DNA of 64,000 nt, from contig NZ_CP141944.1 of NCBI RefSeq assembly GCF_035658495.1, positions 1,204,001 through 1,268,000 on the forward strand. Direction: 5' to 3'. A model generated the notes under the pieces. The model made no database searches and was not told where the DNA came from. It saw only the letters and a program-made list of their open reading frames with translations. Shown here piece after piece: positions 1 through 64,000 of this stretch. A program made the translations under genes and the position numbers. Position 1 is the stretch's first letter; the number at the start of each line of letters is the position of its first letter. This DNA comes from Novosphingobium sp. RL4. GTDB lineage: Bacteria; Pseudomonadota; Alphaproteobacteria; Sphingomonadales; Sphingomonadaceae.

Positions 1-2657
1 TAAGTGTTGAAGTCCACGCGGCCGTCCTCGAAGGTCTGGTATTCGAGGTGCTTTCGCCCGGTGAGGTTGCGGCCTTCGAGCTTGAGTTCCAGTTCCCTGC
101 CGGCCAGTGCGATCCCCTGGCGCAGCACCACGTCCACGCGCAGGCCGGGGTATTCGATGACGTCGGGCTGGCGGATGCTGCCCACCAGGCCACGGCTGAC
201 CGAACGCTTGCTGGCATAGCTGAGCAGGATCGTCTGCTGCGAGAGGCCGGAGGTGTCCTCCATGCCGAGCTGGAAGTTGAGCAGGTGTTCCGACTGCCCG
301 GTGAGCGGCGCGCCGTTCTGGAAGTAGTCGCTGGCAAGCTGGGTCGTGCTGGCGCCGTAGATGTCGGTGGTGTCTTCCGCGCCGACCTTCAGCTTCGACT
401 TGGTGTAGGTGTAGTTGCCGATCAGCACGAGACGGCGGTTCTCGAAGAAGGCGCCGCCGATCGTATCGAGATCGACGTTCTTCTGCACTTCCAGCTCGCC
501 GCCGTAGAGGTCCGCCGCAGGGGCGTTGGCGTAAGTTGTGATGAAGCTTTCGGAGCCGGCGAGGATCGATTCGATCGGGTTCTTGATGTGCTTGTAGAAA
601 CCGCCCACCGAAACGCGCTGGTCACGCGCGAAGTACCATTCGAAGCGGGCCTCGGCGTTGGTGAGCTGGCTGTCCTTCAGGAACGGGTTGCCGCGATAGG
701 TGCGGTTGCTGTCGGGATCGTAGAAGTTCTGGTAGACCAGCTCGCGGAACTGCGGGCGGGCGATCGTCTTCGAGCCGTTCACGCGGACCTGCATGCCGGG
801 CTCAAGCTCGTAAGTGAGCGTGAGGGCAGGCAGGAAGTATTCCTTCTTGAGGCCGGTGGTCGGCGTGGCCACCCCGCCGACCGGGCGAAGGACGGTCGTC
901 TGCTTGGCATATTCCCAGCGCACGCCGGCGTCGATCGAGAGGCTGTCGGTGATCTGGCCATCGACCTTGCCGTAATAGGCATGGTTGAGCAGGCGGGCAT
1001 CGAACTGGCCGACGTTGGCGGTCAGGTCACGCAGTTCGAGGTTGTAGTTGATGCCCGAGGCATCGTTCAGATACCACATCCCCGGCTGCAGCAGCACGTC
1101 GAGCCGCAGCAGGCCGAAAGCCTGGATCAGCGACTGGTCGCCGCTGGCATAGACGCCGAACTGGCGGTTGGTGTTGGTGCGCCGGTTCAGCTGATAGGCA
1201 TAGCCGGCGGTGCCGCGCCAGCCGTCGAAGAACTGGCGCGAGACGTCGACGCCGGCCGACCACACGTCCTCGCTCAGGCGCGAGAAGCTGATCGTGGTGG
1301 GATCGACCGCCCCGGTGCCCATGGTGTTGACGAAGTTTTCGCCGAACTGGGTGCCGTCGTTGGTGCGGATATATTCGGAGTCGATCTCGAACGGCGAGAG
1401 GCGCTTGGAGTTGGCAAAGCCGGCGCGTACGTCGATCGAGGTCTTGTCGTCCGGCTTGAACTCACCGGTGAACTGGGTGTCGAGCAGCGCGCGTTCGTAC
1501 CAGGCGGTCTTCTGCGAGATGTAGTCGACGTCCTGGTTGCTCTCCTGGTGGCCGGCGCGAAGGCGCGTGAACTTGCTGGTGTCGTGAATGTAGAGGTTGG
1601 TCCAGCGGATGGAGTTGTCGCCCCATTCGAGGCCGAGGCCCAGCATGCCGTTGACGATGATCCGGTTGTCGGTGCTGACCGTGCGGTAGTCTTCCCAGAG
1701 ATTGTCCGGGTTGGCGCTCAGCCCCTGTGTAAGCTGCTGCACGGCATCGCGGGTCTGGGTCTTGTTCGAGTAGCCGGCCGCCGCGATCACGCCCAGCGTG
1801 GCGTCGCCGAGTTCGGCGCGCGTACCCGCCGAAAGATCGGCCGAGAAGTTCGGCTGCATCTTGTCGACCTTCTGGACCACCGAGTTGCGGCCCCGGAACA
1901 GCGTGCTGCCGATTTCAAGCGCCTGGTCGCTGCCCGAGCCCATCACGGTGTCGCTCTTCAGGTAGGCCTTGAGCGGGGCGGGAAGCGAGCGGTTGCCGTT
2001 GTCGTAGCCGGTCCAGTCGGTCTGGCTGCCGTAATAGGTGTAGCCCAGCTTGTTGGTGGTTTCGGTATCCCAGCCGATGCCGCCGCCGATGGTCAGGAAG
2101 CTTTCTTCCGGGATAGACTTGGTCGTCAGGTTGATGACGCCGCCGCCGAATTCGCCGGGGAAGTTGGTCGAATAGCTCTTCTGTACCAGCGACGAGGCGA
2201 TGATGCTGGTGGGGAAGAGGTCGAGCGGGACGACACGCTTGAGCGGCTCGGGGCTGGGCAGCGGCGAACCGTTGAGCAGTGCGAGCGAGTAGCGGTCGCC
2301 GAGGCCGCGAACATAGACGTAGCCGTTGCCGACCACCGAAAGGCCGGTGACGCGGCCCAGCGCGCCGGCAATGTCGCCTTCGCCGGTGCGCGCGATCTGC
2401 TCGCTGGAAAGGACCGAGATGACCTGCGGGGCCGTGCGCTCGATGTTGCGGCTGCGCTGGCCGGTAACGATGATCGCACCGCCCGGGATCGAGACGTCGG
2501 GCGCCTCTTCTCCGGCCGCCGCGTCATCCGCCGGTTGAGTGGGAACGGCGCCGGCAATGCCGGAGGCGGGAGCGGAAGTGCTGTCCTGTGCCCACGCCGC
2601 GGTCGGCGCGAGCAACGCGGTGGAGAGCAGCAGCGTGACGAGCCGCGGCTTGATCAT
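1..2657 (-). CDS. TonB-dependent receptor (C-terminus cut by window edge)
   Basis: Outer-membrane TonB-dependent receptor that would import a ligand across the outer membrane with TonB-ExbBD energy. About 885 codons are visible on the minus strand from ATG 2657. The start MIKPRLVTLLLSTALLAPTA is a signal peptide ending near AWA-Q. The plug domain follows, with ERTAPQVISVLSSEQIARTG, RVTGLSVVGNGYVYVRGLGD and a GGGVINLTT stretch. The last visible residues (KHLEYQTFEDGRVDFNT) look like the final beta strands, so probably only a few tens of residues are missing. It lies about 100 bp downstream of the lipoprotein gene in the same direction, so the two probably form an operon. PHO-box-like sites upstream suggest phosphate-starvation control (inference). 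The ligand is unknown. The long open frame on the opposite strand is a shadow. Confidence 0.93.
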   Translation of the reverse strand, partial: MIKPRLVTLLLSTALLAPTAAWAQDSTSAPASGIAGAVPTQPADDAAAGEEAPDVSIPGGAIIVTGQRSRNIERTAPQVISVLSSEQIARTGEGDIAGALGRVTGLSVVGNGYVYVRGLGDRYSLALLNGSPLPSPEPLKRVVPLDLFPTSIIASSLVQKSYSTNFPGEFGGGVINLTTKSIPEESFLTIGGGIGWDTETTNKLGYTYYGSQTDWTGYDNGNRSLPAPLKAYLKSDTVMGSGSDQALEIGSTLFRGRNSVVQKVDKMQPNFSADLSAGTRAELGDATLGVIAAAGYSNKTQTRDAVQQLTQGLSANPDNLWEDYRTVSTDNRIIVNGMLGLGLEWGDNSIRWTNLYIHDTSKFTRLRAGHQESNQDVDYISQKTAWYERALLDTQFTGEFKPDDKTSIDVRAGFANSKRLSPFEIDSEYIRTNDGTQFGENFVNTMGTGAVDPTTISFSRLSEDVWSAGVDVSRQFFDGWRGTAGYAYQLNRRTNTNRQFGVYASGDQSLIQAFGLLRLDVLLQPGMWYLNDASGINYNLELRDLTANVGQFDARLLNHAYYGKVDGQITDSLSIDAGVRWEYAKQTTVLRPVGGVATPTTGLKKEYFLPALTLTYELEPGMQVRVNGSKTIARPQFRELVYQNFYDPDSNRTYRGNPFLKDSQLTNAEARFEWYFARDQRVSVGGFYKHIKNPIESILAGSESFITTYANAPAADLYGGELEVQKNVDLDTIGGAFFENRRLVLIGNYTYTKSKLKVGAEDTTDIYGASTTQLASDYFQNGAPLTGQSEHLLNFQLGMEDTSGLSQQTILLSYASKRSVSRGLVGSIRQPDVIEYPGLRVDVVLRQGIALAGRELELKLEGRNLTGRKHLEYQTFEDGRVDFNT

Positions 2658-2759
2658 GGATTGTCCCCCTGGAACACGTAACGGATGCGATCGGATCGGA
2701 TGCGAACGGGGGGCGGCCAGCTTGGACCGCCCCCCTTTGTTATGCTGCGGGCGGTCGGA

Positions 2760-4376
2760 TCAGACGGTGGGCACTGCGGTGCAGGCGCTGTTCGATCCGA
2801 GGTTCGCGTTGGTGGTGTCGCAGGTCCAGCCGCGATACCAGGTGTCCGAAGCGTCCTTGACCGCGCCGATATAGGTGACGTTGGTGAAGAAGCTCGAGAG
2901 CGTGGACAGGCTGGCGTAAGCCGGGACCGCGGTTTCGCCGGCGCCGTTGACGAACGTGCTCGTCAGCGTCGAGGTGAAGGCGGCGTTGTTGTTGGTGCCG
3001 GCGTTGAATGCGGCCTGGACGGCGGCATTGTCGTAAGTGCCGGTGCCGAGGAAGGCGCCGGTGCCGCCGCAGGTCATCACCACCGAGTGGGCGGTGAGGG
3101 AGGTCGCGGCAGAGCCGCCTGCGGTGGTGCCGTTCTGGCGGAGGCACTCGTTCGTCGGGGTGTAGACCACGCCGTTGACGAGAGTGACGTCCGAGTTGCC
3201 GCGGAACAGCATCGAGGCCTGGTTGCCGCTGTTGCCCGAGCCCACGCTGGTCTGGACGGCGGTGAAGTTGGCGACGGTGATCTTGGTGCGCGGATCGTCG
3301 GCTTCGTTGCCGTTGCTGTCGAACTCGAGGAACGAGTCGCCGGCGTTCGGCTTCTGCACGATCAGGGCGAACTGGACGTTCGCCTGGACGCCGGTGTCGA
3401 GGTCGAGGCTGTCATCGTCGGCATTGATGGCGACGTAGTGCTTCAGGTTGAGCGCACCGCCGAAGAATTCGGAGCCGTCGTCCGAGCTGTTCACCGACTG
3501 GATGTATTCGAGCTGGGTGCCGCTGCCGATGCCGCCGCCGGTAAGCGACTGGAGTTCGTTGCCCGGAGCGAGCGAATAGCCCGAGAAGCGGATCTGCACG
3601 TACTTCATGCTGCCGGCGTTGTAGGTGTTGTCCTGGCCGCCGAAGTTCGCGGGATCTGCCGCGCCTTCGGTCACGCGCTCGCAGTTGTTGCCTGCGGTGG
3701 TGCCCATGCCGGTCGAGCAGTCGGTGATCTCGCCGCGCCCGAGCAGCACGACGCCGCCCCACTGGCCCATCGAATCGTTGGTGTTCGAGCCCTGGATGTT
3801 CTGGAGGCTGGTGAAGATGATCGGCAGTGCGGCGGTACCTTCCGCCATCAGCTTGTTGCCGCGGTTGACGGCGAGCCAGGCCGGAGCCGAGGTGCTGTCG
3901 CCATAGACGATCGCGCCCGGCGCGATGGTCAGCGTCACGTTCGTGTCGGCGCTGAGCGTCCGCGCGCCGCAGGCGACGGTCGTGGTGGCGAACGTCGAAG
4001 TTGCGGTCGGCGCCTTGAAGCCGCCGTCGCAGCCCACGTCGACGCGGCCGTTGAGGCGATAGACCACGCCGGTGCGCTTGGGCAGCGTCGAGCTGACGTT
4101 GACCAGCGCGGGCAGGGTGCAGACGCGCCAGCTGCCTTCGGGGCCTTCGATGGTACCGTCGTTGCTCAGCACGAGGCCGCCGGTGGCCGCGGTGCCGGGG
4201 CACTCCGCCGCTGCCTCGACCAGGCCGGTGCCCGGGGTCGGGGTGGGCGTGGGAGCCGGGTTGTTGATGTCCACGTCGATCGAGCCGGCGCCCGGCGAGG
4301 AGATGTCGTCGGCGCCGCAGCCGGCGAGAGCGAGTGCGCTGCAGCCCAGAAGCAGCACGCCATGAATGGTCTTCAC
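2760..4376 (-). CDS. Surface/periplasmic lipoprotein paired with TonB receptor
   Basis: 538-residue lipoprotein. A signal peptide with lipobox LALAGC places the acylated cysteine at residue 20; the next residue is Gly, which fits outer-membrane sorting. A Pro/Thr linker (PAPTPTPTPGTG) follows. The body is rich in Gly, Asn and Asp with repeated strand-turn patterns (WGGVVLLGRGEI, LTGGGIGSGTQLEYIQSV, SSDDGSEFFGGALNLKHYV), suggesting a beta-helix fold, which is an inference from composition. Similar lipoproteins next to large TonB receptors are common in sphingomonads and caulobacters, where they probably capture the ligand at the surface. It is the first gene of the lipoprotein-receptor operon, and PHO-box-like repeats lie 80-220 bp upstream of its start. 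Confidence 0.8.
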   Translation of the reverse strand: MKTIHGVLLLGCSALALAGCGADDISSPGAGSIDVDINNPAPTPTPTPGTGLVEAAAECPGTAATGGLVLSNDGTIEGPEGSWRVCTLPALVNVSSTLPKRTGVVYRLNGRVDVGCDGGFKAPTATSTFATTTVACGARTLSADTNVTLTIAPGAIVYGDSTSAPAWLAVNRGNKLMAEGTAALPIIFTSLQNIQGSNTNDSMGQWGGVVLLGRGEITDCSTGMGTTAGNNCERVTEGAADPANFGGQDNTYNAGSMKYVQIRFSGYSLAPGNELQSLTGGGIGSGTQLEYIQSVNSSDDGSEFFGGALNLKHYVAINADDDSLDLDTGVQANVQFALIVQKPNAGDSFLEFDSNGNEADDPRTKITVANFTAVQTSVGSGNSGNQASMLFRGNSDVTLVNGVVYTPTNECLRQNGTTAGGSAATSLTAHSVVMTCGGTGAFLGTGTYDNAAVQAAFNAGTNNNAAFTSTLTSTFVNGAGETAVPAYASLSTLSSFFTNVTYIGAVKDASDTWYRGWTCDTTNANLGSNSACTAVPTV

Positions 4377-4452
4377 GTGAATTCCCCCGTTGGTCAGGTC
4401 GGAACGAGACGGCGAGTCCGCCTTCGCTGAGCGCGGGGTCTAGGGCTGAGGG

Positions 4453-4481
4453 GTGACAGTTTGTTGGCGATACCGTGACAG
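4453..4481 (-). promoter_or_regulatory. Paired CTGTCAC half-sites, 22 bp apart (PHO-like)
   Basis: On the minus strand CTGTCAC occurs twice (complements of 4453-4459 and 4475-4481) with a 22-bp period, twice the 11-bp unit of a PhoB direct repeat. The heptamer between them does not match. The pair sits 77-105 bp upstream of the lipoprotein start and points toward it. Identification as a PhoB site is inference from motif and spacing. Confidence 0.45.
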
Positions 4482-4575
4482 AAATCTGCACTTATACGAC
4501 GACAGTGTGACCATGAGGGGCAAGTGAGGCTCCCGGCGGGTGCGACTCGCGGTTGTCGGGCCGGTTCACACGTCC

Positions 4576-4593
4576 ATTGCAGTTTTATGACAG
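4576..4593 (-). promoter_or_regulatory. PHO box, near-consensus
   Basis: Minus-strand sequence CTGTCATAAAACTGCAAT matches the E. coli PhoB consensus CTGTCATAWAWCTGTMAY at 17 of 18 positions, with the correct 11-bp repeat spacing. It lies between the leftward lipoprotein/TonB receptor operon (about 200 bp from its start) and the rightward TPR gene (about 80 bp from its start). Its orientation favours the lipoprotein side. Binding by PhoB is inferred. Confidence 0.65.
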
Positions 4594-4672
4594 TAACGTC
4601 ATTTTCTTGCGGAGCGACTTGGCTGGGCGGATGTTGCTGATAGTCCACAGATAGAGAAACGGGAGAACCGCC

Positions 4673-5047
4673 ATGTCCCTCACTGCCCTTGCCGCCACCC
4701 TCATGCTCAGCCAGGCCGCCGCCACGCCGATGACCGATGTGCCGCGCAACGACCGCGTGGAAGTGGCCTATACCGAGCTTGCGGCCGGGAATGCGGATGC
4801 TGCCGTGCGCAAGCTGGAGGGCTCCGGCGCGGCCCGGTCGGACGATCCCGCCACCTTGATAAATCTCGGTACGGCCTATGCCGCCAATGGGCAGACCGAA
4901 AAGGCGATAGCGGCCTATCGCGCCGCTGTCGGCAGCTCGGATCGCTACGATCTGCAACTGGCCGACGGCAGCTGGGTCGATTCGCGTGCAGCTGCCCGGC
5001 TGGCGCTCAACAACCTGCTGCGCGCCAATGCGCGGGCGTCTCGCTAG
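4673..5047 (+). CDS. Small exported TPR-repeat protein
   Basis: 124 residues starting at ATG 4673 after a GGGAGAA ribosome-binding site. The short hydrophobic N-terminus MSLTALAATLMLSQAAA may be a signal peptide. About 1.5-2 tetratricopeptide repeats follow (VAYTELAAGNADAAVRKLEG; ATLINLGTAYAANGQTEKAI), so it probably acts as a protein-protein adaptor in the periplasm. It is transcribed away from the lipoprotein/TonB receptor operon and shares the PHO-box-bearing intergenic region. Similar small TPR proteins often accompany TonB receptors in this bacterial group. The specific partner is unknown. Confidence 0.75.
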   Translation: MSLTALAATLMLSQAAATPMTDVPRNDRVEVAYTELAAGNADAAVRKLEGSGAARSDDPATLINLGTAYAANGQTEKAIAAYRAAVGSSDRYDLQLADGSWVDSRAAARLALNNLLRANARASR

Positions 5048-5237
5048 GCGATTTCGAAATTAAATCGTTCTAACTTCGGGAGCTACCGAATTTTCCCCAA
5101 GGAATTGGCGGATACTGGCCATTTTGAGTACCCCTGAAGTATAAGGGCTCATGCGCAGAGGGATGGGCGCAGGCTGGGATCGCTGAACGGAAATCGGGTG
5201 TGACGATTGCAACATGGCTGTCGATTTGGCCGTGTTG

Positions 5238-5255
5238 TCGTCACACTTCTGTCAT
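5238..5255 (+). promoter_or_regulatory. Weak PHO-like box upstream of virB operon
   Basis: TCGTCACACTTCTGTCAT has the 11-bp direct-repeat architecture of a PHO box. The second half (CTGTCAT) is perfect and the first half degenerate (13 of 18 positions overall). It is oriented toward virB2, 37 bp before the GTG at 5292 and 70 bp before the ATG at 5325. Alone this would be weak; the stronger boxes about 0.7 kb to the left make it worth noting. Confidence 0.35.
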
Positions 5256-5324
5256 CAGGATGGAGCACTGCGCCCTCATACGGAGGGCATGGTGATTCGA
5301 TACGCTCAGTTTCAGATCCGCAAT

Positions 5325-5630
5325 ATGCGCGGTCTTTTCACGATTTTTGCAGCTGCTTTCGGTCTTGCACCGGCAATCGCCCATGCACAGGCGGGCACGC
5401 GCGCCGATCCGGCCGGTTCCGGCCCGATCGTGGCCGCGCTCAGCTGGCTCCAGGGGACGCTGCTCGGCAATGTCGCCACGGCGGTTGCGGTCATGGCGGT
5501 TGCCGCGGTCGGCTTCATGATGCTGACCGGCCGCATGAACTGGCGGTTCGGTGCCACGGTCATCATCGGCTGCTTCGTGCTGTTCGGCGCGGGCGCGATC
5601 GTGACCGGCATCCAGTCGGCGGCGGGCTGA
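5325..5630 (+). CDS. virB2: VirB2/TrbC-like T4SS pilin
   Basis: Major pilin-type subunit of a type IV secretion system. From ATG 5325 it is 101 residues: a signal peptide (MRGLFTIFAAAFGLAPAIAHA) and then two hydrophobic helices (GNVATAVAVMAVAAVGFMML and VIIGCFVLFGAGAIVTGI) joined by a short polar loop with TGRMNWR, the standard VirB2 architecture. A GTG start at 5292 (11 residues longer) has a better-placed GGAGGG ribosome-binding site and is the main alternative. It is the first gene of a seven-gene virB operon. A weak PHO-like box lies just upstream. Confidence 0.85.
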   Translation: MRGLFTIFAAAFGLAPAIAHAQAGTRADPAGSGPIVAALSWLQGTLLGNVATAVAVMAVAAVGFMMLTGRMNWRFGATVIIGCFVLFGAGAIVTGIQSAAG

Positions 5631-5639
5631 GGACGGCTG

Positions 5640-5921
5640 ATGAGCCTCGCCCGCTATCCGGTGCACCGCGCGCTCACCCGCCCGCAGATGTTCGGGGGCG
5701 TGACGTACAGCTTCTTCATCATCAACGCTGCGGTGACGACGGAGATATTCCTCATCACCAAGAGCTTCTGGGCGGTGCCGGCGGCGATCGCAATTCATGG
5801 CGCGGGATACCTCGCCTGTCTTCGCGAGCCCCGGGTGTTCGACCTGTGGATCGCCAAGGTCAGCAAATGCCCGCGCGTGCCGAACTGGCAGCGCTGGGGC
5901 TGCAACAGTTACGCGCCCTGA
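5640..5921 (+). CDS. virB3: VirB3-like T4SS inner-membrane protein
   Basis: 93-residue inner-membrane component that works with the VirB4 ATPase. The N-terminal motif YPVHRALTRPQMFGGVTYSF is typical of VirB3, followed by two adjacent hydrophobic segments (FFIINAAVTTEIFLI and AVPAAIAIHGAGYLACL) and a conserved-looking C-terminus (EPRVFDLW). The start is 9 bp after the virB2 stop. The next gene, virB4, begins 48 bp downstream. Length and order match P-type secretion operons. Confidence 0.88.
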   Translation: MSLARYPVHRALTRPQMFGGVTYSFFIINAAVTTEIFLITKSFWAVPAAIAIHGAGYLACLREPRVFDLWIAKVSKCPRVPNWQRWGCNSYAP

Positions 5922-5969
5922 TCCCGGCCCGGGTACGGGTCTGGATGCGGGGAAGCGGGGGAAATAACG

Positions 5970-8411
5970 ATGGCCGGAAACAGGAAATCGGTTCTCAAGG
6001 GTTGGGGAGCCAGGGAAACGCTGGTCGGAGACCGGCTGCCTTACCAGGCGCTGGTGGACGAGAATGTCGTGCTGCTGCGCGACGGCTCGGTCATGCTCTC
6101 GCTGATGGTGCCGGGGCTTGCGTTCGAGACTGCCGACAGCGATGAGCTCAACGCGCACGTCGCCACGCGCGAAGTGCTGCTCCGATCCTCGCTGGATGCC
6201 CGCTTCGTTCTCTACCATCACGTGATCCGCCGACGTGTGCAGATCGCGATGGGCGGCCAGTTCGAGGACCCGCTCGCCGCGCATATCGACGCGCGCTGGC
6301 GGGCCCGCACCGGATCCGGTGCGCTCTTCGTCAACGACCAGTTCATCACCCTGGTCCGCCGCCCCGCACGCGGCAAGGCAGGTTGGCCGGACAAGCTCTC
6401 GCGCATGCTCAGGAACAAGGGTTCCGCGCCGGTCGAGGCCGATCTCGCCGACGTGCGGGCCTTGCGCGCGGCCGCCTCGGCCATGGTCGCCTCGCTGGGT
6501 GCCTATGGCGCGCGGCTGCTGGGTGACTACGAAGGGCAGGCCGGTGCGTGCTCCGAAGTGCTCGAACTGCTTTCCGCGCTCTACAACGGCGAGATGCGCC
6601 CCGTGCGCCGCCCGGCCGAGGGCACCGACATCGGCCACATGCTGCCCTACCGCCGCATCAATTTCGGCATGGACGCGCTGGAGCTGCGCGGCGCGGCCAG
6701 CGCCTCGTTCGCCTCGGTCGTCAGCCTCAAGGATTATCCCGACAGCACCGCGCCCGGGCTCACCGATGCGCTGCTGCGCCTGCCTTGCGAACTGGTCCTG
6801 ACCGAGAGCTACGCGCCTTCGGACCGCCAGATCGCCCGCGAGCGCATCGACCTTGCCATCCGCCGCCTGCGCTCGGCGGACGAGGAAGCCATGGCCGAGC
6901 GCCGCGAGATGTCGGCTGCACGCGATGCGCTGGGAACCGGCGCGGTCGGTTTCGGCGACCATCACCTCTCGGTGCTCGTGCGTGCCGATACGCTGGACGC
7001 GCTTGACGAGGCGACCGCGCTTTGCGCCGCCTCGCTCGCCGATGCCGGCGCGGTGGCGGTGCGCGAGGACGTCAACATGGAGCCCGCATTCTGGGGCCAG
7101 CTTCCCGGCAACGAGGCATTCATCGTGCGCCGCGCGCTGATCTCCAGCGCCAACATGGCCTGTTTCGGTTCGCTTCACGGCTTTGCGATGGGACAGGCTG
7201 GCGGCAATCACTGGGGCGATGCGGTGACATTGCTCTCCACCACCAGTTCGACGCCGTTCTTCTTCAATTTCCATCAGGGCGATCTCGGCAACTTCACCGT
7301 CATCGGTCCGTCGGGTTCCGGCAAGACGGTGGTCATGAACTTCCTGGCCGCGCAGGCGCAGAAGTTCGGGCCCCGCACGGTGCTGTTCGACAAGGATCGC
7401 GGTGCCGAGGTGTTCCTGCGGGGCATCGGCGGCATGTACAGCCGCGTTGCCGCTGGCCATCCGACCGGGTTCAACCCGCTCTCGCTGCCCGACACCGCCG
7501 CCAACCGCGCCTTCCTGCGCGACTGGCTGGGCGTGCTGCTCGAAGCGCGCGGCCCCGAGGAACTGGCGACGATCGCGGGCGCGGTGGATGCGGCCTATCA
7601 CAACGATCCCTCGCTGCGCCGCCTCTCGCACTTCCGCGAACTGCTGGCCGGCGCGCGGCGCCCGCAGCCGGGCGATCTCGCATCGCGCCTCGATGCATGG
7701 ATAAGCCATGGGCCAAACGGGGGAGGCGAGCACGGCTGGCTGTTCGACAACCAGCATGACCGTCTCGACCTTTCCGCCCGCGTGCTCGGTTTCGACATGA
7801 CGGCGCTGCTGGAAAGCCCGCGCTTGCGCACGCCGGTCATGATGTACCTGTTCCACCGCATCGACGAGCGTCTCGACGGCGAGCCGACGATGATCCTCAT
7901 CGACGAGGGCTGGAAGGCGCTTGACGACGAAGTCTTTGCCGCCCGCATCCGCGACTGGCTGAAAACGCTGCGCAAGCGCAACGCGCTGGTGGGCTTCGCC
8001 ACCCAGTCCGCGCGCGATGCGCTGGACAGCAGGATCGCCACCGCGCTGGTCGAGCAGACCGCGACGATGGTGTTCATGCCCAATGCCCGCGCCCGGCATG
8101 AGGATTACTGCGAGGGCTTCGGCCTGTCGCAGCACGAGCTGGACGTCATCAAGACGCTGCCCGCGCAGTCCCGCTGCTTCCTGGTCCGCCAGTCCGATGC
8201 CTCGGCGGTGGTCAGGCTCGACCTGTCAGGGATGCCCGAAGTGCTCACCGTGCTTTCCGGCCGCGAGAGCACGGTGCGCAAGCTCGACCAGCTTCGCGAG
8301 CGTTATGGCGACGATCCGGCGGCGTGGTATCCGCGCCTGACCGGTTTCCCGTGGCCCGGCGAACCCGAAGAGGTCGAGGACGAGGACGCCTGGATCGAGG
8401 CGGCGGAGTAA
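5970..8411 (+). CDS. virB4: VirB4 T4SS ATPase
   Basis: 813-residue cytoplasmic/inner-membrane ATPase that powers pilus biogenesis and substrate transfer. It has an N-terminal CagE/TrbE/VirB domain (about residues 180-400, including PYRRINFGMDALELRGAA), Walker A GPSGSGKT at about residues 446-453, Walker B MILIDEGWKALDDE near residue 640, and a C-terminal ATPase region with a GFATQSARDAL motif. The length is normal for VirB4. The start ATG 5970 follows a GGGGGAAATAACG stretch. It is followed 7 bp later by virB6. A long antisense open frame here is a composition artefact. Confidence 0.96.
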   Translation: MAGNRKSVLKGWGARETLVGDRLPYQALVDENVVLLRDGSVMLSLMVPGLAFETADSDELNAHVATREVLLRSSLDARFVLYHHVIRRRVQIAMGGQFEDPLAAHIDARWRARTGSGALFVNDQFITLVRRPARGKAGWPDKLSRMLRNKGSAPVEADLADVRALRAAASAMVASLGAYGARLLGDYEGQAGACSEVLELLSALYNGEMRPVRRPAEGTDIGHMLPYRRINFGMDALELRGAASASFASVVSLKDYPDSTAPGLTDALLRLPCELVLTESYAPSDRQIARERIDLAIRRLRSADEEAMAERREMSAARDALGTGAVGFGDHHLSVLVRADTLDALDEATALCAASLADAGAVAVREDVNMEPAFWGQLPGNEAFIVRRALISSANMACFGSLHGFAMGQAGGNHWGDAVTLLSTTSSTPFFFNFHQGDLGNFTVIGPSGSGKTVVMNFLAAQAQKFGPRTVLFDKDRGAEVFLRGIGGMYSRVAAGHPTGFNPLSLPDTAANRAFLRDWLGVLLEARGPEELATIAGAVDAAYHNDPSLRRLSHFRELLAGARRPQPGDLASRLDAWISHGPNGGGEHGWLFDNQHDRLDLSARVLGFDMTALLESPRLRTPVMMYLFHRIDERLDGEPTMILIDEGWKALDDEVFAARIRDWLKTLRKRNALVGFATQSARDALDSRIATALVEQTATMVFMPNARARHEDYCEGFGLSQHELDVIKTLPAQSRCFLVRQSDASAVVRLDLSGMPEVLTVLSGRESTVRKLDQLRERYGDDPAAWYPRLTGFPWPGEPEEVEDEDAWIEAAE

Positions 8412-8418
8412 CCCGGCC

Positions 8419-9696
8419 ATGAGCACCGCCTGCGAACAGCTCACCGAAGTCGCATCCGCCGGGGTCGCCCCGGCGCTGCGTGCCGTCGATTGCGTGGCCA
8501 ACGAGATGGCCTCGGCCGCGTTCGGCCGCCTGTTCGGCGCCGAGGGGGCGATGGCCCCGGTGCTGACCATCCTGCTTACCCTCTACATCGCCTTCTTCGC
8601 GATCTCGCTGCTGACCGGGCGCTCCAGCCTCGGTATCTCGGCACTGACCCCGCGCATGTTGACGCTGGGCCTCGTACTGACTTTCGCGACGAGCTGGATC
8701 GCCTATCAGGGCGTGGTCTGGAAGCTTGCGGTAGGCGGCCCGGACTGGATCGCGTCGCTGCTGATGGGCGCAAAGGGATCGGCCACGCAGATCTTCGGAG
8801 ACCGGATCGACGTGGTGTTCAACGCCATTGCCGAAGCTTCGCAGAATGTAGGCCAGAATGCGGGCCAGAACGGCGGGGATGCGGCACAGGGTGCAGCTCA
8901 GGGCGGCGCAGCGGCCAAGGCGGCCGGTGCCGCAGGGCTGTTCTCGCCCGATAGCGTGATGTGGATGGGCGCGCTTATGCTGCTGCTCGGCACCGTCGGC
9001 GTGCTGCTGACAGCGCGCATCGCGCTGGCCATCCTGCTCGCGCTCGGGCCGATCTTCGTCGTCATGGCGCTGTTCGGCGGCACGCGCGGACTTACCGCCG
9101 GCTGGCTGCGCGGTGTCGTGCTCACCGCGACGACGCCGCTCTTCGTCGTGCTTGGCGGCGGCATCACTCTGGAACTGCTGGTGCCGATCGTCTCGGCGCT
9201 GGTGCAGGGCGCGCAGCTCGGCGAGATCGACGGCCGTGCCGCCATGGCGCTGTTCGTGGTGGCGGCCGTCCATCTCGCGCTCATGGGCATGGTGCTCAAG
9301 ATCGCCGGTACGCTGGTGTCCGGCTGGCAGGTATTCGGCCTCGCCAGCCCCGAACGCTCGCGCACAGGGCGCGACAACGTGGCGCCTCCCGCACCGGTTT
9401 CCGTCATCGGCGGGCAGGTCCAGCCCTTTGCTCCGACTGCCGGCCAGTCCCGCACGGCGGCGGTCTCGGCGGCGAGCGCGGCGGCCATGGCGCCGGTTCC
9501 CGGACAGGACCAGGGCACGACAGCGCATTCAAGCGACCGGCGAACCGTGATAACGCAAGTCTCGGGCGGCGGAGTCGAGCCGCTGGGTTCGAGCAATGCA
9601 TCGCGTGCGCGCGGGATCGGCAGCCGGTTCCGCCCGTCCAACGATGTGGCATCAAACAGCACTGGCCGCGCACCGGCCAAGGAGAAGTTCACATGA
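8419..9696 (+). CDS. virB6: VirB6/TrbL-like T4SS polytopic membrane protein
   Basis: 425 residues and the polytopic channel component of the system. About six hydrophobic segments can be seen (for example VLTILLTLYIAFFAISLLTG, MLTLGLVLTFATSWIAYQGV, LMLLLGTVGVLLTARIALAI, AMALFVVAAVHLALMGMVLK), with a Gly/Ala/Gln-rich loop around residues 145-172. The C-terminal 110 residues are hydrophilic and low-complexity, as in many VirB6 proteins. The stop overlaps the virB9 start (ATGA at 9693-9696), so translation is probably coupled and there is no room for virB8 between virB6 and virB9, its usual place. Confidence 0.88.
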   Translation: MSTACEQLTEVASAGVAPALRAVDCVANEMASAAFGRLFGAEGAMAPVLTILLTLYIAFFAISLLTGRSSLGISALTPRMLTLGLVLTFATSWIAYQGVVWKLAVGGPDWIASLLMGAKGSATQIFGDRIDVVFNAIAEASQNVGQNAGQNGGDAAQGAAQGGAAAKAAGAAGLFSPDSVMWMGALMLLLGTVGVLLTARIALAILLALGPIFVVMALFGGTRGLTAGWLRGVVLTATTPLFVVLGGGITLELLVPIVSALVQGAQLGEIDGRAAMALFVVAAVHLALMGMVLKIAGTLVSGWQVFGLASPERSRTGRDNVAPPAPVSVIGGQVQPFAPTAGQSRTAAVSAASAAAMAPVPGQDQGTTAHSSDRRTVITQVSGGGVEPLGSSNASRARGIGSRFRPSNDVASNSTGRAPAKEKFT

Positions 9697-10556
9697 TTCG
9701 CGCCCTGGCCGCGACCGCCGCCGCCCTTGCCTTCGTGCAGGCCGCTGCCGCACAGGCGGACGAGCGCCTCGTCGAACATGCCTTCACCGACAACGAAGTC
9801 GTGCGGATCGACGGGAAGACCGGCGTTCAGGCGACCATCGCCTTCGGCAGAAACGAGGCGATCGAGAACGTCGCGGTGGGCGATTCGCAGACCTGGCAGA
9901 TCACGCCGAACAAGCGTGCCGATCTCCTGTTCGTGAAGCCGCTGGAAGCCAGCGCGCGCACCAACATGACGGTGGTGACCAATCGCCACACTTATTTCTT
10001 CGACCTCGTGGCCTCGCCCAAGGCGCGCGCGCTCTACATGCTGCGCTTCACGTACAAGGACGAACCGGCCGAAGCGGTGCCGGGCGCGGTTGGGGCACCG
10101 GCGATGGCCGGGCTCGATCCTGCCGAACAGGCGCTGGCGGCGGGCGATCCGGCCGCGACGCCGGTGGATGCCGCCGCGCTCAACTTTGCGTGGAAGCGCA
10201 CCGGTCTTGCCAAGCTCCAGCCCTCGCGGGTCTATGACGACGGCATTTCGACTTATCTGCTCTGGCCCGACAATACCGCCGTTCCCGCAATCCTCGTGAA
10301 GAACGAGAAGGGCGACGAAGGCCCGGTGAACTACGCGGTACGCGGGCAGACCATCGTCATCGCCGAAGTGCCGCGCCAGATCATCCTGCGTTCGGGCAAG
10401 GCCGTGGCCACTCTTGAAAATGCACGGTCGGAAGCGGCGCCCGGCATCTCCGCGCCGCCGGCAGCGGCAGGCGGGACGGCCGCCGTCGCCCAGGCCGCAC
10501 CGGCAGCGGCCCCCACGGCCTCCACCACGATCGCCGCTTCATCGAACGGGAACTGA
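9693..10556 (+). CDS. virB9: VirB9 T4SS outer-membrane core protein
   Basis: 287 residues with signal peptide MIRALAATAAALAFVQAAAA. The VirB9/CagX N-terminal domain follows (DNEVVRIDGKTGVQATIAFG, ENVAVGDSQTWQITP, TNMTVVTNRHTYFFDLV). The C-terminal domain includes FAWKRTGLAKLQPSRVYDDG and YLLWPDNTAVPAIL. The tail is Ala/Pro-rich. In the family this protein builds the outer-membrane core complex with VirB7 and VirB10; no virB7 lipoprotein is seen here. A GGAGAAG ribosome-binding site stands 5 bp before ATG 9693. Confidence 0.95.
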   Translation: MIRALAATAAALAFVQAAAAQADERLVEHAFTDNEVVRIDGKTGVQATIAFGRNEAIENVAVGDSQTWQITPNKRADLLFVKPLEASARTNMTVVTNRHTYFFDLVASPKARALYMLRFTYKDEPAEAVPGAVGAPAMAGLDPAEQALAAGDPAATPVDAAALNFAWKRTGLAKLQPSRVYDDGISTYLLWPDNTAVPAILVKNEKGDEGPVNYAVRGQTIVIAEVPRQIILRSGKAVATLENARSEAAPGISAPPAAAGGTAAVAQAAPAAAPTASTTIAASSNGN

Positions 10557-10559
10557 CAC

Positions 10560-11657
10560 ATGGCGCCCAACTCCTTCCTGCGTGAGAAGCTCGATTCCAC
10601 CGAGGCCGCCGACCCGCGCGACGGTGAAGGCGCACAGGTCATCGACCTCGCCAGCCGCAATGTCCTGCCGCAGGTGACGCAGCGCAAGAAGGCGGACGGC
10701 CTCGGCCTTGCCGCGGGCGTGCTGATCGTTGCCGCGCTGGGCGGCCTTACGCTGTGGTCGATGGATTCGGTGCGCAATTCGCCCGAAGGCCAGACCGCGC
10801 AGCCCGGCGCCGCCGCCGTTCCGCAGCCCGGCGCTCCCGCACCGGCCGTGCCCGCACCCGCCGCAGTCCCCGCGCAGCCGGTCGTACAGGGTGCGCCGCT
10901 GGCGGCTCCGGCTCCGGCGCCCGTGCTTGCCGCAGACCCCGGCGCCAATCCCGCAGCCTCGGCCAATCCCTTCGCCAATCCCACGGTGGTGTTCGATGCA
11001 GGCGGCAATGCCGTGTCCATGCCGTCCGCCGGTCCGGGGGGAGAGGCCAAGGCGGGCAACGCCAATGACGATTTCGCCGCGCGCATCGGTGGCACTGGCA
11101 GCACCGCCGCTGCCGCGCGCACTTTCGACCCGACCACCACGGTCACGCAGGGCACGCTGATCCCGGCCGTGCTTGAAACCGCGATCGACACCGACGTGCC
11201 CGGTTACGTGCGCGCCATCGTCTCCGCCGACGTGCGCAGCTTCGACGGGAAGCGCACGCTGATCCCGCGTTCCTCGCGCCTGATCGGCCAGTACAAGAGC
11301 GGCCTGACGGCCGGCCAGAAGCGCGCCTATGTGATCTGGAGCCGCGTGATCCGGCCGGACGGCGTCTCGGTAAACCTTGGTTCGCCCGCCATTGCCTTCG
11401 GCGGTGAGACCGGCCTTCCCGGCAAGGTCAACAGCCACTTCTTCGAGCGGTTCGGCTCGGCCATGCTGCTCTCCGTCGTGGGCGGGCTTTCCACGCTGGC
11501 CACCAGCGGTTCGAGCGTGGTCGTCGGCGGCGGCCAGTCGGCGGCGGCGGCAGCGGTCCAGCAGAGCGGCAGCGTCGGCCCGACGATCCGGGTGCGGCAG
11601 GGGGAGCCGATTCGCGTCTTCACCGCCAAGGACCTGGATTTCAGTCAGGTTCAGTGA
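10560..11657 (+). CDS. virB10: VirB10 T4SS core/channel protein
   Basis: 365 residues. There is a short cytoplasmic N-terminus, one membrane helix (GLGLAAGVLIVAALGGLTLW, about residues 47-66), a long Pro/Ala-rich periplasmic linker (about residues 75-150), and the TrbI/VirB10 beta-barrel domain. In that domain are TLIPAVLETAIDTDVPGYVR, KRTLIPRSSRLIGQYKSGL, AYVIWSRVIRPDGVSVNLGS and the C-terminal EPIRVFTAKDL. It spans both membranes in the family. The start is 3 bp after the virB9 stop; virB11 begins 6 bp after its own stop. Confidence 0.95.
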   Translation: MAPNSFLREKLDSTEAADPRDGEGAQVIDLASRNVLPQVTQRKKADGLGLAAGVLIVAALGGLTLWSMDSVRNSPEGQTAQPGAAAVPQPGAPAPAVPAPAAVPAQPVVQGAPLAAPAPAPVLAADPGANPAASANPFANPTVVFDAGGNAVSMPSAGPGGEAKAGNANDDFAARIGGTGSTAAAARTFDPTTTVTQGTLIPAVLETAIDTDVPGYVRAIVSADVRSFDGKRTLIPRSSRLIGQYKSGLTAGQKRAYVIWSRVIRPDGVSVNLGSPAIAFGGETGLPGKVNSHFFERFGSAMLLSVVGGLSTLATSGSSVVVGGGQSAAAAAVQQSGSVGPTIRVRQGEPIRVFTAKDLDFSQVQ

Positions 11658-11663
11658 GGCGTT

Positions 11664-12704
11664 ATGGCTGACGTTCTTTCCCTGCAAGGCGCCCCGTCCG
11701 GGGTGCTCCTGCCTGACGGCGAGCCTATGCAGGTCGCTGCGCGCTCGGTCTACCTCGATGCCTATCTGGCGCCGCTGCGCCCCTGGCTTGAGCGTGAGAG
11801 CGTAACGGAGATCCTCGTCAACCGGCCCGGCGAAATCTGGGTGGAAGACGCGGCGCTTGCGGGCATGCAGCGCATCGCCTTACCGGAAATGGACAATCGC
11901 CTGCTCCAGCGCCTGGCCGAGCAGGTCGCGCGGATCAGCCATCAGGGCATCAATCGCGAGCATCCGCTGCTCTCCGCCACGCTTCCTGCCCATGGCGGGC
12001 AGAGCGGCGCGCGCATCCAGCTCGTGGGTCCGCCTGCGACACGCGCCAACTGGGCCATGGCGATCCGCCGCCACCGCCTGCTCGAACTGCCGCTGGACGC
12101 CTACGACCGCGGCCCTATCACGCCGCCCGCCGAAGAGCCCACGCCAGATGCCATGGCCGAGCCCATCGCCTTCCTGCGCGACGCGATCCGCCGCCGCCGC
12201 ACGATCCTGATCTCAGGCGGTACGTCCACGGGCAAGACCACGTTCCTCAACGCCATGCTTTCGGAAATCCCGCAGCAGGAGCGCGTGGTTCTGGTGGAAG
12301 ACACCGCCGAACTGCGGCTGCCTGGCGCCAACGGGGTAGGGCTGATCGCGGTGAAGGGCGAACTGGGAGAGGCCAAGGTCTCCGCCAACGATCTTCTTCA
12401 AGCCGCCTTGCGCCTGCGCCCCGATCGCATCGTGCTGGGCGAACTGCGCGGCACCGAGACAGTCTCGTTCCTGCGCGCCATCAATACCGGGCACCCCGGC
12501 TCATTCTCGACCGTGCACGCCAATACGCCGCGCGGCGCACTTGAGCAGATCGCGCTGATGTCGATGCAGACCGGAATCGGCCTGACCCGCGCAGAGACGC
12601 TGGAATATGCCGCTTCGGTGATCGATATCGTCGTCCAGCTCGATCGCCAGGACGGGAAGCGCGGCATCAGCCAGATCGCCGAAACCGCTACGCTGGTCGG
12701 CTAG
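11664..12704 (+). CDS. virB11: VirB11 T4SS hexameric ATPase
   Basis: 346-residue traffic ATPase of the VirB11/GspE superfamily. The N-terminal domain has SVTEILVNRPGEIWVE. The C-terminal ATPase domain has Walker A GGTSTGKTT (about residues 185-193), an Asp box (VVLVEDTAELRLP), Walker B in LRLRPDRIVLGELRG, and the His box GHPGSFSTVHANTP. All catalytic motifs are present and the length is standard. It is the last gene of the virB operon. No virD4 coupling ATPase or relaxase follows. Confidence 0.97.
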   Translation: MADVLSLQGAPSGVLLPDGEPMQVAARSVYLDAYLAPLRPWLERESVTEILVNRPGEIWVEDAALAGMQRIALPEMDNRLLQRLAEQVARISHQGINREHPLLSATLPAHGGQSGARIQLVGPPATRANWAMAIRRHRLLELPLDAYDRGPITPPAEEPTPDAMAEPIAFLRDAIRRRRTILISGGTSTGKTTFLNAMLSEIPQQERVVLVEDTAELRLPGANGVGLIAVKGELGEAKVSANDLLQAALRLRPDRIVLGELRGTETVSFLRAINTGHPGSFSTVHANTPRGALEQIALMSMQTGIGLTRAETLEYAASVIDIVVQLDRQDGKRGISQIAETATLVG

Positions 12705-12718
12705 GGGGTTTTCGTCAT

Positions 12719-12732
12719 CCGCCTGCAGGCGG
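12719..12732. terminator. Short GC palindrome between convergent genes
   Basis: CCGCCTGCAGGCGG can fold as a 5-bp stem with a 4-nt loop between the virB11 stop and the convergent sdhAF4 stop. There is no T-run after it on either strand, so a terminator role is weakly supported. Confidence 0.25.
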
Positions 12733-12738
12733 CGGGGG

Positions 12739-12915
12739 TCAGAAGTCCACGGCGATCCCGTTGCGCACCCAGTCGCCGTAGCGGGTGGGCGAAATGCCGT
12801 CCGGATCGGGCTCGGCCTTCTGCTCGGCCGGTTTCGGGGCGGGCTCGTTCGTCCAGTGGGTGGGCTTCGCGAAGCCTTCGGGACGTTGGGTGGCGCGCTG
12901 TGTCATGAAGCTCAT
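12739..12915 (-). CDS. DUF1674 / succinate dehydrogenase assembly factor 4 family
   Basis: 58-residue protein in a short minus-strand frame. The N-terminus is MTQRATQRPEGFAKPTHW, preceded by an in-frame MSF- extension, and the C-terminus PTRYGDWVRNGIAVDF is the DUF1674 (SdhAF4) signature, in which the usual ending is PTRYGDWE-KGRAIDF. In the family it protects or promotes flavinylation of SdhA. Adjacency to rsmB (divergent, starting 46 bp away) is typical of alphaproteobacteria. ATG 12906 is an equally possible start (55 residues). No strong ribosome-binding site is visible for either. Confidence 0.85.
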   Translation of the reverse strand: MSFMTQRATQRPEGFAKPTHWTNEPAPKPAEQKAEPDPDGISPTRYGDWVRNGIAVDF

Positions 12916-12960
12916 GTGGTGGAGGTAGCGCGAAAACGCAATCCGCTATAGGGGCTGCAC

Positions 12961-14190
12961 ATGGACATTCCCGGCCTTCCCGCGCGCCGTGCCGCGCTCA
13001 ACCTTATCGATGCCGTGCTGCGGCGGGGCGAAACGCTCGACCAGGCGGGCGGCTCCGCGCTGGCCCGCGTGGGCGGAGACGCCGACCGGGCGCTTGCCCG
13101 CGCCATTGCCGGCGAGGTGCTGCGCTGGCGCACCGACCTCGACGAACTGATCGACAGCGCCACCCGCCTGCCGCTCGCGCCCGACGCGAAGGCGCGCGCG
13201 GTGCTCCAGATCATGCTCGCGCAGGTACTGCGGCTGGAGACGCCCGGCCATGCGGTGATCGCCACCGGCCTGCCGCTGTTGATGGGCGGTCCGCGCCGGC
13301 TCGCGCACGGCGTGTTCTCGACCGTAACCAAGGGCGGTGCGCAGCTTCCCGATGTGCCGACCCTGCCCGAGGACGTCGCGGGCCGCTGGGGCGTGCGCGC
13401 CGAGGCGATCGCGGCGGGGCTGGCCGAGCCGCCGCCGCTGGACCTGGCGCTGCGTCATCCCGAACAGACCGCCGAATGGTCCGAGCGCCTGGGCGGAACC
13501 TCGCTGATGCCCGGCCACGTCCGCCTTGCGCGCGGTACGGCGGTGGAGCACCTCGAAGGATTCCGCGACGGCGCCTGGTGGGTGCAGGATCTCGCCGCGA
13601 GCCTGCCGGCGCGTCTGCTGGGCGCGGGTGAAGGAAAGCGGGTGCTCGATCTGTGCGCCGCGCCGGGCGGCAAGACGCTGCAACTGGCGGCGGCGGGCTG
13701 GCAGGTCACCGCGCTCGACAATTCCAAGCGCCGCCTCGAGCGCCTGCGCGACAACCTGAAGCGCATCGGGCTCGAAGCCGAAGTGGTGCAGGCCGACGTG
13801 CTGACGTGGGAGCCGGAAGAAGCGTTCGATGCGATCCTGCTCGATGCGCCTTGCACGGCAACCGGCACCGCGCGCCGCCATCCCGACGTGCTCCACCGCA
13901 TTGGCGAGCGCCAGATCGAGGACATGACCGCGCTTCAGGAGAAGATGCTGGAACGCGCTTCGGGCTGGCTCAAGCCGGGCGGGCGTCTGGTCTATGCGGT
14001 CTGCTCGATGGAGCTGGAAGAGGGCGAGGAACAGGCCGAGAAGGTTTCGCTCACCAGGGTTCCGGTCACGGCCTCCGAATTGCCCGAAGGACTCGTACCC
14101 ACGGCCGAGGGCTGGGTGCGGACCGATCCGGGGATGCTGGCGGAGGTCGGCGGGCTTGACGGGTTCTTCGTTGGCCGCTGGCAGAAATAA
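12961..14190 (+). CDS. rsmB: RsmB-type 16S rRNA m5C methyltransferase
   Basis: 409-residue SAM-dependent rRNA (cytosine-5) methyltransferase of the NOL1/NOP2/Sun family. An N-terminal NusB-like helical domain spans about residues 5-125 (ARRAALNLIDAVLRRG, ARAVLQIMLAQVLRLE). The Rossmann domain has VLDLCAAPGGKTLQLAA (SAM binding), DAILLDAPCTATGTARRHP with the first catalytic Cys at about residue 296, and RLVYAVCSMELEEGEEQ with the nucleophilic Cys near residue 347. The NusB-plus-methylase architecture supports RsmB rather than RsmF. It is divergent from the DUF1674 gene. Confidence 0.93.
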   Translation: MDIPGLPARRAALNLIDAVLRRGETLDQAGGSALARVGGDADRALARAIAGEVLRWRTDLDELIDSATRLPLAPDAKARAVLQIMLAQVLRLETPGHAVIATGLPLLMGGPRRLAHGVFSTVTKGGAQLPDVPTLPEDVAGRWGVRAEAIAAGLAEPPPLDLALRHPEQTAEWSERLGGTSLMPGHVRLARGTAVEHLEGFRDGAWWVQDLAASLPARLLGAGEGKRVLDLCAAPGGKTLQLAAAGWQVTALDNSKRRLERLRDNLKRIGLEAEVVQADVLTWEPEEAFDAILLDAPCTATGTARRHPDVLHRIGERQIEDMTALQEKMLERASGWLKPGGRLVYAVCSMELEEGEEQAEKVSLTRVPVTASELPEGLVPTAEGWVRTDPGMLAEVGGLDGFFVGRWQK

Positions 14191-14200
14191 GCACGGGAAG

Positions 14201-14265
14201 TTCCGGGGGATGATCCCCCGGACCTTCGCCATATCGATATTGGCGCGCCGCTATCCGCGGCGCGC
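14201..14265. terminator. Two strong hairpins between convergent genes
   Basis: TCCGGGGG-ATGAT-CCCCCGGA starts just after the rsmB stop, and GCGCGCCGC-TATCC-GCGGCGCGC lies at 14243-14265 near the end of the leftward PEP-CTERM gene. Both stems are perfect. No T-run follows either, so these are GC-rich hairpin terminators by position only. Confidence 0.4.
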
Positions 14266-14278
14266 AGGCTTCATGGTT

Positions 14279-15355
14279 TCAGGCCGCGACGGCGCGGCGG
14301 CGGCGCCAGAACACCAGCGCTCCGAGACCCAGCGCGAACAGGCCGACCATGCCCGGCTCCGGCACGTCGGTGCTGCCGCCCGAAGTGCTGCCGCCAGAAC
14401 TGGTCGAGGTGCCCGGATCGCCGCCCGGCGTGTACCCGCCGGTATAGGTGCCCACGTGCATCTCGCCGTTCTGCACGAGATTGCCGAACACGGCCGAGCC
14501 CTGGATGTAGTTCGAGGTCGTCGCATTGGCGCCCGGCGCGAGAACCGAGCCGCCCCATGCCGTGGCCAGCGAAAGATCGTCGGCCTCGTAGAAGTTCCAG
14601 ACGACATGTTCGCCGAGGTTGGCGGTGCCGCCGAGGAAGTTGTCGTCCAGCTTGATCGACGTGCCCGAAACGTTGACGATCGCCGTGTCGGCGCCGTTGA
14701 GGTTGAACTTGATCTCGCCGATCTTGTCGAGGTCGGCGGCGGAGATGTTGAACACGGCCACGCCGTTGGCATCGGGCTGGGCGTTGAACGTGCCGGTATT
14801 GCCGCTGATCGAGAGCTGGCTGTTGGCCGTCTCGGTGCTCATCGAGTGGCTGAGCCCCTCCATCGAGGTTTCGATGAGGCTCTTCTGCTGGGTGAGGTTC
14901 TGGGCGAACTGCGGGTCGCTGGAGGCGAGGCCCGAGGTCACGGTGTTGTTGTTGACGTTGGTGTTGCTGATCGTGCCGCCCACCAGCACCGTCTGTGCCG
15001 CGCCGTTGAGGTTGAGCCCGCTGTTGACGTTGCCGCCGACAACCGCGCCGGAGCCGTTGTTGAGGTTCTTGTAGCCGCCGTTGACGTCGCCCACCACCGT
15101 CAGCCCCGGCGTGCCGGTGCTGGAGGCGGGCAGGGCGGTGATCTGGTAGTTCGAGGCATTGCCGTCGAGATTGCCGCCTACGAAGGTCCGGCCCTCCACT
15201 TCCGACGAGGACGTGAGATCGCCCAGCACCACGAGGTTCCAGGTCTTCAACACGTCGATCCCGGCGATCATGCCCGAGGAGGCAAGCACGGGGCTGGCCG
15301 CGAAGGCGACGGCGGCAACAGCAACGGAAAGTGACAGCTTGCGGAGACGGGACAT
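14279..15355 (-). CDS. PEP-CTERM protein with choice-of-anchor A-like domain
   Basis: 358-residue secreted protein. The start ATG 15355 is chosen because it begins a clean signal peptide (MSRLRKLSLSVAVAAVAFAA, ending near LASS); a frame 33 codons longer has no such signal. The body resembles choice-of-anchor A domains (LKTWNLVVLGDLTSSSEVEG, GGNVNSGLNLNGAAQTVLVG). A Ser/Gly/Thr linker precedes the C-terminal sorting signal VPEPGMVGLFALGLGALVFW followed by RRRR, the tripartite PEP-CTERM motif processed by an exosortase. No exosortase is in this window. It is probably surface-associated or linked to exopolysaccharide. Confidence 0.87.
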   Translation of the reverse strand: MSRLRKLSLSVAVAAVAFAASPVLASSGMIAGIDVLKTWNLVVLGDLTSSSEVEGRTFVGGNLDGNASNYQITALPASSTGTPGLTVVGDVNGGYKNLNNGSGAVVGGNVNSGLNLNGAAQTVLVGGTISNTNVNNNTVTSGLASSDPQFAQNLTQQKSLIETSMEGLSHSMSTETANSQLSISGNTGTFNAQPDANGVAVFNISAADLDKIGEIKFNLNGADTAIVNVSGTSIKLDDNFLGGTANLGEHVVWNFYEADDLSLATAWGGSVLAPGANATTSNYIQGSAVFGNLVQNGEMHVGTYTGGYTPGGDPGTSTSSGGSTSGGSTDVPEPGMVGLFALGLGALVFWRRRRAVAA

Positions 15356-15429
15356 GTGCGGGACTCGCCAGAATAACGGAGCAATGAGCGAGCTAAGTAC
15401 TTGTCCCGTGTGTTTTGGATACTGCCCGT

Positions 15430-15460
15430 TTCGCCGTGTCTCATGGTGAGACACGGCGAA
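15430..15460. terminator. Perfect 14-bp inverted repeat downstream of msrA
   Basis: TTCGCCGTGTCTCA, loop TGG, then TGAGACACGGCGAA. It lies between the leftward msrA stop (15546) and the PEP-CTERM start (15355). It could terminate msrA or act as an operator for the downstream gene. There is no T-run. Confidence 0.45.
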
Positions 15461-15545
15461 GAGTCATCCCTTGCGAACGGTTAACGCGGGCGATGTCTCG
15501 CCTTGTCCCATCCGTGGGAAGGGCCGGGCAGGGCCGCGCTTCAGG

Positions 15546-16091
15546 TCAGGCCTTGACCTTGTTCTGGAAGCTCTTGCGCAGCTTCATCAGCTTGGGCGGA
15601 ATGACCGCGAGGCAATAGGGGTTCCGCTGGCCTTCACCGTCCCAGTATTCCTGATGGTAGTCTTCGGCCGGATACCATTCGTCGTTCTGCCTGCCGTCGG
15701 CGAAACCTTCGATCGTGGTCACGACCTTGCCGCCGTTGTCCTCGTTCGAACGGGCGATGGCGGCTTCTGCCTCGGCAGCCTGCGCATCGTCGAGCGGGAA
15801 GATCGCCGAGCGGTACTGCGTGCCCACGTCGTTGCCCTGGCGGTTCAGCTGCGTCGGGTCATGGGTGCCCATGAACACGTCGAGCAGATCGCCGTAGGAC
15901 AGGACCGAAGGGTCATAGTTCACGCGGATCGCTTCGGCATGGCCGGTGTCGCCGCCGCAGACCTGCTTGTAGGTCGGGCTCGGCACGGTGCCGCCGATAT
16001 AGCCGCTTTCCACGGAGCTCACGCCGATGACGTCGCGGAACACCGCTTCGGTGCACCAGAAGCACCCGCCTGCCACGATTGCCGTTTCCAT
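15546..16091 (-). CDS. msrA: Peptide-methionine (S)-S-oxide reductase
   Basis: 181-residue cytoplasmic repair enzyme that reduces the S epimer of methionine sulfoxide using thioredoxin. The N-terminal METAIVAGGCFWCTEAVF contains the invariant GCFWC with the catalytic Cys at residue 10. Other family features are visible: GVSSVESGYIGG, GHAEAIRVNYDPSVLSYGDL, MGTHDPTQLNRQGNDVGTQY and YHQEYWDGEGQRNPYC. The length is normal and the start is unambiguous. It appears monocistronic. Confidence 0.97.
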   Translation of the reverse strand: METAIVAGGCFWCTEAVFRDVIGVSSVESGYIGGTVPSPTYKQVCGGDTGHAEAIRVNYDPSVLSYGDLLDVFMGTHDPTQLNRQGNDVGTQYRSAIFPLDDAQAAEAEAAIARSNEDNGGKVVTTIEGFADGRQNDEWYPAEDYHQEYWDGEGQRNPYCLAVIPPKLMKLRKSFQNKVKA

Positions 16092-16210
16092 GTCTGATTC
16101 AATTCCTCAAATGCGCGAAGTTTGTCGCTAGATAGGTACACTTGGATGGGTTGTCATTGGGCGGCCGGAAACTAGGTTCATTCGCGACCAGAGTTCCACG
16201 GGAGAATCAC

Positions 16211-17071
16211 ATGCGCCGCGCCCTGATCGCCCTTTCCTCGTTCCTCGGCGTTATCGCCATGCCCACCGCGGCCATGGCTGCCGAGGAGAATACCGAAGCG
16301 GAAGCCTGCAAGGGCTGCGAGGCGCTGCTCGAACTGGCCGCCTCCAGCCCCTCGCGCAAGGAAGACCGCGCGCGCGACAAGTATCGCCACCCGGTGGAGA
16401 CATTGAGCTTCTTCCGCGTCGCGCCGACCATGAAGGTGGGCGAGTATGCGCCGGGCGGGGAATGGTACTCGCGCCTGCTCGGGCTTTACCTCGGCCAGCA
16501 GGGCCATCTCGTCGGACTCTACTTCAATCCCGATGCTCCGGCCTTCAAGCCCGAGACGAAGGAGGGCATCCGCAAGGGCGCGGCGGGCTATCCGGCCGAT
16601 GTCGCCAAGTTCACCGGCATGCCCGCCGACAGGTTCGCCGCCTATACGCTCGGCGCGATCCCTGAAGGCGAGAAGGGCACGTTCGACGTCATCATCGTGC
16701 CGCGCATGATGCATAACCTGCTGCGCTGGAACATCGCCGGCAGCGAGTTCGCGGCGATGCGCGACCTGCTCAAGCCCGGCGGGCTGATCGGCGTGGAACA
16801 GCACCGCGCTCGTCCCGATGCTCCGGCCGACTATGCCGACGGCTCGAAGGGCTACTTGCGCGAGGCCGACGTGGTCCGCTTCATGAAGGACAACGGCTTC
16901 GATCTGGTCGCCCAGTCCGAGATCAGCGCCAACCCCAAGGACACCGCCAACTGGCCGGACGGCGTCTGGACCCTGCCGCCCACCCTGGCGCTCAAGGACA
17001 AGGACCGCGAGAAGTATCAGGCGATCGGCGAGAGCGACCGGATGACCCTTCTGTTCCGCAAGCGGGACTGA
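16211..17071 (+). CDS. Exported class I methyltransferase-like protein
   Basis: 286 residues from ATG 16211, preceded by GGAGAATCAC. A signal peptide (MRRALIALSSFLGVIAMPTA-AMA) sends it to the periplasm, where SAM is not expected. The body is like COG4798 predicted methyltransferases: RHPVETLSFFRVAPTMKVGE, a degenerate motif I region (YAPGGEWYSRLLGLYLGQQG), DVIIVPRMMHNLL, LLKPGGLIGVEQHRA and DGVWTLPPTLAL. It is a known orphan family in alphaproteobacteria with no assigned substrate. The aguB gene starts 14 bp after its stop, so the two may be cotranscribed. Confidence 0.78.
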   Translation: MRRALIALSSFLGVIAMPTAAMAAEENTEAEACKGCEALLELAASSPSRKEDRARDKYRHPVETLSFFRVAPTMKVGEYAPGGEWYSRLLGLYLGQQGHLVGLYFNPDAPAFKPETKEGIRKGAAGYPADVAKFTGMPADRFAAYTLGAIPEGEKGTFDVIIVPRMMHNLLRWNIAGSEFAAMRDLLKPGGLIGVEQHRARPDAPADYADGSKGYLREADVVRFMKDNGFDLVAQSEISANPKDTANWPDGVWTLPPTLALKDKDREKYQAIGESDRMTLLFRKRD

Positions 17072-17085
17072 TAAGGGCGCGCCGT

Positions 17086-17949
17086 ATGACCGAGATTACC
17101 GTTGCCGCGCTCCAGTTGGCGCTCAATTCCGCCGACGAGAGCGAAAACATCGCTGCCGTCTCCACGCTGGTCGAGGAAGCCGCTGCAAAGGGCGCGCAGA
17201 TCGTGCTGCCGCCCGAACTGTTCTCCGGCCCCTATTTCTGCAAGGTGGAGGAAGAGGAACTCTTCGTCCTGGCGCGCCCGACCGAGCAGCATCCTTCGGT
17301 GATCGCGATGAAGGCGCTGGCGAAGGCGTTGAAGATCGTCATTCCCACCAGTTTCTTCGAGCGCGACGGCCACCACTACTACAATACGCTCGCCATGATC
17401 GGCACTGATGGCGAGATCATCGGCACCTATCGGAAGAGCCACATTCCCGACGGCCCCGGCTACGAGGAAAAGTACTACTTCCGCCCCGGCAACGACGGGT
17501 TCAAGGTCTGGGACGTGCTCGGCACTAAAGTCGGCGTGGGCGTCTGCTGGGACCAGTGGTACCCCGAATGCGCGCGGGTGATGGCGCTGATGGGGGCGGA
17601 ACTGCTGTTCTATCCCACCGCAATCGGCTCGGAGCCTTACGATGCCACGCTCGACACCAGCCGCATGTGGCGCCGCGCCATGGTCGGGCACTCGGTATCG
17701 AACTGCATGCCGGTGATCGCCGCCAACCGCATCGGCGTCGAATCGGAATGCGGTACCGAGCAGACCTTCTACGGGCACTCGTTCATCACCGACGAATGGG
17801 GTGATTACCTCGCCGAGTTCGGCAAGGAAGAGACCGGCGTGCTGGTTTCCACGCTCGATCTCGCGCGTGCGGCCAGGCACCGCGCGGGCATGGGCTTCTT
17901 CCGCGATCGCCGCCCGCAGCTTTATACGCGCATCGCGCAGGATATCTGA
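17086..17949 (+). CDS. aguB: N-carbamoylputrescine amidase
   Basis: 287-residue nitrilase-superfamily amidase converting N-carbamoylputrescine to putrescine, CO2 and ammonia in the agmatine route to polyamines. The Glu-Lys-Cys triad is complete: E44 in LPPELF, K117 in TYRKSHIPDGPGYEEKYYF, and C154 in VGVGVCWDQWYPECAR. Family sequence such as GSEPYDATLDTSRMWRRAMV and SNCMPVIAANRIG supports AguB over other nitrilases. Agmatine deiminase (aguA), its usual partner, is not in this window. Confidence 0.93.
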   Translation: MTEITVAALQLALNSADESENIAAVSTLVEEAAAKGAQIVLPPELFSGPYFCKVEEEELFVLARPTEQHPSVIAMKALAKALKIVIPTSFFERDGHHYYNTLAMIGTDGEIIGTYRKSHIPDGPGYEEKYYFRPGNDGFKVWDVLGTKVGVGVCWDQWYPECARVMALMGAELLFYPTAIGSEPYDATLDTSRMWRRAMVGHSVSNCMPVIAANRIGVESECGTEQTFYGHSFITDEWGDYLAEFGKEETGVLVSTLDLARAARHRAGMGFFRDRRPQLYTRIAQDI

Positions 17950-17994
17950 TACAAGCCCCGGCAGTTACGGCATAATCGGGGGAGGGCAGCGGCC

Positions 17995-18504
17995 TTGGCC
18001 AAGCATCAGTATCTCGTCGCGCTCGGCTCCAACATGCGCCACCATCGCCACGGCGGGCCTCGCAAGGTGCTCGCCGCGGCGCTCTCGGCGCTGGGCCGGG
18101 GCAAGATGGAAGTGCTCGCCGCCTCCCCGGTGATCGAGACCGCGCCGCTCGGCCCCTCGCGCCGCCGCTACGCCAACGGCGTTGCGCTGGTGCGCAGCAA
18201 GCGCGAGCCTGACGAGATGCTGCACAAATTGCGTAAAATCGAGCACAAGTTCGGCCGCCGCCGCCTCGGTCGGGCCTGGGGGGCGCGCGTGCTGGACCTT
18301 GATCTCGTGCTCTGGAACGGCGGCCCCTGGGCGGGCGGAGAGGGCGAGGAAAGCCTTGTCCTGCCTCACCCCGCCTTCCGCGCGCGTGATTTCGTGCTCG
18401 GCCCGGCCCGGCGAATTGCCGGCACCTGGCGTGACCCTTTGACAGGTCTTACGATTAATCAGCTTCATGCCCGCTTGACCAAGCCTCGCCCTGCCCTTAG
18501 GTGA
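17995..18504 (+). CDS. folK: HPPK, folate biosynthesis pyrophosphokinase
   Basis: 169-residue 2-amino-4-hydroxy-6-hydroxymethyldihydropteridine pyrophosphokinase, which transfers pyrophosphate from ATP to the pterin. Motifs: YLVALGSNM at the N-terminus, APLGPSRRRYANGVALV, RAWGARVLDLDLVLW (the R-x-x-D-x-D-L core) and LVLPHPAFRARDFVL. The start is probably TTG 17995, placed after a GGGGGAGGGC ribosome-binding site; no ATG is better placed. It is followed by tRNA-Lys. Confidence 0.92.
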   Translation: MAKHQYLVALGSNMRHHRHGGPRKVLAAALSALGRGKMEVLAASPVIETAPLGPSRRRYANGVALVRSKREPDEMLHKLRKIEHKFGRRRLGRAWGARVLDLDLVLWNGGPWAGGEGEESLVLPHPAFRARDFVLGPARRIAGTWRDPLTGLTINQLHARLTKPRPALR

Positions 18505-18544
18505 CCCCTTCCGCAGCCGCTTCGCGTGCTGCGCCCGGTAACGG

Positions 18545-18620
18545 GGGCCCTTAGCTCAGTCGGTAGAGCAACTGACTTTTAATCAGTAGGTCGCTGGTTC
18601 GAACCCAGCAGGGCTCACCA
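18545..18620 (+). tRNA. tRNA-Lys (UUU)
   Basis: 76-nt cloverleaf with encoded CCA. Acceptor GGGCCCT pairs with AGGGCTC. The D-loop is TAGCTCAGTCGGTAGAGC, the anticodon arm CTGA-CTTTTAA-TCAG has anticodon TTT, and the T-arm is CTGG-TTCGAAC-CCAG. Its last 45 bp are the left attachment site of the island. The gene is intact, so integration regenerated the 3' end. Confidence 0.97.
18576..18620 (+). repeat. attL, 45-bp direct repeat in tRNA-Lys 3' end
   Basis: Begins CTTTTAATCAGTAGGTCGCT and ends at CCA. It is identical to 36416-36460 and then the flanks diverge. It covers the anticodon loop to the 3' end, a usual target for tyrosine integrases. Confidence 0.93.
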
Positions 18621-18650
18621 TCTTTTCCAACAGTTTCGGCAAAGGTGAGC

Positions 18651-18671
18651 GGGAAGCGTTGGGCGCTTCCC
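18651..18671 (+). terminator. Hairpin after tRNA-Lys
   Basis: GGGAAGCG-TTGGG-CGCTTCCC, followed 12 nt later by CCCCTTTTT. It is possibly a terminator at the island's left end. The rest of 18621-18900 has no gene I can support. Confidence 0.4.
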
Positions 18672-18900
18672 ACCGTATTCCCCTTTTTCTTGCAGAGCTG
18701 TCGGGCCGGCGGCATTGGTCCGCTGGATGACAGCTCCGCTCCCCTCAGTAGCCAAATGAGGTCTTAACGAACGGCCGGTTTCGGTAAGCGGCCTAGCCGC
18801 CGCGAACTCCCTTTTTGGGCGTGTCCGAAGTGCCCATATAAACGGGGAGAATGCGTGCGACATAGTGGTCAGCAAGCGGCATGGTGTCCATATCTGTCCA

Positions 18901-20019
18901 ATGACGACGATCTTTCTCGACGAGTCCGGCTATACCGGCGACGATCTCCTCAACCCCGAGCAGCCGTTTTTCGTGGTAGCCTCGTCCGTGATCGGAGATG
19001 CTGAGGCGGCCGAGCTCCTGCGGCGTTGCTTCCCCCGCTACCAAGGCGCGGAATTCAAGTTTTCCAACATTTGGAAGCGCGCTGGCCACCGCGATGGTCT
19101 ACGCACGCTTGCCCGCGAAATCCCAATGCTACAGGATCAAGTTTACCTTTGGATCATCGACAAGCGCTTCTGCTTGCTCACCAAAATGCTCGATTACTTG
19201 ATAGAGCCGATGGTCTACGACGCGGGGCGGGACTTTTATGCCGGGGGTTACGCCCAGCGCTTCATGAATTCCGCGCATCGCGATATCTTGCGCTATGGCT
19301 CGGACGAACTTTACAGCAGTTCGGTCACGGCATGGGACACTTTCGCTCGCGCGCCCGCCATGGCAACGATTGAACCGTTGCGGGCGCTGCTGGATGAGGT
19401 CTCTGGGACTGCCTCGTCGCCGCTCCGCGACCTATATCGTGCGGCACGGACGGGTCTCGACGACTTCCTTGCGTCTAATGAGCGCTTGGAGGATTTCAGC
19501 GACTCCAGTGAGATCCAGCTCACATCGGTTTTTTCCTCCGTTATTTGGTGGCGGCAGCACCGGCCGGAGGACTTCGACCTCGTCCACGACGAGTCGAGCA
19601 ATTTCCTGCGCCAGCGCGATATGTGGGGGACCATGCTTCGCGATGATTTTGTGTCGCCGCCGATGCCGCAAGGCAACGGCACGCTGGTCGAGTTTCCGCT
19701 ACGGGTCAGGTCTACGGTGTCGGCGTCGTCGCACGCATCGCCAGCGATCCAGCTCTGCGACGTTCTCGCGGGGCTCGGCGCGAAGTTCGCGCCAGCGTTG
19801 CAGGGGCGCGAGAGTGATCCGTTCCTTCTCGAGCTCATTGAACTGGGTGCTGGCGCCCTAACCTACAGCGGCGTGATGCCGCACGACGCGTATGCCGAGG
19901 GTCCGCCGCCACGACGCGACGGCCCAGACATGGTTGACCGTATGGTCGAACTGCTCGACCCGCAACTCACGAGTATGCTGGTCAAGCGGACGGGCTTTGA
20001 GGCGGGGCGGCCCGATTAA
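18901..20019 (+). CDS. DUF3800 domain protein
   Basis: 372 residues from ATG 18901. The first residues MTTIFLDESGYTGDDL carry the DUF3800 hallmark, an Asp in a first strand followed by ESGxxG. Further family features are DLVHDESSNFLRQRD and AIQLCDVLAGLGAKFAPALQ near the C-terminus. DUF3800 proteins have a predicted RNase H-like fold and are often found in mobile and defence-rich DNA; the biochemical role is unproven. A GTG 12 codons upstream is an alternative start. It is convergent with the reverse transcriptase gene, 42 bp apart, so the two might be one locus. Confidence 0.85.
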   Translation: MTTIFLDESGYTGDDLLNPEQPFFVVASSVIGDAEAAELLRRCFPRYQGAEFKFSNIWKRAGHRDGLRTLAREIPMLQDQVYLWIIDKRFCLLTKMLDYLIEPMVYDAGRDFYAGGYAQRFMNSAHRDILRYGSDELYSSSVTAWDTFARAPAMATIEPLRALLDEVSGTASSPLRDLYRAARTGLDDFLASNERLEDFSDSSEIQLTSVFSSVIWWRQHRPEDFDLVHDESSNFLRQRDMWGTMLRDDFVSPPMPQGNGTLVEFPLRVRSTVSASSHASPAIQLCDVLAGLGAKFAPALQGRESDPFLLELIELGAGALTYSGVMPHDAYAEGPPPRRDGPDMVDRMVELLDPQLTSMLVKRTGFEAGRPD

Positions 20020-20061
20020 GCGCGGGCCATTGCTTAGTGCCTATGCACCGAGAGCGGGATG

Positions 20062-21351
20062 CTAACTGCTAGGGTAGGCAAAGGGGGTTCGGTCAATCGC
20101 TGTGAGTTCGGCCAGGCCGAGCAGTTTTCTGTGATGGCTGGCGGGCACAGCGTTCCTCACAGATGAATAGCTGCCCAAAAAATCGGCTAAGCGTTGGTCG
20201 ATCTGCTTGTCGATGCCGGCAAAAACATGTTTGTCGTTACAAAACCAGTAGTGCTTTCCCCAGCCTTCGATCATGCCGTCAATACGTTTGAGTGTAGCTA
20301 CCAACGATTGCTCGCTCGGTAACGGGTTTCCGTTCTTTAGGCCAATCATCGCTTTCTGCGTCTGATGCAGGACGGTGCCGACAGAATCGATGAAGCGTTT
20401 TCGCGCCTTTTCGGCGGGCCGGATCAAGCCGGGGCAGATTGAGATGCCAAGAAAATCAAAACCCAATTCCACCGGAGACCCGCCTTTCGAACTTTTCTCG
20501 GGAGATAACTCCATGCCGAGCTCTTCGAGCAGGCCGATGGATTTCCGCAAGCGAGCGTTAGCTGCCCTCTGTGTGGGCGCCATGATGATGAAGTCGTCGA
20601 TATAGCGGATGCAGCGACAATCGCCGTCATTCATAGCTTTGTCGAAGCTCGCCAAGGCGATGTTTCCGAGTAGCGGTGATAATGAATTGCCTTGGGCCAC
20701 GCCGATTTCCTCGGTTGGGAACTGTCCGGCAGCGTTCTTCAGCGTCGCGATGTTTTCGAGTTCCACCTTTATAGCTGCGCGCACAAATGCCAGGAACTTG
20801 GGGTCATCGCCTACAGCTTCGCCGATGACCTGCACAACACGATCTTTAGAAATGCGGGTGAAAAACGCGCGAATATCGGCAGTGGCGATGAACTTGGCGC
20901 CTTGCCCGATTTGGTCGAGCACAGCTTTGATCGCTGCGGGCACTGCGGAGATTTCCTCACTCCGACCCTGTTCGCCGCGCTTTCGGAGGCTACGTATCCC
21001 GCCGAAACTGTAGGGCGTTTTGACGAACGGCTTCAACGCGTCGATGTCGATCAACACATTGAGGAGGGCTCTTTGGACGATCCGGCTTGCTACAGGCGCA
21101 AGTACAATTGGGCGAATCTTGCCGGTCGGTCGTCCATTCCCATCGAGTTTGGGGATGGGCACGCCTTTGGCTTTTTCGAACCTGAAACTTCCTCGACTGA
21201 GCTTGCCTTGGAGTGATCGAAGGTTGCGCTGAGCGTCCTCAGCAAAGCGCTCTAGCTCCAACCGAACTAGCGGCGATTTTGATGCGCGCCCATTCTGCTG
21301 GATGACGCGCCATGCGGCCTCGAGGTTGTCGAGTTTCCGAATGGCTCTCAT
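20062..21351 (-). CDS. Reverse transcriptase, unclassified (retron/DRT/group II-like)
   Basis: 429-residue RNA-directed DNA polymerase. Palm motifs are clear: KIRPIVLAPVASRIVQRALL, YSFGGIRSLR, ATADIRAFFTRISKD (catalytic Asp), GVAQGNSLSPLLGNIALASF, the active site CRCIRYIDDFIIMA, LSPEKSSKGG and LGFDFLGISICPG. The C-terminal thumb-like region has RIDGMIEGWGKHYWFCND. There is no maturase, endonuclease or nitrilase domain, and no intron structure was noticed. I cannot assign it to a retron, DRT (UG) or Abi clade by eye. Context in an island next to DUF3800 and near hsdRMS suggests a defence RT (inference). Two small overlapping-type ORFs with a 132-bp duplication lie directly upstream. Confidence 0.88.
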   Translation of the reverse strand: MRAIRKLDNLEAAWRVIQQNGRASKSPLVRLELERFAEDAQRNLRSLQGKLSRGSFRFEKAKGVPIPKLDGNGRPTGKIRPIVLAPVASRIVQRALLNVLIDIDALKPFVKTPYSFGGIRSLRKRGEQGRSEEISAVPAAIKAVLDQIGQGAKFIATADIRAFFTRISKDRVVQVIGEAVGDDPKFLAFVRAAIKVELENIATLKNAAGQFPTEEIGVAQGNSLSPLLGNIALASFDKAMNDGDCRCIRYIDDFIIMAPTQRAANARLRKSIGLLEELGMELSPEKSSKGGSPVELGFDFLGISICPGLIRPAEKARKRFIDSVGTVLHQTQKAMIGLKNGNPLPSEQSLVATLKRIDGMIEGWGKHYWFCNDKHVFAGIDKQIDQRLADFLGSYSSVRNAVPASHHRKLLGLAELTAIDRTPFAYPSS

Positions 21352-21393
21352 GAGGTCGGACGCAGGCAGTCTGTAGGGTCCTGTCAGTTCGCC

Positions 21394-21603
21394 TTACCCG
21401 TCCGACGGGGAGCTGACATCCGCAGCGGTACCTTTCGGCCCGTGCCGCACAATCGAGGTCGCGACCTTCGCCGTGGCCTCGCCGTAGCAGGTTCGCTTGG
21501 TCCCGACGGTGATCCCGCCTGCCAGGCTACCGGCTAGAGCCAGTCCGATCAGGAAGCGCGAGGCGCCCCGACCGGCCCGTGCCGAGTTGGCACGTTTTTG
21601 CAT
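21394..21603 (-). CDS. Small membrane-type ORF upstream of the RT (copy 1)
   Basis: 69 codons. A basic N-terminus (MQKRANSARAGRGASRF) precedes a hydrophobic segment (LIGLALAGSLAGGITVG), then TKRTCYGEATAKVATSIVRH. The last 43 codons before the stop lie in a 132-bp block identical to that in the neighbouring 98-codon ORF; the end SSPSDG is unique. GAGGAGAT lies 15-22 bp before the ATG, rather far for a ribosome-binding site. The stop is 42 bp before the RT start. It may be a real small protein or a remnant of a duplicated gene; no function is recognised. Confidence 0.4.
   Translation of the reverse strand: MQKRANSARAGRGASRFLIGLALAGSLAGGITVGTKRTCYGEATAKVATSIVRHGPKGTAADVSSPSDG
21413..21544. repeat. 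132-bp direct repeat, copy 1
   Basis: Identical over 132 bp to 21782-21913 (period 369 bp, divisible by 3, same reading frame in both ORFs). There is no difference between the copies, so no adenine-specific variation. Confidence 0.95.
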
Positions 21604-21624
21604 GTGTGGCGCATGTTCATCTCC

Positions 21625-21921
21625 TCAGCGAAAGCCTAACCTTTTTGGTCGCTTAGGCAAGCGCGAAGGGCGACTTGCGCCCGGCTCCCGCCCGCCCTTC
21701 AGAATAATGCCACTAGCCGCCTGACAGGTACCCTGAATGGTAAAGGTTGCGGCTAACGTAACTTCCTCGGACGAGTAGGTCCTGACATCCGCAGCGGTAC
21801 CTTTCGGCCCGTGCCGCACAATCGAGGTCGCGACCTTCGCCGTGGCCTCGCCGTAGCAGGTTCGCTTGGTCCCGACGGTGATCCCGCCTGCCAGGCTACC
21901 GGCTAGAGCCAGTGCGAACAT
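21625..21921 (-). CDS. Small ORF upstream of the RT (copy 2)
   Basis: 98 codons. It starts MFALALAGSLAGGITVG, runs through the same 132-bp block as copy 1 (TKRTCYGEATAKVATSIVRH), then has its own tail VRTYSSEEVTLAATFTIQGT and a basic end (SRLPKRPKRLGFR). Its stop is in the same frame as, and 21 nt before, the 69-codon ORF. The N-terminus looks cut compared with copy 1, and copy 1 looks cut at the C-terminus compared with this one, so both may derive from a single gene of roughly 125 codons. Function unknown. Confidence 0.4.
   Translation of the reverse strand: MFALALAGSLAGGITVGTKRTCYGEATAKVATSIVRHGPKGTAADVRTYSSEEVTLAATFTIQGTCQAASGIILKGGREPGASRPSRLPKRPKRLGFR
21782..21913. repeat. 132-bp direct repeat, copy 2
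   Basis: Second exact copy of 21413-21544. The first flanking bases still match partly (CCGATCA versus GCGAACA), suggesting the homology once extended further. Confidence 0.95.
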
Positions 21922-22055
21922 CTTGGCAACAAGACGGCGTCACGGTCAAGTAGGCTGCTAAAAAGATCGCCATATTTCCACGGAAGTCGCGAACACTCGA
22001 TTGATCATCTGCGCGCGCCTTGTGCGGATGCGCAATCGAGCGCGGAGTTCCCGAC

Positions 22056-22697
22056 ATGAAGATAACCAGCCTTGCCGCCCACAAGGGCGGCGTGGGCAAG
22101 ACGATGTTGACCGCCTCGTTGGCGGTGCTGGCACAGCAGGACTGCGAGGACGAAGAAGGCGAGCTCGGCAAGGGCAAGGTCGCCATGTTCGACCTAGACC
22201 CGCAGGGCAGCCTCACAGCATGGTACAACGCCCGCCAGCGCGACGGCCCGATCCTTGTCGCTCCCATGCTGCGCACGCTGGCTCTCAGGCTCTACGCTCT
22301 CAACCGCAAGGGTGTGCGATATGTCTTCATCGACACGCCGCCCGGCCACAGCGAGTACATCGCCAAGGCCATGAACGTGGCGCATCTCGTTGTCGTTCCG
22401 GTTCGCCCCGGGGAGCTCGATTACAAGGCTGTCCAACGAACGATGCAGACGGTGCTTTTCTGGGAGGAGCCGTATCTGGCCCTACCCAATGGCGGACTGT
22501 TTCGCAGCCGTGCAATGGGGGAACTTGTCCGTCGATTGGATGCGGACGGTCAGGACAGGCTGCCTCCGGTCCATCACCGTGTGGACCTGCCGCTTCGCAG
22601 CGGTCTGACCCTTACGGAAACGCAGCCGAACTCGGCCGGAGCACAGGAACTTCGGAACGTCTGGGCTAAGATCCGTGAGCGATTGGGAGAACGATGA
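22056..22697 (+). CDS. parA: ParA-family partition ATPase
   Basis: 213-residue MinD/ParA ATPase. The N-terminus has the deviant Walker A (SLAAHKGGVGKTMLTASLAV) and then MFDLDPQGSLTAWYN and YVFIDTPPGHSEYI. It is short and without an N-terminal HTH, matching type Ib plasmid partition ATPases. The start ATG 22056 follows GGAG at a normal distance. Its last four bases overlap the start of the RHH gene. In an integrated island such a pair may stabilise the excised form (inference). Confidence 0.9.
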   Translation: MKITSLAAHKGGVGKTMLTASLAVLAQQDCEDEEGELGKGKVAMFDLDPQGSLTAWYNARQRDGPILVAPMLRTLALRLYALNRKGVRYVFIDTPPGHSEYIAKAMNVAHLVVVPVRPGELDYKAVQRTMQTVLFWEEPYLALPNGGLFRSRAMGELVRRLDADGQDRLPPVHHRVDLPLRSGLTLTETQPNSAGAQELRNVWAKIRERLGER

Positions 22698-22918
22698 TGG
22701 ATGCTGGTTTTGAACCGTTATCGGGGCGCGGGCATGTGCGGCCGATTGCGGAACCGCTCGCGCCGCCGAGGCGCATTTTTGGAGGGCCGCGCCGTCGCAT
22801 CAGCGCGACGCTCGACCAGCCGCGTTACGTGGCCCTGCGCACACTCGCTGCAACCCACGGCCTGAGCGGCGATGACTTGGTGGTCATTGCGATCGACAGG
22901 CTGCTGGCTGGCGCCTGA
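22694..22918 (+). CDS. Ribbon-helix-helix partner of ParA
   Basis: 74 residues, overlapping the ParA stop by 4 bp. A disordered basic N-terminus (LAPPRRIFGGPRRR) is followed by a ribbon-helix-helix pattern: RISATLDQPRYVALRTLAAT then HGLSGDDLVVIAIDRLLA. In type Ib partition systems the small ParB/ParG-like protein both binds the centromere and stimulates ParA, with a mobile N-terminal Arg finger. That assignment is inferred from context and fold pattern. Confidence 0.7.
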   Translation: MMDAGFEPLSGRGHVRPIAEPLAPPRRIFGGPRRRISATLDQPRYVALRTLAATHGLSGDDLVVIAIDRLLAGA

Positions 22919-22954
22919 TCGCAGCGCACAATTTTTTGCTGGAAGGAAGCAGAG

Positions 22955-22992
22955 GTATGTCCCGATCACCCTTGACGGTGATCGGGACATAC
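22955..22992. terminator. Perfect 16-bp stem hairpin between convergent genes
   Basis: GTATGTCCCGATCACC, loop CTTGAC, then GGTGATCGGGACATAC followed by TTTTG on the plus strand. It sits between the RHH gene and the leftward HTH gene, so it is probably a bidirectional terminator. The size and perfection of the palindrome also allow a protein-binding site, for example a partition centromere. Confidence 0.6.
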
Positions 22993-23023
22993 TTTTGCCT
23001 CCAGTCGGCGGCGGCGCCGGGGC

Positions 23024-23377
23024 CTACTGCAACGTGTTGCTCTTGATGCGCTCGGCAACGAAGGTGTTCAGGTCTACGGCGCGGTAGCGCACCGTGCCGG
23101 GGGACAGCTTCACGAAGCGCGGCCCTTCGCCGATCGAGCGCCAGCGTTCGAGGGTTTTGATGCCAACGCCCAGAACCTCGGCGGTCTGTGTCGGGGTGAG
23201 CAGGGCGGGAACAGTCACGGCCGGATCGGCGATGAGCGGCGCGAGCGCGGCGTCCAAAACCTCGGGGCGGAGTTGCGTCGATGTTTCGTTGGGGGCAGGG
23301 CGCGGTTCGGGGCGGTCGGCCCTGACTGAGGGTTGTACGGCGCGAAGCGAGCGGCGCAGGTTCGGTTTCAGCATCAT
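23024..23377 (-). CDS. AlpA/excisionase-like HTH protein
   Basis: 117 residues. The start ATG 23377 has AGGAACC just upstream. The first half is Pro/Arg-rich. The C-terminal half is a MerR-type winged HTH of the AlpA/excisionase kind: LLTPTQTAEVLGVGIKTLER then WRSIGEGPRFVKL and VRYRAVDLNTFVAER. In integrative elements such proteins direct excision or regulate the integrase; here it lies 112 bp downstream of the integrase stop in the same direction. A longer in-frame start (23422) lacks a ribosome-binding site. Confidence 0.8.
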   Translation of the reverse strand: MMLKPNLRRSLRAVQPSVRADRPEPRPAPNETSTQLRPEVLDAALAPLIADPAVTVPALLTPTQTAEVLGVGIKTLERWRSIGEGPRFVKLSPGTVRYRAVDLNTFVAERIKSNTLQ

Positions 23378-23489
23378 GGTTCCTCGGTGTCGTGCGGAAA
23401 AAAGAAAACGGCCCCGGGACAAGTCCGCAGGGCCGCAGGTTGGCTGATCGTGTGGGACGGTTTGCCTCCTGGCTCACCAGATTGGATGC

Positions 23490-24635
23490 TCACATCAGGA
23501 CGGGCACAGCCTCGTTGGCCGCCTCGATGAGCCTTGCGGGTGCGAGGTGCGCGTAGCGCATGGTCATGCTGATCTGGCTATGGCCGAGCAGGGTGCCAAC
23601 CTCGTGGAGGCTGCGGCCCTTGCCAACCAGCGTCGAGGCGAAGGTGTGGCGCAGGTCATGGATGCGCAGGCCCGCGTCCAGTCCGGCGAGCTTCTTGGCC
23701 CGACGCCATGCCTTGGTGGGATCACCGAGCGCCTTGTCCGGGTCGGCACCGGGAAAGATGAATAGCCCCGGTGCCTGAGGGCGCTGGCGTTCGAGGATGG
23801 CGAGCGCGGCATCCGAAAGCGGGATGTGGCGCCGCTTGCCGCTCTTGGACACGGGGACGGTCCAGAGGCGCCGTTCGTAGTCGATGTGTTCCCACTTGGC
23901 GCCCAGCGCCTCGCCGCGCCGCGCGCCGGTCGCAGCGAGGAAGGCGAGGGCGTGGGCGGCCGATTTGTTGGGCTCATCGCGCAACGCCATGAAAAGCGCG
24001 CGGAGTTCGGTTTCGGTGAGGAAGCGTTCGCGATTGTGTTCGCGCCGCATCTCGGCGTGTTGGGCCGGGTTGCGGCCCTCATAGGCCTCCCAGCGCAGCG
24101 CGAGGTTGAAGACCCGCCGCACGAAGGCGACGTAGCGGTTGACGGTGGCGTTGGACAGGCCAGCGCGGCGCAGGCGGTCCTGCAGGTCGGCGACGTCCTG
24201 CGGTCGGATTTCGTCCAGGGAGCGGTTGCCCCAGAGAGCCTTGAGGCGCAGGCGGAAGAAGCCTTCGTGATCGGCGTAGGAGCGCAGCCTTTCCTTGGCA
24301 AAAGGCAGGTAACGCTCCTCGACGAACTTGGCGAAGGTGGGGACCGCCCGCAGGCGGTCACGGTCCCCGGCGGGGTCCCCGCCGAGCGAGGCCTCGGCGC
24401 GTAGCTCCTGAGCCCGGCGTCGCGCCTGCTCCACGGTGATGTCGCCCAGCTTGCCAAGGCGCACCTCGCGTTGGCGATTGCGGGCGTCGCGGTAGCGCAC
24501 GTAGAAGGTGACGGCCCCGGAGGTCCGGACCTCCATGATGAAGCCGGTGAGCTTGTCGTCGAACAGGCGCAGCTTTGCCTTCCCGTCCGGCACGGCCGGC
24601 GGGTTCGTCGCAAGCCCGCGCGTGATTGCGGGCAT
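23490..24635 (-). CDS. Tyrosine site-specific integrase
   Basis: 381-residue phage-type integrase. It has an N-terminal arm-binding domain of the DUF4102 kind (LRLFDDKLTGFIMEVRTSGA, YRDARNRQREVRLGKLGDIT), a SAM-like core-binding domain (about residues 110-190), and a catalytic domain with R in LAATGARRGEAL, HxxR in IHDLRHTFAS, and H plus the nucleophilic Tyr in LGHSQISMTMRYAHL. All catalytic residues are present. It is the likely enzyme for the tRNA-Lys att sites, though it lies well inside the island. Confidence 0.95.
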   Translation of the reverse strand: MPAITRGLATNPPAVPDGKAKLRLFDDKLTGFIMEVRTSGAVTFYVRYRDARNRQREVRLGKLGDITVEQARRRAQELRAEASLGGDPAGDRDRLRAVPTFAKFVEERYLPFAKERLRSYADHEGFFRLRLKALWGNRSLDEIRPQDVADLQDRLRRAGLSNATVNRYVAFVRRVFNLALRWEAYEGRNPAQHAEMRREHNRERFLTETELRALFMALRDEPNKSAAHALAFLAATGARRGEALGAKWEHIDYERRLWTVPVSKSGKRRHIPLSDAALAILERQRPQAPGLFIFPGADPDKALGDPTKAWRRAKKLAGLDAGLRIHDLRHTFASTLVGKGRSLHEVGTLLGHSQISMTMRYAHLAPARLIEAANEAVPVLM

Positions 24636-24681
24636 TTTTGGTTCTCCGATGTAGGATTATCGGCGGCGGGCGATCATCGCG

Positions 24682-24711
24682 GGCCGCAATGGGCTATTGC
24701 GGGCCTTTTTT
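24682..24711 (+). terminator. Hairpin plus T6 upstream of integrase
   Basis: GGCCGCAAT-GGGCT-ATTGCGGGCC with one bulged G, followed by TTTTTT on the plus strand. No plus-strand gene ends here, so it may insulate the integrase promoter or be chance. Confidence 0.3.
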
Positions 24712-24760
24712 CCGCAAAAGGGCCGGAACAGTACGTGCGCGCGCGTCTGTGCGCGCTGCT

Positions 24761-24928
24761 CTAGCGCCAGTTCAGGTTGACCACGACCTTCACCAGATTG
24801 ATGTCGGTGCCGGCTTTACCCGGCACCGGCACTTTGACGGTTGCTGCCGCGCTCTTGGTCCCGGATGCGCTTGTAGTCTTGCGGACACTAAGGATGTCCC
24901 CCAGCAGTCCCATCGCCAGCGGGTTCAT
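24761..24928 (-). CDS. Small hypothetical protein, coupled to upstream gene
   Basis: 55 residues from ATG 24928: MNPLAMGLLGDILSVRKTTS, a Ser/Ala/Thr middle, and VPGKAGTDINLVKVVVNLNW at the end. Its start overlaps the stop of the 144-residue gene (ATGA at 24925-24928), which is the main evidence that it is real. It is not recognised. It lies between that gene and the integrase, all on the minus strand. Confidence 0.55.
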   Translation of the reverse strand: MNPLAMGLLGDILSVRKTTSASGTKSAAATVKVPVPGKAGTDINLVKVVVNLNWR

Positions 24929-25359
24929 GCGTGGCCTCCGAACGGAAAGGCGCTATCGTCCATTTCGGCCTTCAGGCGAATGCTCTCGGCAACGTGGGGG
25001 ACGCGATCAGCTATCGAGCGCGGGACATAGAATTTCGCGCCGCCGTTGGTGCTGTCGATGGCGCAAAATACGGCGTAGGCTTTGTCGCATCGCCACTCCG
25101 CAACGTCGAACCACCCGGATGCGGCTTGGAGAAGGGAAAGGCGTTGGTCCTCATCCTCGTCGAGCGAGCGCACCTGTACGAGGTCCTCGACAGTCTCCAC
25201 GAGGAAAACCGGGCTGTCGATGAGTAGGGTGAAGCTCACCTGCTCGATGTCGGGATGGTCCCAGTGGTCCGGGAATTCCGCGATAATGGCGCGCATCTGC
25301 GCGCAGGCTTCGGCGGGCAGGTAAGCCGCCATGGTGGCAAGGGTATCGAAGGATTTCAT
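24925..25359 (-). CDS. Hypothetical island protein
   Basis: 144 residues from ATG 25359, chosen because GGAGAACATC precedes it; the longer frame has no such site. Acidic, beginning MKSFDTLATMAAYLPAEACA, with VFLVETVEDLVQVRSLDEDE, WFDVAEWRCDKAYAVFCAID and a C-terminus KFYVPRSIADRVPHVAESI. I do not recognise the family. It is coupled by a 4-bp overlap to the 55-residue protein, and the integrase lies downstream. The 338 bp upstream (25360-25697) hold no supported gene and are probably a divergent promoter region. Confidence 0.7.
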   Translation of the reverse strand: MKSFDTLATMAAYLPAEACAQMRAIIAEFPDHWDHPDIEQVSFTLLIDSPVFLVETVEDLVQVRSLDEDEDQRLSLLQAASGWFDVAEWRCDKAYAVFCAIDSTNGGAKFYVPRSIADRVPHVAESIRLKAEMDDSAFPFGGHA

Positions 25360-25697
25360 GATGTTCTCCGCAGGTGAATGCGGACGAATCATATGAGAGC
25401 GACTGGACAGGCAGATTCGGTAGCTGGATCTCTTGAAGGATGGGCTCGGTTCAACTTCTGTTGCAAAATTGCACCAAACAATCCTCACGGGCAGGGAAAA
25501 CGCCATTCAGCAAAAAATTTTCCGGAGCCGGCCCCAAAATTGCGGGCGGGTCGGGGCACGCGAAGGATGCCTCTCAGCCTTGGGTGCCGGGAAACCCCTC
25601 GTCCAGCACGAATGCAAGTGCTGTTGGCAGCCTAGAAAATCTGAGTAGTAGGAGAACCCTCTCCGCAAGAAGGCGGTAAAACAGAGAGGGATTTAGA

Positions 25698-26285
25698 ATG
25701 ATCTTTCATCAAGGTTGTGCCAATGATCTTACCAACTCGGAGCTGATGTTTCCCGATGATCGCGATGATTTCGCCTTCATTAACGAAGGTTTTCCTTGTG
25801 TCTTCTTCTCACTCAACTGGGACGTTCGCGTCCAACGTTCGCGCGATGACTTTGAGGCGCAGTTTCCAACTTCGTTCAAAAACAGCTTCCCGAATGACGA
25901 TCATGGCTACGAAGAATGGCTTGATGGAATGATTGCCGATGATGACGCGGGTGGGTTTGCCTATGCCAAATTCTGTCACAAGTTTGTGATCCCGCCGAAG
26001 ATTGCGCTTCCGGGCGTCAAGTACATTCCGTTGGACCCGAGGTGCCCTCAACTGTGCGATGGACCTGACATGGGCTATGATTTTGCCATCGAATGGGGGG
26101 ACTTTACCCCCGAAGAAATTCGACGATTAGAAAAACTCGATGAGAAAGATATCTCCGGCTTCATTCCGAAGTATCGACTGCCGTGGTATGGTGGAGAAGC
26201 CCTGACCTGGGACAGCCATTGGGGCGCGCTTTTCGTTCATATGATCAAAAACTGGGCCTTAACGTCGGCTATGTTGGGCATATGA
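25698..26285 (+). CDS. Unknown acidic protein, first of coupled pair
   Basis: 195 residues from ATG 25698 (AGAGGG 7 bp upstream). Strongly acidic and aromatic, starting MIFHQGCANDLTNSELMFPD, with FPNDDHGYEEWLDGMIADDD and IEWGDFTPEEIRRLEKLDEK. There is no signal peptide and no membrane helix. I recognise no family. Base composition is visibly lower in GC than in the housekeeping genes. Its stop overlaps the next start by 4 bp, so the two products are probably made together and act together. The acidity would allow a DNA-mimic or antitoxin role, but that is speculation. Confidence 0.7.
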   Translation: MIFHQGCANDLTNSELMFPDDRDDFAFINEGFPCVFFSLNWDVRVQRSRDDFEAQFPTSFKNSFPNDDHGYEEWLDGMIADDDAGGFAYAKFCHKFVIPPKIALPGVKYIPLDPRCPQLCDGPDMGYDFAIEWGDFTPEEIRRLEKLDEKDISGFIPKYRLPWYGGEALTWDSHWGALFVHMIKNWALTSAMLGI

Positions 26286-27571
26286 TTGACGATTTCGGTG
26301 CTGGCTTCCTTCGCCAGCACCGACTGACATTCGAGATATCAATGGATAGTAACTCTACAATCGTCGAGCATGGTTCGGCCGAGGGCGGCGATCTTGTGCT
26401 GTTCGACCGCGTGGAGCTAGGCGTGGAATTTCGCTTTGCTGGCGCGGGCATCGATCCTTCACAGAGTTTCAGGACCAAACTCGCCTCAAACGGGATTTAC
26501 CGAGCCAATGCGCGTGATCTCAGCAAGGGGTGCGTCACTCTTCGCTTGCCGATGGAAAATGCCGATGGCGTCGAAGTCGGAAAGGCAACCGCGGAGCTAT
26601 ATCTCGCGGTCAGGCCCGATGGCGTCCTGATCGTGACGCGCCGCAGTTCGGTGCGCTTCAACCTGCTCCTGCCGCTGCGCGAGGGGTTTGCCGTGCCAGA
26701 CAACCTCGTCAGCTCGGATCGGAAGCGTAACTTGGTAGGGCCCACGGAAGCGGTGCCTGACGTGGCATGCGAGCATCAGTTGGAGTTCGCCCGGCAGGTC
26801 GTCAGCAAGCTTTGCGCGGCCATCGCTTCCGGGCTGCCGCCTTGTGCTGTGCTGCTCGGGAGCGAGATGTGGCTACGCGCGGCGGAGGTCTGCCACGACA
26901 TGGCCTGCGAAGACCCGATAGCGATTACCCACGCCGCTACCCGTTCGCCAGTCGCCGGCACGAGTATCGCCGAGCATGACTTTTACCGCACTCGGCTCTA
27001 CCAGAACCGCCTCCCGGTGGCCCATTGGCTGCCCAAGGAGAACGGGGAGGCCTACAAGATCTATCCCAAAGCATCCCAGCTCTTGCGGGTCGAGCTCTCG
27101 TGCGGATCGCGGGACGACATCGCATCGGTCATCGGCCGAGGCAGCGTCGAATGTACGGACGATGGGATCGAGGAAATCTTCGTTGAATTCTACAACTCCG
27201 CAGGAGCGCTATGCTGCGTGGCGCTGGATCACGTCAGGGTACTTGCGCAAGGCGTGTACTCCGCCGCCGATCTCGCCCTTAAATTGCAGCCGCTCCTTCT
27301 CGTCGCTGGCCGACAGTCGTTGGCTGAGGGCTATCGTCCAAATGAGGTCGCGGCGGCAGAAGCCAAGCGCGTGTATGATGAGATCATCCGTAGCGGCGTC
27401 GCGTCTGCAAAGGGCCTGCGCAAAGGCATGAAGGTCCGTCAGGTCCTGGACCAACTCTGTGGGCAGGATGGCCCACTCAGTACAGGAAATCCTCAAGGGA
27501 TTTACGTGCTTAAGCCCGAATACGGTCGAGCTGGATTGCTCTTGGATGTCGGGGAAGATTTCGGTTTCTGA
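26282..27571 (+). CDS. Unknown protein, second of coupled pair
   Basis: 429 residues from ATG 26282 (ATGA overlap with the gene before). The N-terminus MIDDFGAGFLRQHRLTFEIS leads into a beta-rich region (VELGVEFRFAGAGIDPSQSF, TLRLPMENADGVEVG). The middle is helical (EFARQVVSKLCAAIASGLPP), followed by IKxYPKASQLLRVELS-like sequence and a C-terminal helical part (AEAKRVYDEIIRSGVASAKG, LRKGMKVRQVLDQL). There is no signal peptide and no recognised catalytic motif. It is convergent with the restriction operon and overlaps the broken DUF6998 gene at its 3' end. Confidence 0.72.
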   Translation: MIDDFGAGFLRQHRLTFEISMDSNSTIVEHGSAEGGDLVLFDRVELGVEFRFAGAGIDPSQSFRTKLASNGIYRANARDLSKGCVTLRLPMENADGVEVGKATAELYLAVRPDGVLIVTRRSSVRFNLLLPLREGFAVPDNLVSSDRKRNLVGPTEAVPDVACEHQLEFARQVVSKLCAAIASGLPPCAVLLGSEMWLRAAEVCHDMACEDPIAITHAATRSPVAGTSIAEHDFYRTRLYQNRLPVAHWLPKENGEAYKIYPKASQLLRVELSCGSRDDIASVIGRGSVECTDDGIEEIFVEFYNSAGALCCVALDHVRVLAQGVYSAADLALKLQPLLLVAGRQSLAEGYRPNEVAAAEAKRVYDEIIRSGVASAKGLRKGMKVRQVLDQLCGQDGPLSTGNPQGIYVLKPEYGRAGLLLDVGEDFGF

Positions 27572-27935
27572 GAAAGTGAGAAGGACTGAAGGGAAGAAAG
27601 GAAAAAAGTAGAGAAGGGGATGCCGTCAATTTCGCGGGACGAATTGTCCTGTAGGAGCGGGGAATGCGCCCTTGCCTAGTCGATAAGAGGGGCCGCGGAC
27701 GACGACGAGCACCGTCAGGTGTGCTGGCGGCGGCGCACAGCGCGTCGTGTGCCATGGTCGACGCGGGATTCAGGGTGAGGACAAACATATAGGCGGCGAT
27801 GACCTCTCCGATGCTGCCGACGAGGTGCCCGTCGAGCGTGAACTTGCGGCCGGGGAACAGGGTTTCAAGGGGCTCGGCGGAACCGTAGAGGGAGTCGAGC
27901 AGGTTTCGAACCTCTGCCCAGTCGACTTCAGGCAT
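27510..27935 (-). pseudogene. Truncated DUF6998 gene at end of hsd operon
   Basis: Starts 2 bp after the hsdS stop. Residues 1 to about 70 are good DUF6998 family sequence (MPEVDWAEVRNLLDSLYG, GRKFTLDGHLVGSIGEVIAA, LNPASTMAHDAL). After that the frame turns into Arg/Pro-rich sequence unlike the family. Another frame at the join reads HLTVLVVVRGPSY, resembling a later part of the family (typically HLIVL), so an internal deletion or frameshift is likely. DUF6998 genes often sit at the end of type I restriction operons; the role is unknown. Confidence 0.65.
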
Positions 27936-27937
27936 CG

Positions 27938-29611
27938 TTATGCGAGTTCCAGTTCCCGCGCTTCCGCCGGTTCGAGCGCTTCGTGCAGGATAGCTTCGAG
28001 TAGGCGCTGGCGAGTTTCGTCGCCGGTGGCAAGGCTGGCTTCGAGCCGGCCGCACAGCGCCATGAGTTCATTCGCTTTGGCGACGATGCGGCGCTGTTCG
28101 GCGAGTGGGGGCAAGGGGATCGGCATGCGGCGAAAATCGCCGACATTAACACCTTGTAGTGCGACACCCTTGGTCTCCCCTGCCATCCAAGATTGGCAGA
28201 ATGGAGCGTCAATGGCCAATCGCACGAAATGCCTGTCTACCAAGCTCGTGATTGGAAATCTCAACACATGCTGCGTGATGTTTCCACCGGCAAGTTCAGG
28301 CGGGACAAATGCCGTTTTGCCGATTGTTCCATCTTTCGAAATCAGCAGATCGCCAGGGATTAGGGATGTCTTCCCAAATTTCTTAGCCCGCTGAGGGTCA
28401 CACTTTGGCAAGCATTCTACTGAAATATATCCAGTTTTCATTTCTGTTACGCGTACTGTGGGGATGCCATGCTCGACCCACACGGGCTTAAGAATGCCGT
28501 ATGTCACCGTTTCATTGGGCCTAACCAGTGACTCTACTGATGCCCAAACCCATCCGGTCGGCAGCGAAAACGGGCAATCGGAATCGTCCGCCAAGTCAGG
28601 TAAGTGAACGTTTTCTCTTTGCTTGACCCAAGGCTCTGACAAAATGTCGCGGAGCAGGAGAGATGCCGGCTCATGAGCTTTATCCTGCTCCACCAGCTTG
28701 CCACGCACGGCGAGGTTCAGAATCGTCTGGCGCAGTTGCTTGATCTGGTCGGCGCGGGTGGTGAGGGCGGGGAGGTTATCGAGCGCGAAGCGGGCGTGAG
28801 TGGTGAAGGTGGCCAGATCGGGAACGGGTGCGTTCAGGCGGGCGAGGCTGGCCGCTGTCATGCGGTCGCGGGCGGCTTCCCGCTCCTTGCGCGCCTCTTC
28901 CAGCCGGTCGCACAGCGCCATGAGTTCGTCGACCGTCCTCTGCACGGCAGGGCAGACAAGTGGCACGGGAACTTCCGCGATGCGGCCGATGGACAGAGTC
29001 ACGTTGGCACTGCCGGTCATGCGCGCCACCAGCAACTCGTCTTTGAACGCTGAAAGGTATTCAAAGAGGAAACGAGCGGACACCTGTGCTGGGTCGTATG
29101 GCAACACCGCTGCCAGAATGGAGCCCAGTGCGAATTTTCCGTCCTGATAATGCAAGCGGTTAATACTGGCGTGCCCGTGCCCAGTTGAGGAAACAAGCGG
29201 GATGATCGCCGCTGCGCCTTCGAAATCGAAATGATCGCAGTTGCCACGTTCTGCTGCCGTGACGACAAGTGGGAACGGGCCTGAGGGGGCATCCTTGATG
29301 CCAGTAAGTCCCTTCTCGATGCGCGCAACAGTGCCAAGGGAGGCGAAGCAACTGGCATCTTGGAACGATGCAGGAAGGTCTTCCTCGGTGACAGGCGCTA
29401 GCTTCTTCGGTTTAGGAATCGCGCGCAGTGCTGCTAGCTTTGTCTTTACTTCCTCGACTTTGGCTAGGATGTCGCTTGGGTTCGATGTGGAATCCACCAA
29501 GCCGAGTTTTCCGGTGATGGCCAGCGCGACGACAATTTGGCGCAATCGCGCGACGCATTCCGGAGCATCGCCGATTTTTGCAAACAGGTGGGCAAGTGCG
29601 TCCTGTTTCAT
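27938..29611 (-). CDS. hsdS: Type I restriction specificity subunit HsdS
   Basis: 557 residues with two target-recognition domains, each followed by a coiled conserved region. TRD1 spans about residues 90-220 (EKGLTGIKDAPSGPFPLVVT; AEVPVPLVCPAVQRTVDELM) and the spacer helix follows (ALCDRLEEARKEREAARDRM). TRD2 spans about residues 340-500 (FSLPTGWVWASVESLVRPNE; MPIPLPPLAEQRRIVAKANE), followed by a matching helix (LMALCGRLEASLATGDETRQ). The start overlaps the hsdM stop by 4 bp. An intact two-part target is implied. Confidence 0.95.
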   Translation of the reverse strand: MKQDALAHLFAKIGDAPECVARLRQIVVALAITGKLGLVDSTSNPSDILAKVEEVKTKLAALRAIPKPKKLAPVTEEDLPASFQDASCFASLGTVARIEKGLTGIKDAPSGPFPLVVTAAERGNCDHFDFEGAAAIIPLVSSTGHGHASINRLHYQDGKFALGSILAAVLPYDPAQVSARFLFEYLSAFKDELLVARMTGSANVTLSIGRIAEVPVPLVCPAVQRTVDELMALCDRLEEARKEREAARDRMTAASLARLNAPVPDLATFTTHARFALDNLPALTTRADQIKQLRQTILNLAVRGKLVEQDKAHEPASLLLRDILSEPWVKQRENVHLPDLADDSDCPFSLPTGWVWASVESLVRPNETVTYGILKPVWVEHGIPTVRVTEMKTGYISVECLPKCDPQRAKKFGKTSLIPGDLLISKDGTIGKTAFVPPELAGGNITQHVLRFPITSLVDRHFVRLAIDAPFCQSWMAGETKGVALQGVNVGDFRRMPIPLPPLAEQRRIVAKANELMALCGRLEASLATGDETRQRLLEAILHEALEPAEARELELA

Positions 29612-31065
29612 CGTGCCAGCGCCTCGGCAAGAATGGCCCTCAACTGGTCACGCAGGTTTGCCGTTTCTTCTTCTACCGTGTCGAGTCGCTGGAGCAGTTC
29701 CTCGGGGTCGCCATGGTCTACTGCCTCGCTGTGCGGGTTCTTGATGTCGAGATTGTAGCCGCGGGTCTTGATGTCCTCGATGCTGACCTTCCACGCCTGC
29801 GGGCCTTCGACGCGCCCTTCGCGGTTGGCCCCGCCCCACCAGTCCATGCAAGGCTGGAAATGCTCCAGCCGGATAGGCTTGTTCATGGAGTAGGCCTTCC
29901 GGCCGGCAGGCACCTGATGCTCGAAGTACCAGACCTCCTTGGTCGGCTCGCCCTTTTCGAAGAAGAGCAGGTTGGTGCCAATGGAGGCATAGGGCCTGAA
30001 GACGCTGTTGGGCAGGCGGACAATGGTGTGCAGGTTGCACTCTTCCAGGAGATGCTCCTTCAAGCGTGTTTTTACGCCTTCGCCGAAGAGCGAGCCGTCG
30101 GGAAGGACCACGGCGGCGACACCGCCCTTGCGCAGCAGACGGATGATGAGGGCCAGGAACAGGTCAGCTGTCTCGCGCGTGCGGAACTGGGGCGGGAAGT
30201 TGGACTCGATGCCGTCTTCCTCCTTGCCGCCGAAGGGCGGGTTGGAGAGGACCACGTCGACGCGGTCCTTCTGCTCCCAGCTGATGTAGGGGCGGGCCAG
30301 CGTGTTGTCGTGCCGGACGAAGCTGGCATCCTCCACGCCGTGCAGCAGCATGTTGGTGACGCAGAGCATGTGCGGCAGCGGCTTCTTTTCGACAGCGCGC
30401 AGGCCCGATTGCATGAGCGCCTCGTCCTCTGGGCGCTTCACATGCTTGTCGCGCATGTGGCGGATCGAGCAGGTGAGGAAGCCGCCGGTACCGCAGGCGG
30501 GGTCGAACAGGACCTCACCGGGCTTTGGATCGATTCGATCTACCATGAAGGCGGTGACGGCGCGGGGCGTGTAGTACTCGCCCGAGTTGCCGGCCGATTG
30601 GAGGTCGTTCAGAAGCTGCTCGTAGACGTCGCCGAAATGCTGGCGCTCGGACAGGTCGTTGAAGTCGACATCGTTGATCTTGTTGACCACCTGCCGCAGC
30701 AGTTGGCCGGACTTCATGTAGTTGAAGGCATCCTCGAACACGTCGCGCACGACGACGCGGCGGTCACCCTTCTGGCCGGTGGGCTGAAGGCCCTTCATGG
30801 CCGGGAAGAGCTCGTCGTTGACAAAGGCGAGCAGGTCTTCGCCGGTCAGGCCCTCAGGATCGGCAGCCCATGTGCGCCACTGGAAATTCTCCGGCACCGG
30901 CGACTGATAGCCGGCTCGCATGAGTTCCAGCTCCTGATCCTGATCGTCGATGATCTTCAGGAAGAACAGCCAGCAGAGCTGGCTGATGCGCTGGGCGTCG
31001 CCGTCGACGCCGCTGTCCTTGCGCATGATGTCCTGGATGGATTTGACGAGAGTGCGGACGGACAT
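29608..31065 (-). CDS. hsdM: Type I restriction DNA methyltransferase HsdM
   Basis: 485-residue N6-adenine methyltransferase. It has an N-terminal helical domain (about residues 1-140), SAM motif FDPACGTGGFLTCS, catalytic motif VLSNPPFGGKEEDG (NPPF) and VVLPDGSLFGEGVKTRLKEH. The C-terminal part contains PTKEVWYFEHQVPAGRKAYS and a terminal coiled region (ETANLRDQLRAILAEALAR). Second gene of the operon: hsdR stops 3 bp upstream and hsdS overlaps downstream. All motifs are intact, so modification should be functional. Confidence 0.97.
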   Translation of the reverse strand: MSVRTLVKSIQDIMRKDSGVDGDAQRISQLCWLFFLKIIDDQDQELELMRAGYQSPVPENFQWRTWAADPEGLTGEDLLAFVNDELFPAMKGLQPTGQKGDRRVVVRDVFEDAFNYMKSGQLLRQVVNKINDVDFNDLSERQHFGDVYEQLLNDLQSAGNSGEYYTPRAVTAFMVDRIDPKPGEVLFDPACGTGGFLTCSIRHMRDKHVKRPEDEALMQSGLRAVEKKPLPHMLCVTNMLLHGVEDASFVRHDNTLARPYISWEQKDRVDVVLSNPPFGGKEEDGIESNFPPQFRTRETADLFLALIIRLLRKGGVAAVVLPDGSLFGEGVKTRLKEHLLEECNLHTIVRLPNSVFRPYASIGTNLLFFEKGEPTKEVWYFEHQVPAGRKAYSMNKPIRLEHFQPCMDWWGGANREGRVEGPQAWKVSIEDIKTRGYNLDIKNPHSEAVDHGDPEELLQRLDTVEEETANLRDQLRAILAEALAR

Positions 31066-31068
31066 GGA

Positions 31069-33522
31069 CTAGGCAGTTTCCTGATAGAGTTCGGCTTGGA
31101 GCTCGTGCACGGCATGCTCGAAACCTTCACGGCCGCCAAACGCCTTGATGAGCTGGAGCGGCGTTCCGAGATTGGTGAAGGGCGAGATGCGCAGCACGTT
31201 GGTGTCGTCGAGGTTGATGACGCCCTCGTCCTGATACTTCGCCAGCAAGGCATCAAGAACTGAACGGGCCTGATCCCCATATTTTCCGAACACGTCGCGG
31301 CGGCGCACATTGTCAACACGCTGGCGGCGGGTGAGCGGCTTGGCGTCGAAGGCGACGTGGCAGATGAGGTCGAAGGGATCGAGGTCCTTGCCGAGCTCTT
31401 CAGCAATGATTTCCAGCGACAGGCCCTCGGCTTCCAGTTCGTCCAGGATGGCCTGCTTGCGCTCGGTTCCTTGCCAGCGGCGCAGGAAATCGTCGAGGCT
31501 GGCGAAATGCCGACGCAGGGCCTTCTTGGTGAAGTCGCGCAGGGATTCGGTGACCAGCTTGCCGTTCTCGTCGAGGTACTCAACACGCTCGGCCACAATG
31601 GTGGCGCCGATTCCATCGACGTAGACCTTCCTGGACTTCTTCTTGAAGTCGTCCGGATCGAAGGTCACGTCCGGCCTGTCGACGATCACCTCGTCCTCGC
31701 CGGGCTCGTCTGGCAGCGGGTTGCCATTGTCGTCGATGGGCGGTTCGTCATCCGGGGGCACGATCGGGTCGTTGTCGCCCGGTTCATAGATCTGTACGGG
31801 CTCGCCGTCGAAGTCGGGATCGGCGAAGTGGTTGGTCGCACCGCGGAAATCCATGAGGGTGAAATAGTACTTGTGGGTGTCCTCGTGCACACGGGTGCCG
31901 CGGCCGACGATCTGCTTGAATTCGGTCATGGACCCAACCTCGCGGTCGAGCACGATCAGACGGCAGGTCTGGGCATCCACTCCGGTGGACAGAAGGCGCG
32001 AGGTCGTGGCGACCACGGGGTAAGCGACCTCGGGGTCAATGAAGTTGCCAAGCTCGGCCTGTCCCTCCGGATCGTTGCCGGTGATGCGCATGACATAGCG
32101 GTGGTTCTTGGCGACGAGGTCCTGATTCTCGTTGATGAGGGCTTGGCGCATCCGAGCCGCGTGTTCCTGATCGACGCAGAACACGATCGTCTTCTGCATC
32201 CGGTCGCCGCTTTCCTTGAGGAACTCGGTGACCTTTTTGGCCACGATGCGAGTGCGGTCGTCGATGACCAGATTTCGGTCGAAGTCCTTGGTATTGTAGA
32301 GGCGATCCTCGACCTCCTCACCGTCCCGGTCGAGTTGGCCCTTCTCCGGCCGGTAGCCTGACACGTCGTGGTCGATGTGGACCTTGATGACCTTGTAGGG
32401 CGCAAGGAAGCCGTCGCGGATGCCTTGCTTCAGGGAGTAGGTGTACGCTGGCTTGCCGAAGTAGCCGATGTTGGATTCGTACTTGGTTTCCTTCGGCGTG
32501 GCCGTGAGGCCGATCTGGGTGGCGTCCGAGAAGTAGTCCAGGATTTCCCGCCATGCCGAGTCCTCGGCCGCGCTGCCGCGATGGCATTCGTCGATGACGA
32601 TGAGGTCGAAGAAGTCCGGCGAGAATTCGCGGTAGAGCTTCTGCCGGTCGTCCGGGCCTGTGATGGCCTGGTACAGGCCGAGGTAGATCTCATAGGCGGT
32701 ATCGACGCGACGCTTCTTGTCGACGGCCAGCGCAACATCGGTGGTGCTTCCATCGGCTCGCTCGATCGTCTTGGATTTAGACGACAGTTTCGCCATGGCG
32801 GCACCGAATGGCCGGAAGTCGTTCACCATGGTCTGGTCGACGAGGATATTGCGGTCGGCAAGGAACAGGATGCGCTTCTTGCGCTTCGCCTTCCACAGGC
32901 GCCAGATGATCTGGAATGCCGTGTAGGTCTTACCCGTGCCAGTTGCCATGACGAGAAGGACGCGGTTGTCCCCCTTTGCAATAGCCTCGATGGCAGCGTT
33001 GACCGCATTGACCTGATAGTAGCGCGGCGTTTTGCCGCTCCCGTCGTCGTAGTAGTCCTGGAGCACCACCTCCTCGGCCTCGGGGGATAGACCCTTCCAT
33101 GAGAGGTAGCGTTGCCAAAGGTCGTCGGGGGAGGGGAATTCGTTCAATCCGAGGGTGACTTCGCCGGCGCCGGTGGGGGAGCTGCGGTCGTGGAAGACGA
33201 AGCCTTCGCCGTTGGACGAGAAGACGAAGGGAATGTCGAGGGTCTCGGCGTAGTCGAGCGCCTGTTGCATGCCGTCGCCAACGCTATGCGTCTTGTCCTT
33301 GGCCTCGATGATAGCGATGGGCAGGTTCGGCTTGTGGTACAGGATGTAGTCCGCGCGCTTGCCTTGGCCTCGCGTCACCAGCTTGCCGCGCACGATGATC
33401 CGGCCCTTGGTGAAGCTGACCTCCTCACGGATCTGCAGCATCTCGTCCCAGCCGGCATTGCGCAGGGCAGGGGTGATGAACTTGGTGCAGACGTCCCGTT
33501 CGCTCAGAGTGCGCTTGCTCAT
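31069..33522 (-). CDS. hsdR: Type I restriction endonuclease/translocase HsdR
   Basis: 817 residues. An N-terminal PD-(D/E)XK nuclease domain (RADYILYHKPNLPIAIIEAK) precedes an SF2 translocase with Walker A LVMATGTGKTYTAFQI, DEAD-type box VIDECHRGSAAEDS, motif III IGLTATPKETK and motif VI QIVGRGTRVHED. The C-terminal domain binds the methylase. The length is short to normal for the single-chain HsdR group. First gene of the R-M-S operon. The 248 bp upstream (33523-33770) form a divergent promoter region shared with the SHOCT gene. Confidence 0.96.
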   Translation of the reverse strand: MSKRTLSERDVCTKFITPALRNAGWDEMLQIREEVSFTKGRIIVRGKLVTRGQGKRADYILYHKPNLPIAIIEAKDKTHSVGDGMQQALDYAETLDIPFVFSSNGEGFVFHDRSSPTGAGEVTLGLNEFPSPDDLWQRYLSWKGLSPEAEEVVLQDYYDDGSGKTPRYYQVNAVNAAIEAIAKGDNRVLLVMATGTGKTYTAFQIIWRLWKAKRKKRILFLADRNILVDQTMVNDFRPFGAAMAKLSSKSKTIERADGSTTDVALAVDKKRRVDTAYEIYLGLYQAITGPDDRQKLYREFSPDFFDLIVIDECHRGSAAEDSAWREILDYFSDATQIGLTATPKETKYESNIGYFGKPAYTYSLKQGIRDGFLAPYKVIKVHIDHDVSGYRPEKGQLDRDGEEVEDRLYNTKDFDRNLVIDDRTRIVAKKVTEFLKESGDRMQKTIVFCVDQEHAARMRQALINENQDLVAKNHRYVMRITGNDPEGQAELGNFIDPEVAYPVVATTSRLLSTGVDAQTCRLIVLDREVGSMTEFKQIVGRGTRVHEDTHKYYFTLMDFRGATNHFADPDFDGEPVQIYEPGDNDPIVPPDDEPPIDDNGNPLPDEPGEDEVIVDRPDVTFDPDDFKKKSRKVYVDGIGATIVAERVEYLDENGKLVTESLRDFTKKALRRHFASLDDFLRRWQGTERKQAILDELEAEGLSLEIIAEELGKDLDPFDLICHVAFDAKPLTRRQRVDNVRRRDVFGKYGDQARSVLDALLAKYQDEGVINLDDTNVLRISPFTNLGTPLQLIKAFGGREGFEHAVHELQAELYQETA

Positions 33523-33770
33523 CGATTCCGAAAACCCCCAGTCGCATCAAAGAGGTAGAAGCACACGGAGGCAATTGCCAGCCGTTCATGACGGTCCGAA
33601 ACTGTGCATGCTAAATGACCCTGTAGGAGAAGTCTGTTGAGGAGGTTGAGGAATTTCCTCCCATCCCGAACCTTGCTGTGCGCACCCTCCAAAAACTTCA
33701 TCCAGATTTAGGTAAATCTCCCTATAGCACAGTGAGTTGTGGCCTTTGGCCTGAATCACACGGGGGACAG

Positions 33771-34673
33771 GTGAGTAATATCGAACAATTGGAGCGGCTG
33801 CAGAGCCTGCGGGAAGGCGGGGCACTGACCGATGCTGAATTCGAGATAGAAAAGCAGAAGCTGATTTCAGGGGAGAACCAAGGCGGCTCTGGGCGCTGGC
33901 GACTGTTTGTCGCCGCAGCTGGAGTGGGGGCAGTAGTGATCGGCGGCGCCATTGTCGCAATGGGCCATGGCTCGCCAAGCGCGATTTCCTCTTCCGCGCC
34001 GACGGCATCGTCAAGCGCAGTAGCTGGTGATTCGGGCGAGACCGGTCTGGCCGAAGCTGTGAAGGCAGGCGAGGCGGGCGGCGACAGTGCTGCCGTGGCA
34101 TTGCAGTTTGCCGTTTCACCGGAGGCCATTGGAACCAATCCAGCGTACTTGGAGCAACGTCTTGGCGTTCCCAAGGTGAAGACGAAGCACCAACTCATTT
34201 TCGAAGTAAGCGGTTGCCGCGTGGACTACGGGGTCGAGGGGAATGCCGTCAGCAGCATTGACGCAGACGTCACAGCGAGTTGCCAACCAACCGTCCAGGG
34301 TGTGAAAATCACCCCATCGACAACCTATGGCCAGATCCACAGGAAGCAGCCTTCAGGAACCTACATCGCCAGTTGTCTCTCAGGCTGTGGCAATGCAGCG
34401 GACCCTACGGTGGACTTGTCCTACCCGGGGTCACGTTCAAACCAATTCCTCGGCATCCACTACTCCGCAGGCTACGATCAAGTCAGTAGCGCTCTGGAGC
34501 GTTGGGACAAGGCCGTGCGAGCCGAGCGTGGGCTGGGAGAATTCGACACGCCGGATGACTATGAGGCATTCTCATGCGTCGCCGGGCCTCCTGACGATGT
34601 TTCGGCGCAGCTGGAAAAGGTCCGGGTGCGGCACATTCAGCTTCGGGAAGAGGTCGACATCGCATCATGCTGA
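33771..34673 (+). CDS. SHOCT-domain membrane protein
   Basis: 300 residues from GTG 33771, placed 4 bp after GGGGGACA; a frame 31 codons longer starts inside the presumed promoter. An N-terminal SHOCT motif (LERLQSLREGGALTDAEFEI, EKQKLIS) is followed by one membrane helix (LFVAAAGVGAVVIGGAIVAM), a Ser/Ala-rich stretch, and a Cys-containing domain likely outside the cytoplasm (VSGCRVDYGVEG, TYIASCLSGCGNAADPTVDL). SHOCT is usually C-terminal, so its N-terminal position is unusual. It is divergent from hsdR. Function unknown. Confidence 0.78.
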   Translation: MSNIEQLERLQSLREGGALTDAEFEIEKQKLISGENQGGSGRWRLFVAAAGVGAVVIGGAIVAMGHGSPSAISSSAPTASSSAVAGDSGETGLAEAVKAGEAGGDSAAVALQFAVSPEAIGTNPAYLEQRLGVPKVKTKHQLIFEVSGCRVDYGVEGNAVSSIDADVTASCQPTVQGVKITPSTTYGQIHRKQPSGTYIASCLSGCGNAADPTVDLSYPGSRSNQFLGIHYSAGYDQVSSALERWDKAVRAERGLGEFDTPDDYEAFSCVAGPPDDVSAQLEKVRVRHIQLREEVDIASC

Positions 34674-34784
34674 TTGGCAGGTAGGGGGCACCCGATCGAT
34701 GGCGGTCCAGATCGACCAGGGGGCGTGATCGCACAGTCGCTGTAGCCTCAGTTAAAGTAAACCGCATTGGCAATTGGAGCCCGA

Positions 34785-35558
34785 GTGCGACAACAGGATC
34801 AGATAAATGCATTGCGTTTGGCTCTTCCAGCGCTTGCAGAGATGGAACGCCGTTACTCAGGTGAGGACCTCGGAGGATTCGGGCGTGACGTTGGCGTGCG
34901 TATTCATGCTTGGATGCGAGCGAGCGGATTTGAAGAACTTGCCGCAAGGACAAAGCCATCGCAGGCCGCCCTCACCAGCTTCTTCGGCAAAAGCGAGCAG
35001 GCCGGCCACCCACTTAGCGAACCGGGCATTCCTTGGCTGGATATGACTGAGGTGCAGGCGGCGAAAGGGCTTGCGCATTTCTTGGACGGTTGCAATCCGA
35101 ACCGCATGCTAGCCTTTCTCAAGGCGTTGGATACTGAGGTCCGATGGCCAGAGACGCTTTACCGTGTTCGCGCTTACGCCGATCAGCCAACAGGGCGGGG
35201 AGGGCGCATTGATTTGCTCGTCTGTGCGCAAGATGTTTCCGGTAGGCGATGGGGCTGCGTGATTGAGCTGAAATTCGGGCATACAGGCGGAAGCAACCCG
35301 TTAGCGGAATACGCAGAGTTTGCGCGCAATGGACACGGTCTGGGTATTACGTCTCGATCCCAAAATGTGGCGCTCGCCGTTGTTGGGCTGAGGTGTGATG
35401 GCGGCACCACGCGTAACCTCCAAAAAAATGGCGATTGGCGCTTTGTTCACTGGGAGGGGTTGCTGCGGCGCTTCGAGCGATCTCTTGCTGAGAATGGCGA
35501 TGTCGCCCCCGCATTTGTAGAATTTCGTAAGATACTCTGGGAGCGAGTAATTAGATGA
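34785..35558 (+). CDS. PD-(D/E)XK nuclease-like protein
   Basis: 257 residues from GTG 34785 (GGAG 8 bp upstream; TTG 34767 is an alternative). It has a helical N-terminal half (LPALAEMERRYSGEDLGGFG). The C-terminal half holds a nuclease core: RGGRIDLLVCAQDVSG, then WGCVIELKFGHTGGSNPLAE, giving the D...ExK pattern, and HGLGITSRSQNVALAVVGLR. This arrangement is typical of the PD-(D/E)XK superfamily of defence or phage nucleases. The stop overlaps the next gene by 4 bp, suggesting a two-gene unit. Confidence 0.75.
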   Translation: MRQQDQINALRLALPALAEMERRYSGEDLGGFGRDVGVRIHAWMRASGFEELAARTKPSQAALTSFFGKSEQAGHPLSEPGIPWLDMTEVQAAKGLAHFLDGCNPNRMLAFLKALDTEVRWPETLYRVRAYADQPTGRGGRIDLLVCAQDVSGRRWGCVIELKFGHTGGSNPLAEYAEFARNGHGLGITSRSQNVALAVVGLRCDGGTTRNLQKNGDWRFVHWEGLLRRFERSLAENGDVAPAFVEFRKILWERVIR

Positions 35559-36127
35559 CCTCTTCGCCTTTAATCGTTCCAGAAAGCGTTCGAGCATATT
35601 TTGCTGACAGAACGGTCGAGGCTGGTGTCGATGCAATTCTGTCGATTTCACCAAACAAGTTGCCACCGGGTATAAGCTGGGCCGAATTGCCTAGCTATTA
35701 CCGTGCCCGGGCGGCTGCGGAGACGGTTCGATGTGACCTTGTTGAACTGATGCATATCGCTTGGAATCAGATTTGGGGTATGGAAATCGCTGCGCGATGG
35801 AAACGAGAAGACATTGAGGATGCAGTTATTTCAATCGGCGAATGCTTCAATGATCAATACTTTCGCGTGGATTATGAGGTGGCAGGCCGTCAACTGCTCA
35901 CCTCCGTGGGCCTTCGCGATAGGCACCTTGTCTGCGCCTTCTCCTTGGAAAAGGGTAGCAGGGTTTTCGTTAAGGGGGACCTGGGTGGCTTCGAATGGGT
36001 AGATGATAAGGCGTGGGGGGGATGGATGGTTTCGATCCCGAGCCTGCCGATGTCAGGCGAACTCAATTTGGAAAACCTGAAGGGCCTTGCGGCGAGTGCA
36101 GTCAAACTGGTTCAGCAGATGGCTTGA
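35555..36127 (+). CDS. Unknown protein coupled to PD-(D/E)XK gene
   Basis: 190 residues from ATG 35555, overlapping the nuclease-like gene by 4 bp. Soluble and mildly acidic. Sequence features: LPPGISWAELPSYYRARAAA, CDLVELMHIAWNQIWGMEIA and VFVKGDLGGFEWVDDKAWGG. No family is recognised. By position it could be an inhibitor, immunity protein or partner of the nuclease. Last gene of the island. 36128-36415 holds no supported gene. Confidence 0.7.
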   Translation: MTSSPLIVPESVRAYFADRTVEAGVDAILSISPNKLPPGISWAELPSYYRARAAAETVRCDLVELMHIAWNQIWGMEIAARWKREDIEDAVISIGECFNDQYFRVDYEVAGRQLLTSVGLRDRHLVCAFSLEKGSRVFVKGDLGGFEWVDDKAWGGWMVSIPSLPMSGELNLENLKGLAASAVKLVQQMA

Positions 36128-36415
36128 TGGTTTGCCGTTATCCACCCACCTCCTTGCCTGTTGCCTCACTTCCCTCACCGGCAGGCCGAGGCGATTTGCA
36201 ATGAATGTTGCTGCGAACACATCGCGTTGGCGTTTCTTCGGTTTGCGCCCACAGGCTTCCCACCGCTTCCCTCGTATGCCCCCGGGGTTGATGCGGGTGT
36301 GTGCGCGTCAATGAGGCGCGAAGGGGCGCATTTTGCAAAGACGACTGAGCCGAAAGTCCGCAGAATAGGTGGCCTTAGGGCATCTGCGGGCGCCTGCAAA
36401 AGGCTGCGACCCGGG

Positions 36416-36460
36416 CTTTTAATCAGTAGGTCGCTGGTTCGAACCCAGCAGGGCTCACCA
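36416..36460 (+). repeat. attR, 45-bp copy of tRNA-Lys 3' end
   Basis: Exact copy of 18576-18620, ending in CCA, and followed by CCTTTTTCATCC, which probably was the original tRNA downstream sequence. It cannot fold as a tRNA because the 5' half is absent. Confidence 0.93.
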
Positions 36461-36501
36461 CCTTTTTCATCCATTTTCGCGAGGTGCGGTGGGTTGCCTG
36501 C

Positions 36502-36542
36502 GGGCTTTCCGCTGGGCGTTGTCGCGCCTCAGCGGAAAGCCC
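36502..36542 (-). terminator. 13-bp stem hairpin after radical-SAM gene
   Basis: GGGCTTTCCGCTG pairs perfectly with CAGCGGAAAGCCC across a 15-nt loop, immediately downstream of the leftward anSME stop. There is no T-run. The position suggests the terminator of the sulfatase operon. Confidence 0.5.
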
Positions 36543-36545
36543 GGC

Positions 36546-37787
36546 CTAGATCCGTCCCAGGGACTGCACGATGCGCACGAGGTCGGGGCCTATGTGGTCG
36601 TAGAAGGCGTAAAGGCCCGAGCAGAGGTAGTTGAGCCCCGTTTCGCCGCTGCGTGTGCGGAGAAGGCGGTTCTTGGGGCATTCGCCGTAGCATAGCCGCA
36701 GATATTCGCAGCTGCGGCACTTGCCGGGCAGGCTGGCGCTCTTGTTGCGGGCGAACTGTTCCTGCCGGGGCGAAAAGGCGAGGTTGCCGAGGTGGGTCTG
36801 GTTGATGTTGCCGATGCGGTACTCGGGATAGACGAAGTGGTCGCACGAGAACACTTCGCCGTCATGCTCCACCGCCAGCGCCTTGCCGCAGAACTCGGCC
36901 TGGGTACACATTTGCGCCGGCATTCCCGCCGCCTGGGCCACTGCGGTTTCGAACAGGTTGACGTGGACGCGGCCGATATCGGTCGCGAACCATTCGTCCC
37001 ATACGGCGCTCAGGAAGCGGCCATAGTCGTCGGGATCGACCGACCAGTCCGTGACGATCGAATCGGCAGCACCCGGCCGGGCGCGCGCGGTGCCTTCCAC
37101 AGGCGGTTCCGCGAGCAGGGCGGGCGCTTCGCTGCGAAAGCGGCGCGGTTCCACGGCTGGAGTGAACTGCACGCGCCAGGTGCCAATCTCGTCGACGAGG
37201 AAGCGATAGACATCGCGCGGGTGCAGCGCGTTCTCGCGATTGACGACGCACAGGGCCGCGAAGGGAATGTCGGCCTCGCGCAGCATCGTGGCAGCCGCCA
37301 TGACGAGATCGAACGTCGGCTTGCCGTTCTTGGTGACGCGGAAACGGTCATGAAGGTGCTTCGGACCGTCGATCGACAGCCCGACGTGGAAACCGTTGGC
37401 CTTGAGGAAGCTGATCCACTTGGCATCGAGCAGCAGGCCGTTCGTCTGAAGGTCGTTTTCGATCCGCTGGCCGGGCTTGCGGTACTTGTGCTGGAGCGCG
37501 ACTACCTCTTCGAAGAAGGCGAGTCCCATGAGCGTGGGCTCGCCGCCCTGCCACGAGAAGACGACCTCCTCGCCCGTTTGCGCCTCGATATACTGGCGGA
37601 CGTGCTGCTCGAGCGCGGCGCTGTTCATGCGGGCGCGCGGGCGGTGGTCTAGCAGGTCGGTCTTGTGGAGGTAGAAGCAATAGGCACAGTCGATGTTGCA
37701 CTCCGCCCCCCCCGGCTTGACCATGGCGTGGAAGCGATAGGTCGATCCGGGGATCAGGGCGTTACGATCAAGCGTCGGATTGTTCAT
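36546..37787 (-). CDS. Anaerobic-type sulfatase maturase (radical SAM)
   Basis: 413-residue radical-SAM/SPASM enzyme that oxidises the active-site Ser or Cys of a sulfatase to formylglycine. The [4Fe-4S]-SAM motif is C30-N-I-D-C34-A-Y-C37 (ECNIDCAYCFYLHKTD). The family region VVFSWQGGEPTLMGLAFFEE, ending of helix QRIENDLQTNGLLLD and the C-terminal cysteine clusters (MCTQAEFCGKALAVEHDG; GKCRSCEYLRLCYGECPKNR) are all present. It lies 48 bp downstream of a Ser-type sulfatase gene in the same direction, its expected substrate. The enzyme is oxygen-independent, despite the anaerobic label. Confidence 0.93.
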   Translation of the reverse strand: MNNPTLDRNALIPGSTYRFHAMVKPGGAECNIDCAYCFYLHKTDLLDHRPRARMNSAALEQHVRQYIEAQTGEEVVFSWQGGEPTLMGLAFFEEVVALQHKYRKPGQRIENDLQTNGLLLDAKWISFLKANGFHVGLSIDGPKHLHDRFRVTKNGKPTFDLVMAAATMLREADIPFAALCVVNRENALHPRDVYRFLVDEIGTWRVQFTPAVEPRRFRSEAPALLAEPPVEGTARARPGAADSIVTDWSVDPDDYGRFLSAVWDEWFATDIGRVHVNLFETAVAQAAGMPAQMCTQAEFCGKALAVEHDGEVFSCDHFVYPEYRIGNINQTHLGNLAFSPRQEQFARNKSASLPGKCRSCEYLRLCYGECPKNRLLRTRSGETGLNYLCSGLYAFYDHIGPDLVRIVQSLGRI

Positions 37788-37835
37788 TGCAGCATTACAG
37801 ACCCGGCGCCTCCATGCGCGTTGATGGCTTGCCGT

Positions 37836-39425
37836 TCAATTCGAGACGGTCTGGAGCTTTTCCGTCATCTTCGAAAGATTGAACGAAGGGGCGATCTGCA
37901 GCGGCGGATGTTCGGTCAGTGACTTTATATGGGCTGCTAGCAGATCCTGGATCGGCCCCATGAGCCACTGCTTGCGTTCGTTTCCATAAGTCAGATCAGT
38001 GACCGTATCGAACGTTTCGTACGGATCGAAGTGAATGTTCATGACCATCGGGAACTTGAGTTCCTTCCAGGCATCGAAGAACCCTTCCGAAGTCGCGAAG
38101 TGCATCTTCCACTGGTTCAGGCGGACGGCCCTGATCTCATTCCCTTCGTAGTAGATGTAATTGTTGCGGTTGGAATGGTCCGACTTGCCTTCCCACCAGT
38201 CGAGGTTGTTCACCCCGTCGATCACCTGGTTCTTTTCCTTCAGGACGCGCCCGACGGGGTCCTGGATGCCGGCGGCGGCGGCAAGCGTGGTGAAGACATC
38301 CATGTTGGCCTGGATGCCCTGCTTCACCTGGCCGGCGGGGATGTGGCCCGGCCACCAGGCGATGAACGGCACGCGGACGCCGCCTTCGTAAGTGGTCATC
38401 TTCTCACCCCGGAAAGGTGTGGTGCCACCGTAAGTGCGGGCGTTATGCGAGGGGCCGTTGTCGGTGGACCAGATGACGATGGTGTTTTCCAGCGCACCCA
38501 TCGCTCTCAGCTTTTCGAGCATCGCGCCGACCTGCATGTCATGCTCGATCATGCCCGATCCGTAGATGTCGTCGGACATGGTGGCATCCTGCGCCAGATA
38601 TTGGTTCTGGTCGGTAAGATGCTGGAACAAGTGCATCCTGCTGGGATTGAGCCAGACGAACCAGGGCTTGCCCGAATCCTTTGCGCGTTTCACGAAATCG
38701 AGGCTGGCATCGATGAAGTTCTGGTCGATGTTTTTCATGCGCTCGATCGTAAGCGCGCCGGTATCCTGGATCTTCTGCTTGCCGACCTTGCCGAAGCGCG
38801 GGTCGACGGTCTGGTCATCGGTGCCGGTGGCCCAACTGTGAAGCACGCCGCGGGGGCCGTACCTGGTCTTGAAGGCAGCGTCCTTGGGATAATCCCGCTG
38901 TTCGGGCGTTTCCTCGGCGTTCAGGTGGTAGAGGTTGCCGTAGAATTCGTCGAATCCGTGGACCGTGGGCAGGGAGGAATTGCTGTCGCCGAGATGATTC
39001 TTACCGAATTGCCCGGTGGCGTAGCCCTGTTCCTTCAGCAATTCGGCCAGGGTGGGCGATCCGGCCTTCAGCCCGAGCGGCGATCCCGGAAGGCCGACCG
39101 AGGTCATGCCGGAGCGGATAGGATATTGCCCCGTAATCAGCGATGCGCGGCCGGCGGTTGAGGATGGCTGGCTGTAATGTTCGGTGAACATTGCCCCTTC
39201 CCTGGCCAGCCGATCGATATTGGGCGTGGTATAGCCCATCACGCCGTTGCCGTAGGCGCTAACGTTCGACCAGCCGACATCGTCGGGGTAGATGATGAGG
39301 ATATTGGGGTGGCCGGCATCGCCGCCGCCCGACTGGGCATGTGCCATAGGGGCGGCTGCCGCGACCAGTGCGAGCGCCAGTGCTGCGCGTCCGATGCCTC
39401 TGCGGAAGTCGGCGAATTGCTTCAT
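37836..39425 (-). CDS. Exported Ser-type sulfatase (arylsulfatase family)
   Basis: 529 residues from ATG 39425. A signal peptide (GRAALALALVAAAAPMAHAQ) leads to the periplasm. The sulfatase core begins PNILIIYPDDVGWSNVSAYG with metal ligands D48/D49. The formylglycine motif is S89-T-A-G-R (in QPSSTAGRASLITGQ), the Ser version that requires an anSME-type maturase, encoded next door. Other motifs: GKNHLGD, WSTDNGPSHNARTYGGTTPF and RGEKMTTYEGGVRVPFIAWW. It hydrolyses sulfate esters; the substrate is unknown. A longer start at 39512 lacks the signal-peptide position. Confidence 0.93.
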   Translation of the reverse strand: MKQFADFRRGIGRAALALALVAAAAPMAHAQSGGGDAGHPNILIIYPDDVGWSNVSAYGNGVMGYTTPNIDRLAREGAMFTEHYSQPSSTAGRASLITGQYPIRSGMTSVGLPGSPLGLKAGSPTLAELLKEQGYATGQFGKNHLGDSNSSLPTVHGFDEFYGNLYHLNAEETPEQRDYPKDAAFKTRYGPRGVLHSWATGTDDQTVDPRFGKVGKQKIQDTGALTIERMKNIDQNFIDASLDFVKRAKDSGKPWFVWLNPSRMHLFQHLTDQNQYLAQDATMSDDIYGSGMIEHDMQVGAMLEKLRAMGALENTIVIWSTDNGPSHNARTYGGTTPFRGEKMTTYEGGVRVPFIAWWPGHIPAGQVKQGIQANMDVFTTLAAAAGIQDPVGRVLKEKNQVIDGVNNLDWWEGKSDHSNRNNYIYYEGNEIRAVRLNQWKMHFATSEGFFDAWKELKFPMVMNIHFDPYETFDTVTDLTYGNERKQWLMGPIQDLLAAHIKSLTEHPPLQIAPSFNLSKMTEKLQTVSN

Positions 39426-39633
39426 CGCGTAATGCCCTGTTGCTTGAGCCTGAGCGCTGTCCGGCGAACCTGCCCACCGGCTGCGCTCATCTCCAACCCA
39501 TGAAGATTGCAATGATTTTGTCCGGGGCGGGGGCTGTCAGCTATCGGGGAAAACCCCGAGCCCGGTGCGCATTTTGCCTGAGTTCCCGCGGTTCTCCCTC
39601 AGGGGAGTGGCGCGGCGGCGGCCGGTGCCGTGT

Positions 39634-40191
39634 TCAGGGCTTCAGAAGGCGCAGGGCCATGTGCCGGAGGATGCGGTCCGGTCCGGGCTTTTCGCCGACC
39701 ACGAAGTACCAGCATTGGCCGTGCGGTTCCGAGCCGGGGTCAGGCGGGACGATCGCCAGTCCCACCACCGGGGAAGGGGGCAGGATGACGCTGAGCCCAT
39801 CCGGGGCCATCCGAAATCCGCTGAAGGCCATGAAAGCGCGGATCTCATCGGCAAAGCGGCAGGATTCGGGGTCTCCCGCCATGCCCGCCACCGCCCAGGG
39901 CCCGGTCTTGTCGAGCTCGGCCAGCATCCGCAGCTTGAGCAGGCGGGCGACCGGCGCGTCGAGGCGGCGTTCGGGCGTGGCGCTGCGCAACAGGCGGGCG
40001 ACCGGGCCGGTGCGCCGGGGGCTCCGGCCCGCACCTCGCCCGGATCCCCAGACGAACAGCCATAGAACCGATGCGGTGCCAAAGAGGATGGCGCCCGCGA
40101 CCGTCAGGGCGCGATCATGGCCGGCGATCCCCGCCGCCGCCATCACCGGACCGATGGCCAGCGAGCCGAGGATCGAGGCGATTCGGCGCAT
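39634..40191 (-). CDS. Hypothetical two-helix membrane protein
   Basis: 185 residues. Two N-terminal hydrophobic segments (SILGSLAIGPVMAAAGIAG and LTVAGAILFGTASVLWLFVW) precede an Arg-rich stretch and a soluble domain (FADEIRAFMAFSGFRMAPDG; GQCWYFVVGEKPGPDRILRH). I do not recognise the family. It is not obviously linked to the sulfatase operon, which runs in the same direction but starts about 200 bp further on. Confidence 0.6.
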   Translation of the reverse strand: MRRIASILGSLAIGPVMAAAGIAGHDRALTVAGAILFGTASVLWLFVWGSGRGAGRSPRRTGPVARLLRSATPERRLDAPVARLLKLRMLAELDKTGPWAVAGMAGDPESCRFADEIRAFMAFSGFRMAPDGLSVILPPSPVVGLAIVPPDPGSEPHGQCWYFVVGEKPGPDRILRHMALRLLKP

Positions 40192-40359
40192 CAGGCGCGC
40201 GTGTGAGCGGTAAGGGTCCGGGACATAAAGGGAATTTACCGAGGAGCGGGGTGCCGCTCAATTCGGACTGGAGCCGGATCGACGGAAATCCCGCTTCCGC
40301 TGCCTATTCGTCGTTCCATTGCCTCCCGCGTCGGCAACTCCGACCGGAAGGCGGGCTCG

Positions 40360-40635
40360 TCAGGACTTGCTGAGCGCCTCGATCTGTTCGTCGGTCAGGT
40401 TTTCGCTGAAGGCCGGGGACAGCTTGCGTTCGAGGCGGCGGCACATGTCGGAATGGGCGATCAGGGCCCGGGCGGTTTCGCGCAGCGTCGCGTAATCGAG
40501 CGGGGTGTCGCCCGAGATCCGGTCGCGCACGTCGCGTTCGGCGATGCCGAGGTGACGGGCCAGCGCGCGCTGGCCGCCTACTGCGTCGACGGCCTGGGAG
40601 AAAATGGCGAGCTGGATATCGGGGGCTTGCGGCAT
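40360..40635 (-). CDS. Small YdaS/Cro-like HTH protein
   Basis: 91 residues from ATG 40635 (MPQAPDIQLAIFSQAVDAVG). The segment GGQRALARHLGIAERDVRDR looks like the helix-turn-helix of YdaS/Cro-type proteins (GGQxALAxxLGI...). The C-terminus contains SPAFSENLTDEQIEALSKS. It is probably a small DNA-binding protein; target unknown. The frame could start 13 codons earlier, but without support. Confidence 0.6.
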   Translation of the reverse strand: MPQAPDIQLAIFSQAVDAVGGQRALARHLGIAERDVRDRISGDTPLDYATLRETARALIAHSDMCRRLERKLSPAFSENLTDEQIEALSKS

Positions 40636-40689
40636 GATGCAGTGACGAATGCGCGCAATCGCACCCACACGCAAGCCGTGGGGCCGGGA

Positions 40690-41598
40690 TCAGCCCTCTC
40701 TACCGACAGCTTTCGTATCATCATCGCCATCGGGGCGCGCGGTCAGCGTGGTGCCGATGGTGGCGCCAACGATGGCGGCGATCCCGATCCACTTGGCAAA
40801 AGGCAGCATCTCGCCCAGCAGCAGCGCGCCCGCCAGCGCGCCCACGGCCGGTTCGCCGCTGGTCAGCACGCCGAAGCTCTTGGTCGGCAGGCGGCGCAGC
40901 GCGAACATTTCCAGCGAATAGGGGATCGCGCTGGAAAAGATCGCAACCACCAGCGCGACGGCAAGGACATGCGGCTGGAGCAAGGTCGCGCCTGCCTGCG
41001 CCACGCCGAACGGCAGGGCGACCAGGGCGGCGATGGTCATGCCGTAGGCCGGTGCGGCCGCGCCCAGCGCCTCGCCCGCGCGCTTGCCCATCAGGATGTA
41101 GGCACCCCAGAACACGCCAGCGCCGAGCGCCAGCAGCACGCCGACCGGATCGACCGCATCGCGCGAGAAATCGAGGGGCAGGAGCAGGCAGAGACCCGCT
41201 GCCGCCAGCGCGATCCACGCCAGATCGACCCGTCGGCGCGAGGCGAAAGTGGCCACTGCGAGCGGGCCGGTGAACTCGGTGGCAAGCGCGATGCCGAGGG
41301 GAATGCGCTGGATCGCGAAATAGAACAGCATGTTCATGCAGCCCAGCGCCACGCCGTAAGGCAGGGCCGCGCGCAGGATCGTCCGGTCGAACGGCAGGCG
41401 CCAGACGCGGAACACGCAGCACAGAATCACGGCGGCGAGCGAAAGGCGCAGCGCCGTCGTTCCGGCGGGGCCGATCAGCGGGAACAGCGTCTTGGCCACC
41501 GAGGCGCCCCAGCAGATCGAGACCATCGCCGCCGCCACCGCGGCAAGCGGTGCAAAGTCGCTGGAAGAAGATCTGGCGGCGAGACGGCGGACGACCAT
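40690..41598 (-). CDS. EamA/RhtA-type amino-acid exporter
   Basis: 302 residues from ATG 41598, with AAGGGA 6 bp upstream. About ten membrane helices in two EamA halves (PLAAVAAAMVSICWGASVAK; LLLALGAGVFWGAYILMGKR; SSAIPYSLEMFALRRLPTKS). IPYSLEMxALRRLPTxxFG is characteristic of the RhtA (threonine/homoserine exporter) branch. It is transcribed divergently from an Lrp-type regulator with palindromic sites between them, so it is probably an amino-acid efflux pump controlled by that regulator. Confidence 0.87.
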   Translation of the reverse strand: MVVRRLAARSSSSDFAPLAAVAAAMVSICWGASVAKTLFPLIGPAGTTALRLSLAAVILCCVFRVWRLPFDRTILRAALPYGVALGCMNMLFYFAIQRIPLGIALATEFTGPLAVATFASRRRVDLAWIALAAAGLCLLLPLDFSRDAVDPVGVLLALGAGVFWGAYILMGKRAGEALGAAAPAYGMTIAALVALPFGVAQAGATLLQPHVLAVALVVAIFSSAIPYSLEMFALRRLPTKSFGVLTSGEPAVGALAGALLLGEMLPFAKWIGIAAIVGATIGTTLTARPDGDDDTKAVGREG

Positions 41599-41629
41599 GG
41601 AAATCCCTTGATGGCGAGGTGGCGGGATT

Positions 41630-41689
41630 TTTATCGTCGAGGCGCGATAAATGCGGTCTATGATGCGGGTTCGGCGATAATCTTTATCG
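41630..41689. promoter_or_regulatory. Twin palindromes in exporter/Lrp intergenic region
   Basis: TTTATCG-N8-CGATAAA (41630-41651) and CGATAA-TCT-TTATCG (41675-41689) use the same half-site. Both lie in the 103-bp gap between the divergent exporter and Lrp genes. They are a likely operator for the Lrp-type protein (inference). Confidence 0.65.
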
Positions 41690-41701
41690 GAGTTCCCGCA
41701 A

Positions 41702-42160
41702 ATGCCCGATGCGTTCGATCTGCGCATCCTCACCGAGCTTCAGCGCGATGCGCGAATCTCCATGCCCGAACTGTCGGAGGCGGTCGGGCTTTCGGCTCCG
41801 GCCTGCTACCGGCGGGTGCGGGCGCTGCGGGAGCAGGGGGCGATCGAGCGGGAGATGGCGCTGGTATCGCCGCGGACGATGGGATGGCTGGTCAAGATGA
41901 TCGTGCTGGTCTCGCTCGATACCGACAAGGTGCGCGTGGTGGACGACCTGGTGGCCCGGCTGCGGCAGGCGCGCGAGGTGATCGATGTCTGGTACGTCAC
42001 CGGGGACCATGACCTCGTGCTCCAGGTGGTCGCGCAGGACATGGAGCATTACGACGGTTTCGCCCGGCGCGTGCTGCACGGGGAGGAGCATGTGAAGGCG
42101 TTCAAGACGCTGGTGGTGATGCAGCACCCTAAGCGTTCGGCGCCGCTTCCGCCGGCCTGA
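41702..42160 (+). CDS. Lrp/AsnC-family transcriptional regulator
   Basis: 152 residues. The N-terminal HTH (FDLRILTELQRDARISMPEL, SEAVGLSAPACYRRVRALRE) is followed by a RAM ligand-binding domain (VKMIVLVSLDTDKVRVVDDL, VIDVWYVTGDHDLVLQVVAQ). Length and domain order are standard. It is divergent from the RhtA-like exporter, a classic arrangement in which the regulator senses an amino acid and induces export. Paired TTTATCG palindromes lie in the gap. Confidence 0.94.
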   Translation: MPDAFDLRILTELQRDARISMPELSEAVGLSAPACYRRVRALREQGAIEREMALVSPRTMGWLVKMIVLVSLDTDKVRVVDDLVARLRQAREVIDVWYVTGDHDLVLQVVAQDMEHYDGFARRVLHGEEHVKAFKTLVVMQHPKRSAPLPPA

Positions 42161-42180
42161 GCCCGCTTGCTCACGCCGCC

Positions 42181-42588
42181 TCAATAACGGCTGAGCAACC
42201 TTTCGACGCTGGCATGGGCCTTGTGCCCGTCCTTGCACTCACCGGTCTGCTCTTCCAGCATCCTTCGCAGGCTTTCGATTTCCTCCACGCTGAGGTGTTC
42301 GATGCCGATGAAATCGTCCCGCGCTGTTTCGACCGCGCGCAGGAGTTCGTCGAGCTTGGCCTGGAAGGCGGCGGCATCGCGGTTCTGGCTGTTCTGGATG
42401 AGGAAGACCATGAGGAAGGTGACGATGGTGGTGCCGGTATTGATGACCAGCTGCCAGGTGTCGGACCATTTGAAGACCGGGCCGGAAAAGGCCCAGACAA
42501 CCACGATCAGCAGCGCGATGATGAAAGTCTGCGCCTTGCCCGCGGCTCCGGCGACGGCGTTGGCGAAAACGGTGAAAGTCTTGCGCAT
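42181..42588 (-). CDS. Low-affinity iron permease family protein
   Basis: 135 residues of the small Fet4-like family (PF04120). Two membrane helices (QTFIIALLIVVVWAFSGPVF and WQLVINTGTTIVTFLMVFLI) are joined by the characteristic KWSDTW, then QNSQNRDAAAFQAKLDELLR and a C-terminal helical tail (HLSVEEIESLRRMLEEQTGE). The iron-transport function in bacteria is not well established. Convergent with the Lrp gene. Confidence 0.87.
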   Translation of the reverse strand: MRKTFTVFANAVAGAAGKAQTFIIALLIVVVWAFSGPVFKWSDTWQLVINTGTTIVTFLMVFLIQNSQNRDAAAFQAKLDELLRAVETARDDFIGIEHLSVEEIESLRRMLEEQTGECKDGHKAHASVERLLSRY

Positions 42589-42770
42589 GGAGGGCTCCTG
42601 CGGTGTTCTTCATCGAAACGCCCGGACGGGAGCCGATGTTCCGCCTCCGGACCGGAGCTATCCTCGGGGAACTCTCACGGAAATCTTGCTTTACGGACTG
42701 GCAAGTTCGTCCGCTTAGGATCATCACGGAGCAGAACCGGCGGAGCAGCTGGGTGGGGCGGGATCATGGC

Positions 42771-44585
42771 ATGCGCATAGCGACGATAACCAACTGGGCT
42801 TATGGGGCGACGGTATGCCTCACCATCGCCGCCGGTATCGCAATGGTCCTGGCGTCCAACGCCGACCGGGTGGAGCGCGAGGCAGTGATCCAGCGCGACC
42901 GGTTCGACGCGCTCGCCTTCGAGGTGGAAAGCGACGAGGCCCAGCTGACCGACCAGGCAAGGCTCTATGCGGTAACCGGTAACCCCAGCCACGAGATCGT
43001 CTACAATCACGCCCTCGCGGCGCTCGGCCCGGTCGAGCAGCGTGTCGCCCGGCTCAAGGACAATGGCGCGAAGGAGGAGGAACTGCGCTCTCTGGCTGAA
43101 GGGCTGCGCTGGGCCGAAACCCTGCAGGACGAACAGAAGGCCGCCATCGCCGCCATGAAGACGGGCGACGATGCCACCGCCCGGCGGATCGTGTTTGGCG
43201 CGGAGTACGAACGCGAGCTGGAACGCGTCCACTTCCTGCTCGGCCGCTTCCGCTACATGCTCGACCAGCGATCCGACCGCACGATCGAGGATGCCAGTAC
43301 GGCCTCGCAGCGGCTGCGCACGGTGTCCGAAGTCATGGTGGGCGTGACCGCGCTGCTGTTTCTCTTCGTGCTGGGCTTCGTGCTCAAGCGCCGTATCCTC
43401 AAGCCGGTCACCACCCTGAGCGACGTGGTGAACCGCCTGGCCGATCAGGATTATGCGGTAGAGCCGCCCCAGCTTTCCCAGATCGACGAGATCGGCGACA
43501 TGGCTCACGCCATCCGCATCTTCCGCGAGAACGGCATAGAGCGCCAGCGGCTGGAACGGGAGCGCGACGCGGACTGGCATGTGCGCGACCTGCTTTCCCG
43601 CATGACCCAGCGCCTCCAGGGCTGCGAATCCGTGGCGGACCTGTTCGAGGTGGTGCGCCTTTTCGCACCGAAGATCGCACCGAACCTTGCCGGGCGGCTC
43701 TACACCCTCGATGACCGGCTGGGCATGATGGCCTGCGCGTCCGAGTGGCAATCGCCCCACGGCAGCGACGCCGCCTTCACCCCGGACGATTGCTGGGCGC
43801 TGCGGCGCGGGCAGGCGCACATGCCGGGCGGGGATATCGTGGACGTGCCGTGCAAGCACGTCACGCCCGATGCGGCCTCGGCAACGGTATGCGTGCCGCT
43901 GACCGCGCAGGGCGAGACGATCGGGCTGCTGGTGCTGGAGAACCTGGCCGAGACGCACGGGCCGGGAGAGAACATCCAAGCCTATATCGAGCTGATGTCG
44001 GAGACGGTGGGGCTGGCGCTCGCCAATCTCAAGCTGCGGGATGCCTTGCACGAGAAGGCGCTGTTCGACGCCCTCACCGGGCTGCGCAACCGCCACGAGC
44101 TGGCGGACACCTTGCGCCGCCACGTTGCCCAGGCCGATGCCGCCCGGACGCAGCTCAGCTGCCTGATGGTGGATATCGACCATTTCAAGCTGCTCAACGA
44201 CCGTTACGGCCACGATGCCGGAGACCTGACGATCCGTTCGGTGGCGGGCGTGCTGGACAATGCCGTGCGCGAGGAAGGCGTGGCCTTCCGCTACGGCGGC
44301 GAGGAGTTCCTGCTACTGCTCCCCGGTTTCGACGAGGAGCGCGCGCTGGAGCGGGCACGGCTGATCCAGGAGCGTATAGCGGGGATGACGCTCGTCCATG
44401 ACGGCGCATCGCTCGGCCGGGTGACTGTCTCGATGGGGCTGGCCACTTATCCTGCGCATGTGCCCGCCCATGCGCTGATCGCCAAGGCGGATGCGGCTCT
44501 GCTGCGGGCGAAGGAGGAAGGCCGGGATCGCGTGGTTGCCGCGGTCGATCGCCGCGATCCGGGGCAGGCCGTTCCGGCGAACTGA
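42771..44585 (+). CDS. Membrane diguanylate cyclase (HAMP-GAF-GGDEF)
   Basis: 604 residues from ATG 42771. TM1 is at about residues 8-28 (YGATVCLTIAAGIAMVLA). A helical periplasmic sensor region follows (about 30-185), then TM2 (VMVGVTALLFLFVLGFVL), a HAMP-like linker (RRILKPVTTLSDVVNRLADQ), and a GAF-like domain (about 270-430). The GGDEF domain has DALTGLRNRHELADTL, MVDIDHFKLLNDRYGHDAGD and the active site RYGGEEF. No RxxD inhibitory site is seen just before the active site, so product inhibition may be absent. It makes cyclic di-GMP, which commonly controls exopolysaccharide. Confidence 0.9.
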   Translation: MRIATITNWAYGATVCLTIAAGIAMVLASNADRVEREAVIQRDRFDALAFEVESDEAQLTDQARLYAVTGNPSHEIVYNHALAALGPVEQRVARLKDNGAKEEELRSLAEGLRWAETLQDEQKAAIAAMKTGDDATARRIVFGAEYERELERVHFLLGRFRYMLDQRSDRTIEDASTASQRLRTVSEVMVGVTALLFLFVLGFVLKRRILKPVTTLSDVVNRLADQDYAVEPPQLSQIDEIGDMAHAIRIFRENGIERQRLERERDADWHVRDLLSRMTQRLQGCESVADLFEVVRLFAPKIAPNLAGRLYTLDDRLGMMACASEWQSPHGSDAAFTPDDCWALRRGQAHMPGGDIVDVPCKHVTPDAASATVCVPLTAQGETIGLLVLENLAETHGPGENIQAYIELMSETVGLALANLKLRDALHEKALFDALTGLRNRHELADTLRRHVAQADAARTQLSCLMVDIDHFKLLNDRYGHDAGDLTIRSVAGVLDNAVREEGVAFRYGGEEFLLLLPGFDEERALERARLIQERIAGMTLVHDGASLGRVTVSMGLATYPAHVPAHALIAKADAALLRAKEEGRDRVVAAVDRRDPGQAVPAN

Positions 44586-44612
44586 CTGGCCACCTTCTCC
44601 GGTCCGCCGCGC

Positions 44613-45740
44613 TCAGCGGTGGAACACCCTTTCGTGGAAGAACCAGCGGTAGGGATAGCGCTCCAGCGCGCGGTAGACGAAATGGGTGAAGAGCAGCGTC
44701 ACCGGGATCGCCGCGGCCAAGAACAACACCAGCGACAGCGGCCAGTTCGGCCCGAACCACCCCATGTGGACGAAGAGCTGCCGGGTGGCGAAATAGGTAT
44801 AGGGATGGGCGAGGTAGAGGCTGTAGCTCACCGTGCCGAGGTAGAAGATCGAGGGACGATCCAGCAGGCGCGAGGTCAGGCTGCCGGGCGCGATCGCCAT
44901 GTAGAAGTAGGCGGCGGTGAACAGGAATGTGCCGTAGGCGAGCGGATTGTCAACGTCCCTGAGGCCGAAGTCGTAGTGCTGCACCGATCCGAACACCAGG
45001 CATCCGGCGAAGGCGATGATCTCGAACAGCGGGCGCCAGGCGCGGGGCAGGTGGATATGCCGGTCGTCCAGCAGGCGCACGCCGATCCCGGCCAGGAAGA
45101 ACGCCATGGCCGGGAAACGGCTCACCAGCCATGCCGAACACAGGACCAGCAGCACCGTCATGACCCGGTCCCGCCGCCGGATCGCGGCATGCACGGTAAG
45201 GCAGGCCATGGCATAGAACAGCACTTCGTAGCTCAGGCTCCAGGCGTTCGGGGTGAGCTGCTCGGTATGGGTCAGCAGGTTCACCATGAACAGGGCGGGA
45301 ATGATCGTGCCGATCCTGTTCAGGTCGGGAAAGGCGTTGCTGGCGGCGTTGACCGCGATGAACAGGAGCGAGAAGGCGAGGAACAGCGGATAGAGCCGGA
45401 AGAACCGCCGCAGCGCGAACTCGCGCGGGGTGTAGCGCATCACGCTGGGCAGGATCACGTAGCCGCTGATCACGAAGAACAGCCACACGCCCCAGCGTCC
45501 GAAATTCCAGGGCGCGGTCGTCGCGGCCAGATAGCCGGGATCGGCGGAATAGACGTTCTCGCCGACCCCGCCGAGCACATGGGCAAGGAACACCATGAAC
45601 GCGGCCACGCCGCGCAGGCCGTGGACGGTGGGATTGAAGTTCGCCCCGGCCTTCTTGCCGGGCGCCGTGCCGGTGGTGCGGTCCGGTTCCCCGGCGGCCG
45701 TGCGGTTCAGCGGCGGGGCAATGGCGGAAGCGTCGGTCAT
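44613..45740 (-). CDS. Acyltransferase-3 (OafA-like) membrane protein
   Basis: 375 residues, about ten membrane helices. The family motif NPTVHGLRGVAAFMVFLAHV contains the conserved catalytic-type His near the first helix; WLFFVISGYVILPSVMRYTP and RFFRLYPLFLAFSLL follow. Such proteins O-acetylate sugars of surface polysaccharides. It starts 7 bp after the sulfotransferase stop in the same direction, so the two probably decorate the same glycan. Confidence 0.9.
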   Translation of the reverse strand: MTDASAIAPPLNRTAAGEPDRTTGTAPGKKAGANFNPTVHGLRGVAAFMVFLAHVLGGVGENVYSADPGYLAATTAPWNFGRWGVWLFFVISGYVILPSVMRYTPREFALRRFFRLYPLFLAFSLLFIAVNAASNAFPDLNRIGTIIPALFMVNLLTHTEQLTPNAWSLSYEVLFYAMACLTVHAAIRRRDRVMTVLLVLCSAWLVSRFPAMAFFLAGIGVRLLDDRHIHLPRAWRPLFEIIAFAGCLVFGSVQHYDFGLRDVDNPLAYGTFLFTAAYFYMAIAPGSLTSRLLDRPSIFYLGTVSYSLYLAHPYTYFATRQLFVHMGWFGPNWPLSLVLFLAAAIPVTLLFTHFVYRALERYPYRWFFHERVFHR

Positions 45741-45747
45741 GGCCGTG

Positions 45748-46788
45748 TCATGCCGGCCGGGAGGCGCGCGCCGGGATCGCTGCGCGCGCTCTCGCCCTGC
45801 CGCCTAGGGCGATCGGGGGCAGGTCCTGCTGGGGCTGTGCAGGTGCGGGCAGGCAATAGCCGAAGCGGCGCAGGTCGTAGCCGGTCATGCGCTGCAGCTG
45901 CTGGTTGCTCTCGGCATAGCGTTCGCCCACGGCCAGTTCGATCTGGCGCATCAGCCGCCGCCGCAGCGGCCCCTCGAGCATGCGGGTGAACGCGAAGAGG
46001 GGGCGCAGCTTGCGGTAGTTGCGATCGAACGGCGGGAACAGCAGCGGGGCATTCGGGGCAAGCTGGTTGCGGTTGAACAGGGCGTTGAGCGGCCGGCGCA
46101 GGATCTGCATCAGCATCGGCATCCCCTCGTTCGCGGGCTCCCCGAAGATGTCGAGGGGAACGAGCGAGGGGTTCTGTTCACAGAACTGGGAAATCTCCCG
46201 CGCCACCCGACCGGGATCGGTCCGCAGCGCCTCGTACGGCAGGACCAGCACGCTTTCCGGCCCGAACAGGCGGCGATAGTACTCGATGCACTGGATGTAG
46301 GCGAACGTGCGGAAATCGAATTCGGGCTTGCGGTACAGGGTCCATTGCAGGGGCGTGGCCAGCCGGTTGAAAGACAGCGAGCCGCCGTCGCTGATGTACT
46401 GGAGATAGTACGAGAAGATCATCGAGCGCTGTTCGCGGATGAAAACCAGGATGCGCGCGTCGGGCAGGCATTCCTTCAGGCGATCGGCGATCAGCGGTGC
46501 ATCGAAGCCGGCCGAGCCGGGATAGCCGGACAGGCGTTCGTGAGAGACCACCAGCGTATTGCCGCGCCGCTGCGCCTCGCGGGCGCGGCGGCGGTAGCTT
46601 TCGATCCGGTCGGGCGAGGGGCCGTCGAACGCACCCTGCTTCACGAAGTCGAGCTGGACGTGGTGGCGATCGTTCTCCAGCCGCTCGAAACCGAGGTCCG
46701 GACGGGCGAACAGCGCGTTCTGGAGCAGCGTGGAGGCCGTCTTGTGGAATCCGATATGGACAAGTGGTCTTGTACCCGATTCCTGCAC
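45748..46788 (-). CDS. Sulfotransferase family protein
   Basis: 346 residues. The 5'-phosphosulfate-binding loop is LVHIGFHKTASTLLQNALF, and the 3'-phosphate-binding segment is ARILVFIREQRSMIFSYYLQ, both typical of PAPS-dependent sulfotransferases. The C-terminus is variable and basic. It probably sulfates a surface polysaccharide or glycolipid. The 346 bp upstream (46789-47134) separate it from the divergent epimerase gene and probably hold both promoters; nothing else is seen there. Confidence 0.85.
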   Translation of the reverse strand: MQESGTRPLVHIGFHKTASTLLQNALFARPDLGFERLENDRHHVQLDFVKQGAFDGPSPDRIESYRRRAREAQRRGNTLVVSHERLSGYPGSAGFDAPLIADRLKECLPDARILVFIREQRSMIFSYYLQYISDGGSLSFNRLATPLQWTLYRKPEFDFRTFAYIQCIEYYRRLFGPESVLVLPYEALRTDPGRVAREISQFCEQNPSLVPLDIFGEPANEGMPMLMQILRRPLNALFNRNQLAPNAPLLFPPFDRNYRKLRPLFAFTRMLEGPLRRRLMRQIELAVGERYAESNQQLQRMTGYDLRRFGYCLPAPAQPQQDLPPIALGGRARARAAIPARASRPA

Positions 46789-47134
46789 GTCGCGCTCCCT
46801 GCTTGCTCCGCGGAAATGCCGGAAAAACGGACTGACGGCGGAGTGACCCTTTTATCTGGTCCCGGGGCGATCCTGCCGGACAACACCCTGAACACTAACG
46901 AAAGAACATGGCGCGCGGGGATGGGTCAATTGCCATGAATCGCCTGCGGCTCCCCCGAAAGTCTAGGTTATGACGTAGGTCTGCTTGGCGCAGCGGGCCG
47001 TTAAGCCGGACGGACCTTGCGGCACCCCCGAATGACCGCGCGGTTCATGCTTACGGGTGATTGCCGAGCACCCTGCGGATGCCCACCCTCGCGGCGGACA
47101 AGGCCACATCCGGCCCGCGCACGAGGATCAGCCC

Positions 47135-48148
47135 TTGAACTCCATCGCTTCTGCCCAAAGTCCGATCCTGGTAACCGGGGCCGCCGGCTTCATCGGCCAC
47201 GCCACCGCGCATCGCCTGCTCGAACGCGGGGAACAGGTGATCGGGCTGGATGTGATGAACGATTATTACGACCCGGCGCTCAAGGAAGCCCGGCTGGCCT
47301 CGTTCGAGGGGATGGCCGGCTTCGAATTCCACCGGATCGACGTGGCCGACGCGGCGGCGGTGGCTGCGCTCGTGCGGGGGCGGGGGGTGCGCCGGGTGGT
47401 CCATCTCGCCGCGCAGGCCGGGGTGCGCTACAGCATCGAGAACCCCTTCGCCTACCAGCACTCCAACCTGGCCGGCCATCTCTCGGTGCTGGAGGCCTGC
47501 CGCCATGCTCCCGGCTTCGAGCATCTCGTCTATGCTTCCTCCAGCTCGGTCTACGGCGACCGTCCGCTGGCAGGGGCAGGCTTTTCCGAGGATGATCCGG
47601 CCGTGGCGCCCGTCTCGCTCTACGCCGCCACAAAGCGTTCGTGCGAACTGATGAGCGAGGCCTATGCCAGCCTTTACGCCCTGCCGCAGACCGGGCTGCG
47701 CTTCTTCACCGTCTACGGGCCGTGGGGAAGGCCTGACATGGCCTACTTCGGCTTCACCCGGAAGATCCTGGCCGGGGAGCCGATCGAGGTCTACGGCGAA
47801 GGCCGCATGGCGCGCGACTTCACCTATATCGACGATATCGTCGACGGCATTCTTGGCGCGCTCGACAATGATGCCGCGGGGCACCGCGTGCTCAACATCG
47901 GCGACAGCCGCCCGGTCGGGCTGATGGACATGATCGAGGCGCTCGAAACCGCGCTCGGCCGGAAGGCGGAGAAAGTGATGCGGCCGATGCAGCCTGGAGA
48001 CGTGACCGCGACCTTCGCCGACGTGAGCAAGCTCCACGCGATCTGCGGCTATCATCCCCGCGTCATGCTGGAAGAGGGGTTGCAGCGCTTCGCCGACTGG
48101 TACCGGGAATTCCATGCGGTGGAGCCCGCCGGGACCGAGGCCCGATGA
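47135..48148 (+). CDS. UDP-glucuronate 4-epimerase-like SDR enzyme
   Basis: 337 residues, probably from TTG 47135 with GAGGA 7 bp upstream. Extended SDR: ILVTGAAGFIGHATAHRLLE (NAD-binding GxxGxxG), VVHLAAQAGVRYSIENPFAY, YASSSSVYG and the catalytic YAATKRSCELMSEAY (Y-x3-K). GLRFFTVYGPWGRPDMAYFG is characteristic of UDP-glucuronate 4-epimerases, which make UDP-galacturonate. The start of gtrA overlaps its stop. Confidence 0.9.
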   Translation: MNSIASAQSPILVTGAAGFIGHATAHRLLERGEQVIGLDVMNDYYDPALKEARLASFEGMAGFEFHRIDVADAAAVAALVRGRGVRRVVHLAAQAGVRYSIENPFAYQHSNLAGHLSVLEACRHAPGFEHLVYASSSSVYGDRPLAGAGFSEDDPAVAPVSLYAATKRSCELMSEAYASLYALPQTGLRFFTVYGPWGRPDMAYFGFTRKILAGEPIEVYGEGRMARDFTYIDDIVDGILGALDNDAAGHRVLNIGDSRPVGLMDMIEALETALGRKAEKVMRPMQPGDVTATFADVSKLHAICGYHPRVMLEEGLQRFADWYREFHAVEPAGTEAR

Positions 48149-48567
48149 TCCGTTCCGCCTGGGGCCGGGAAGCGGCCACGGCCGCGCGGTTCGTGCTGGT
48201 CGGCGCGGCGAACACCGCCATCGGCTATGGCCTGATCCTGGGCTGGCTTCATGCGGGGCTGGGAGACTATGCCGCCAATCTTGCCGGTTTCGCGATGGGG
48301 TTGCCGATCTCCTACGCCTTGCACCGCCACCTGACCTTCCGCGCCCGCCACCGCGCCACCGCTGCCGAGGGGCTGCGCTACGCCGCGGCCTTTCTGGTGT
48401 CCTATGCCGCCAATCTCGCAGTGGTGGCGATGGGCCGCGCCGCGGGCTTCGAACGCAGCGCGCTGGTGCAGGGACTGGCGATCTGCGTCTACGCGGGCGT
48501 GCTCTTCGTGCTGACCCGCCTCACGGTCTTTCGCGCGCGACCAGAGAGATCACTTCGGGAAAGTTGA
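48145..48567 (+). CDS. GtrA-family membrane protein
   Basis: 140 residues with four membrane helices (RFVLVGAANTAIGYGLIL; YAANLAGFAMGLPISYALHR; GLRYAAAFLVSYAANLAVVA; GLAICVYAGVLFVLTRL). RFVLVGAANTAIGY and NRxxTFR-like HRHLTFRAR are GtrA hallmarks; such proteins flip or support lipid-linked sugars. It overlaps the stop of the epimerase (ATGA) and overlaps tail-to-tail by 47 bp with a GtrB-like glycosyltransferase gene, its likely functional partner. Confidence 0.9.
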   Translation: MIRSAWGREAATAARFVLVGAANTAIGYGLILGWLHAGLGDYAANLAGFAMGLPISYALHRHLTFRARHRATAAEGLRYAAAFLVSYAANLAVVAMGRAAGFERSALVQGLAICVYAGVLFVLTRLTVFRARPERSLRES

Positions 48568-49501
48568 GCCGTTCCTCCACGATCGGCTTGGTGCCGGGCT
48601 TGGCCTGCAGGAACAGCCGCCCGACATATTCGCCCAGGATGCCCATGAAGATCGCATTGATCGAGATCGACATGAGCAGCAGGATCGTGGTCGTGGCGAA
48701 ACCCGCCGGCCAGGTCTGCCCCAGCAGCACCCGCCCGACCAGATAGGTGAACGTCAGCAGCAGGCTGAGCACGCCGATGACGATGCCCGAGATCGAGGCG
48801 ATCCGCAGCGGCATCAGCGAATGGTTGAGCACGCCGTCCACCGCCAGCGAGATCATCGACTTGAGCGGGAACTTGCTTTCGCCGGCCACCCGGTCGCCCC
48901 GGTCGTATTCGAGACCAACCTGCGAGAAGCCCATCGCGCTGATGAGCCCGCGCAAGTAGGGCGAGGCATCGTCCACCTTCTGGAGTTCCACGAGGATACG
49001 GCGGTCGACGAGACGGAATTCCCCGGCGTTCACGGGCAGGTCGTCGTCGCTGATCCAGGAGATGAAGTGGTAGAAGGCCCGCCGCAGCGTGGCCACCATG
49101 AAGCCGTCCGCCAGCGTGCGCCGGATGCCGTAGACCACCTGATGCCCGACCCGCCAGAGCTTCAGCATCTCGGGGATCAGTTCGGGCGGGTCCTGCAGGT
49201 CGCAGTCGAGCTGGATCGAACAGGCGCCTGCCGCGGCCTTGTAGGCGCAGAGCAGGGAGCGCTGGTAGCCGTAATTGCGCGAGAAGCGGATGACCTTGAG
49301 CGCGGAATCGCGGCGGGCCAGTTCTTCCAGCAGTTCGAAAGTGCGGTCGCTCGAATGGTTGTCGGTGACGATTATCTCGTACTGGTATTCGGGCAGCTTC
49401 TCGAACGTGCGCACGATCGCCTCGTAGCATCGCACGACGTTGAGTTCCTCGTTGAAGGCGGGAACAAGAATGGAAACCAGTGTCTTCGCTTCGCTGCTCA
49501 C
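48521..49501 (-). CDS. GtrB/DPM-like family 2 glycosyltransferase
   Basis: 326 residues. GT2 domain: LVSILVPAFNEELNVVRCYE, IIVTDNHSSDRTFELLEEL, SIQLDCDLQDPPELIPEMLK (DxD-type metal site) and GEFRLVDRRILVELQ. Two C-terminal membrane helices (SGIVIGVLSLLLTFTYLVGR; ILLLMSISINAIFMGILGEY) match the GtrB/undecaprenyl-phosphate glycosyltransferase group. Last gene of the rfbF operon (3 bp after the epimerase stop). It probably loads a sugar onto polyprenyl phosphate. Confidence 0.92.
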   Translation of the reverse strand: MSSEAKTLVSILVPAFNEELNVVRCYEAIVRTFEKLPEYQYEIIVTDNHSSDRTFELLEELARRDSALKVIRFSRNYGYQRSLLCAYKAAAGACSIQLDCDLQDPPELIPEMLKLWRVGHQVVYGIRRTLADGFMVATLRRAFYHFISWISDDDLPVNAGEFRLVDRRILVELQKVDDASPYLRGLISAMGFSQVGLEYDRGDRVAGESKFPLKSMISLAVDGVLNHSLMPLRIASISGIVIGVLSLLLTFTYLVGRVLLGQTWPAGFATTTILLLMSISINAIFMGILGEYVGRLFLQAKPGTKPIVEERLNFPEVISLVARERP

Positions 49502-49504
49502 CCG

Positions 49505-50491
49505 TCACCCCGCCTTCATCTGGATATGTTGCTGCTGGAGTTGCCGGTGGGCGGCGACCGTGCGGCGCAGCCCTTCCTCGAAGCCGATGAGCGGTTCCCA
49601 CCGCAGCCGGCTTCGCGCCCGTGCCGGATCGGAGCGCAGTTCCGTCGGTTGTCCGCCGCTTCCCGGCTCGGTGCTCTGTGCGGGGCGGAGCGTCACGATA
49701 CCGGGAGCGCAGCCGGCCAGTGCGGCGATCCGCTGCGCGACCTGGGCCATGGTGGGCGCGATGCCGGTGCAGATGTTGACGGTGCCGAAATCCCGGGGCG
49801 CCATCCGCGCAATGTGCAGCAGGGCATCGACGGCATCGTCGACGTGCAGCAGGTCGCGCCGGTCGAGCGGGCGCTGTACGGTGATCGGCCGGTTCGCCAT
49901 GCAGGCCTCGACAAGCGCCGGGATCAGGAAGCTGGTGGCCTGGCCGGGGCCGTAGCAGAGGGCGAGGCGCGCGGTCACCACCGGGAACGGCATGAGCGGG
50001 GCGAGCATCGCGATGCTGTCGGTAGTGGCCAGCATCCCCGCGCCGTAGGGCGTGGTGGGGAAAGCGCGGCGGGTCTCGGAATAGGGCAGCTCCGCCCGGC
50101 CATATTCGGCGATGGTGCCCGCCCGCACCACCACGTCCGGCGGCTCGGCTAGCTCCGCCAGCGGTTCCAGCAGGTTGAGCGCGGGCTGGAGGTAGGTTCC
50201 GGCCGCAGCCCGCGCTGCGGCGAAGGAGGGCTGGGCGGGCAGGCGCGTTTCGGCTGCCAGGTGAAACACCCGGCGCGGGCGGATCCCGGCGAGGCAGCGC
50301 CTGATCTCGGCGCGGTCGGCAAGGTCGATGCGGTGCACGACCAGCCGGTCCACGAACGGCGCGAGCCGCGCCAGCGAGGTCGAGGGGCGGACGATCACAT
50401 GGACCGGGTCGCCCGCGGCGACGAGCCGCTGGGCCAGGTGTGCGCCGATGAAGCCCCCGGCGCCGGTCAGCAGCGAGACGGCATTGCGCAC
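49505..50491 (-). CDS. SDR-type sugar epimerase/reductase with altered active site
   Basis: 328 residues, NAD-dependent epimerase/dehydratase family: SLLTGAGGFIGAHLAQRLVA, RRVFHLAAETRLPAQPSFAA, VVRAGTIAEYGRAELPYSET and LCYGPGQATSFLIPALVEAC. The usual catalytic Y-x3-K reads PYGAGMLA here, so the Lys is replaced by Met. It may be a reductase with a modified mechanism or have lost catalysis. In the operon it follows the C-methyltransferase and may reduce or epimerise the C4 keto group of the CDP-sugar (inference). Confidence 0.82.
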   Translation of the reverse strand: MRNAVSLLTGAGGFIGAHLAQRLVAAGDPVHVIVRPSTSLARLAPFVDRLVVHRIDLADRAEIRRCLAGIRPRRVFHLAAETRLPAQPSFAAARAAAGTYLQPALNLLEPLAELAEPPDVVVRAGTIAEYGRAELPYSETRRAFPTTPYGAGMLATTDSIAMLAPLMPFPVVTARLALCYGPGQATSFLIPALVEACMANRPITVQRPLDRRDLLHVDDAVDALLHIARMAPRDFGTVNICTGIAPTMAQVAQRIAALAGCAPGIVTLRPAQSTEPGSGGQPTELRSDPARARSRLRWEPLIGFEEGLRRTVAAHRQLQQQHIQMKAG

Positions 50492-50514
50492 ACTCAGGCC
50501 CTCCGGTGTTGGAG

Positions 50515-51774
50515 TCAGCAGACGATCCGGGGAATCGGCAGCGGAACGAGGAATTTGCCGCCGCGCGCCCGGAAGGCCGCCTGCTGCTCGAAGATTTCGT
50601 CGAAGAAGTTCCAGGCGAGCACGAAGAGCACGTCGGGCTGCTCCTCCTCGATGGCCTGGACCGGCCGGATCGGAATGCGGGTGTTCGGCGAATAGAGGCC
50701 GTGCTTCAGCGTGTTGCGGTCCACCAGGAAATCGAGATAGCGCCTGTCGATCCCGAAATGGGTGATGAGCGTGTTGCCCCGCGCCGAGGCGCCGTAACCC
50801 GCGATCTTCAGGCCTTGTGCCTTCATTTCGTCGAGCATGGTGCGGATGTCCACGCCCATGGCCGCGACGTCGAGCGCCAGCCGGTCGTAAGTGGCCTGCT
50901 CCAGCATGCCGCCGGACAGTTCGTCCTCCAGCATTTCCGCCACTGCGGGCGAGGGCGCGATGCCGGCGGCCTTGCGGTTGAGGAACACGCGTATCGAACC
51001 GCCGTGAATGTCGGGCAGCGAAAGCGCGTCGGTCACTTCGAGGTCGAAGAACGCCGCCAGCTTCGCGATCGACAACAGGCTGAATTCCGAGACGTGCTCG
51101 TGGTAGATATTGTCGAATTCGGTGTGGTCGATGTACTCCTTGGCGCGGGGAACCTCGATCACGAAAGTCCCGTCCGGCGCCAGCAGGATGCAGATCGCCT
51201 CCATGAAGGTGTGGAGGTCGCCGATGTGGTTGAAGGTGTTGGTGGTGACGATGACTTTTGCCTCGCCGCGCTGGCCCCGCACCAGTTCCGCCGAGGCGGG
51301 GTAGAAGTAATCGATATGGGTTTCCACGCCGCGCTCGGCGGCCATGGCGGCGATGTTCTCGGCCGGGTCGAAGCCCAGCGTCGTGCAGCCCAGCAGGTTG
51401 CAGGCGGCGAGCAGCAGGCCGTCATTGCTGCCGATGTCGACGATCAGCCCGCCGCGCGCCTTGTCGGACAGCACCCGCGCAAAATCGGAGAAGTGGCAGT
51501 GCATCCGCGCCGCGCCCGAGGGGACGTAGAGGTAATGGCGGAAGAAATCGGCCGGGATCTGGTCGGCGATCTCCACCAGCCCGCATTCAAGGCAGACCTG
51601 GGTGTTGAGCGGGAAGGAAGGCTGTTCCCGGTCGAGGTCTTCGGGGCGGATCAGCATCTGGCCGGGGGCATGGTCGCCCAGTGGCAGGAAGAGGTAAGGC
51701 GATGGCGCCTTGCAGGCACGGCAGGTCGTGAGGGTCGAGGCGTGGGTACGCTCGGCGGTCATCGATTCAGGCAT
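50515..51774 (-). CDS. Sugar C-methyltransferase (TylC3/NovU-like)
   Basis: 419 residues with the three-part architecture of deoxysugar C-methyltransferases: an N-terminal zinc-binding region (TTCRACKAPSPYLFLPLGDH, QVCLECGLVEI), a SAM domain (GGLIVDIGSNDGLLLAACNL, TFVIEVPRAKEYIDHTEFDN, YHEHVSEFSLLS) and a C-terminal domain (LKIAGYGASARGNTLITHFG). In the family it methylates a carbon next to a keto group of a nucleotide sugar. The start overlaps the rfbH stop by 8 bp, tying it to the CDP-3,6-dideoxyhexose pathway. Confidence 0.88.
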   Translation of the reverse strand: MPESMTAERTHASTLTTCRACKAPSPYLFLPLGDHAPGQMLIRPEDLDREQPSFPLNTQVCLECGLVEIADQIPADFFRHYLYVPSGAARMHCHFSDFARVLSDKARGGLIVDIGSNDGLLLAACNLLGCTTLGFDPAENIAAMAAERGVETHIDYFYPASAELVRGQRGEAKVIVTTNTFNHIGDLHTFMEAICILLAPDGTFVIEVPRAKEYIDHTEFDNIYHEHVSEFSLLSIAKLAAFFDLEVTDALSLPDIHGGSIRVFLNRKAAGIAPSPAVAEMLEDELSGGMLEQATYDRLALDVAAMGVDIRTMLDEMKAQGLKIAGYGASARGNTLITHFGIDRRYLDFLVDRNTLKHGLYSPNTRIPIRPVQAIEEEQPDVLFVLAWNFFDEIFEQQAAFRARGGKFLVPLPIPRIVC

Positions 51775-52987
51775 TTGCGGCCTCGCGGGACGTTGCAGGG
51801 GAGAGCGATCGCACGAAGGCCTCGAAGCATTCGTGCATGAAGTCGATATGGGCGTCGGTCAGCCCGTGATGGCAGGCGAGCAGGATGCCGCCCTTCATCA
51901 CCGCGTCGGCAACCGGGCAGCCTTCCGGCGGCGCCTTGAGCGGCACGCCCTGCATCGCCGGCTGGCGCAGGATGTTGCCGGTGAAGACCGGGCGGGTCTG
52001 CACGTCGCGCTCTTCCAGCCAGATCTGCATCTGGGTGCGGGTGAAAGGCGCGTCCTCGCGGATGGTGAGCGGGAAGGCCAGCCAGCCGGTGCGTGATTCC
52101 GGCATTTGTTCCGGCAGGACGAACCAGTCCTCGTACTGCTTGAAGAAGGCATACTGGCGAGCGAAATTATGTTCGCGCGCCGAGATGTTGTTATCGAGCT
52201 TCTTCAGCTGCACCAGCCCGAAGGCCGCGCCCATTTCCGAAGGCTCGACGTTGAAGCCCAGTTCGTCGAACAGGAACTTGGCGTCGTAGTCGATCCCGTC
52301 GAGCGCGACGTTGAAGCGCTTCTCGATGCTTTCGGAATCGACGTAGAGCGAACTGGTGCGCCCCCATGAGCGCAGCAGCAGTGCCCGGCGGGCGAGAGCC
52401 TCGTCCGAGACGCAGAGCATGCCGCCGTTGCCTGCAGCATTGATGACGTGGGAGCCGTAGAAGCTGGTGGTGGAAATGTCGGAGCGGGTGCCGGTGCTGG
52501 TGCCGCGCAGGGTGGCGCCCAGCGTATCGGCGCTGTCTTCCACCACCATGAGGCCGTGCTTGTCGGCGATCTCGCGGATGCGGTCCCAGTCGGGCAGGTT
52601 GCCGATCAGCGAGGGGATCATCATCGCCCTGGTGTTCGGCCCGATCATCGCCTCGATCTTCTCGACGTCGATGTTGTAGGTGCCGACCGCGGAATCCACG
52701 AAGGCCGGTACGAGGCGAGAGCGCACGATCGGCGCCACGGTGGTGGCGAAGGTCAGGGCCGGGGTGATGACCTCGCTGCCCTCGGGCAGGTTCAGCAGCT
52801 CGATGGCGAGGTAGTTCGCCGAGGAGCCGGAGTTGACCATGATCCCGTGGTCTTTGGCGAACAGCGCGGAGACCTGCTCCTGCATGGCGCGCACTTTCGG
52901 ACCCATCTGGGTCGAGGTCCGCAGGACTTCGAGGACGGCGGCGATCTCTTCCTCGCCGTGGACGGTCTGGCCATAGTTCACGCGCAT
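51767..52987 (-). CDS. rfbH: CDP-4-keto-6-deoxyglucose 3-dehydrase
   Basis: 406 residues, DegT/AHBA aminotransferase fold. The position that holds the PLP-binding Lys in aminotransferases is His here: TTSFYGSHVINAAGNGGML. This Lys-to-His change marks the dehydrase (E1/RfbH/ColD) group, which uses PMP to remove the C3 hydroxyl. Other motifs: NSGSSANYLAIELLNLPEGS, EVITPALTFATTVAPIVRS and VVEDSADTLGATLRG. The start ATG 52987 follows GAGGGGGAAG. It overlaps rfbG. The reductase partner (E3) needed to recycle the intermediate is not in the window. Confidence 0.92.
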   Translation of the reverse strand: MRVNYGQTVHGEEEIAAVLEVLRTSTQMGPKVRAMQEQVSALFAKDHGIMVNSGSSANYLAIELLNLPEGSEVITPALTFATTVAPIVRSRLVPAFVDSAVGTYNIDVEKIEAMIGPNTRAMMIPSLIGNLPDWDRIREIADKHGLMVVEDSADTLGATLRGTSTGTRSDISTTSFYGSHVINAAGNGGMLCVSDEALARRALLLRSWGRTSSLYVDSESIEKRFNVALDGIDYDAKFLFDELGFNVEPSEMGAAFGLVQLKKLDNNISAREHNFARQYAFFKQYEDWFVLPEQMPESRTGWLAFPLTIREDAPFTRTQMQIWLEERDVQTRPVFTGNILRQPAMQGVPLKAPPEGCPVADAVMKGGILLACHHGLTDAHIDFMHECFEAFVRSLSPATSREAANA

Positions 52988-54126
52988 CTTGCTGCTTCCC
53001 CCTCGGTCAATTCGGTGGTGCTCCCGGCATTCCCGTGGGAATACCGGGCGATCTGCGCCTCGCTGAAGGCGCGCATCCGGGTGTTTCCGCGCGCGAAGGC
53101 GCGGTACCATTCGGCCGTCATGGTCACCGCTTCCTCGGTCGAAAGGCGCGGGCGCCAGCCGAGCCGGGCCTGTGCCTTGCTGCTGTCGAGCGTCAGCATT
53201 CCCGCCTCGTGCGGATCGTCGGTACGGCGACCGAAGGCGATCTGCGCCACGCCGGGCCCCCAGGCCCGCTGGAAGTGGCGTGCGATTTCCTCGACGTCGA
53301 TGAAGCCCTGGGCGCTGGGGCCGAAGTTCCAGGCTTCGGCAAAGCGCGGCGCACCCTCTCCAAGAAGCCGCGCACCCAGCATCAGGTATCCCGCCAGCGG
53401 CTCCAGCACGTGTTGCCACGGGCGCACGCTGGCCGGGTTGCGGATCGTCACAGCCGTGCCCGCGATCGTGGCGCGCACAACGTCGGGCAGCAGACGGTCG
53501 AGCGAATTGTCGCCCCCGCCGATCACGTTGCCGGCGCGCACGGTGGCGATCTGGCAACCGGCGGCGTCCGAGAAGTAGGAGCGCCGGAACGCGGCGGCGA
53601 CCAGTTCGGTGCAGCCTTTCGAGGCGCTGTAGGGATCGGCCCCACCCAGTTCGTCGGTCTCGCGGTAGGGCCATTCCCACTCGCGGTTCTCGTAGCACTT
53701 GTCGCTGGTGACGACGACGACGCCGCGCACGCTCTTCATCCGGCGCACCGCATCGAGCACGACGGCGGTGCCGGTGACGTTGGTGGCGAACGTCTCCACC
53801 GGATCGTCGTAGGAAGGCCGCACCAGGGCCTGGGCGGCGAGATGGAACACGAGGTCCGGCTCAAGCCCCTCGCAGGCCCGGGCATAGGCCCCGGCATCGC
53901 GGATGTCGGCGATGCGGTGGTCGACCAGCCCCCCGAGGTCGACCGTATGGAATAAGTCAGGGCCTTGCGGGGGGCGGTGCAAGGCGATCCCGGTTACTTC
54001 TGCACCCAGTTTCCTGAGCCAGAGGCACAACCAGCCACCCTTGAAACCGGTGTGGCCGGTTACCAGAATCCGCTTGCCCCGGTAAACCGAAGCAAACGCC
54101 TGATCCAGTGAGCCTTGCTCAGGCAT
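52978..54126 (-). CDS. rfbG: CDP-glucose 4,6-dehydratase
   Basis: 382 residues from ATG 54126. NAD-binding motif ILVTGHTGFKGGWLCLWLRK, the TGFKGxW form typical of CDP-glucose dehydratases. Also VFHLAAQALVRPSYDDPVET, VVVVTSDKCYENREWEWPY, the catalytic YSASKGCTELVAAAF (Y-x3-K) and RAGNVIGGGDNSLDRLLPD. It produces CDP-4-keto-6-deoxyglucose. The start overlaps the rfbF stop by 8 bp and its end overlaps the rfbH start by 10 bp. Confidence 0.95.
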   Translation of the reverse strand: MPEQGSLDQAFASVYRGKRILVTGHTGFKGGWLCLWLRKLGAEVTGIALHRPPQGPDLFHTVDLGGLVDHRIADIRDAGAYARACEGLEPDLVFHLAAQALVRPSYDDPVETFATNVTGTAVVLDAVRRMKSVRGVVVVTSDKCYENREWEWPYRETDELGGADPYSASKGCTELVAAAFRRSYFSDAAGCQIATVRAGNVIGGGDNSLDRLLPDVVRATIAGTAVTIRNPASVRPWQHVLEPLAGYLMLGARLLGEGAPRFAEAWNFGPSAQGFIDVEEIARHFQRAWGPGVAQIAFGRRTDDPHEAGMLTLDSSKAQARLGWRPRLSTEEAVTMTAEWYRAFARGNTRMRAFSEAQIARYSHGNAGSTTELTEGEAARCA

Positions 54127-54955
54127 GTTGCAGCTTGGTGGGCATGTCGGTGCTGAGCACCGGCTGTCCGTTCTCGAAGTCCATCCACGGCGGCAGCGTC
54201 TGCGTGCCCAGCTTGTCCAGCGTGTCGCGGTCGCGGATCGTGTCCATGGGGTGCCAGAAGCCCTTGTGCTTGTAGGCCATGAGCTGGCCGTCATGGGCGA
54301 GGCGGGTGAGCGGGGCCTGCTCCAGCGGCTCCTCGTCTCCGGTGAGGTAATCGAGCACACCCGGTTCGAAGACGAAGAAGCCGCCGTTGATCCAGGTTTC
54401 GTACTTGATGACCTTCTCGGTGAATTCGATCACCTCGCCGCCCGCGCCCGCGCACTGGCCGAGTTCGAGATTGCCGAAGCGGGCCGGCGGCTGGACCGCG
54501 GTGACCGTGGCGAGCTTGCCGTGCGAGCGGTGGAATTCCAGCAGGGCGGAGATGTCCACGTTGCCGACCCCGTCCGAGTAGGTGACCATAAAGGTCTCGT
54601 CGTCGAGCCAGGAACGCAGGCGCTTCAGGCGGCCGCCGGTCATCGTCGCGAGGCCGGTGTCGACCACCGAAACCCGCCAGTCGACCTTGGTGGTGGGGTG
54701 CAGGGCCATTTCGCCATTGCCGATGCCGACCGTAAAGTCGTTCGACATGAGGTGAAGGTCCTGGAAGAAGCTCTTGATCGCCATGGCCTTGTAACCGCAA
54801 GCCACGATGAAGTCGTTGTGACCCCAGCGATCGTAGATATCCATGACGTGGAGCATGATCGGGCGCCCCGCCACTTCCACCATGGGCTTGGGAACCCGAA
54901 CCGTTTCTTCGGCAAGGCGGGAGCCGAGGCCCCCGGCAAGCAGGACGACTTTCAT
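54119..54955 (-). CDS. rfbF: Glucose-1-phosphate cytidylyltransferase
   Basis: 278 residues. Nucleotidyltransferase signature MKVVLLAGGLGSRLAEETVR followed by VPKPMVEVAGRPIMLHVMD. Family-specific stretches are FIVACGYKAMAIKSFF, FTVGIGNGEMALH and VSVVDTGLATMTGGRLKRL, and GFWHPMDTIRDRDTLDKLG is at the C-terminus. It makes CDP-glucose, the entry step of the 3,6-dideoxy sugar pathway. First gene of a six-gene minus-strand operon (rfbF-rfbG-rfbH-methyltransferase-epimerase-GT2). Confidence 0.96.
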   Translation of the reverse strand: MKVVLLAGGLGSRLAEETVRVPKPMVEVAGRPIMLHVMDIYDRWGHNDFIVACGYKAMAIKSFFQDLHLMSNDFTVGIGNGEMALHPTTKVDWRVSVVDTGLATMTGGRLKRLRSWLDDETFMVTYSDGVGNVDISALLEFHRSHGKLATVTAVQPPARFGNLELGQCAGAGGEVIEFTEKVIKYETWINGGFFVFEPGVLDYLTGDEEPLEQAPLTRLAHDGQLMAYKHKGFWHPMDTIRDRDTLDKLGTQTLPPWMDFENGQPVLSTDMPTKLQHA

Positions 54956-55086
54956 GATCGTGTCTCCGGCGTCGGTATTTTCAGGAGAATTTCTCCTGTC
55001 GATGGGGCAAGGTTAAGGGCAGAGCCTGCCGTCGGAGAAATGGTCATCCGGGTTAGGCAGCTTTAGCCAATGCGGCTATCAAAGGG

Positions 55087-56712
55087 TTACCGGCGTGCCT
55101 CCAAGGGGCGTTCGGGCCTACGGAAAAGACGCGGATAGCCGCCGTTCCCGGTGCCCTGGGTCAGGATGTAGCCATGGCTGCGGGCATAGTCCTCGAAAGG
55201 TTGTTCCAGCGGTTCCTCGCCGCTTATCAGGATCGCCGAGGGCTGGTCCGCGTCGAGAAAGGCGGTGAGCTGCGCAGGCGAGGTCGTGGTCCAGTAGGGC
55301 CGGTCGCGCGGGGGGATATATTCGGCCACGCGGTAGACGAACTGGCCTGCCGCGAATTCCGGCGGCACGGTGAGCCCGCCCTCCACTGCGAGCAGCGGCG
55401 AGAGCGTCGCCACCCGGTCGCTCGAGGAAGCCGCGGCGCGGCGGACGAGTTCGCGCATCTCGCGGTGGACCGCCACGCCTTCCCATGATGCCGGGCGGGC
55501 GAAGGAGACCAGCCCCGGTCCAAGCCGGGAGGCGGCGCAGAGCAGCGCCAGCAGCGCCAGAGACAGCAGCACGGCATCGGCGGCCACGCGGTTCTCACTC
55601 AGCATCCGGGCGCGCAGCAGCACCGCCAGCAGCACCAGGAACGGGATCGGCGGCACGAAATACTGCGGGAACGAGGGGCTCGGCACGAAGGCGACGACGA
55701 AGCCCATCGCGGCCAGCGCGGCGGTCAGCACCACCGGCCATGACCAGACCGTCAGCAGCCCGTCGCGCCATCCGCGCCGCAGCAGCGGCAGGGCCACGAG
55801 GGCGACGATTGCGGCCATGGACAGCAAGGAGGCGTTCGAGGTCCAGATATCCTCGGCGAACAGCACCTTGGCGGCAAGGCCGACGACCTTGGGCTCGGTC
55901 GAATGGGCCCAGTAGGCGGCCTGCAGCTCGGTGAAGTAGCGCACGGTGTGGGCGAGCATGGCCTCGGGATCGGTGGCCATCGCGATAAGCACCGGGATCC
56001 CGGCGGTCAGCCCGCCCAGCGCCAGCGGGACGGCGCCGCAGACCAGCCGCGCGCGCAGCGGCCGCGCCGCCGGTGCCAGGATCGTCGCCATCGCCAGGAA
56101 CGGCGCGAGGAACACGTAGTTCGCCTTGAGCCCGATCGCGCAGGAAACCATCATCCCCGCCACGAAGCACAGGGTCCACGAAGGGCGTTCGCGGTCCAGT
56201 CCGCACAGCAGGAAATAGAGCGCGAACAGCGCGAAGGGGATCGGCAGGAAGTTGTTGGTGGCCATCATGCCCGGACCGCCGAGCAGCAGCACATTGCCCA
56301 TGAGCAGGACGGCGGCGGTGAAGAAGGCGGGAAAGCCTGCGCGCTGGCGCCGGGCGATCAGCCATAGCGCCGTGATTGCCGCCGCCCAGGCCAGCAGCAC
56401 CAGCAGGCGGCCGAGCAGGAGGAGATGGCCGGTTCCGGTCAGCCAGTAGAGACCGCCCAGCAGGTAGGGCAGATAGGGCAGGTGGTTGAACCCGAAGTCG
56501 CGGTAGATGTCGCCGCTGCCCCAGAGGCGCGAGACGGTGATGAACAGGTTCTCGTCGCGGCCGATGGGAAAGTCCATCAGGCGGCCGGCGAGTCCCACGA
56601 ACAGCACGCCGAGCAGCGCATAGCCCGCCACCCTTGCGAGCGAGCGCGGCCGCGTCTCGGGCCGTTCGCCCTGTTGCAATTCGCGTTCCTGCAGAACGTC
56701 GCCCATCGTCAT
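55087..56712 (-). CDS. GT39-like polytopic glycosyltransferase
   Basis: 541 residues from ATG 56712 (AAGGGG upstream; a start at 56775 is possible). Ten or more membrane helices follow a short N-terminus. The first periplasmic loop has DFPIGRDENLFITVSRLWGS, with the Asp-Glu pair common in ArnT/PMT-type enzymes that use polyprenyl-phosphate sugars, then DIYRDFGFNHLPYLPYLLGG. The C-terminal 130 residues are a soluble periplasmic domain (EYIPPRDRPYWTTTSPAQLT). The donor could be the product of the nearby GtrB-like enzyme (inference). Confidence 0.82.
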   Translation of the reverse strand: MTMGDVLQERELQQGERPETRPRSLARVAGYALLGVLFVGLAGRLMDFPIGRDENLFITVSRLWGSGDIYRDFGFNHLPYLPYLLGGLYWLTGTGHLLLLGRLLVLLAWAAAITALWLIARRQRAGFPAFFTAAVLLMGNVLLLGGPGMMATNNFLPIPFALFALYFLLCGLDRERPSWTLCFVAGMMVSCAIGLKANYVFLAPFLAMATILAPAARPLRARLVCGAVPLALGGLTAGIPVLIAMATDPEAMLAHTVRYFTELQAAYWAHSTEPKVVGLAAKVLFAEDIWTSNASLLSMAAIVALVALPLLRRGWRDGLLTVWSWPVVLTAALAAMGFVVAFVPSPSFPQYFVPPIPFLVLLAVLLRARMLSENRVAADAVLLSLALLALLCAASRLGPGLVSFARPASWEGVAVHREMRELVRRAAASSSDRVATLSPLLAVEGGLTVPPEFAAGQFVYRVAEYIPPRDRPYWTTTSPAQLTAFLDADQPSAILISGEEPLEQPFEDYARSHGYILTQGTGNGGYPRLFRRPERPLEARR

Positions 56713-56968
56713 CGCGGAAGGCCCCTTTCCCGATTGCCGGCGCTGCCGACGCCGCGCGGAAGTCTGGCGGATCACGGCCCCCCGCGTGAGCGCGATTAGG
56801 GCGTAATCACTCAGGATGAAGGCAGCGCGCGAGGCGGGTGGCGAGGGATGGATGCCTTTGCCAATAAAGGGTTAGACCGCATGAACCCTGCCGTGCGGCC
56901 GGGCCTTTCGATAGACTGGAGGCGATCGATCACACGCTTCGCGCGGCATCCGGACGGGCTCTTCCTCC

Positions 56969-58201
56969 TTGGCAATTCTCCCGACATCGACGCATATCGC
57001 GATCCTGACCTCCGGTCTGGGGGCAGGCGGTGCGGAGCAGGTGATCGCGCAGCTGGCCCGCCACTGGTGCGAGGCCGGGCATCAGGTGGACGTGATCGCC
57101 TTCGACCGTCCCGCCGATCCGATATTCCACCGCCTTCCCGAAGACGCGATGCTGCACCGGCTGGGCGGTTCGAGCGGCTTTGCCGGCATGGCGGGGCGGG
57201 TGGCGGCGCTGCGGCGCGTCCTTGCGGCGCGGCAGCCGCAGGTGCTGGTGTCCTTCCTGACCAAGAATAACCTGATCGCTGCGCTGGCGACCACGGGCAC
57301 CGGCATCCGGCTGGTCTGTTCGGAGCGCAACAACCCCGAGCGGCAGGCCGCCCACCCGCTGTGGAACCTCCTGCTGCGCCTGCTTTACCGCCGCGCCGAC
57401 GTCATCGTCTGCCAGACCGATGCGGTGCGTCGTTGCTTCCCCGCCTCGGTGCGCGGCAAGCTGGTGACGATTGCGAACCCGGTGCCGCCACCCGACGTGC
57501 TGCGCGCCGCCGGCGATACCCGGCGGCTCTGCGCGGTGGGGCGGCTGACGCACCAGAAGGGCTTCGACCTGCTGGTGCGGGCCTTTGCCGAAGTGGCGCC
57601 GCGCTGGCCGGGCTGGGGGCTGGATATCTGGGGTGAGGGTCCCGAACACGGCGCCCTTGCCGCGCTGATCGCCGGTGCCGGGCTGGAAGGGCGGGTCGTG
57701 CTGCGCGGGTTGACGCCCCGGCCGCGGGCCTGGGTGGCGCAGGCGGATATCTTCGTCCTCTCCTCCCGCTACGAGGGTTTTCCCAATGTGCTGGGCGAGG
57801 CGATGGCGGCGGGCTTGCCGGTCGTCGCGGCCGATTGCGATTTCGGGCCTTCCGACATGGTGCAGCACGGCCGCAGCGGGCTGCTGGTTGACAGCGAGGA
57901 CGTGGAGGGACTGGCGGCGGCGATGTCCGCGCTGATCGCCGATCCGTTCGAACGGATGCGCATGGGCAGGGCCGCGCGCACGGCCATGGCACGGTTTCAT
58001 CCGGAGCGGATACTCCAGAACTGGGACCAGGTGCTGGGGAACGGGCTTTCCGAAGCGGGGCACCCGGACGACCGGCGGCTGGCGCAGTCCCGCGCGGCGG
58101 GGCATGGAGAGGGGGGAGCCGCCAGGCATGCCGGGGAGGCTCCCGTCGGAAAGCCCCTCATGGCAAAGGCCCTCATTGGAAAGGCGGGAACGCGCAGATG
58201 A
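56969..58201 (+). CDS. Family 4 glycosyltransferase
   Basis: 410 residues, probably from TTG 56969. GT4 pattern: IAILTSGLGAGGAEQVIAQL at the N-terminus, RLVCSERNNPERQ and LCAVGRLTHQKGFDLLVRAF. The retaining-GT signature E-x7-E region is VLSSRYEGFPNVLGEAMAAG followed by LPVVAADCDFGPSDMV. The last 40 residues are low-complexity. It overlaps the next gene by 4 bp and is the first of a GT4/ATP-grasp/HAD operon. The start codon is uncertain. Confidence 0.9.
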   Translation: MAILPTSTHIAILTSGLGAGGAEQVIAQLARHWCEAGHQVDVIAFDRPADPIFHRLPEDAMLHRLGGSSGFAGMAGRVAALRRVLAARQPQVLVSFLTKNNLIAALATTGTGIRLVCSERNNPERQAAHPLWNLLLRLLYRRADVIVCQTDAVRRCFPASVRGKLVTIANPVPPPDVLRAAGDTRRLCAVGRLTHQKGFDLLVRAFAEVAPRWPGWGLDIWGEGPEHGALAALIAGAGLEGRVVLRGLTPRPRAWVAQADIFVLSSRYEGFPNVLGEAMAAGLPVVAADCDFGPSDMVQHGRSGLLVDSEDVEGLAAAMSALIADPFERMRMGRAARTAMARFHPERILQNWDQVLGNGLSEAGHPDDRRLAQSRAAGHGEGGAARHAGEAPVGKPLMAKALIGKAGTRR

Positions 58202-59172
58202 ACGTGGTACGCATTCTCTTTACTTCGGCGGGTCGCCGTGTCGAACTGACGCGCTGTTTCCGCCGGGCTGCCGAAAAGCTCGGCATGAGGGCGGAAATCC
58301 ATGCCTGCGACCTGGAGCCCGAACTCAGCGCCGCCTGCCTGGAGGCCGAAGCCGCCTTCAAGGTGCCGCGCTGCACCGACCCTGACTATGTGGCCCGCCT
58401 GCTCGACCACTGCGCGCGCGAGAAGATCGCCTTGCTGGTGCCGACCATCGATACCGAGCTGGACGTGCTCTCCCGCGCGCGGGACAGGTTCGCCGAAGTG
58501 GGCACGATGGTCCATGTCGGCGCGCCGGAGATCATCGACGTCGTGCGAGACAAGGAGCGCACCATTACCGTGCTGCGCGACGCGGGAGTGCCGGTTCCGC
58601 GCACCGCGCGGATAGAGGCCCTGCGCGCCGATCCCTCGGGCTGGACTTTCCCGCTGTTCGTGAAGCCGGTGGGAGGAAGCGCCAGCCGGGGCATCGGAGT
58701 GCTCGAATCCGCCGCCGATATCCGCGAAGACTATCCCGAGCCGATGCTGGTCCAGGAACTGCTGCGCGGGCCGGAATATACCATCAACATGTACCTCGAC
58801 GCGCGCGGGCGGATCCGCTCGGCGATCCCGCACTTGCGCATCTCGGTGCGGGCGGGCGAAGTCGAGAAGGGGCGCACCGTGCGCGATCCGCGCATGATCG
58901 AGATCGCCGCCAACGTGGCCGCGGCGCTGGGCCGGGGGCGGGGGGCGGAGGGCGTCCTGTGCTTCCAGCTCATCGACGACCCCGATCGCGGCCCCCGCGT
59001 GTTCGAGATCAACGCCCGCTTCGGCGGCGGCTATCCGCTGGCCGACCAGGCGGGCGGTCGCTTCGCCGAAAGCCTGCTTGCGCGGGTGGCGGGCCTGCCC
59101 GAATGTGCAAGCGACCACTGGCGCGAGGGCGTGACCATGGTACGCTACGACAGTGCCGTGTTCCGTGGTTGA
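58198..59172 (+). CDS. ATP-grasp ligase (CarB-like) in polysaccharide cluster
   Basis: 324 residues. An N-terminal preATP-grasp Rossmann region (VRILFTSAGRRVELTRCF) is followed by ATP-grasp motifs: FPLFVKPVGGSASRGIGVLE (glycine loop), MLVQELLRGPEYTINMYLD and the magnesium-binding RVFEINARFGGGYPLADQ. Such enzymes join a carboxylate to an amine through an acyl phosphate. Within a glycan operon it may add an amide-linked substituent. It overlaps the GT4 stop by 4 bp and the HAD gene by 20 bp. The substrate is unknown. Confidence 0.85.
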   Translation: MNVVRILFTSAGRRVELTRCFRRAAEKLGMRAEIHACDLEPELSAACLEAEAAFKVPRCTDPDYVARLLDHCAREKIALLVPTIDTELDVLSRARDRFAEVGTMVHVGAPEIIDVVRDKERTITVLRDAGVPVPRTARIEALRADPSGWTFPLFVKPVGGSASRGIGVLESAADIREDYPEPMLVQELLRGPEYTINMYLDARGRIRSAIPHLRISVRAGEVEKGRTVRDPRMIEIAANVAAALGRGRGAEGVLCFQLIDDPDRGPRVFEINARFGGGYPLADQAGGRFAESLLARVAGLPECASDHWREGVTMVRYDSAVFRG

Positions 59173-59845
59173 TATCTCGCGCCGTGTCGTCGTGCTCGAT
59201 CTTGACGATACGCTCTATCTCGAACGCGATTTCGCGCTGAGCGGCTTCGCGGCGGTGGGCCGTCATGTCGAGGAACGCCACGGCCTGCCGGGCTACGGCG
59301 CTGAATGCGTGCGCCTGTTCGAGGAGGGGCATCGCGGCACCGTGTTCGATGCGGCGCTGGGCGCGCTGGGGCTTTCCGCGATCGACGTCGGCCCGCTGGT
59401 GGCGCTCTATCGCGGCCATGCGCCCGAGATCGCGCTGGCCGGGGACGCCGCGCGCCTGATCGACCGGCTGGACGGCCACGCGACCGCGATCATAACCGAC
59501 GGTCCCGGCCAGACGCAGGGCAACAAGGTGGCGGCGCTCGGCCTTTACGCGCGGATCGGCAAGGTGGTGCTCACCGGCATCCTGCCAGAGGGCTGCGCCA
59601 AGCCCCATGCCATGGCTTATGCGATGGTCGAGCAATGGTCGGGACGTCCTGCCGCCGAACATGTCTACATCGGGGACAATGCGGCCAAGGACTTCGTCAC
59701 CCCGCGCGCGCGCGGCTGGCTGACGGTGCAGATCCTGCGCGAGGGGCATATCCATCCCTGCATCGCGCCGACCCCCGAACATGCCGCTCACCATGTGGTG
59801 GATTCGCTGGACGATCTCGTGCTGGAACCGTCAGTCCGCGCCTGA
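59153..59845 (+). CDS. HAD-superfamily hydrolase
   Basis: 230 residues from GTG 59153 (GTG 59165 also possible). All four HAD motifs are present: VVVLDLDDTLYLERDF (nucleophile Asp), TAIITDGPGQTQGNK (motif II), CAKPHAMAYAM (Lys) and HVYIGDNAAKDFVTPRARGW (acidic motif IV). It is a class IA-type phosphatase with a helical cap. Overlapping the ATP-grasp gene, it probably acts on a phosphorylated precursor or product of the same step. The end overlaps the leftward sugar transferase by 15 bp. Confidence 0.87.
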   Translation: MPCSVVDISRRVVVLDLDDTLYLERDFALSGFAAVGRHVEERHGLPGYGAECVRLFEEGHRGTVFDAALGALGLSAIDVGPLVALYRGHAPEIALAGDAARLIDRLDGHATAIITDGPGQTQGNKVAALGLYARIGKVVLTGILPEGCAKPHAMAYAMVEQWSGRPAAEHVYIGDNAAKDFVTPRARGWLTVQILREGHIHPCIAPTPEHAAHHVVDSLDDLVLEPSVRA

Positions 59846-60409
59846 AGCTAGGGCGATATCCGGCGAGCGCCGCTCGCCGCCGACCATGACCCAGGCCGTC
59901 AGCGCCAGGATGCGCAGGTCCAGCAGCGGCCCGGCATGAGCGACATACCACAGGTCCAGCGCGATCTTCTCGTCGAGCGAGAGCAGGGTATTGCCGTTGA
60001 CCTGCGACCAGCCGGTCAGCCCGGGGCGAACCTCGCCGCGCATCGCGCCGCGCTGGCCCAGTCCGGCGATGGTCTCGGGGAGCAGGGGGCGCGGGCCGAC
60101 GAAGGCCATGTCGCCGGCGGCCACGTTCCACAGTCCGGGCAATTCGTCGAGCCGGCTGCGGCGCAGGAAGCGCCCGAAGCGGGTGACGCGCGCCTCGTCG
60201 GGCAGCGGCTGGCCGTCCTTTCCGGCGGCCTCGCGCATGGAGCGCAGCTTGAGCAGGGGGAAGGCCTGTCCGTGCAGGCCCGCCCGGCGCTGTCGGAACA
60301 GCACCGGGCGACCCATTGACAGGACTACGCCGATCCCGAGCACCACCAGCAGCGGAAGCACGGCCAGCAGGAGCAGCGCGGCGAGCAGACGCAAGGGGAG
60401 CTTCTGCAC
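59831..60409 (-). CDS. Initiating sugar phosphate transferase (WbaP/PglC-type)
   Basis: 192 residues, taken from GTG 60409, the first start that gives the usual short length. One N-terminal hydrophobic segment (RLLAALLLLAVLPLLVVLGI) precedes the bacterial sugar transferase core: GRPVLFRQRRAG, AFPLLKLRSM, TRFGRFLRRSRLDELPGLWN, DMAFVGPRPLLPE and RPGLTGWSQVNGN. It moves a sugar-1-phosphate onto undecaprenyl phosphate, starting repeat-unit assembly. It is downstream of the Wzc gene in the same direction (15 bp gap). Confidence 0.9.
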   Translation of the reverse strand: MQKLPLRLLAALLLLAVLPLLVVLGIGVVLSMGRPVLFRQRRAGLHGQAFPLLKLRSMREAAGKDGQPLPDEARVTRFGRFLRRSRLDELPGLWNVAAGDMAFVGPRPLLPETIAGLGQRGAMRGEVRPGLTGWSQVNGNTLLSLDEKIALDLWYVAHAGPLLDLRILALTAWVMVGGERRSPDIALASGAD

Positions 60410-60423
60410 GCCGCGCGCCCCGC

Positions 60424-62793
60424 TCAGGCTTCCACCGGCCGCCAGGAGTGGCCCCGGAACATGCGACGGATACGGGCGGCCATGGCCTCCCGGGCGGCGA
60501 CCGGCGAGCTGTAGTAGCTGGCCGAGTCTGCATAATACTGCACCGAGTCCCCGTAGCGGCGGCGGGCATGTTCGGCGTAGTCCACCTGATCGAAGATCAC
60601 GCCGCCCACGCTGTCGTCCAGCATTTCGAGCGCGGCGCGCATCTGGTCTCCGGTGGTGTGGCCCCAGCGGGCGACCAGCACGGTCTGGTCGGCGAAGTGG
60701 CACATCGCCCGCGCATCGCGCACGGCCAGGGCGGCCGGGGCATTGATGATGACCAGTTCGAAACGCTCGCGGAGCTGTTCGAGCAGGGTCTTGAGGCGGC
60801 TGGAGGACAGCAGCAGCGCCGGTTCCGCCACCGGTTCCTTGGCGCTCAGCAGCACGATCTGGTGCGGGCTGGCGGCTTCGACGGGGATCGGCACCCCGGC
60901 CTCGCCGTCCAGCGTCACGGGCATGTCCGGACCGTCATAGGGGTTGGCCGAGCGCGGGCTCACCAGACTGTCGAGATTGGCGCGACCGCAGACGATGTCG
61001 ACCAGATCGGGCACCTGCATGTCGCTCTGGAGGCGCTGGAGGGCGCCGCGCTTGCGCAAGTCGAGGTCGAGGATCACCGTGCGATCGCCCATGGCGATGC
61101 CCGCGGCGGCCAGCGTCAGCGAGACGGTGGACTTGCCGTCGCCGGGCAGCGGCGAGGTGACGAGCACGACCTGCGAGTTGCTGCGCTGGGCCGGCGGGCG
61201 CCGGTCGAGCGCACGCACTTCGGTATAGGCCGAGCGGGCGACTTCGGCGAAGAGCGACTGCGGCTCGCGGATGACCGGGCTTTCCTTCGGATCTTCCGAA
61301 AGGTCCTGGTTGAGCAGCGGCAGCATCCCCAGCGTCGGCAGCCCGAACAGGCGGCGGATCTGGGCGGTGGTGCGCAGGCGGTCGTCAAGGAAGTCGCGGG
61401 CAAACGCGATCAGGAAGGCGAGCACGGTGGAGCCGAGCAGCGCGGTGATCGCCATCTTGACCGGGGCCGGGGCGATCGGATCGTAATTGGGAACCGCCGG
61501 CGAGACGATCGAGGAGGACACGCCTTCGAGCTGCATCTGCGCGCGAACCTGTTCGACGCGGCCGGCGATCGCCTTGTAGGCATCGTCGGCGAGAGTGGCC
61601 TCGCGGACCAGCTTTTCGAGCTGCACGGTGTTGGAGGTGTTGCGGTAGGCCATCGAGCTGAGCCCGGCGACGATGCCTTCGAGGCGCGAGGCCTGCGCGG
61701 AATCGCCGGCGGCTTCGCTGCGGGCGATCTGCGCCATCTGCGCGCCGCGCGCGGAAGCGTCGGCCTGGGCGGCGGCCTGCACGCGGCCGCGTTCCTCGGC
61801 GATGCTGCTGTCGACCGCGGCAAGCTGAGAGCCGAGGCGCTTCACGTCGGGATGGTTTGGCCCGAGGCTGGTGCCGAGCTTGGAGGCTTCGGCCACGAGT
61901 TCGCCGCGGCGGCGTTCGAGCTGGTCAAGCGCGCCGGAGGTGGCCAGCGCGGTGCTCTGCATCTGGCTGGCGCGGGCGATGCCGGCGCTGCGGGCGGCGG
62001 CGCCGTCACGCGCGGCGGTGGCTGCCGCGCTCTGCACGGCGATGCGATTGATCTGGGCGAGGTCCTCCGCGCCGCCCGCGCCCACCAGCATCTGGTGGGT
62101 TTCGCGGAAATCGGCGACGTGCCTGGCGGTTTCCTCGGCGGCGCGGGCGCGGGCCTGCTGTTCGTATTCCAGCGAGGAGAGCAGCTCGGCGCGGCGCTCG
62201 TTGCTCTTGCTGGTGCGCAGGGCGCGCACCGAAGGCGGGATCTGGTTGGCGATCTCGGCGGCCAGTTCGGGCGAGCGCGCGGTCACGGCGATCTCGATGA
62301 GGTCGGAACCCGTTTCCGAGTTCATCGTCGTCATCGACAGGACCTTGTTGGTCGCGGCCTGGTAAAGGACCTTGGCGTCCGAGGGGACATTGCCGAGTTC
62401 GCGCAGGAAGACCGGGTTGTGAACCAGATCGAGATCCCGGATCACCTGTTCGGCGGCGGAGCGCGAACGGTGCAGGCGCACCGCATTGGCGACGCGTTCC
62501 GCGTTGCGGGAATTGACGTCCGCCTGGTTGGTGCCGACTTCGTCGATCAGTTCGACCTGCACCGTGGAGGAGGAGCGATAGAGCGTGGGCGAAAGCAACT
62601 GCTGCACAAGCACCGCGAGCGTGATCGTGCCGACGATCAGGGCCATCATCGTGCGATAGCGGTAGACGACACGAAGCAGGTCGCGCGGACCGACCTGCTG
62701 TTCGGGTGGTTGGGAACCTTCCTGCGACAGCGCCGGTCCTCGATAATGTACCGGCGCGCCGCCCATTTGGCTTGGCGCGATTGCAGTCGACAT
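60424..62793 (-). CDS. Wzc/ExoP-like polysaccharide co-polymerase tyrosine kinase
   Basis: 789 residues. An N-terminal Wzz domain with TM1 (MMALIVGTITLAVLVQQLL) is followed by a long periplasmic coiled-coil region (about 150-430), TM2 (PVKMAITALLGSTVLAFLIA), and a C-terminal BY-kinase domain: Walker A LVTSPLPGDGKSTVSLTLAA, Walker A' TVILDLDLRKRG, and a Tyr cluster near the end (YAEHARRRYGDSVQYYADSA, SYYSS). It controls chain length and export of surface polysaccharide by autophosphorylation. It is cotranscribed with the initiating transferase. Confidence 0.95.
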   Translation of the reverse strand: MSTAIAPSQMGGAPVHYRGPALSQEGSQPPEQQVGPRDLLRVVYRYRTMMALIVGTITLAVLVQQLLSPTLYRSSSTVQVELIDEVGTNQADVNSRNAERVANAVRLHRSRSAAEQVIRDLDLVHNPVFLRELGNVPSDAKVLYQAATNKVLSMTTMNSETGSDLIEIAVTARSPELAAEIANQIPPSVRALRTSKSNERRAELLSSLEYEQQARARAAEETARHVADFRETHQMLVGAGGAEDLAQINRIAVQSAAATAARDGAAARSAGIARASQMQSTALATSGALDQLERRRGELVAEASKLGTSLGPNHPDVKRLGSQLAAVDSSIAEERGRVQAAAQADASARGAQMAQIARSEAAGDSAQASRLEGIVAGLSSMAYRNTSNTVQLEKLVREATLADDAYKAIAGRVEQVRAQMQLEGVSSSIVSPAVPNYDPIAPAPVKMAITALLGSTVLAFLIAFARDFLDDRLRTTAQIRRLFGLPTLGMLPLLNQDLSEDPKESPVIREPQSLFAEVARSAYTEVRALDRRPPAQRSNSQVVLVTSPLPGDGKSTVSLTLAAAGIAMGDRTVILDLDLRKRGALQRLQSDMQVPDLVDIVCGRANLDSLVSPRSANPYDGPDMPVTLDGEAGVPIPVEAASPHQIVLLSAKEPVAEPALLLSSSRLKTLLEQLRERFELVIINAPAALAVRDARAMCHFADQTVLVARWGHTTGDQMRAALEMLDDSVGGVIFDQVDYAEHARRRYGDSVQYYADSASYYSSPVAAREAMAARIRRMFRGHSWRPVEA

Positions 62794-62913
62794 GTGCCCC
62801 TCCTGCGAGGTGAAGATAGGTGCCGCCGGGTCAGGTGGCCTTCCATGTTCGACTATGCGGTGAAAGGCGGGACAGGCAAAAAGGGCATCCGTGAACGGCG
62901 CCGCTAATAGAGA

Positions 62914-64000
62914 CTAGTCCTTTTGGGGGGCGCGGCGGCGCAGCAGGGACGAGTAGAGTTCGAGATGGCGCGCGGCCGCGTTCTCGATCGTGTACTCGCG
63001 GCTGGTGGTCAGCGCGCCCGCGGAAAACTGCCGGTAAAGCGAAGTATCCTGCATCAGCCGCATGATACCCGCGGCCAGCGCCTGCGGTCTGTCGACCGGG
63101 CAGAGCAGCCCGTTCTGGGCGGGCCGCACGAGCCCGCGATTGCCCGAGACATCCGTGGCGACCACCGGCAGGCCCATGGCCATGGCTTCAAGGATCGCCA
63201 CCGAAAACCCCTCGTAGTGGGAGGTGTTGAGGAAGAGATCGCTGCGCGCGAGCAGTTCGGGCACGTCGCGCCGCTCGCCCAGGAACTGCACGACATCCTC
63301 CAGCCCCAGCTCGCGCACCTGGGCGCGGAGCGTCTCCAGCCCCTCGCCGCCACCGGCCACGCGCAGCAGCGGGGCGGGACAGGCCGGGGTCGCGCGGTCG
63401 CGCAGGATGCGGGCGGTCTCGATCAGCAGCGGATAGTTCTTCTGGTCCGAGATCGCGCCGACGCTGAGGATGCGGCAGGGCCGTTCGGGCACGAGGCGCG
63501 GCCCGGCGGCGCGGTAGCGCGCGGCGGGGGCGTTCTGGATCAGCGTGAAGGGCCGCTTCGACAGGTGCCGGTAGATGCCTGCGGTGTCGTTGCTGATGGC
63601 GACGTAGTGATGGACCACCCGGTCGAGCAGGGTGAACAGGCCGGGTGGGAAGCTGAGGCGGCTGTTGTGGTAAGTGAACACCACCGGCCCTCGGTAGCCG
63701 CAGAAGGCGAGCATGGCCACCGCGCGCACGGTATGGGCGTGAACCACGTCGGGCCGTGTTTCGGCCAGGTGGCGGCGCAAGGCGAGGATTCCCGGCAGCA
63801 GCCGCCGCCGCCGTCCGAGCGAGAGCGATTCGAAACGGCAGCCGGTGCGGTCTATCTGCGCGGCGAGTTCGGCTTCCATCTCCGCTGAATTGCCCAGCGT
63901 TCCCGCGTCGCAGAAAGCGACCACGGTGCCGGATGCGCCTTTGGCGGCAAACGCGCCGTTGAGGTTGGTGACGAGGATTTCGGCGCCGCCCGACGTCAGG
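62914..64000 (-). CDS. Family 4 glycosyltransferase (N-terminus off window)
   Basis: The frame stays open to the right edge: the first visible codons read LTSGGAEILVTNLNGAFAAK, the N-terminal nucleotide-sugar-binding start of GT4 enzymes, so only a few residues are missing. It includes PDVVHAHTVRAVAMLAFCGY, RILSVGAISDQKNYPLLIE and the signature SHYEGFSVAILEAMAMGLPV. It ends 120 bp upstream of the wzc-like gene, in the same direction. The internal GTG at 63924 is not the start. Confidence 0.9.
   Translation of the reverse strand, partial: LTSGGAEILVTNLNGAFAAKGASGTVVAFCDAGTLGNSAEMEAELAAQIDRTGCRFESLSLGRRRRLLPGILALRRHLAETRPDVVHAHTVRAVAMLAFCGYRGPVVFTYHNSRLSFPPGLFTLLDRVVHHYVAISNDTAGIYRHLSKRPFTLIQNAPAARYRAAGPRLVPERPCRILSVGAISDQKNYPLLIETARILRDRATPACPAPLLRVAGGGEGLETLRAQVRELGLEDVVQFLGERRDVPELLARSDLFLNTSHYEGFSVAILEAMAMGLPVVATDVSGNRGLVRPAQNGLLCPVDRPQALAAGIMRLMQDTSLYRQFSAGALTTSREYTIENAAARHLELYSSLLRRRAPQKD

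Follow-up and report, generated by a model that had tools for sequence, protein, structure and literature searches.

The window, i.e., the entire 64,000-nt stretch of Novosphingobium sp. RL4 DNA that was analyzed, contains what is likely an integrated stretch at 18545-33522, comprising a tRNA-Lys gene, a DUF3800 gene, a reverse transcriptase (RT) gene, a helix-turn-helix gene, an integrase gene and genes of type I restriction. A leader precedes the RT gene, and its order in full is P1-R1-C-P2-N-R2-tail-RT, with all parts on the minus strand. The features of the stretch are the following.

18545-18620: tRNA-Lys
18865-20019: DUF3800 gene
20062..21351, minus strand: ORF of a G2L4 RT, 429 aa, with YIDD and AQGNSLSP motifs
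21352..21412, minus strand: tail, between R2 and the RT, holding the 3' strands of helices H1 (21395-21405) and H2 (21375-21387)
21394-21603, minus strand: ORF2, N followed by R2
21413..21544, minus strand: R2, the RT-proximal copy of a 132-nt repeat, from a repeat search
21545..21603, minus strand: N, with the start ATGCAAAAACGTGCC at 21589-21603, running into R2 in an open frame
21625-21921, minus strand: ORF1, R1 followed by C
21628..21781, minus strand: C, which prolongs the R1 frame by 153 nt up to a stop at 21625-21627 and also holds the 5' strands of H1 (21767-21777) and H2 (21721-21734)
21633..21660, minus strand: P2, a promoter-like TTGCCT-16-TAGGCT with AAAAAGG in the spacer, taken as a lead
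21782..21913, minus strand: R1, the RT-distal copy of the 132-nt repeat, from the same search
21920..21949, minus strand: P1, a promoter-like TTGACC-18-CAAGAT ending 6 nt before R1, taken as a lead
23024-23422: helix-turn-helix gene
23490-24635: integrase
27938-33522: type I specificity, methylase and restriction genes

In the window, R1 and R2 are direct repeats that are identical at 132 of 132 positions with a spacing of 369, and a wider alignment of the repeat covers 159 nt at 93%. ORF1 and ORF2 read R in one common frame, and N encodes basic residues and a hydrophobic segment. The repeat and ORF coordinates bear out the initial annotation, which had described an exact 132-bp block shared in a common frame by two small ORFs in the order R-C-N-R.

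By sequence and profile comparison, the window RT, which had been considered unclassified, is a G2L4 (group II intron-like 4) RT. The G2L4 RT structure 9d5x was its top match among solved structures (196.1 bits over residues 6-416 vs. 67.8 bits for the next), and profile comparison with solved structures gave 363 for the G2L4 RT vs. 106.2 for the next. The window RT and most of its relatives have YIDD instead of YADD, described as a mark of the G2L4 group in sections of PMC4244168 and PMC12337344; the RTs of L002, L026, L027 and L029 have YVDD, and no YIDD or YVDD motif was found in the part of the L034 RT that was examined. YIDD and AQG are shared with the Pseudomonas aeruginosa G2L4 RT (PDB 9d5x, 9d4s; sections of PMC12337344 and PMC13015716), a member of the same family that these sections describe as a free-standing RT in end-joining repair. 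The RT3a region is present in the window RT and is 2 residues shorter than in 9d5x; R190 and R191 of the G2L4 RT3a plug align with K and N, and D182 with E. Relatives are ~4-7 residues longer at the start, and the window RT may itself start at a non-ATG codon lying a few codons upstream.

Several other assignments were rejected. A mobile group II intron was ruled out, as there was no sign of intron RNA nearby (no group II intron RNA match with E up to 1 in 18000-26000) and the NCBIfam model group_II_RT_mat scored 145.9 bits, below its cut-off of 300. The retron model St85 reached 33.4 bits vs. a cut-off of 235, and a DRT2 RT was discarded at 30.9 bits with Drt2 (curated cut-off 390) and 36.2 bits in PADLOC. 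In PADLOC, a generic RT model scored 126.6 bits, and UG17 matched in part, with 101.7 bits over residues 140-392. As for the possibility raised at the outset that the RT falls inside a well-known group with a standard partner, the group is indeed a named one, but the sections of the literature considered here name no leader, RNA partner or other native nucleic-acid partner, repeat or permuted gene for G2L4 RTs.

Among 8000 candidate proteins scored, 928 match the window RT at E ≤ 1e-10. From species genomes, one plasmid and viral contigs we obtained 34 distinct RT loci (L001 and L019 are the window; L020, L022, L023, L025 and L040 duplicate L004, L012, L014, L016 and L034). Of the 34, 23 have the two-R leader in front of the RT, seven (L005, L007, L008, L012, L014, L017 and L027) have one R, and four were not judged, either because contig ends cut them (L009, L029, L030) or because the RT is truncated (L016). 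The two-R layout persists with RTs down to 30% identity to the window RT, and in an RT tree of 30 rows, which predates and so leaves out L041-L044, it extends to deep branches while the one-R form appears as seven scattered tips. The exact identity over 132 bp could suggest that a duplication or the insertion of a circle happened recently and by chance in this one genome, but this distribution refutes such an event, and its probability is negligible. The layout is the form found across the family rather than the trace of a stray tandem duplication or an integrated 369-bp circle, and the expectation that the identity is recent or kept by selection holds for selection, or an active process, and fails for recency.

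Twenty-two leaders were measured; the two-R locus L015 was left out owing to a run of N inside R1. Within loci, 2854 of 2876 positions are identical in R1 and R2, a high internal identity that is partly by construction because the R segments were picked as best matches; place, length (119-138 nt) and copy spacing (346-382 nt) were not picked. R sequences from different loci have a median identity of 0.391. A ~130-bp repeat with one copy just upstream of an RT would also be expected of DGR-like template and variable repeats. We consider this very improbable, as the 22 mismatches over the 22 loci are of many types with no A bias to one copy, 13 loci having none, and as the RT, with its AQGNSLSP motif, belongs to G2L4 and not to the DGR family. 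L002 and L026 share a difference between R1 (CTGAC) and R2 (CAAAC) near the 5' edge of R, which indicates that whatever keeps the copies alike stops short of the edge.

The locus on a Pseudomonas aeruginosa plasmid (L032) has a two-R leader (132/132, spacing 376) and an RT that scores 402 bits against the crystallised G2L4 RT 9d5x. There is little sign of spread by plasmids or phages, with this one plasmid record only; no phage record matched with the L032 RT as query, and no plasmid DNA resembling the leader was found. Viral contigs gave two RT loci in one search and none in others, and no additional locus came from the families of G718 and G669.

Repeats of 130 bp recombine readily, and a DNA switch is one way to account for the leader. 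Homologous recombination between R1 and R2 would free a 369-bp circle with P2-N-R-C and leave P1-R-tail-RT, so that the gene would be joined at the DNA level and the RT would be a passenger or would be turned on by excision. The one-R loci look exactly like excision products, and in the pairs L006/L007 and L010/L014 almost identical R sequences occur once with the extra unit and once without it. However, all seven one-R loci come from draft assemblies, and the seven two-R loci in one- or two-contig records (the window, L021, L024, L031, L032, L034 and L035) have no one-R counterpart, so that some one-R loci may reflect assembly collapse. We therefore consider the one-R state to be either true loss by recombination or assembly collapse, and a DNA switch to be unlikely, also in view of the RNA structure discussed below. 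In L015 the assembly broke inside the repeat, a hint that drafts may collapse it. One-R locus L012 looks decayed: a TGA interrupts its RT, and its R frame meets a stop soon after it opens. There are longer repeats further upstream in this locus. In six of the seven one-R genomes, the exact 14-base N motif is absent elsewhere in the sequenced contigs that were searched; in the L017 genome the sole motif match precedes a cold-shock-like gene and looks like chance, and we rejected it as a copy of N kept elsewhere.

In each of the 22 leaders, exactly one of the three sense frames runs through N, R and 132 nt of C without a stop. The remaining two contain 86 and 124 stops over the 22 leaders, none of which has a stop-free antisense frame through N-R-C; after shuffling, a locus shows a free frame in 6.4% of cases. 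In a first count over 19 loci, the N frame had 0 stops in 75 nt of N, R and 135 nt of C, and the other two frames had 182. The C cut-off was moved from 135 to 132 nt because the stop of L042 sits right there; L041-L044 were found after the frame rule had been set, and three of them obey the original rule and L042 only the 132-nt cut. N adjoins only R2 and C adjoins only R1, so that N-R-C is one gene only after R1 and R2 have been joined. The implied ORF of ~115 codons supports the full ORF of about 125 codons that the initial annotation had considered as one possible ancestral form. Its first part encodes basic residues followed by a hydrophobic stretch, the maximum 15-residue hydropathy being at least 1.6 in 21 of 22 loci and in 2 of 44 other frames. 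Only in L004, L006, L011 and L015 does the frame stay free of stops around the whole unit.

An ordinary conserved protein was ruled out, since the codon positions show no third-position excess of substitutions (R 0.309/0.291/0.355, C 0.350/0.320/0.292). No clear uninterrupted N-R-C protein was found among 14 of the 19 relatives of the R-C ORF; database proteins of the R-C-N-R type have both R copies alike (P0122, P0125, P0129) or differing by one residue (P0121, P0124). We infer the N-R-C protein from openness and hydropathy and not from sequence conservation. The start ATGCAAAAACG has the codon AAG and not ATG in L015, the start motif is missing in L003, L031, L035, L041, L042 and L044, where other starts are used, and ribosome-site-like spacing often suits another frame better than the N frame. 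Taken together, the leader very probably stores a small gene as two permuted halves that overlap in R and must be joined.

Alternatively, R1-C and N-R2 could be separate small ORFs or an RNA switch that acts only as a regulator, with C-tail pairing setting RT translation and gene conversion keeping the R copies alike. In several loci N-R2 ends near or across the RT start, and a start codon lies just before R1 in some (the window, with ATG at -8, L010 and L013). We judge such a regulator to be improbable, and slightly more so than a DNA switch: 8 of the 18 loci analyzed for starts before R1 have none in frame, yet C is open in the N-R frame in every one of the 22 leaders, and there would be no need for 120-138 identical bases whose sequence varies between loci.

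Around N, the window shows further short elements. The TGCAAAAACGTGCC stretch plus hairpin at 21578-21603 resembles an intrinsic terminator on the plus strand (a 7-pair stem, then TTTTT), and 14 of its bases are unchanged in most relatives. A second short frame at 21540-21620, M-x-x-T-C-K-N-V-P, overlaps the N frame one base off and begins at a well-spaced ribosome-site-like stretch; the same interval has a slip-like site, CAAAAAC, before a hairpin.

Promoter candidates were compared in 18 loci. The distance from the best -10 box to the start of R1 is 3-10 nt in 11 of them and at most 17 nt in 16, suggesting that the start of R1 is about where transcription would begin. A P2-like box with AAAAAGG before N scores at least 6.5 in 14 of the 18 and is missing in L002, L026, L028 and L033. 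A stricter promoter scan of the window called neither P1 nor P2.

Between close kin, the leader varies less than the RT. For L011 vs. L013, the RT stands at 81% in protein and 26% at fourfold sites, and R at 124/125, C at 133/150 and N at 76/89; for L032 vs. L043, the figure for fourfold sites of the RT is 45% and R is 132/132. Two long-range helices, H1 and H2, pair C with the tail, in windows that were set after a first look at the data. H1 adjoins the ends of R1 and R2 and forms at least 7 pairs in every one of the 22 loci (mean score 25.4 vs. 15.0 with tails of other families), and H2 lies further in and occurs in 19 of 22 (mean 22.1 vs. 14.9), being absent in L003 and L035 and weak in L034. 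In ten related loci, 94.6% of helix cells pair, compared with 27-45% when slid. Seven pairs change on both sides (3.9 in shuffles, of which 6 of 500 reach seven). The covariation score of 0.289 exceeds that of all 500 shuffles (0.177 ± 0.016), and further pair types are at chance (18 vs. 17.6). A strongly folded R was rejected, as R alone is only slightly above chance over 18 loci (mean z -1.2 sense, -0.3 antisense).

The covarying C-tail helices call for a single RNA from C through the tail, and the crossing order H1-H2-H1'-H2' would make a pseudoknot if both helices form together. H1 and H2 end near the RT start, as they would if the leader were only a regulator. A DNA switch, by contrast, has no need for C-tail helices, which are present only in the unexcised RNA, and leaves unexplained both the start of R1 near the start of transcription and the constant presence of the RT. 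The fold and the frame together support the initial annotation where it considered the leader a small effector protein, a structured RNA or both, in that it appears to be effector and RNA at once.

The nearest parallel is DRT2 (UG2), in which, according to sections of PMC11100668 and PMC12039810, a permuted neo gene in a pseudoknotted RNA is built by a jumping RT. Both systems have a permuted gene beside the RT that is complete only once joined, a frame that is kept open rather than a sequence that is kept, and a pseudoknotted RNA. They differ in that the overlap here is ~130 nt and in DRT2 3 nt (ACA), and in that the ORF here is sense to the RNA and neo antisense; most units here end in a stop, many periods are not multiples of 3, and the promoter-like box is whole inside the unit. 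By analogy, the leader appears to work like DRT2 without being DRT2 by RT family. DRT10/UG17, the second best PADLOC model, also involves RNA-templated repeat synthesis, but DRT10 has a 9-nt repeat and a SLATT partner (sections of PMC12632851), and the window RT is closer to G2L4. No SLATT gene was found among the scanned neighbors in the window or among the best 25 of 58 flanking families. Retroviral R likewise is a repeat at the RNA 5' end that occurs again downstream and serves strong-stop strand transfer. The likeness is a parallel of mechanism only, as here there is no second R at the RNA 3' end, no integrase and no capsid.

We propose that the locus is probably a G2L4 retroelement in which a small gene is kept as two overlapping halves in permuted order and assembled by the RT. 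A repeat at the RNA 5' end that recurs inside is a classic aid to strand transfer. RNA from P1 would start at about R1 and be held by H1 and H2, and the RT would copy C and then R1 up to the RNA 5' end. The cDNA end, complementary to R, would shift to R2 by strand transfer, aided by the pseudoknot, and copying would proceed along N and P2 and enter C, in a single pass or repeatedly. Second-strand synthesis would then yield double-stranded DNA with P2-N-R-C, the whole gene, whose product would be a membrane-anchored or secreted protein of ~115 aa, an effector, perhaps against phage. Strand annealing is a known G2L4 RT activity in sections of PMC12337344, and we think it reasonably likely that the RT itself joins R1 and R2, via strand transfer at R. 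The chief points against this reading are the lack of a third-position excess, the weakness of the promoter calls in the window, and the seven one-R loci, whose RT is mostly intact.

On the sequence evidence, we lean slightly toward a second, independent type of RT-built gene, in which a G2L4 RT would jump from R1 to R2 and assemble the gene of a membrane effector. If true, RNA-templated assembly of hidden genes arose more than once, here in an RT line near group II introns. The leader would then be a concrete candidate for the natural substrate of an RT family with crystal structures. The frame test, which asks whether N, R and C share an open frame only once the repeats are joined, could find genes invisible to linear annotation.

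A role in defence is conceivable but tentative. The type I restriction genes in the window and the neighbors of L032 (integrase, recombinase and TIR-domain gene) are compatible with a defence island, which is no proof of defence. Among 87 ORFs flanking the window locus and 15 collection loci, no neighbor family was shared by more than two loci, as judged from the best 25 of 52 and the best 25 of 58 families.

Other features of the window include an inverted repeat at 22949-22998 with two 22-nt arms (91%) separated by 6 nt and, on the minus strand, a peptide methionine sulfoxide reductase gene at 15546-16091. A sulfatase (37836-39512) lies beside a radical SAM/SPASM protein (36546-37787), a pairing that resembles sulfatase maturation pairs.
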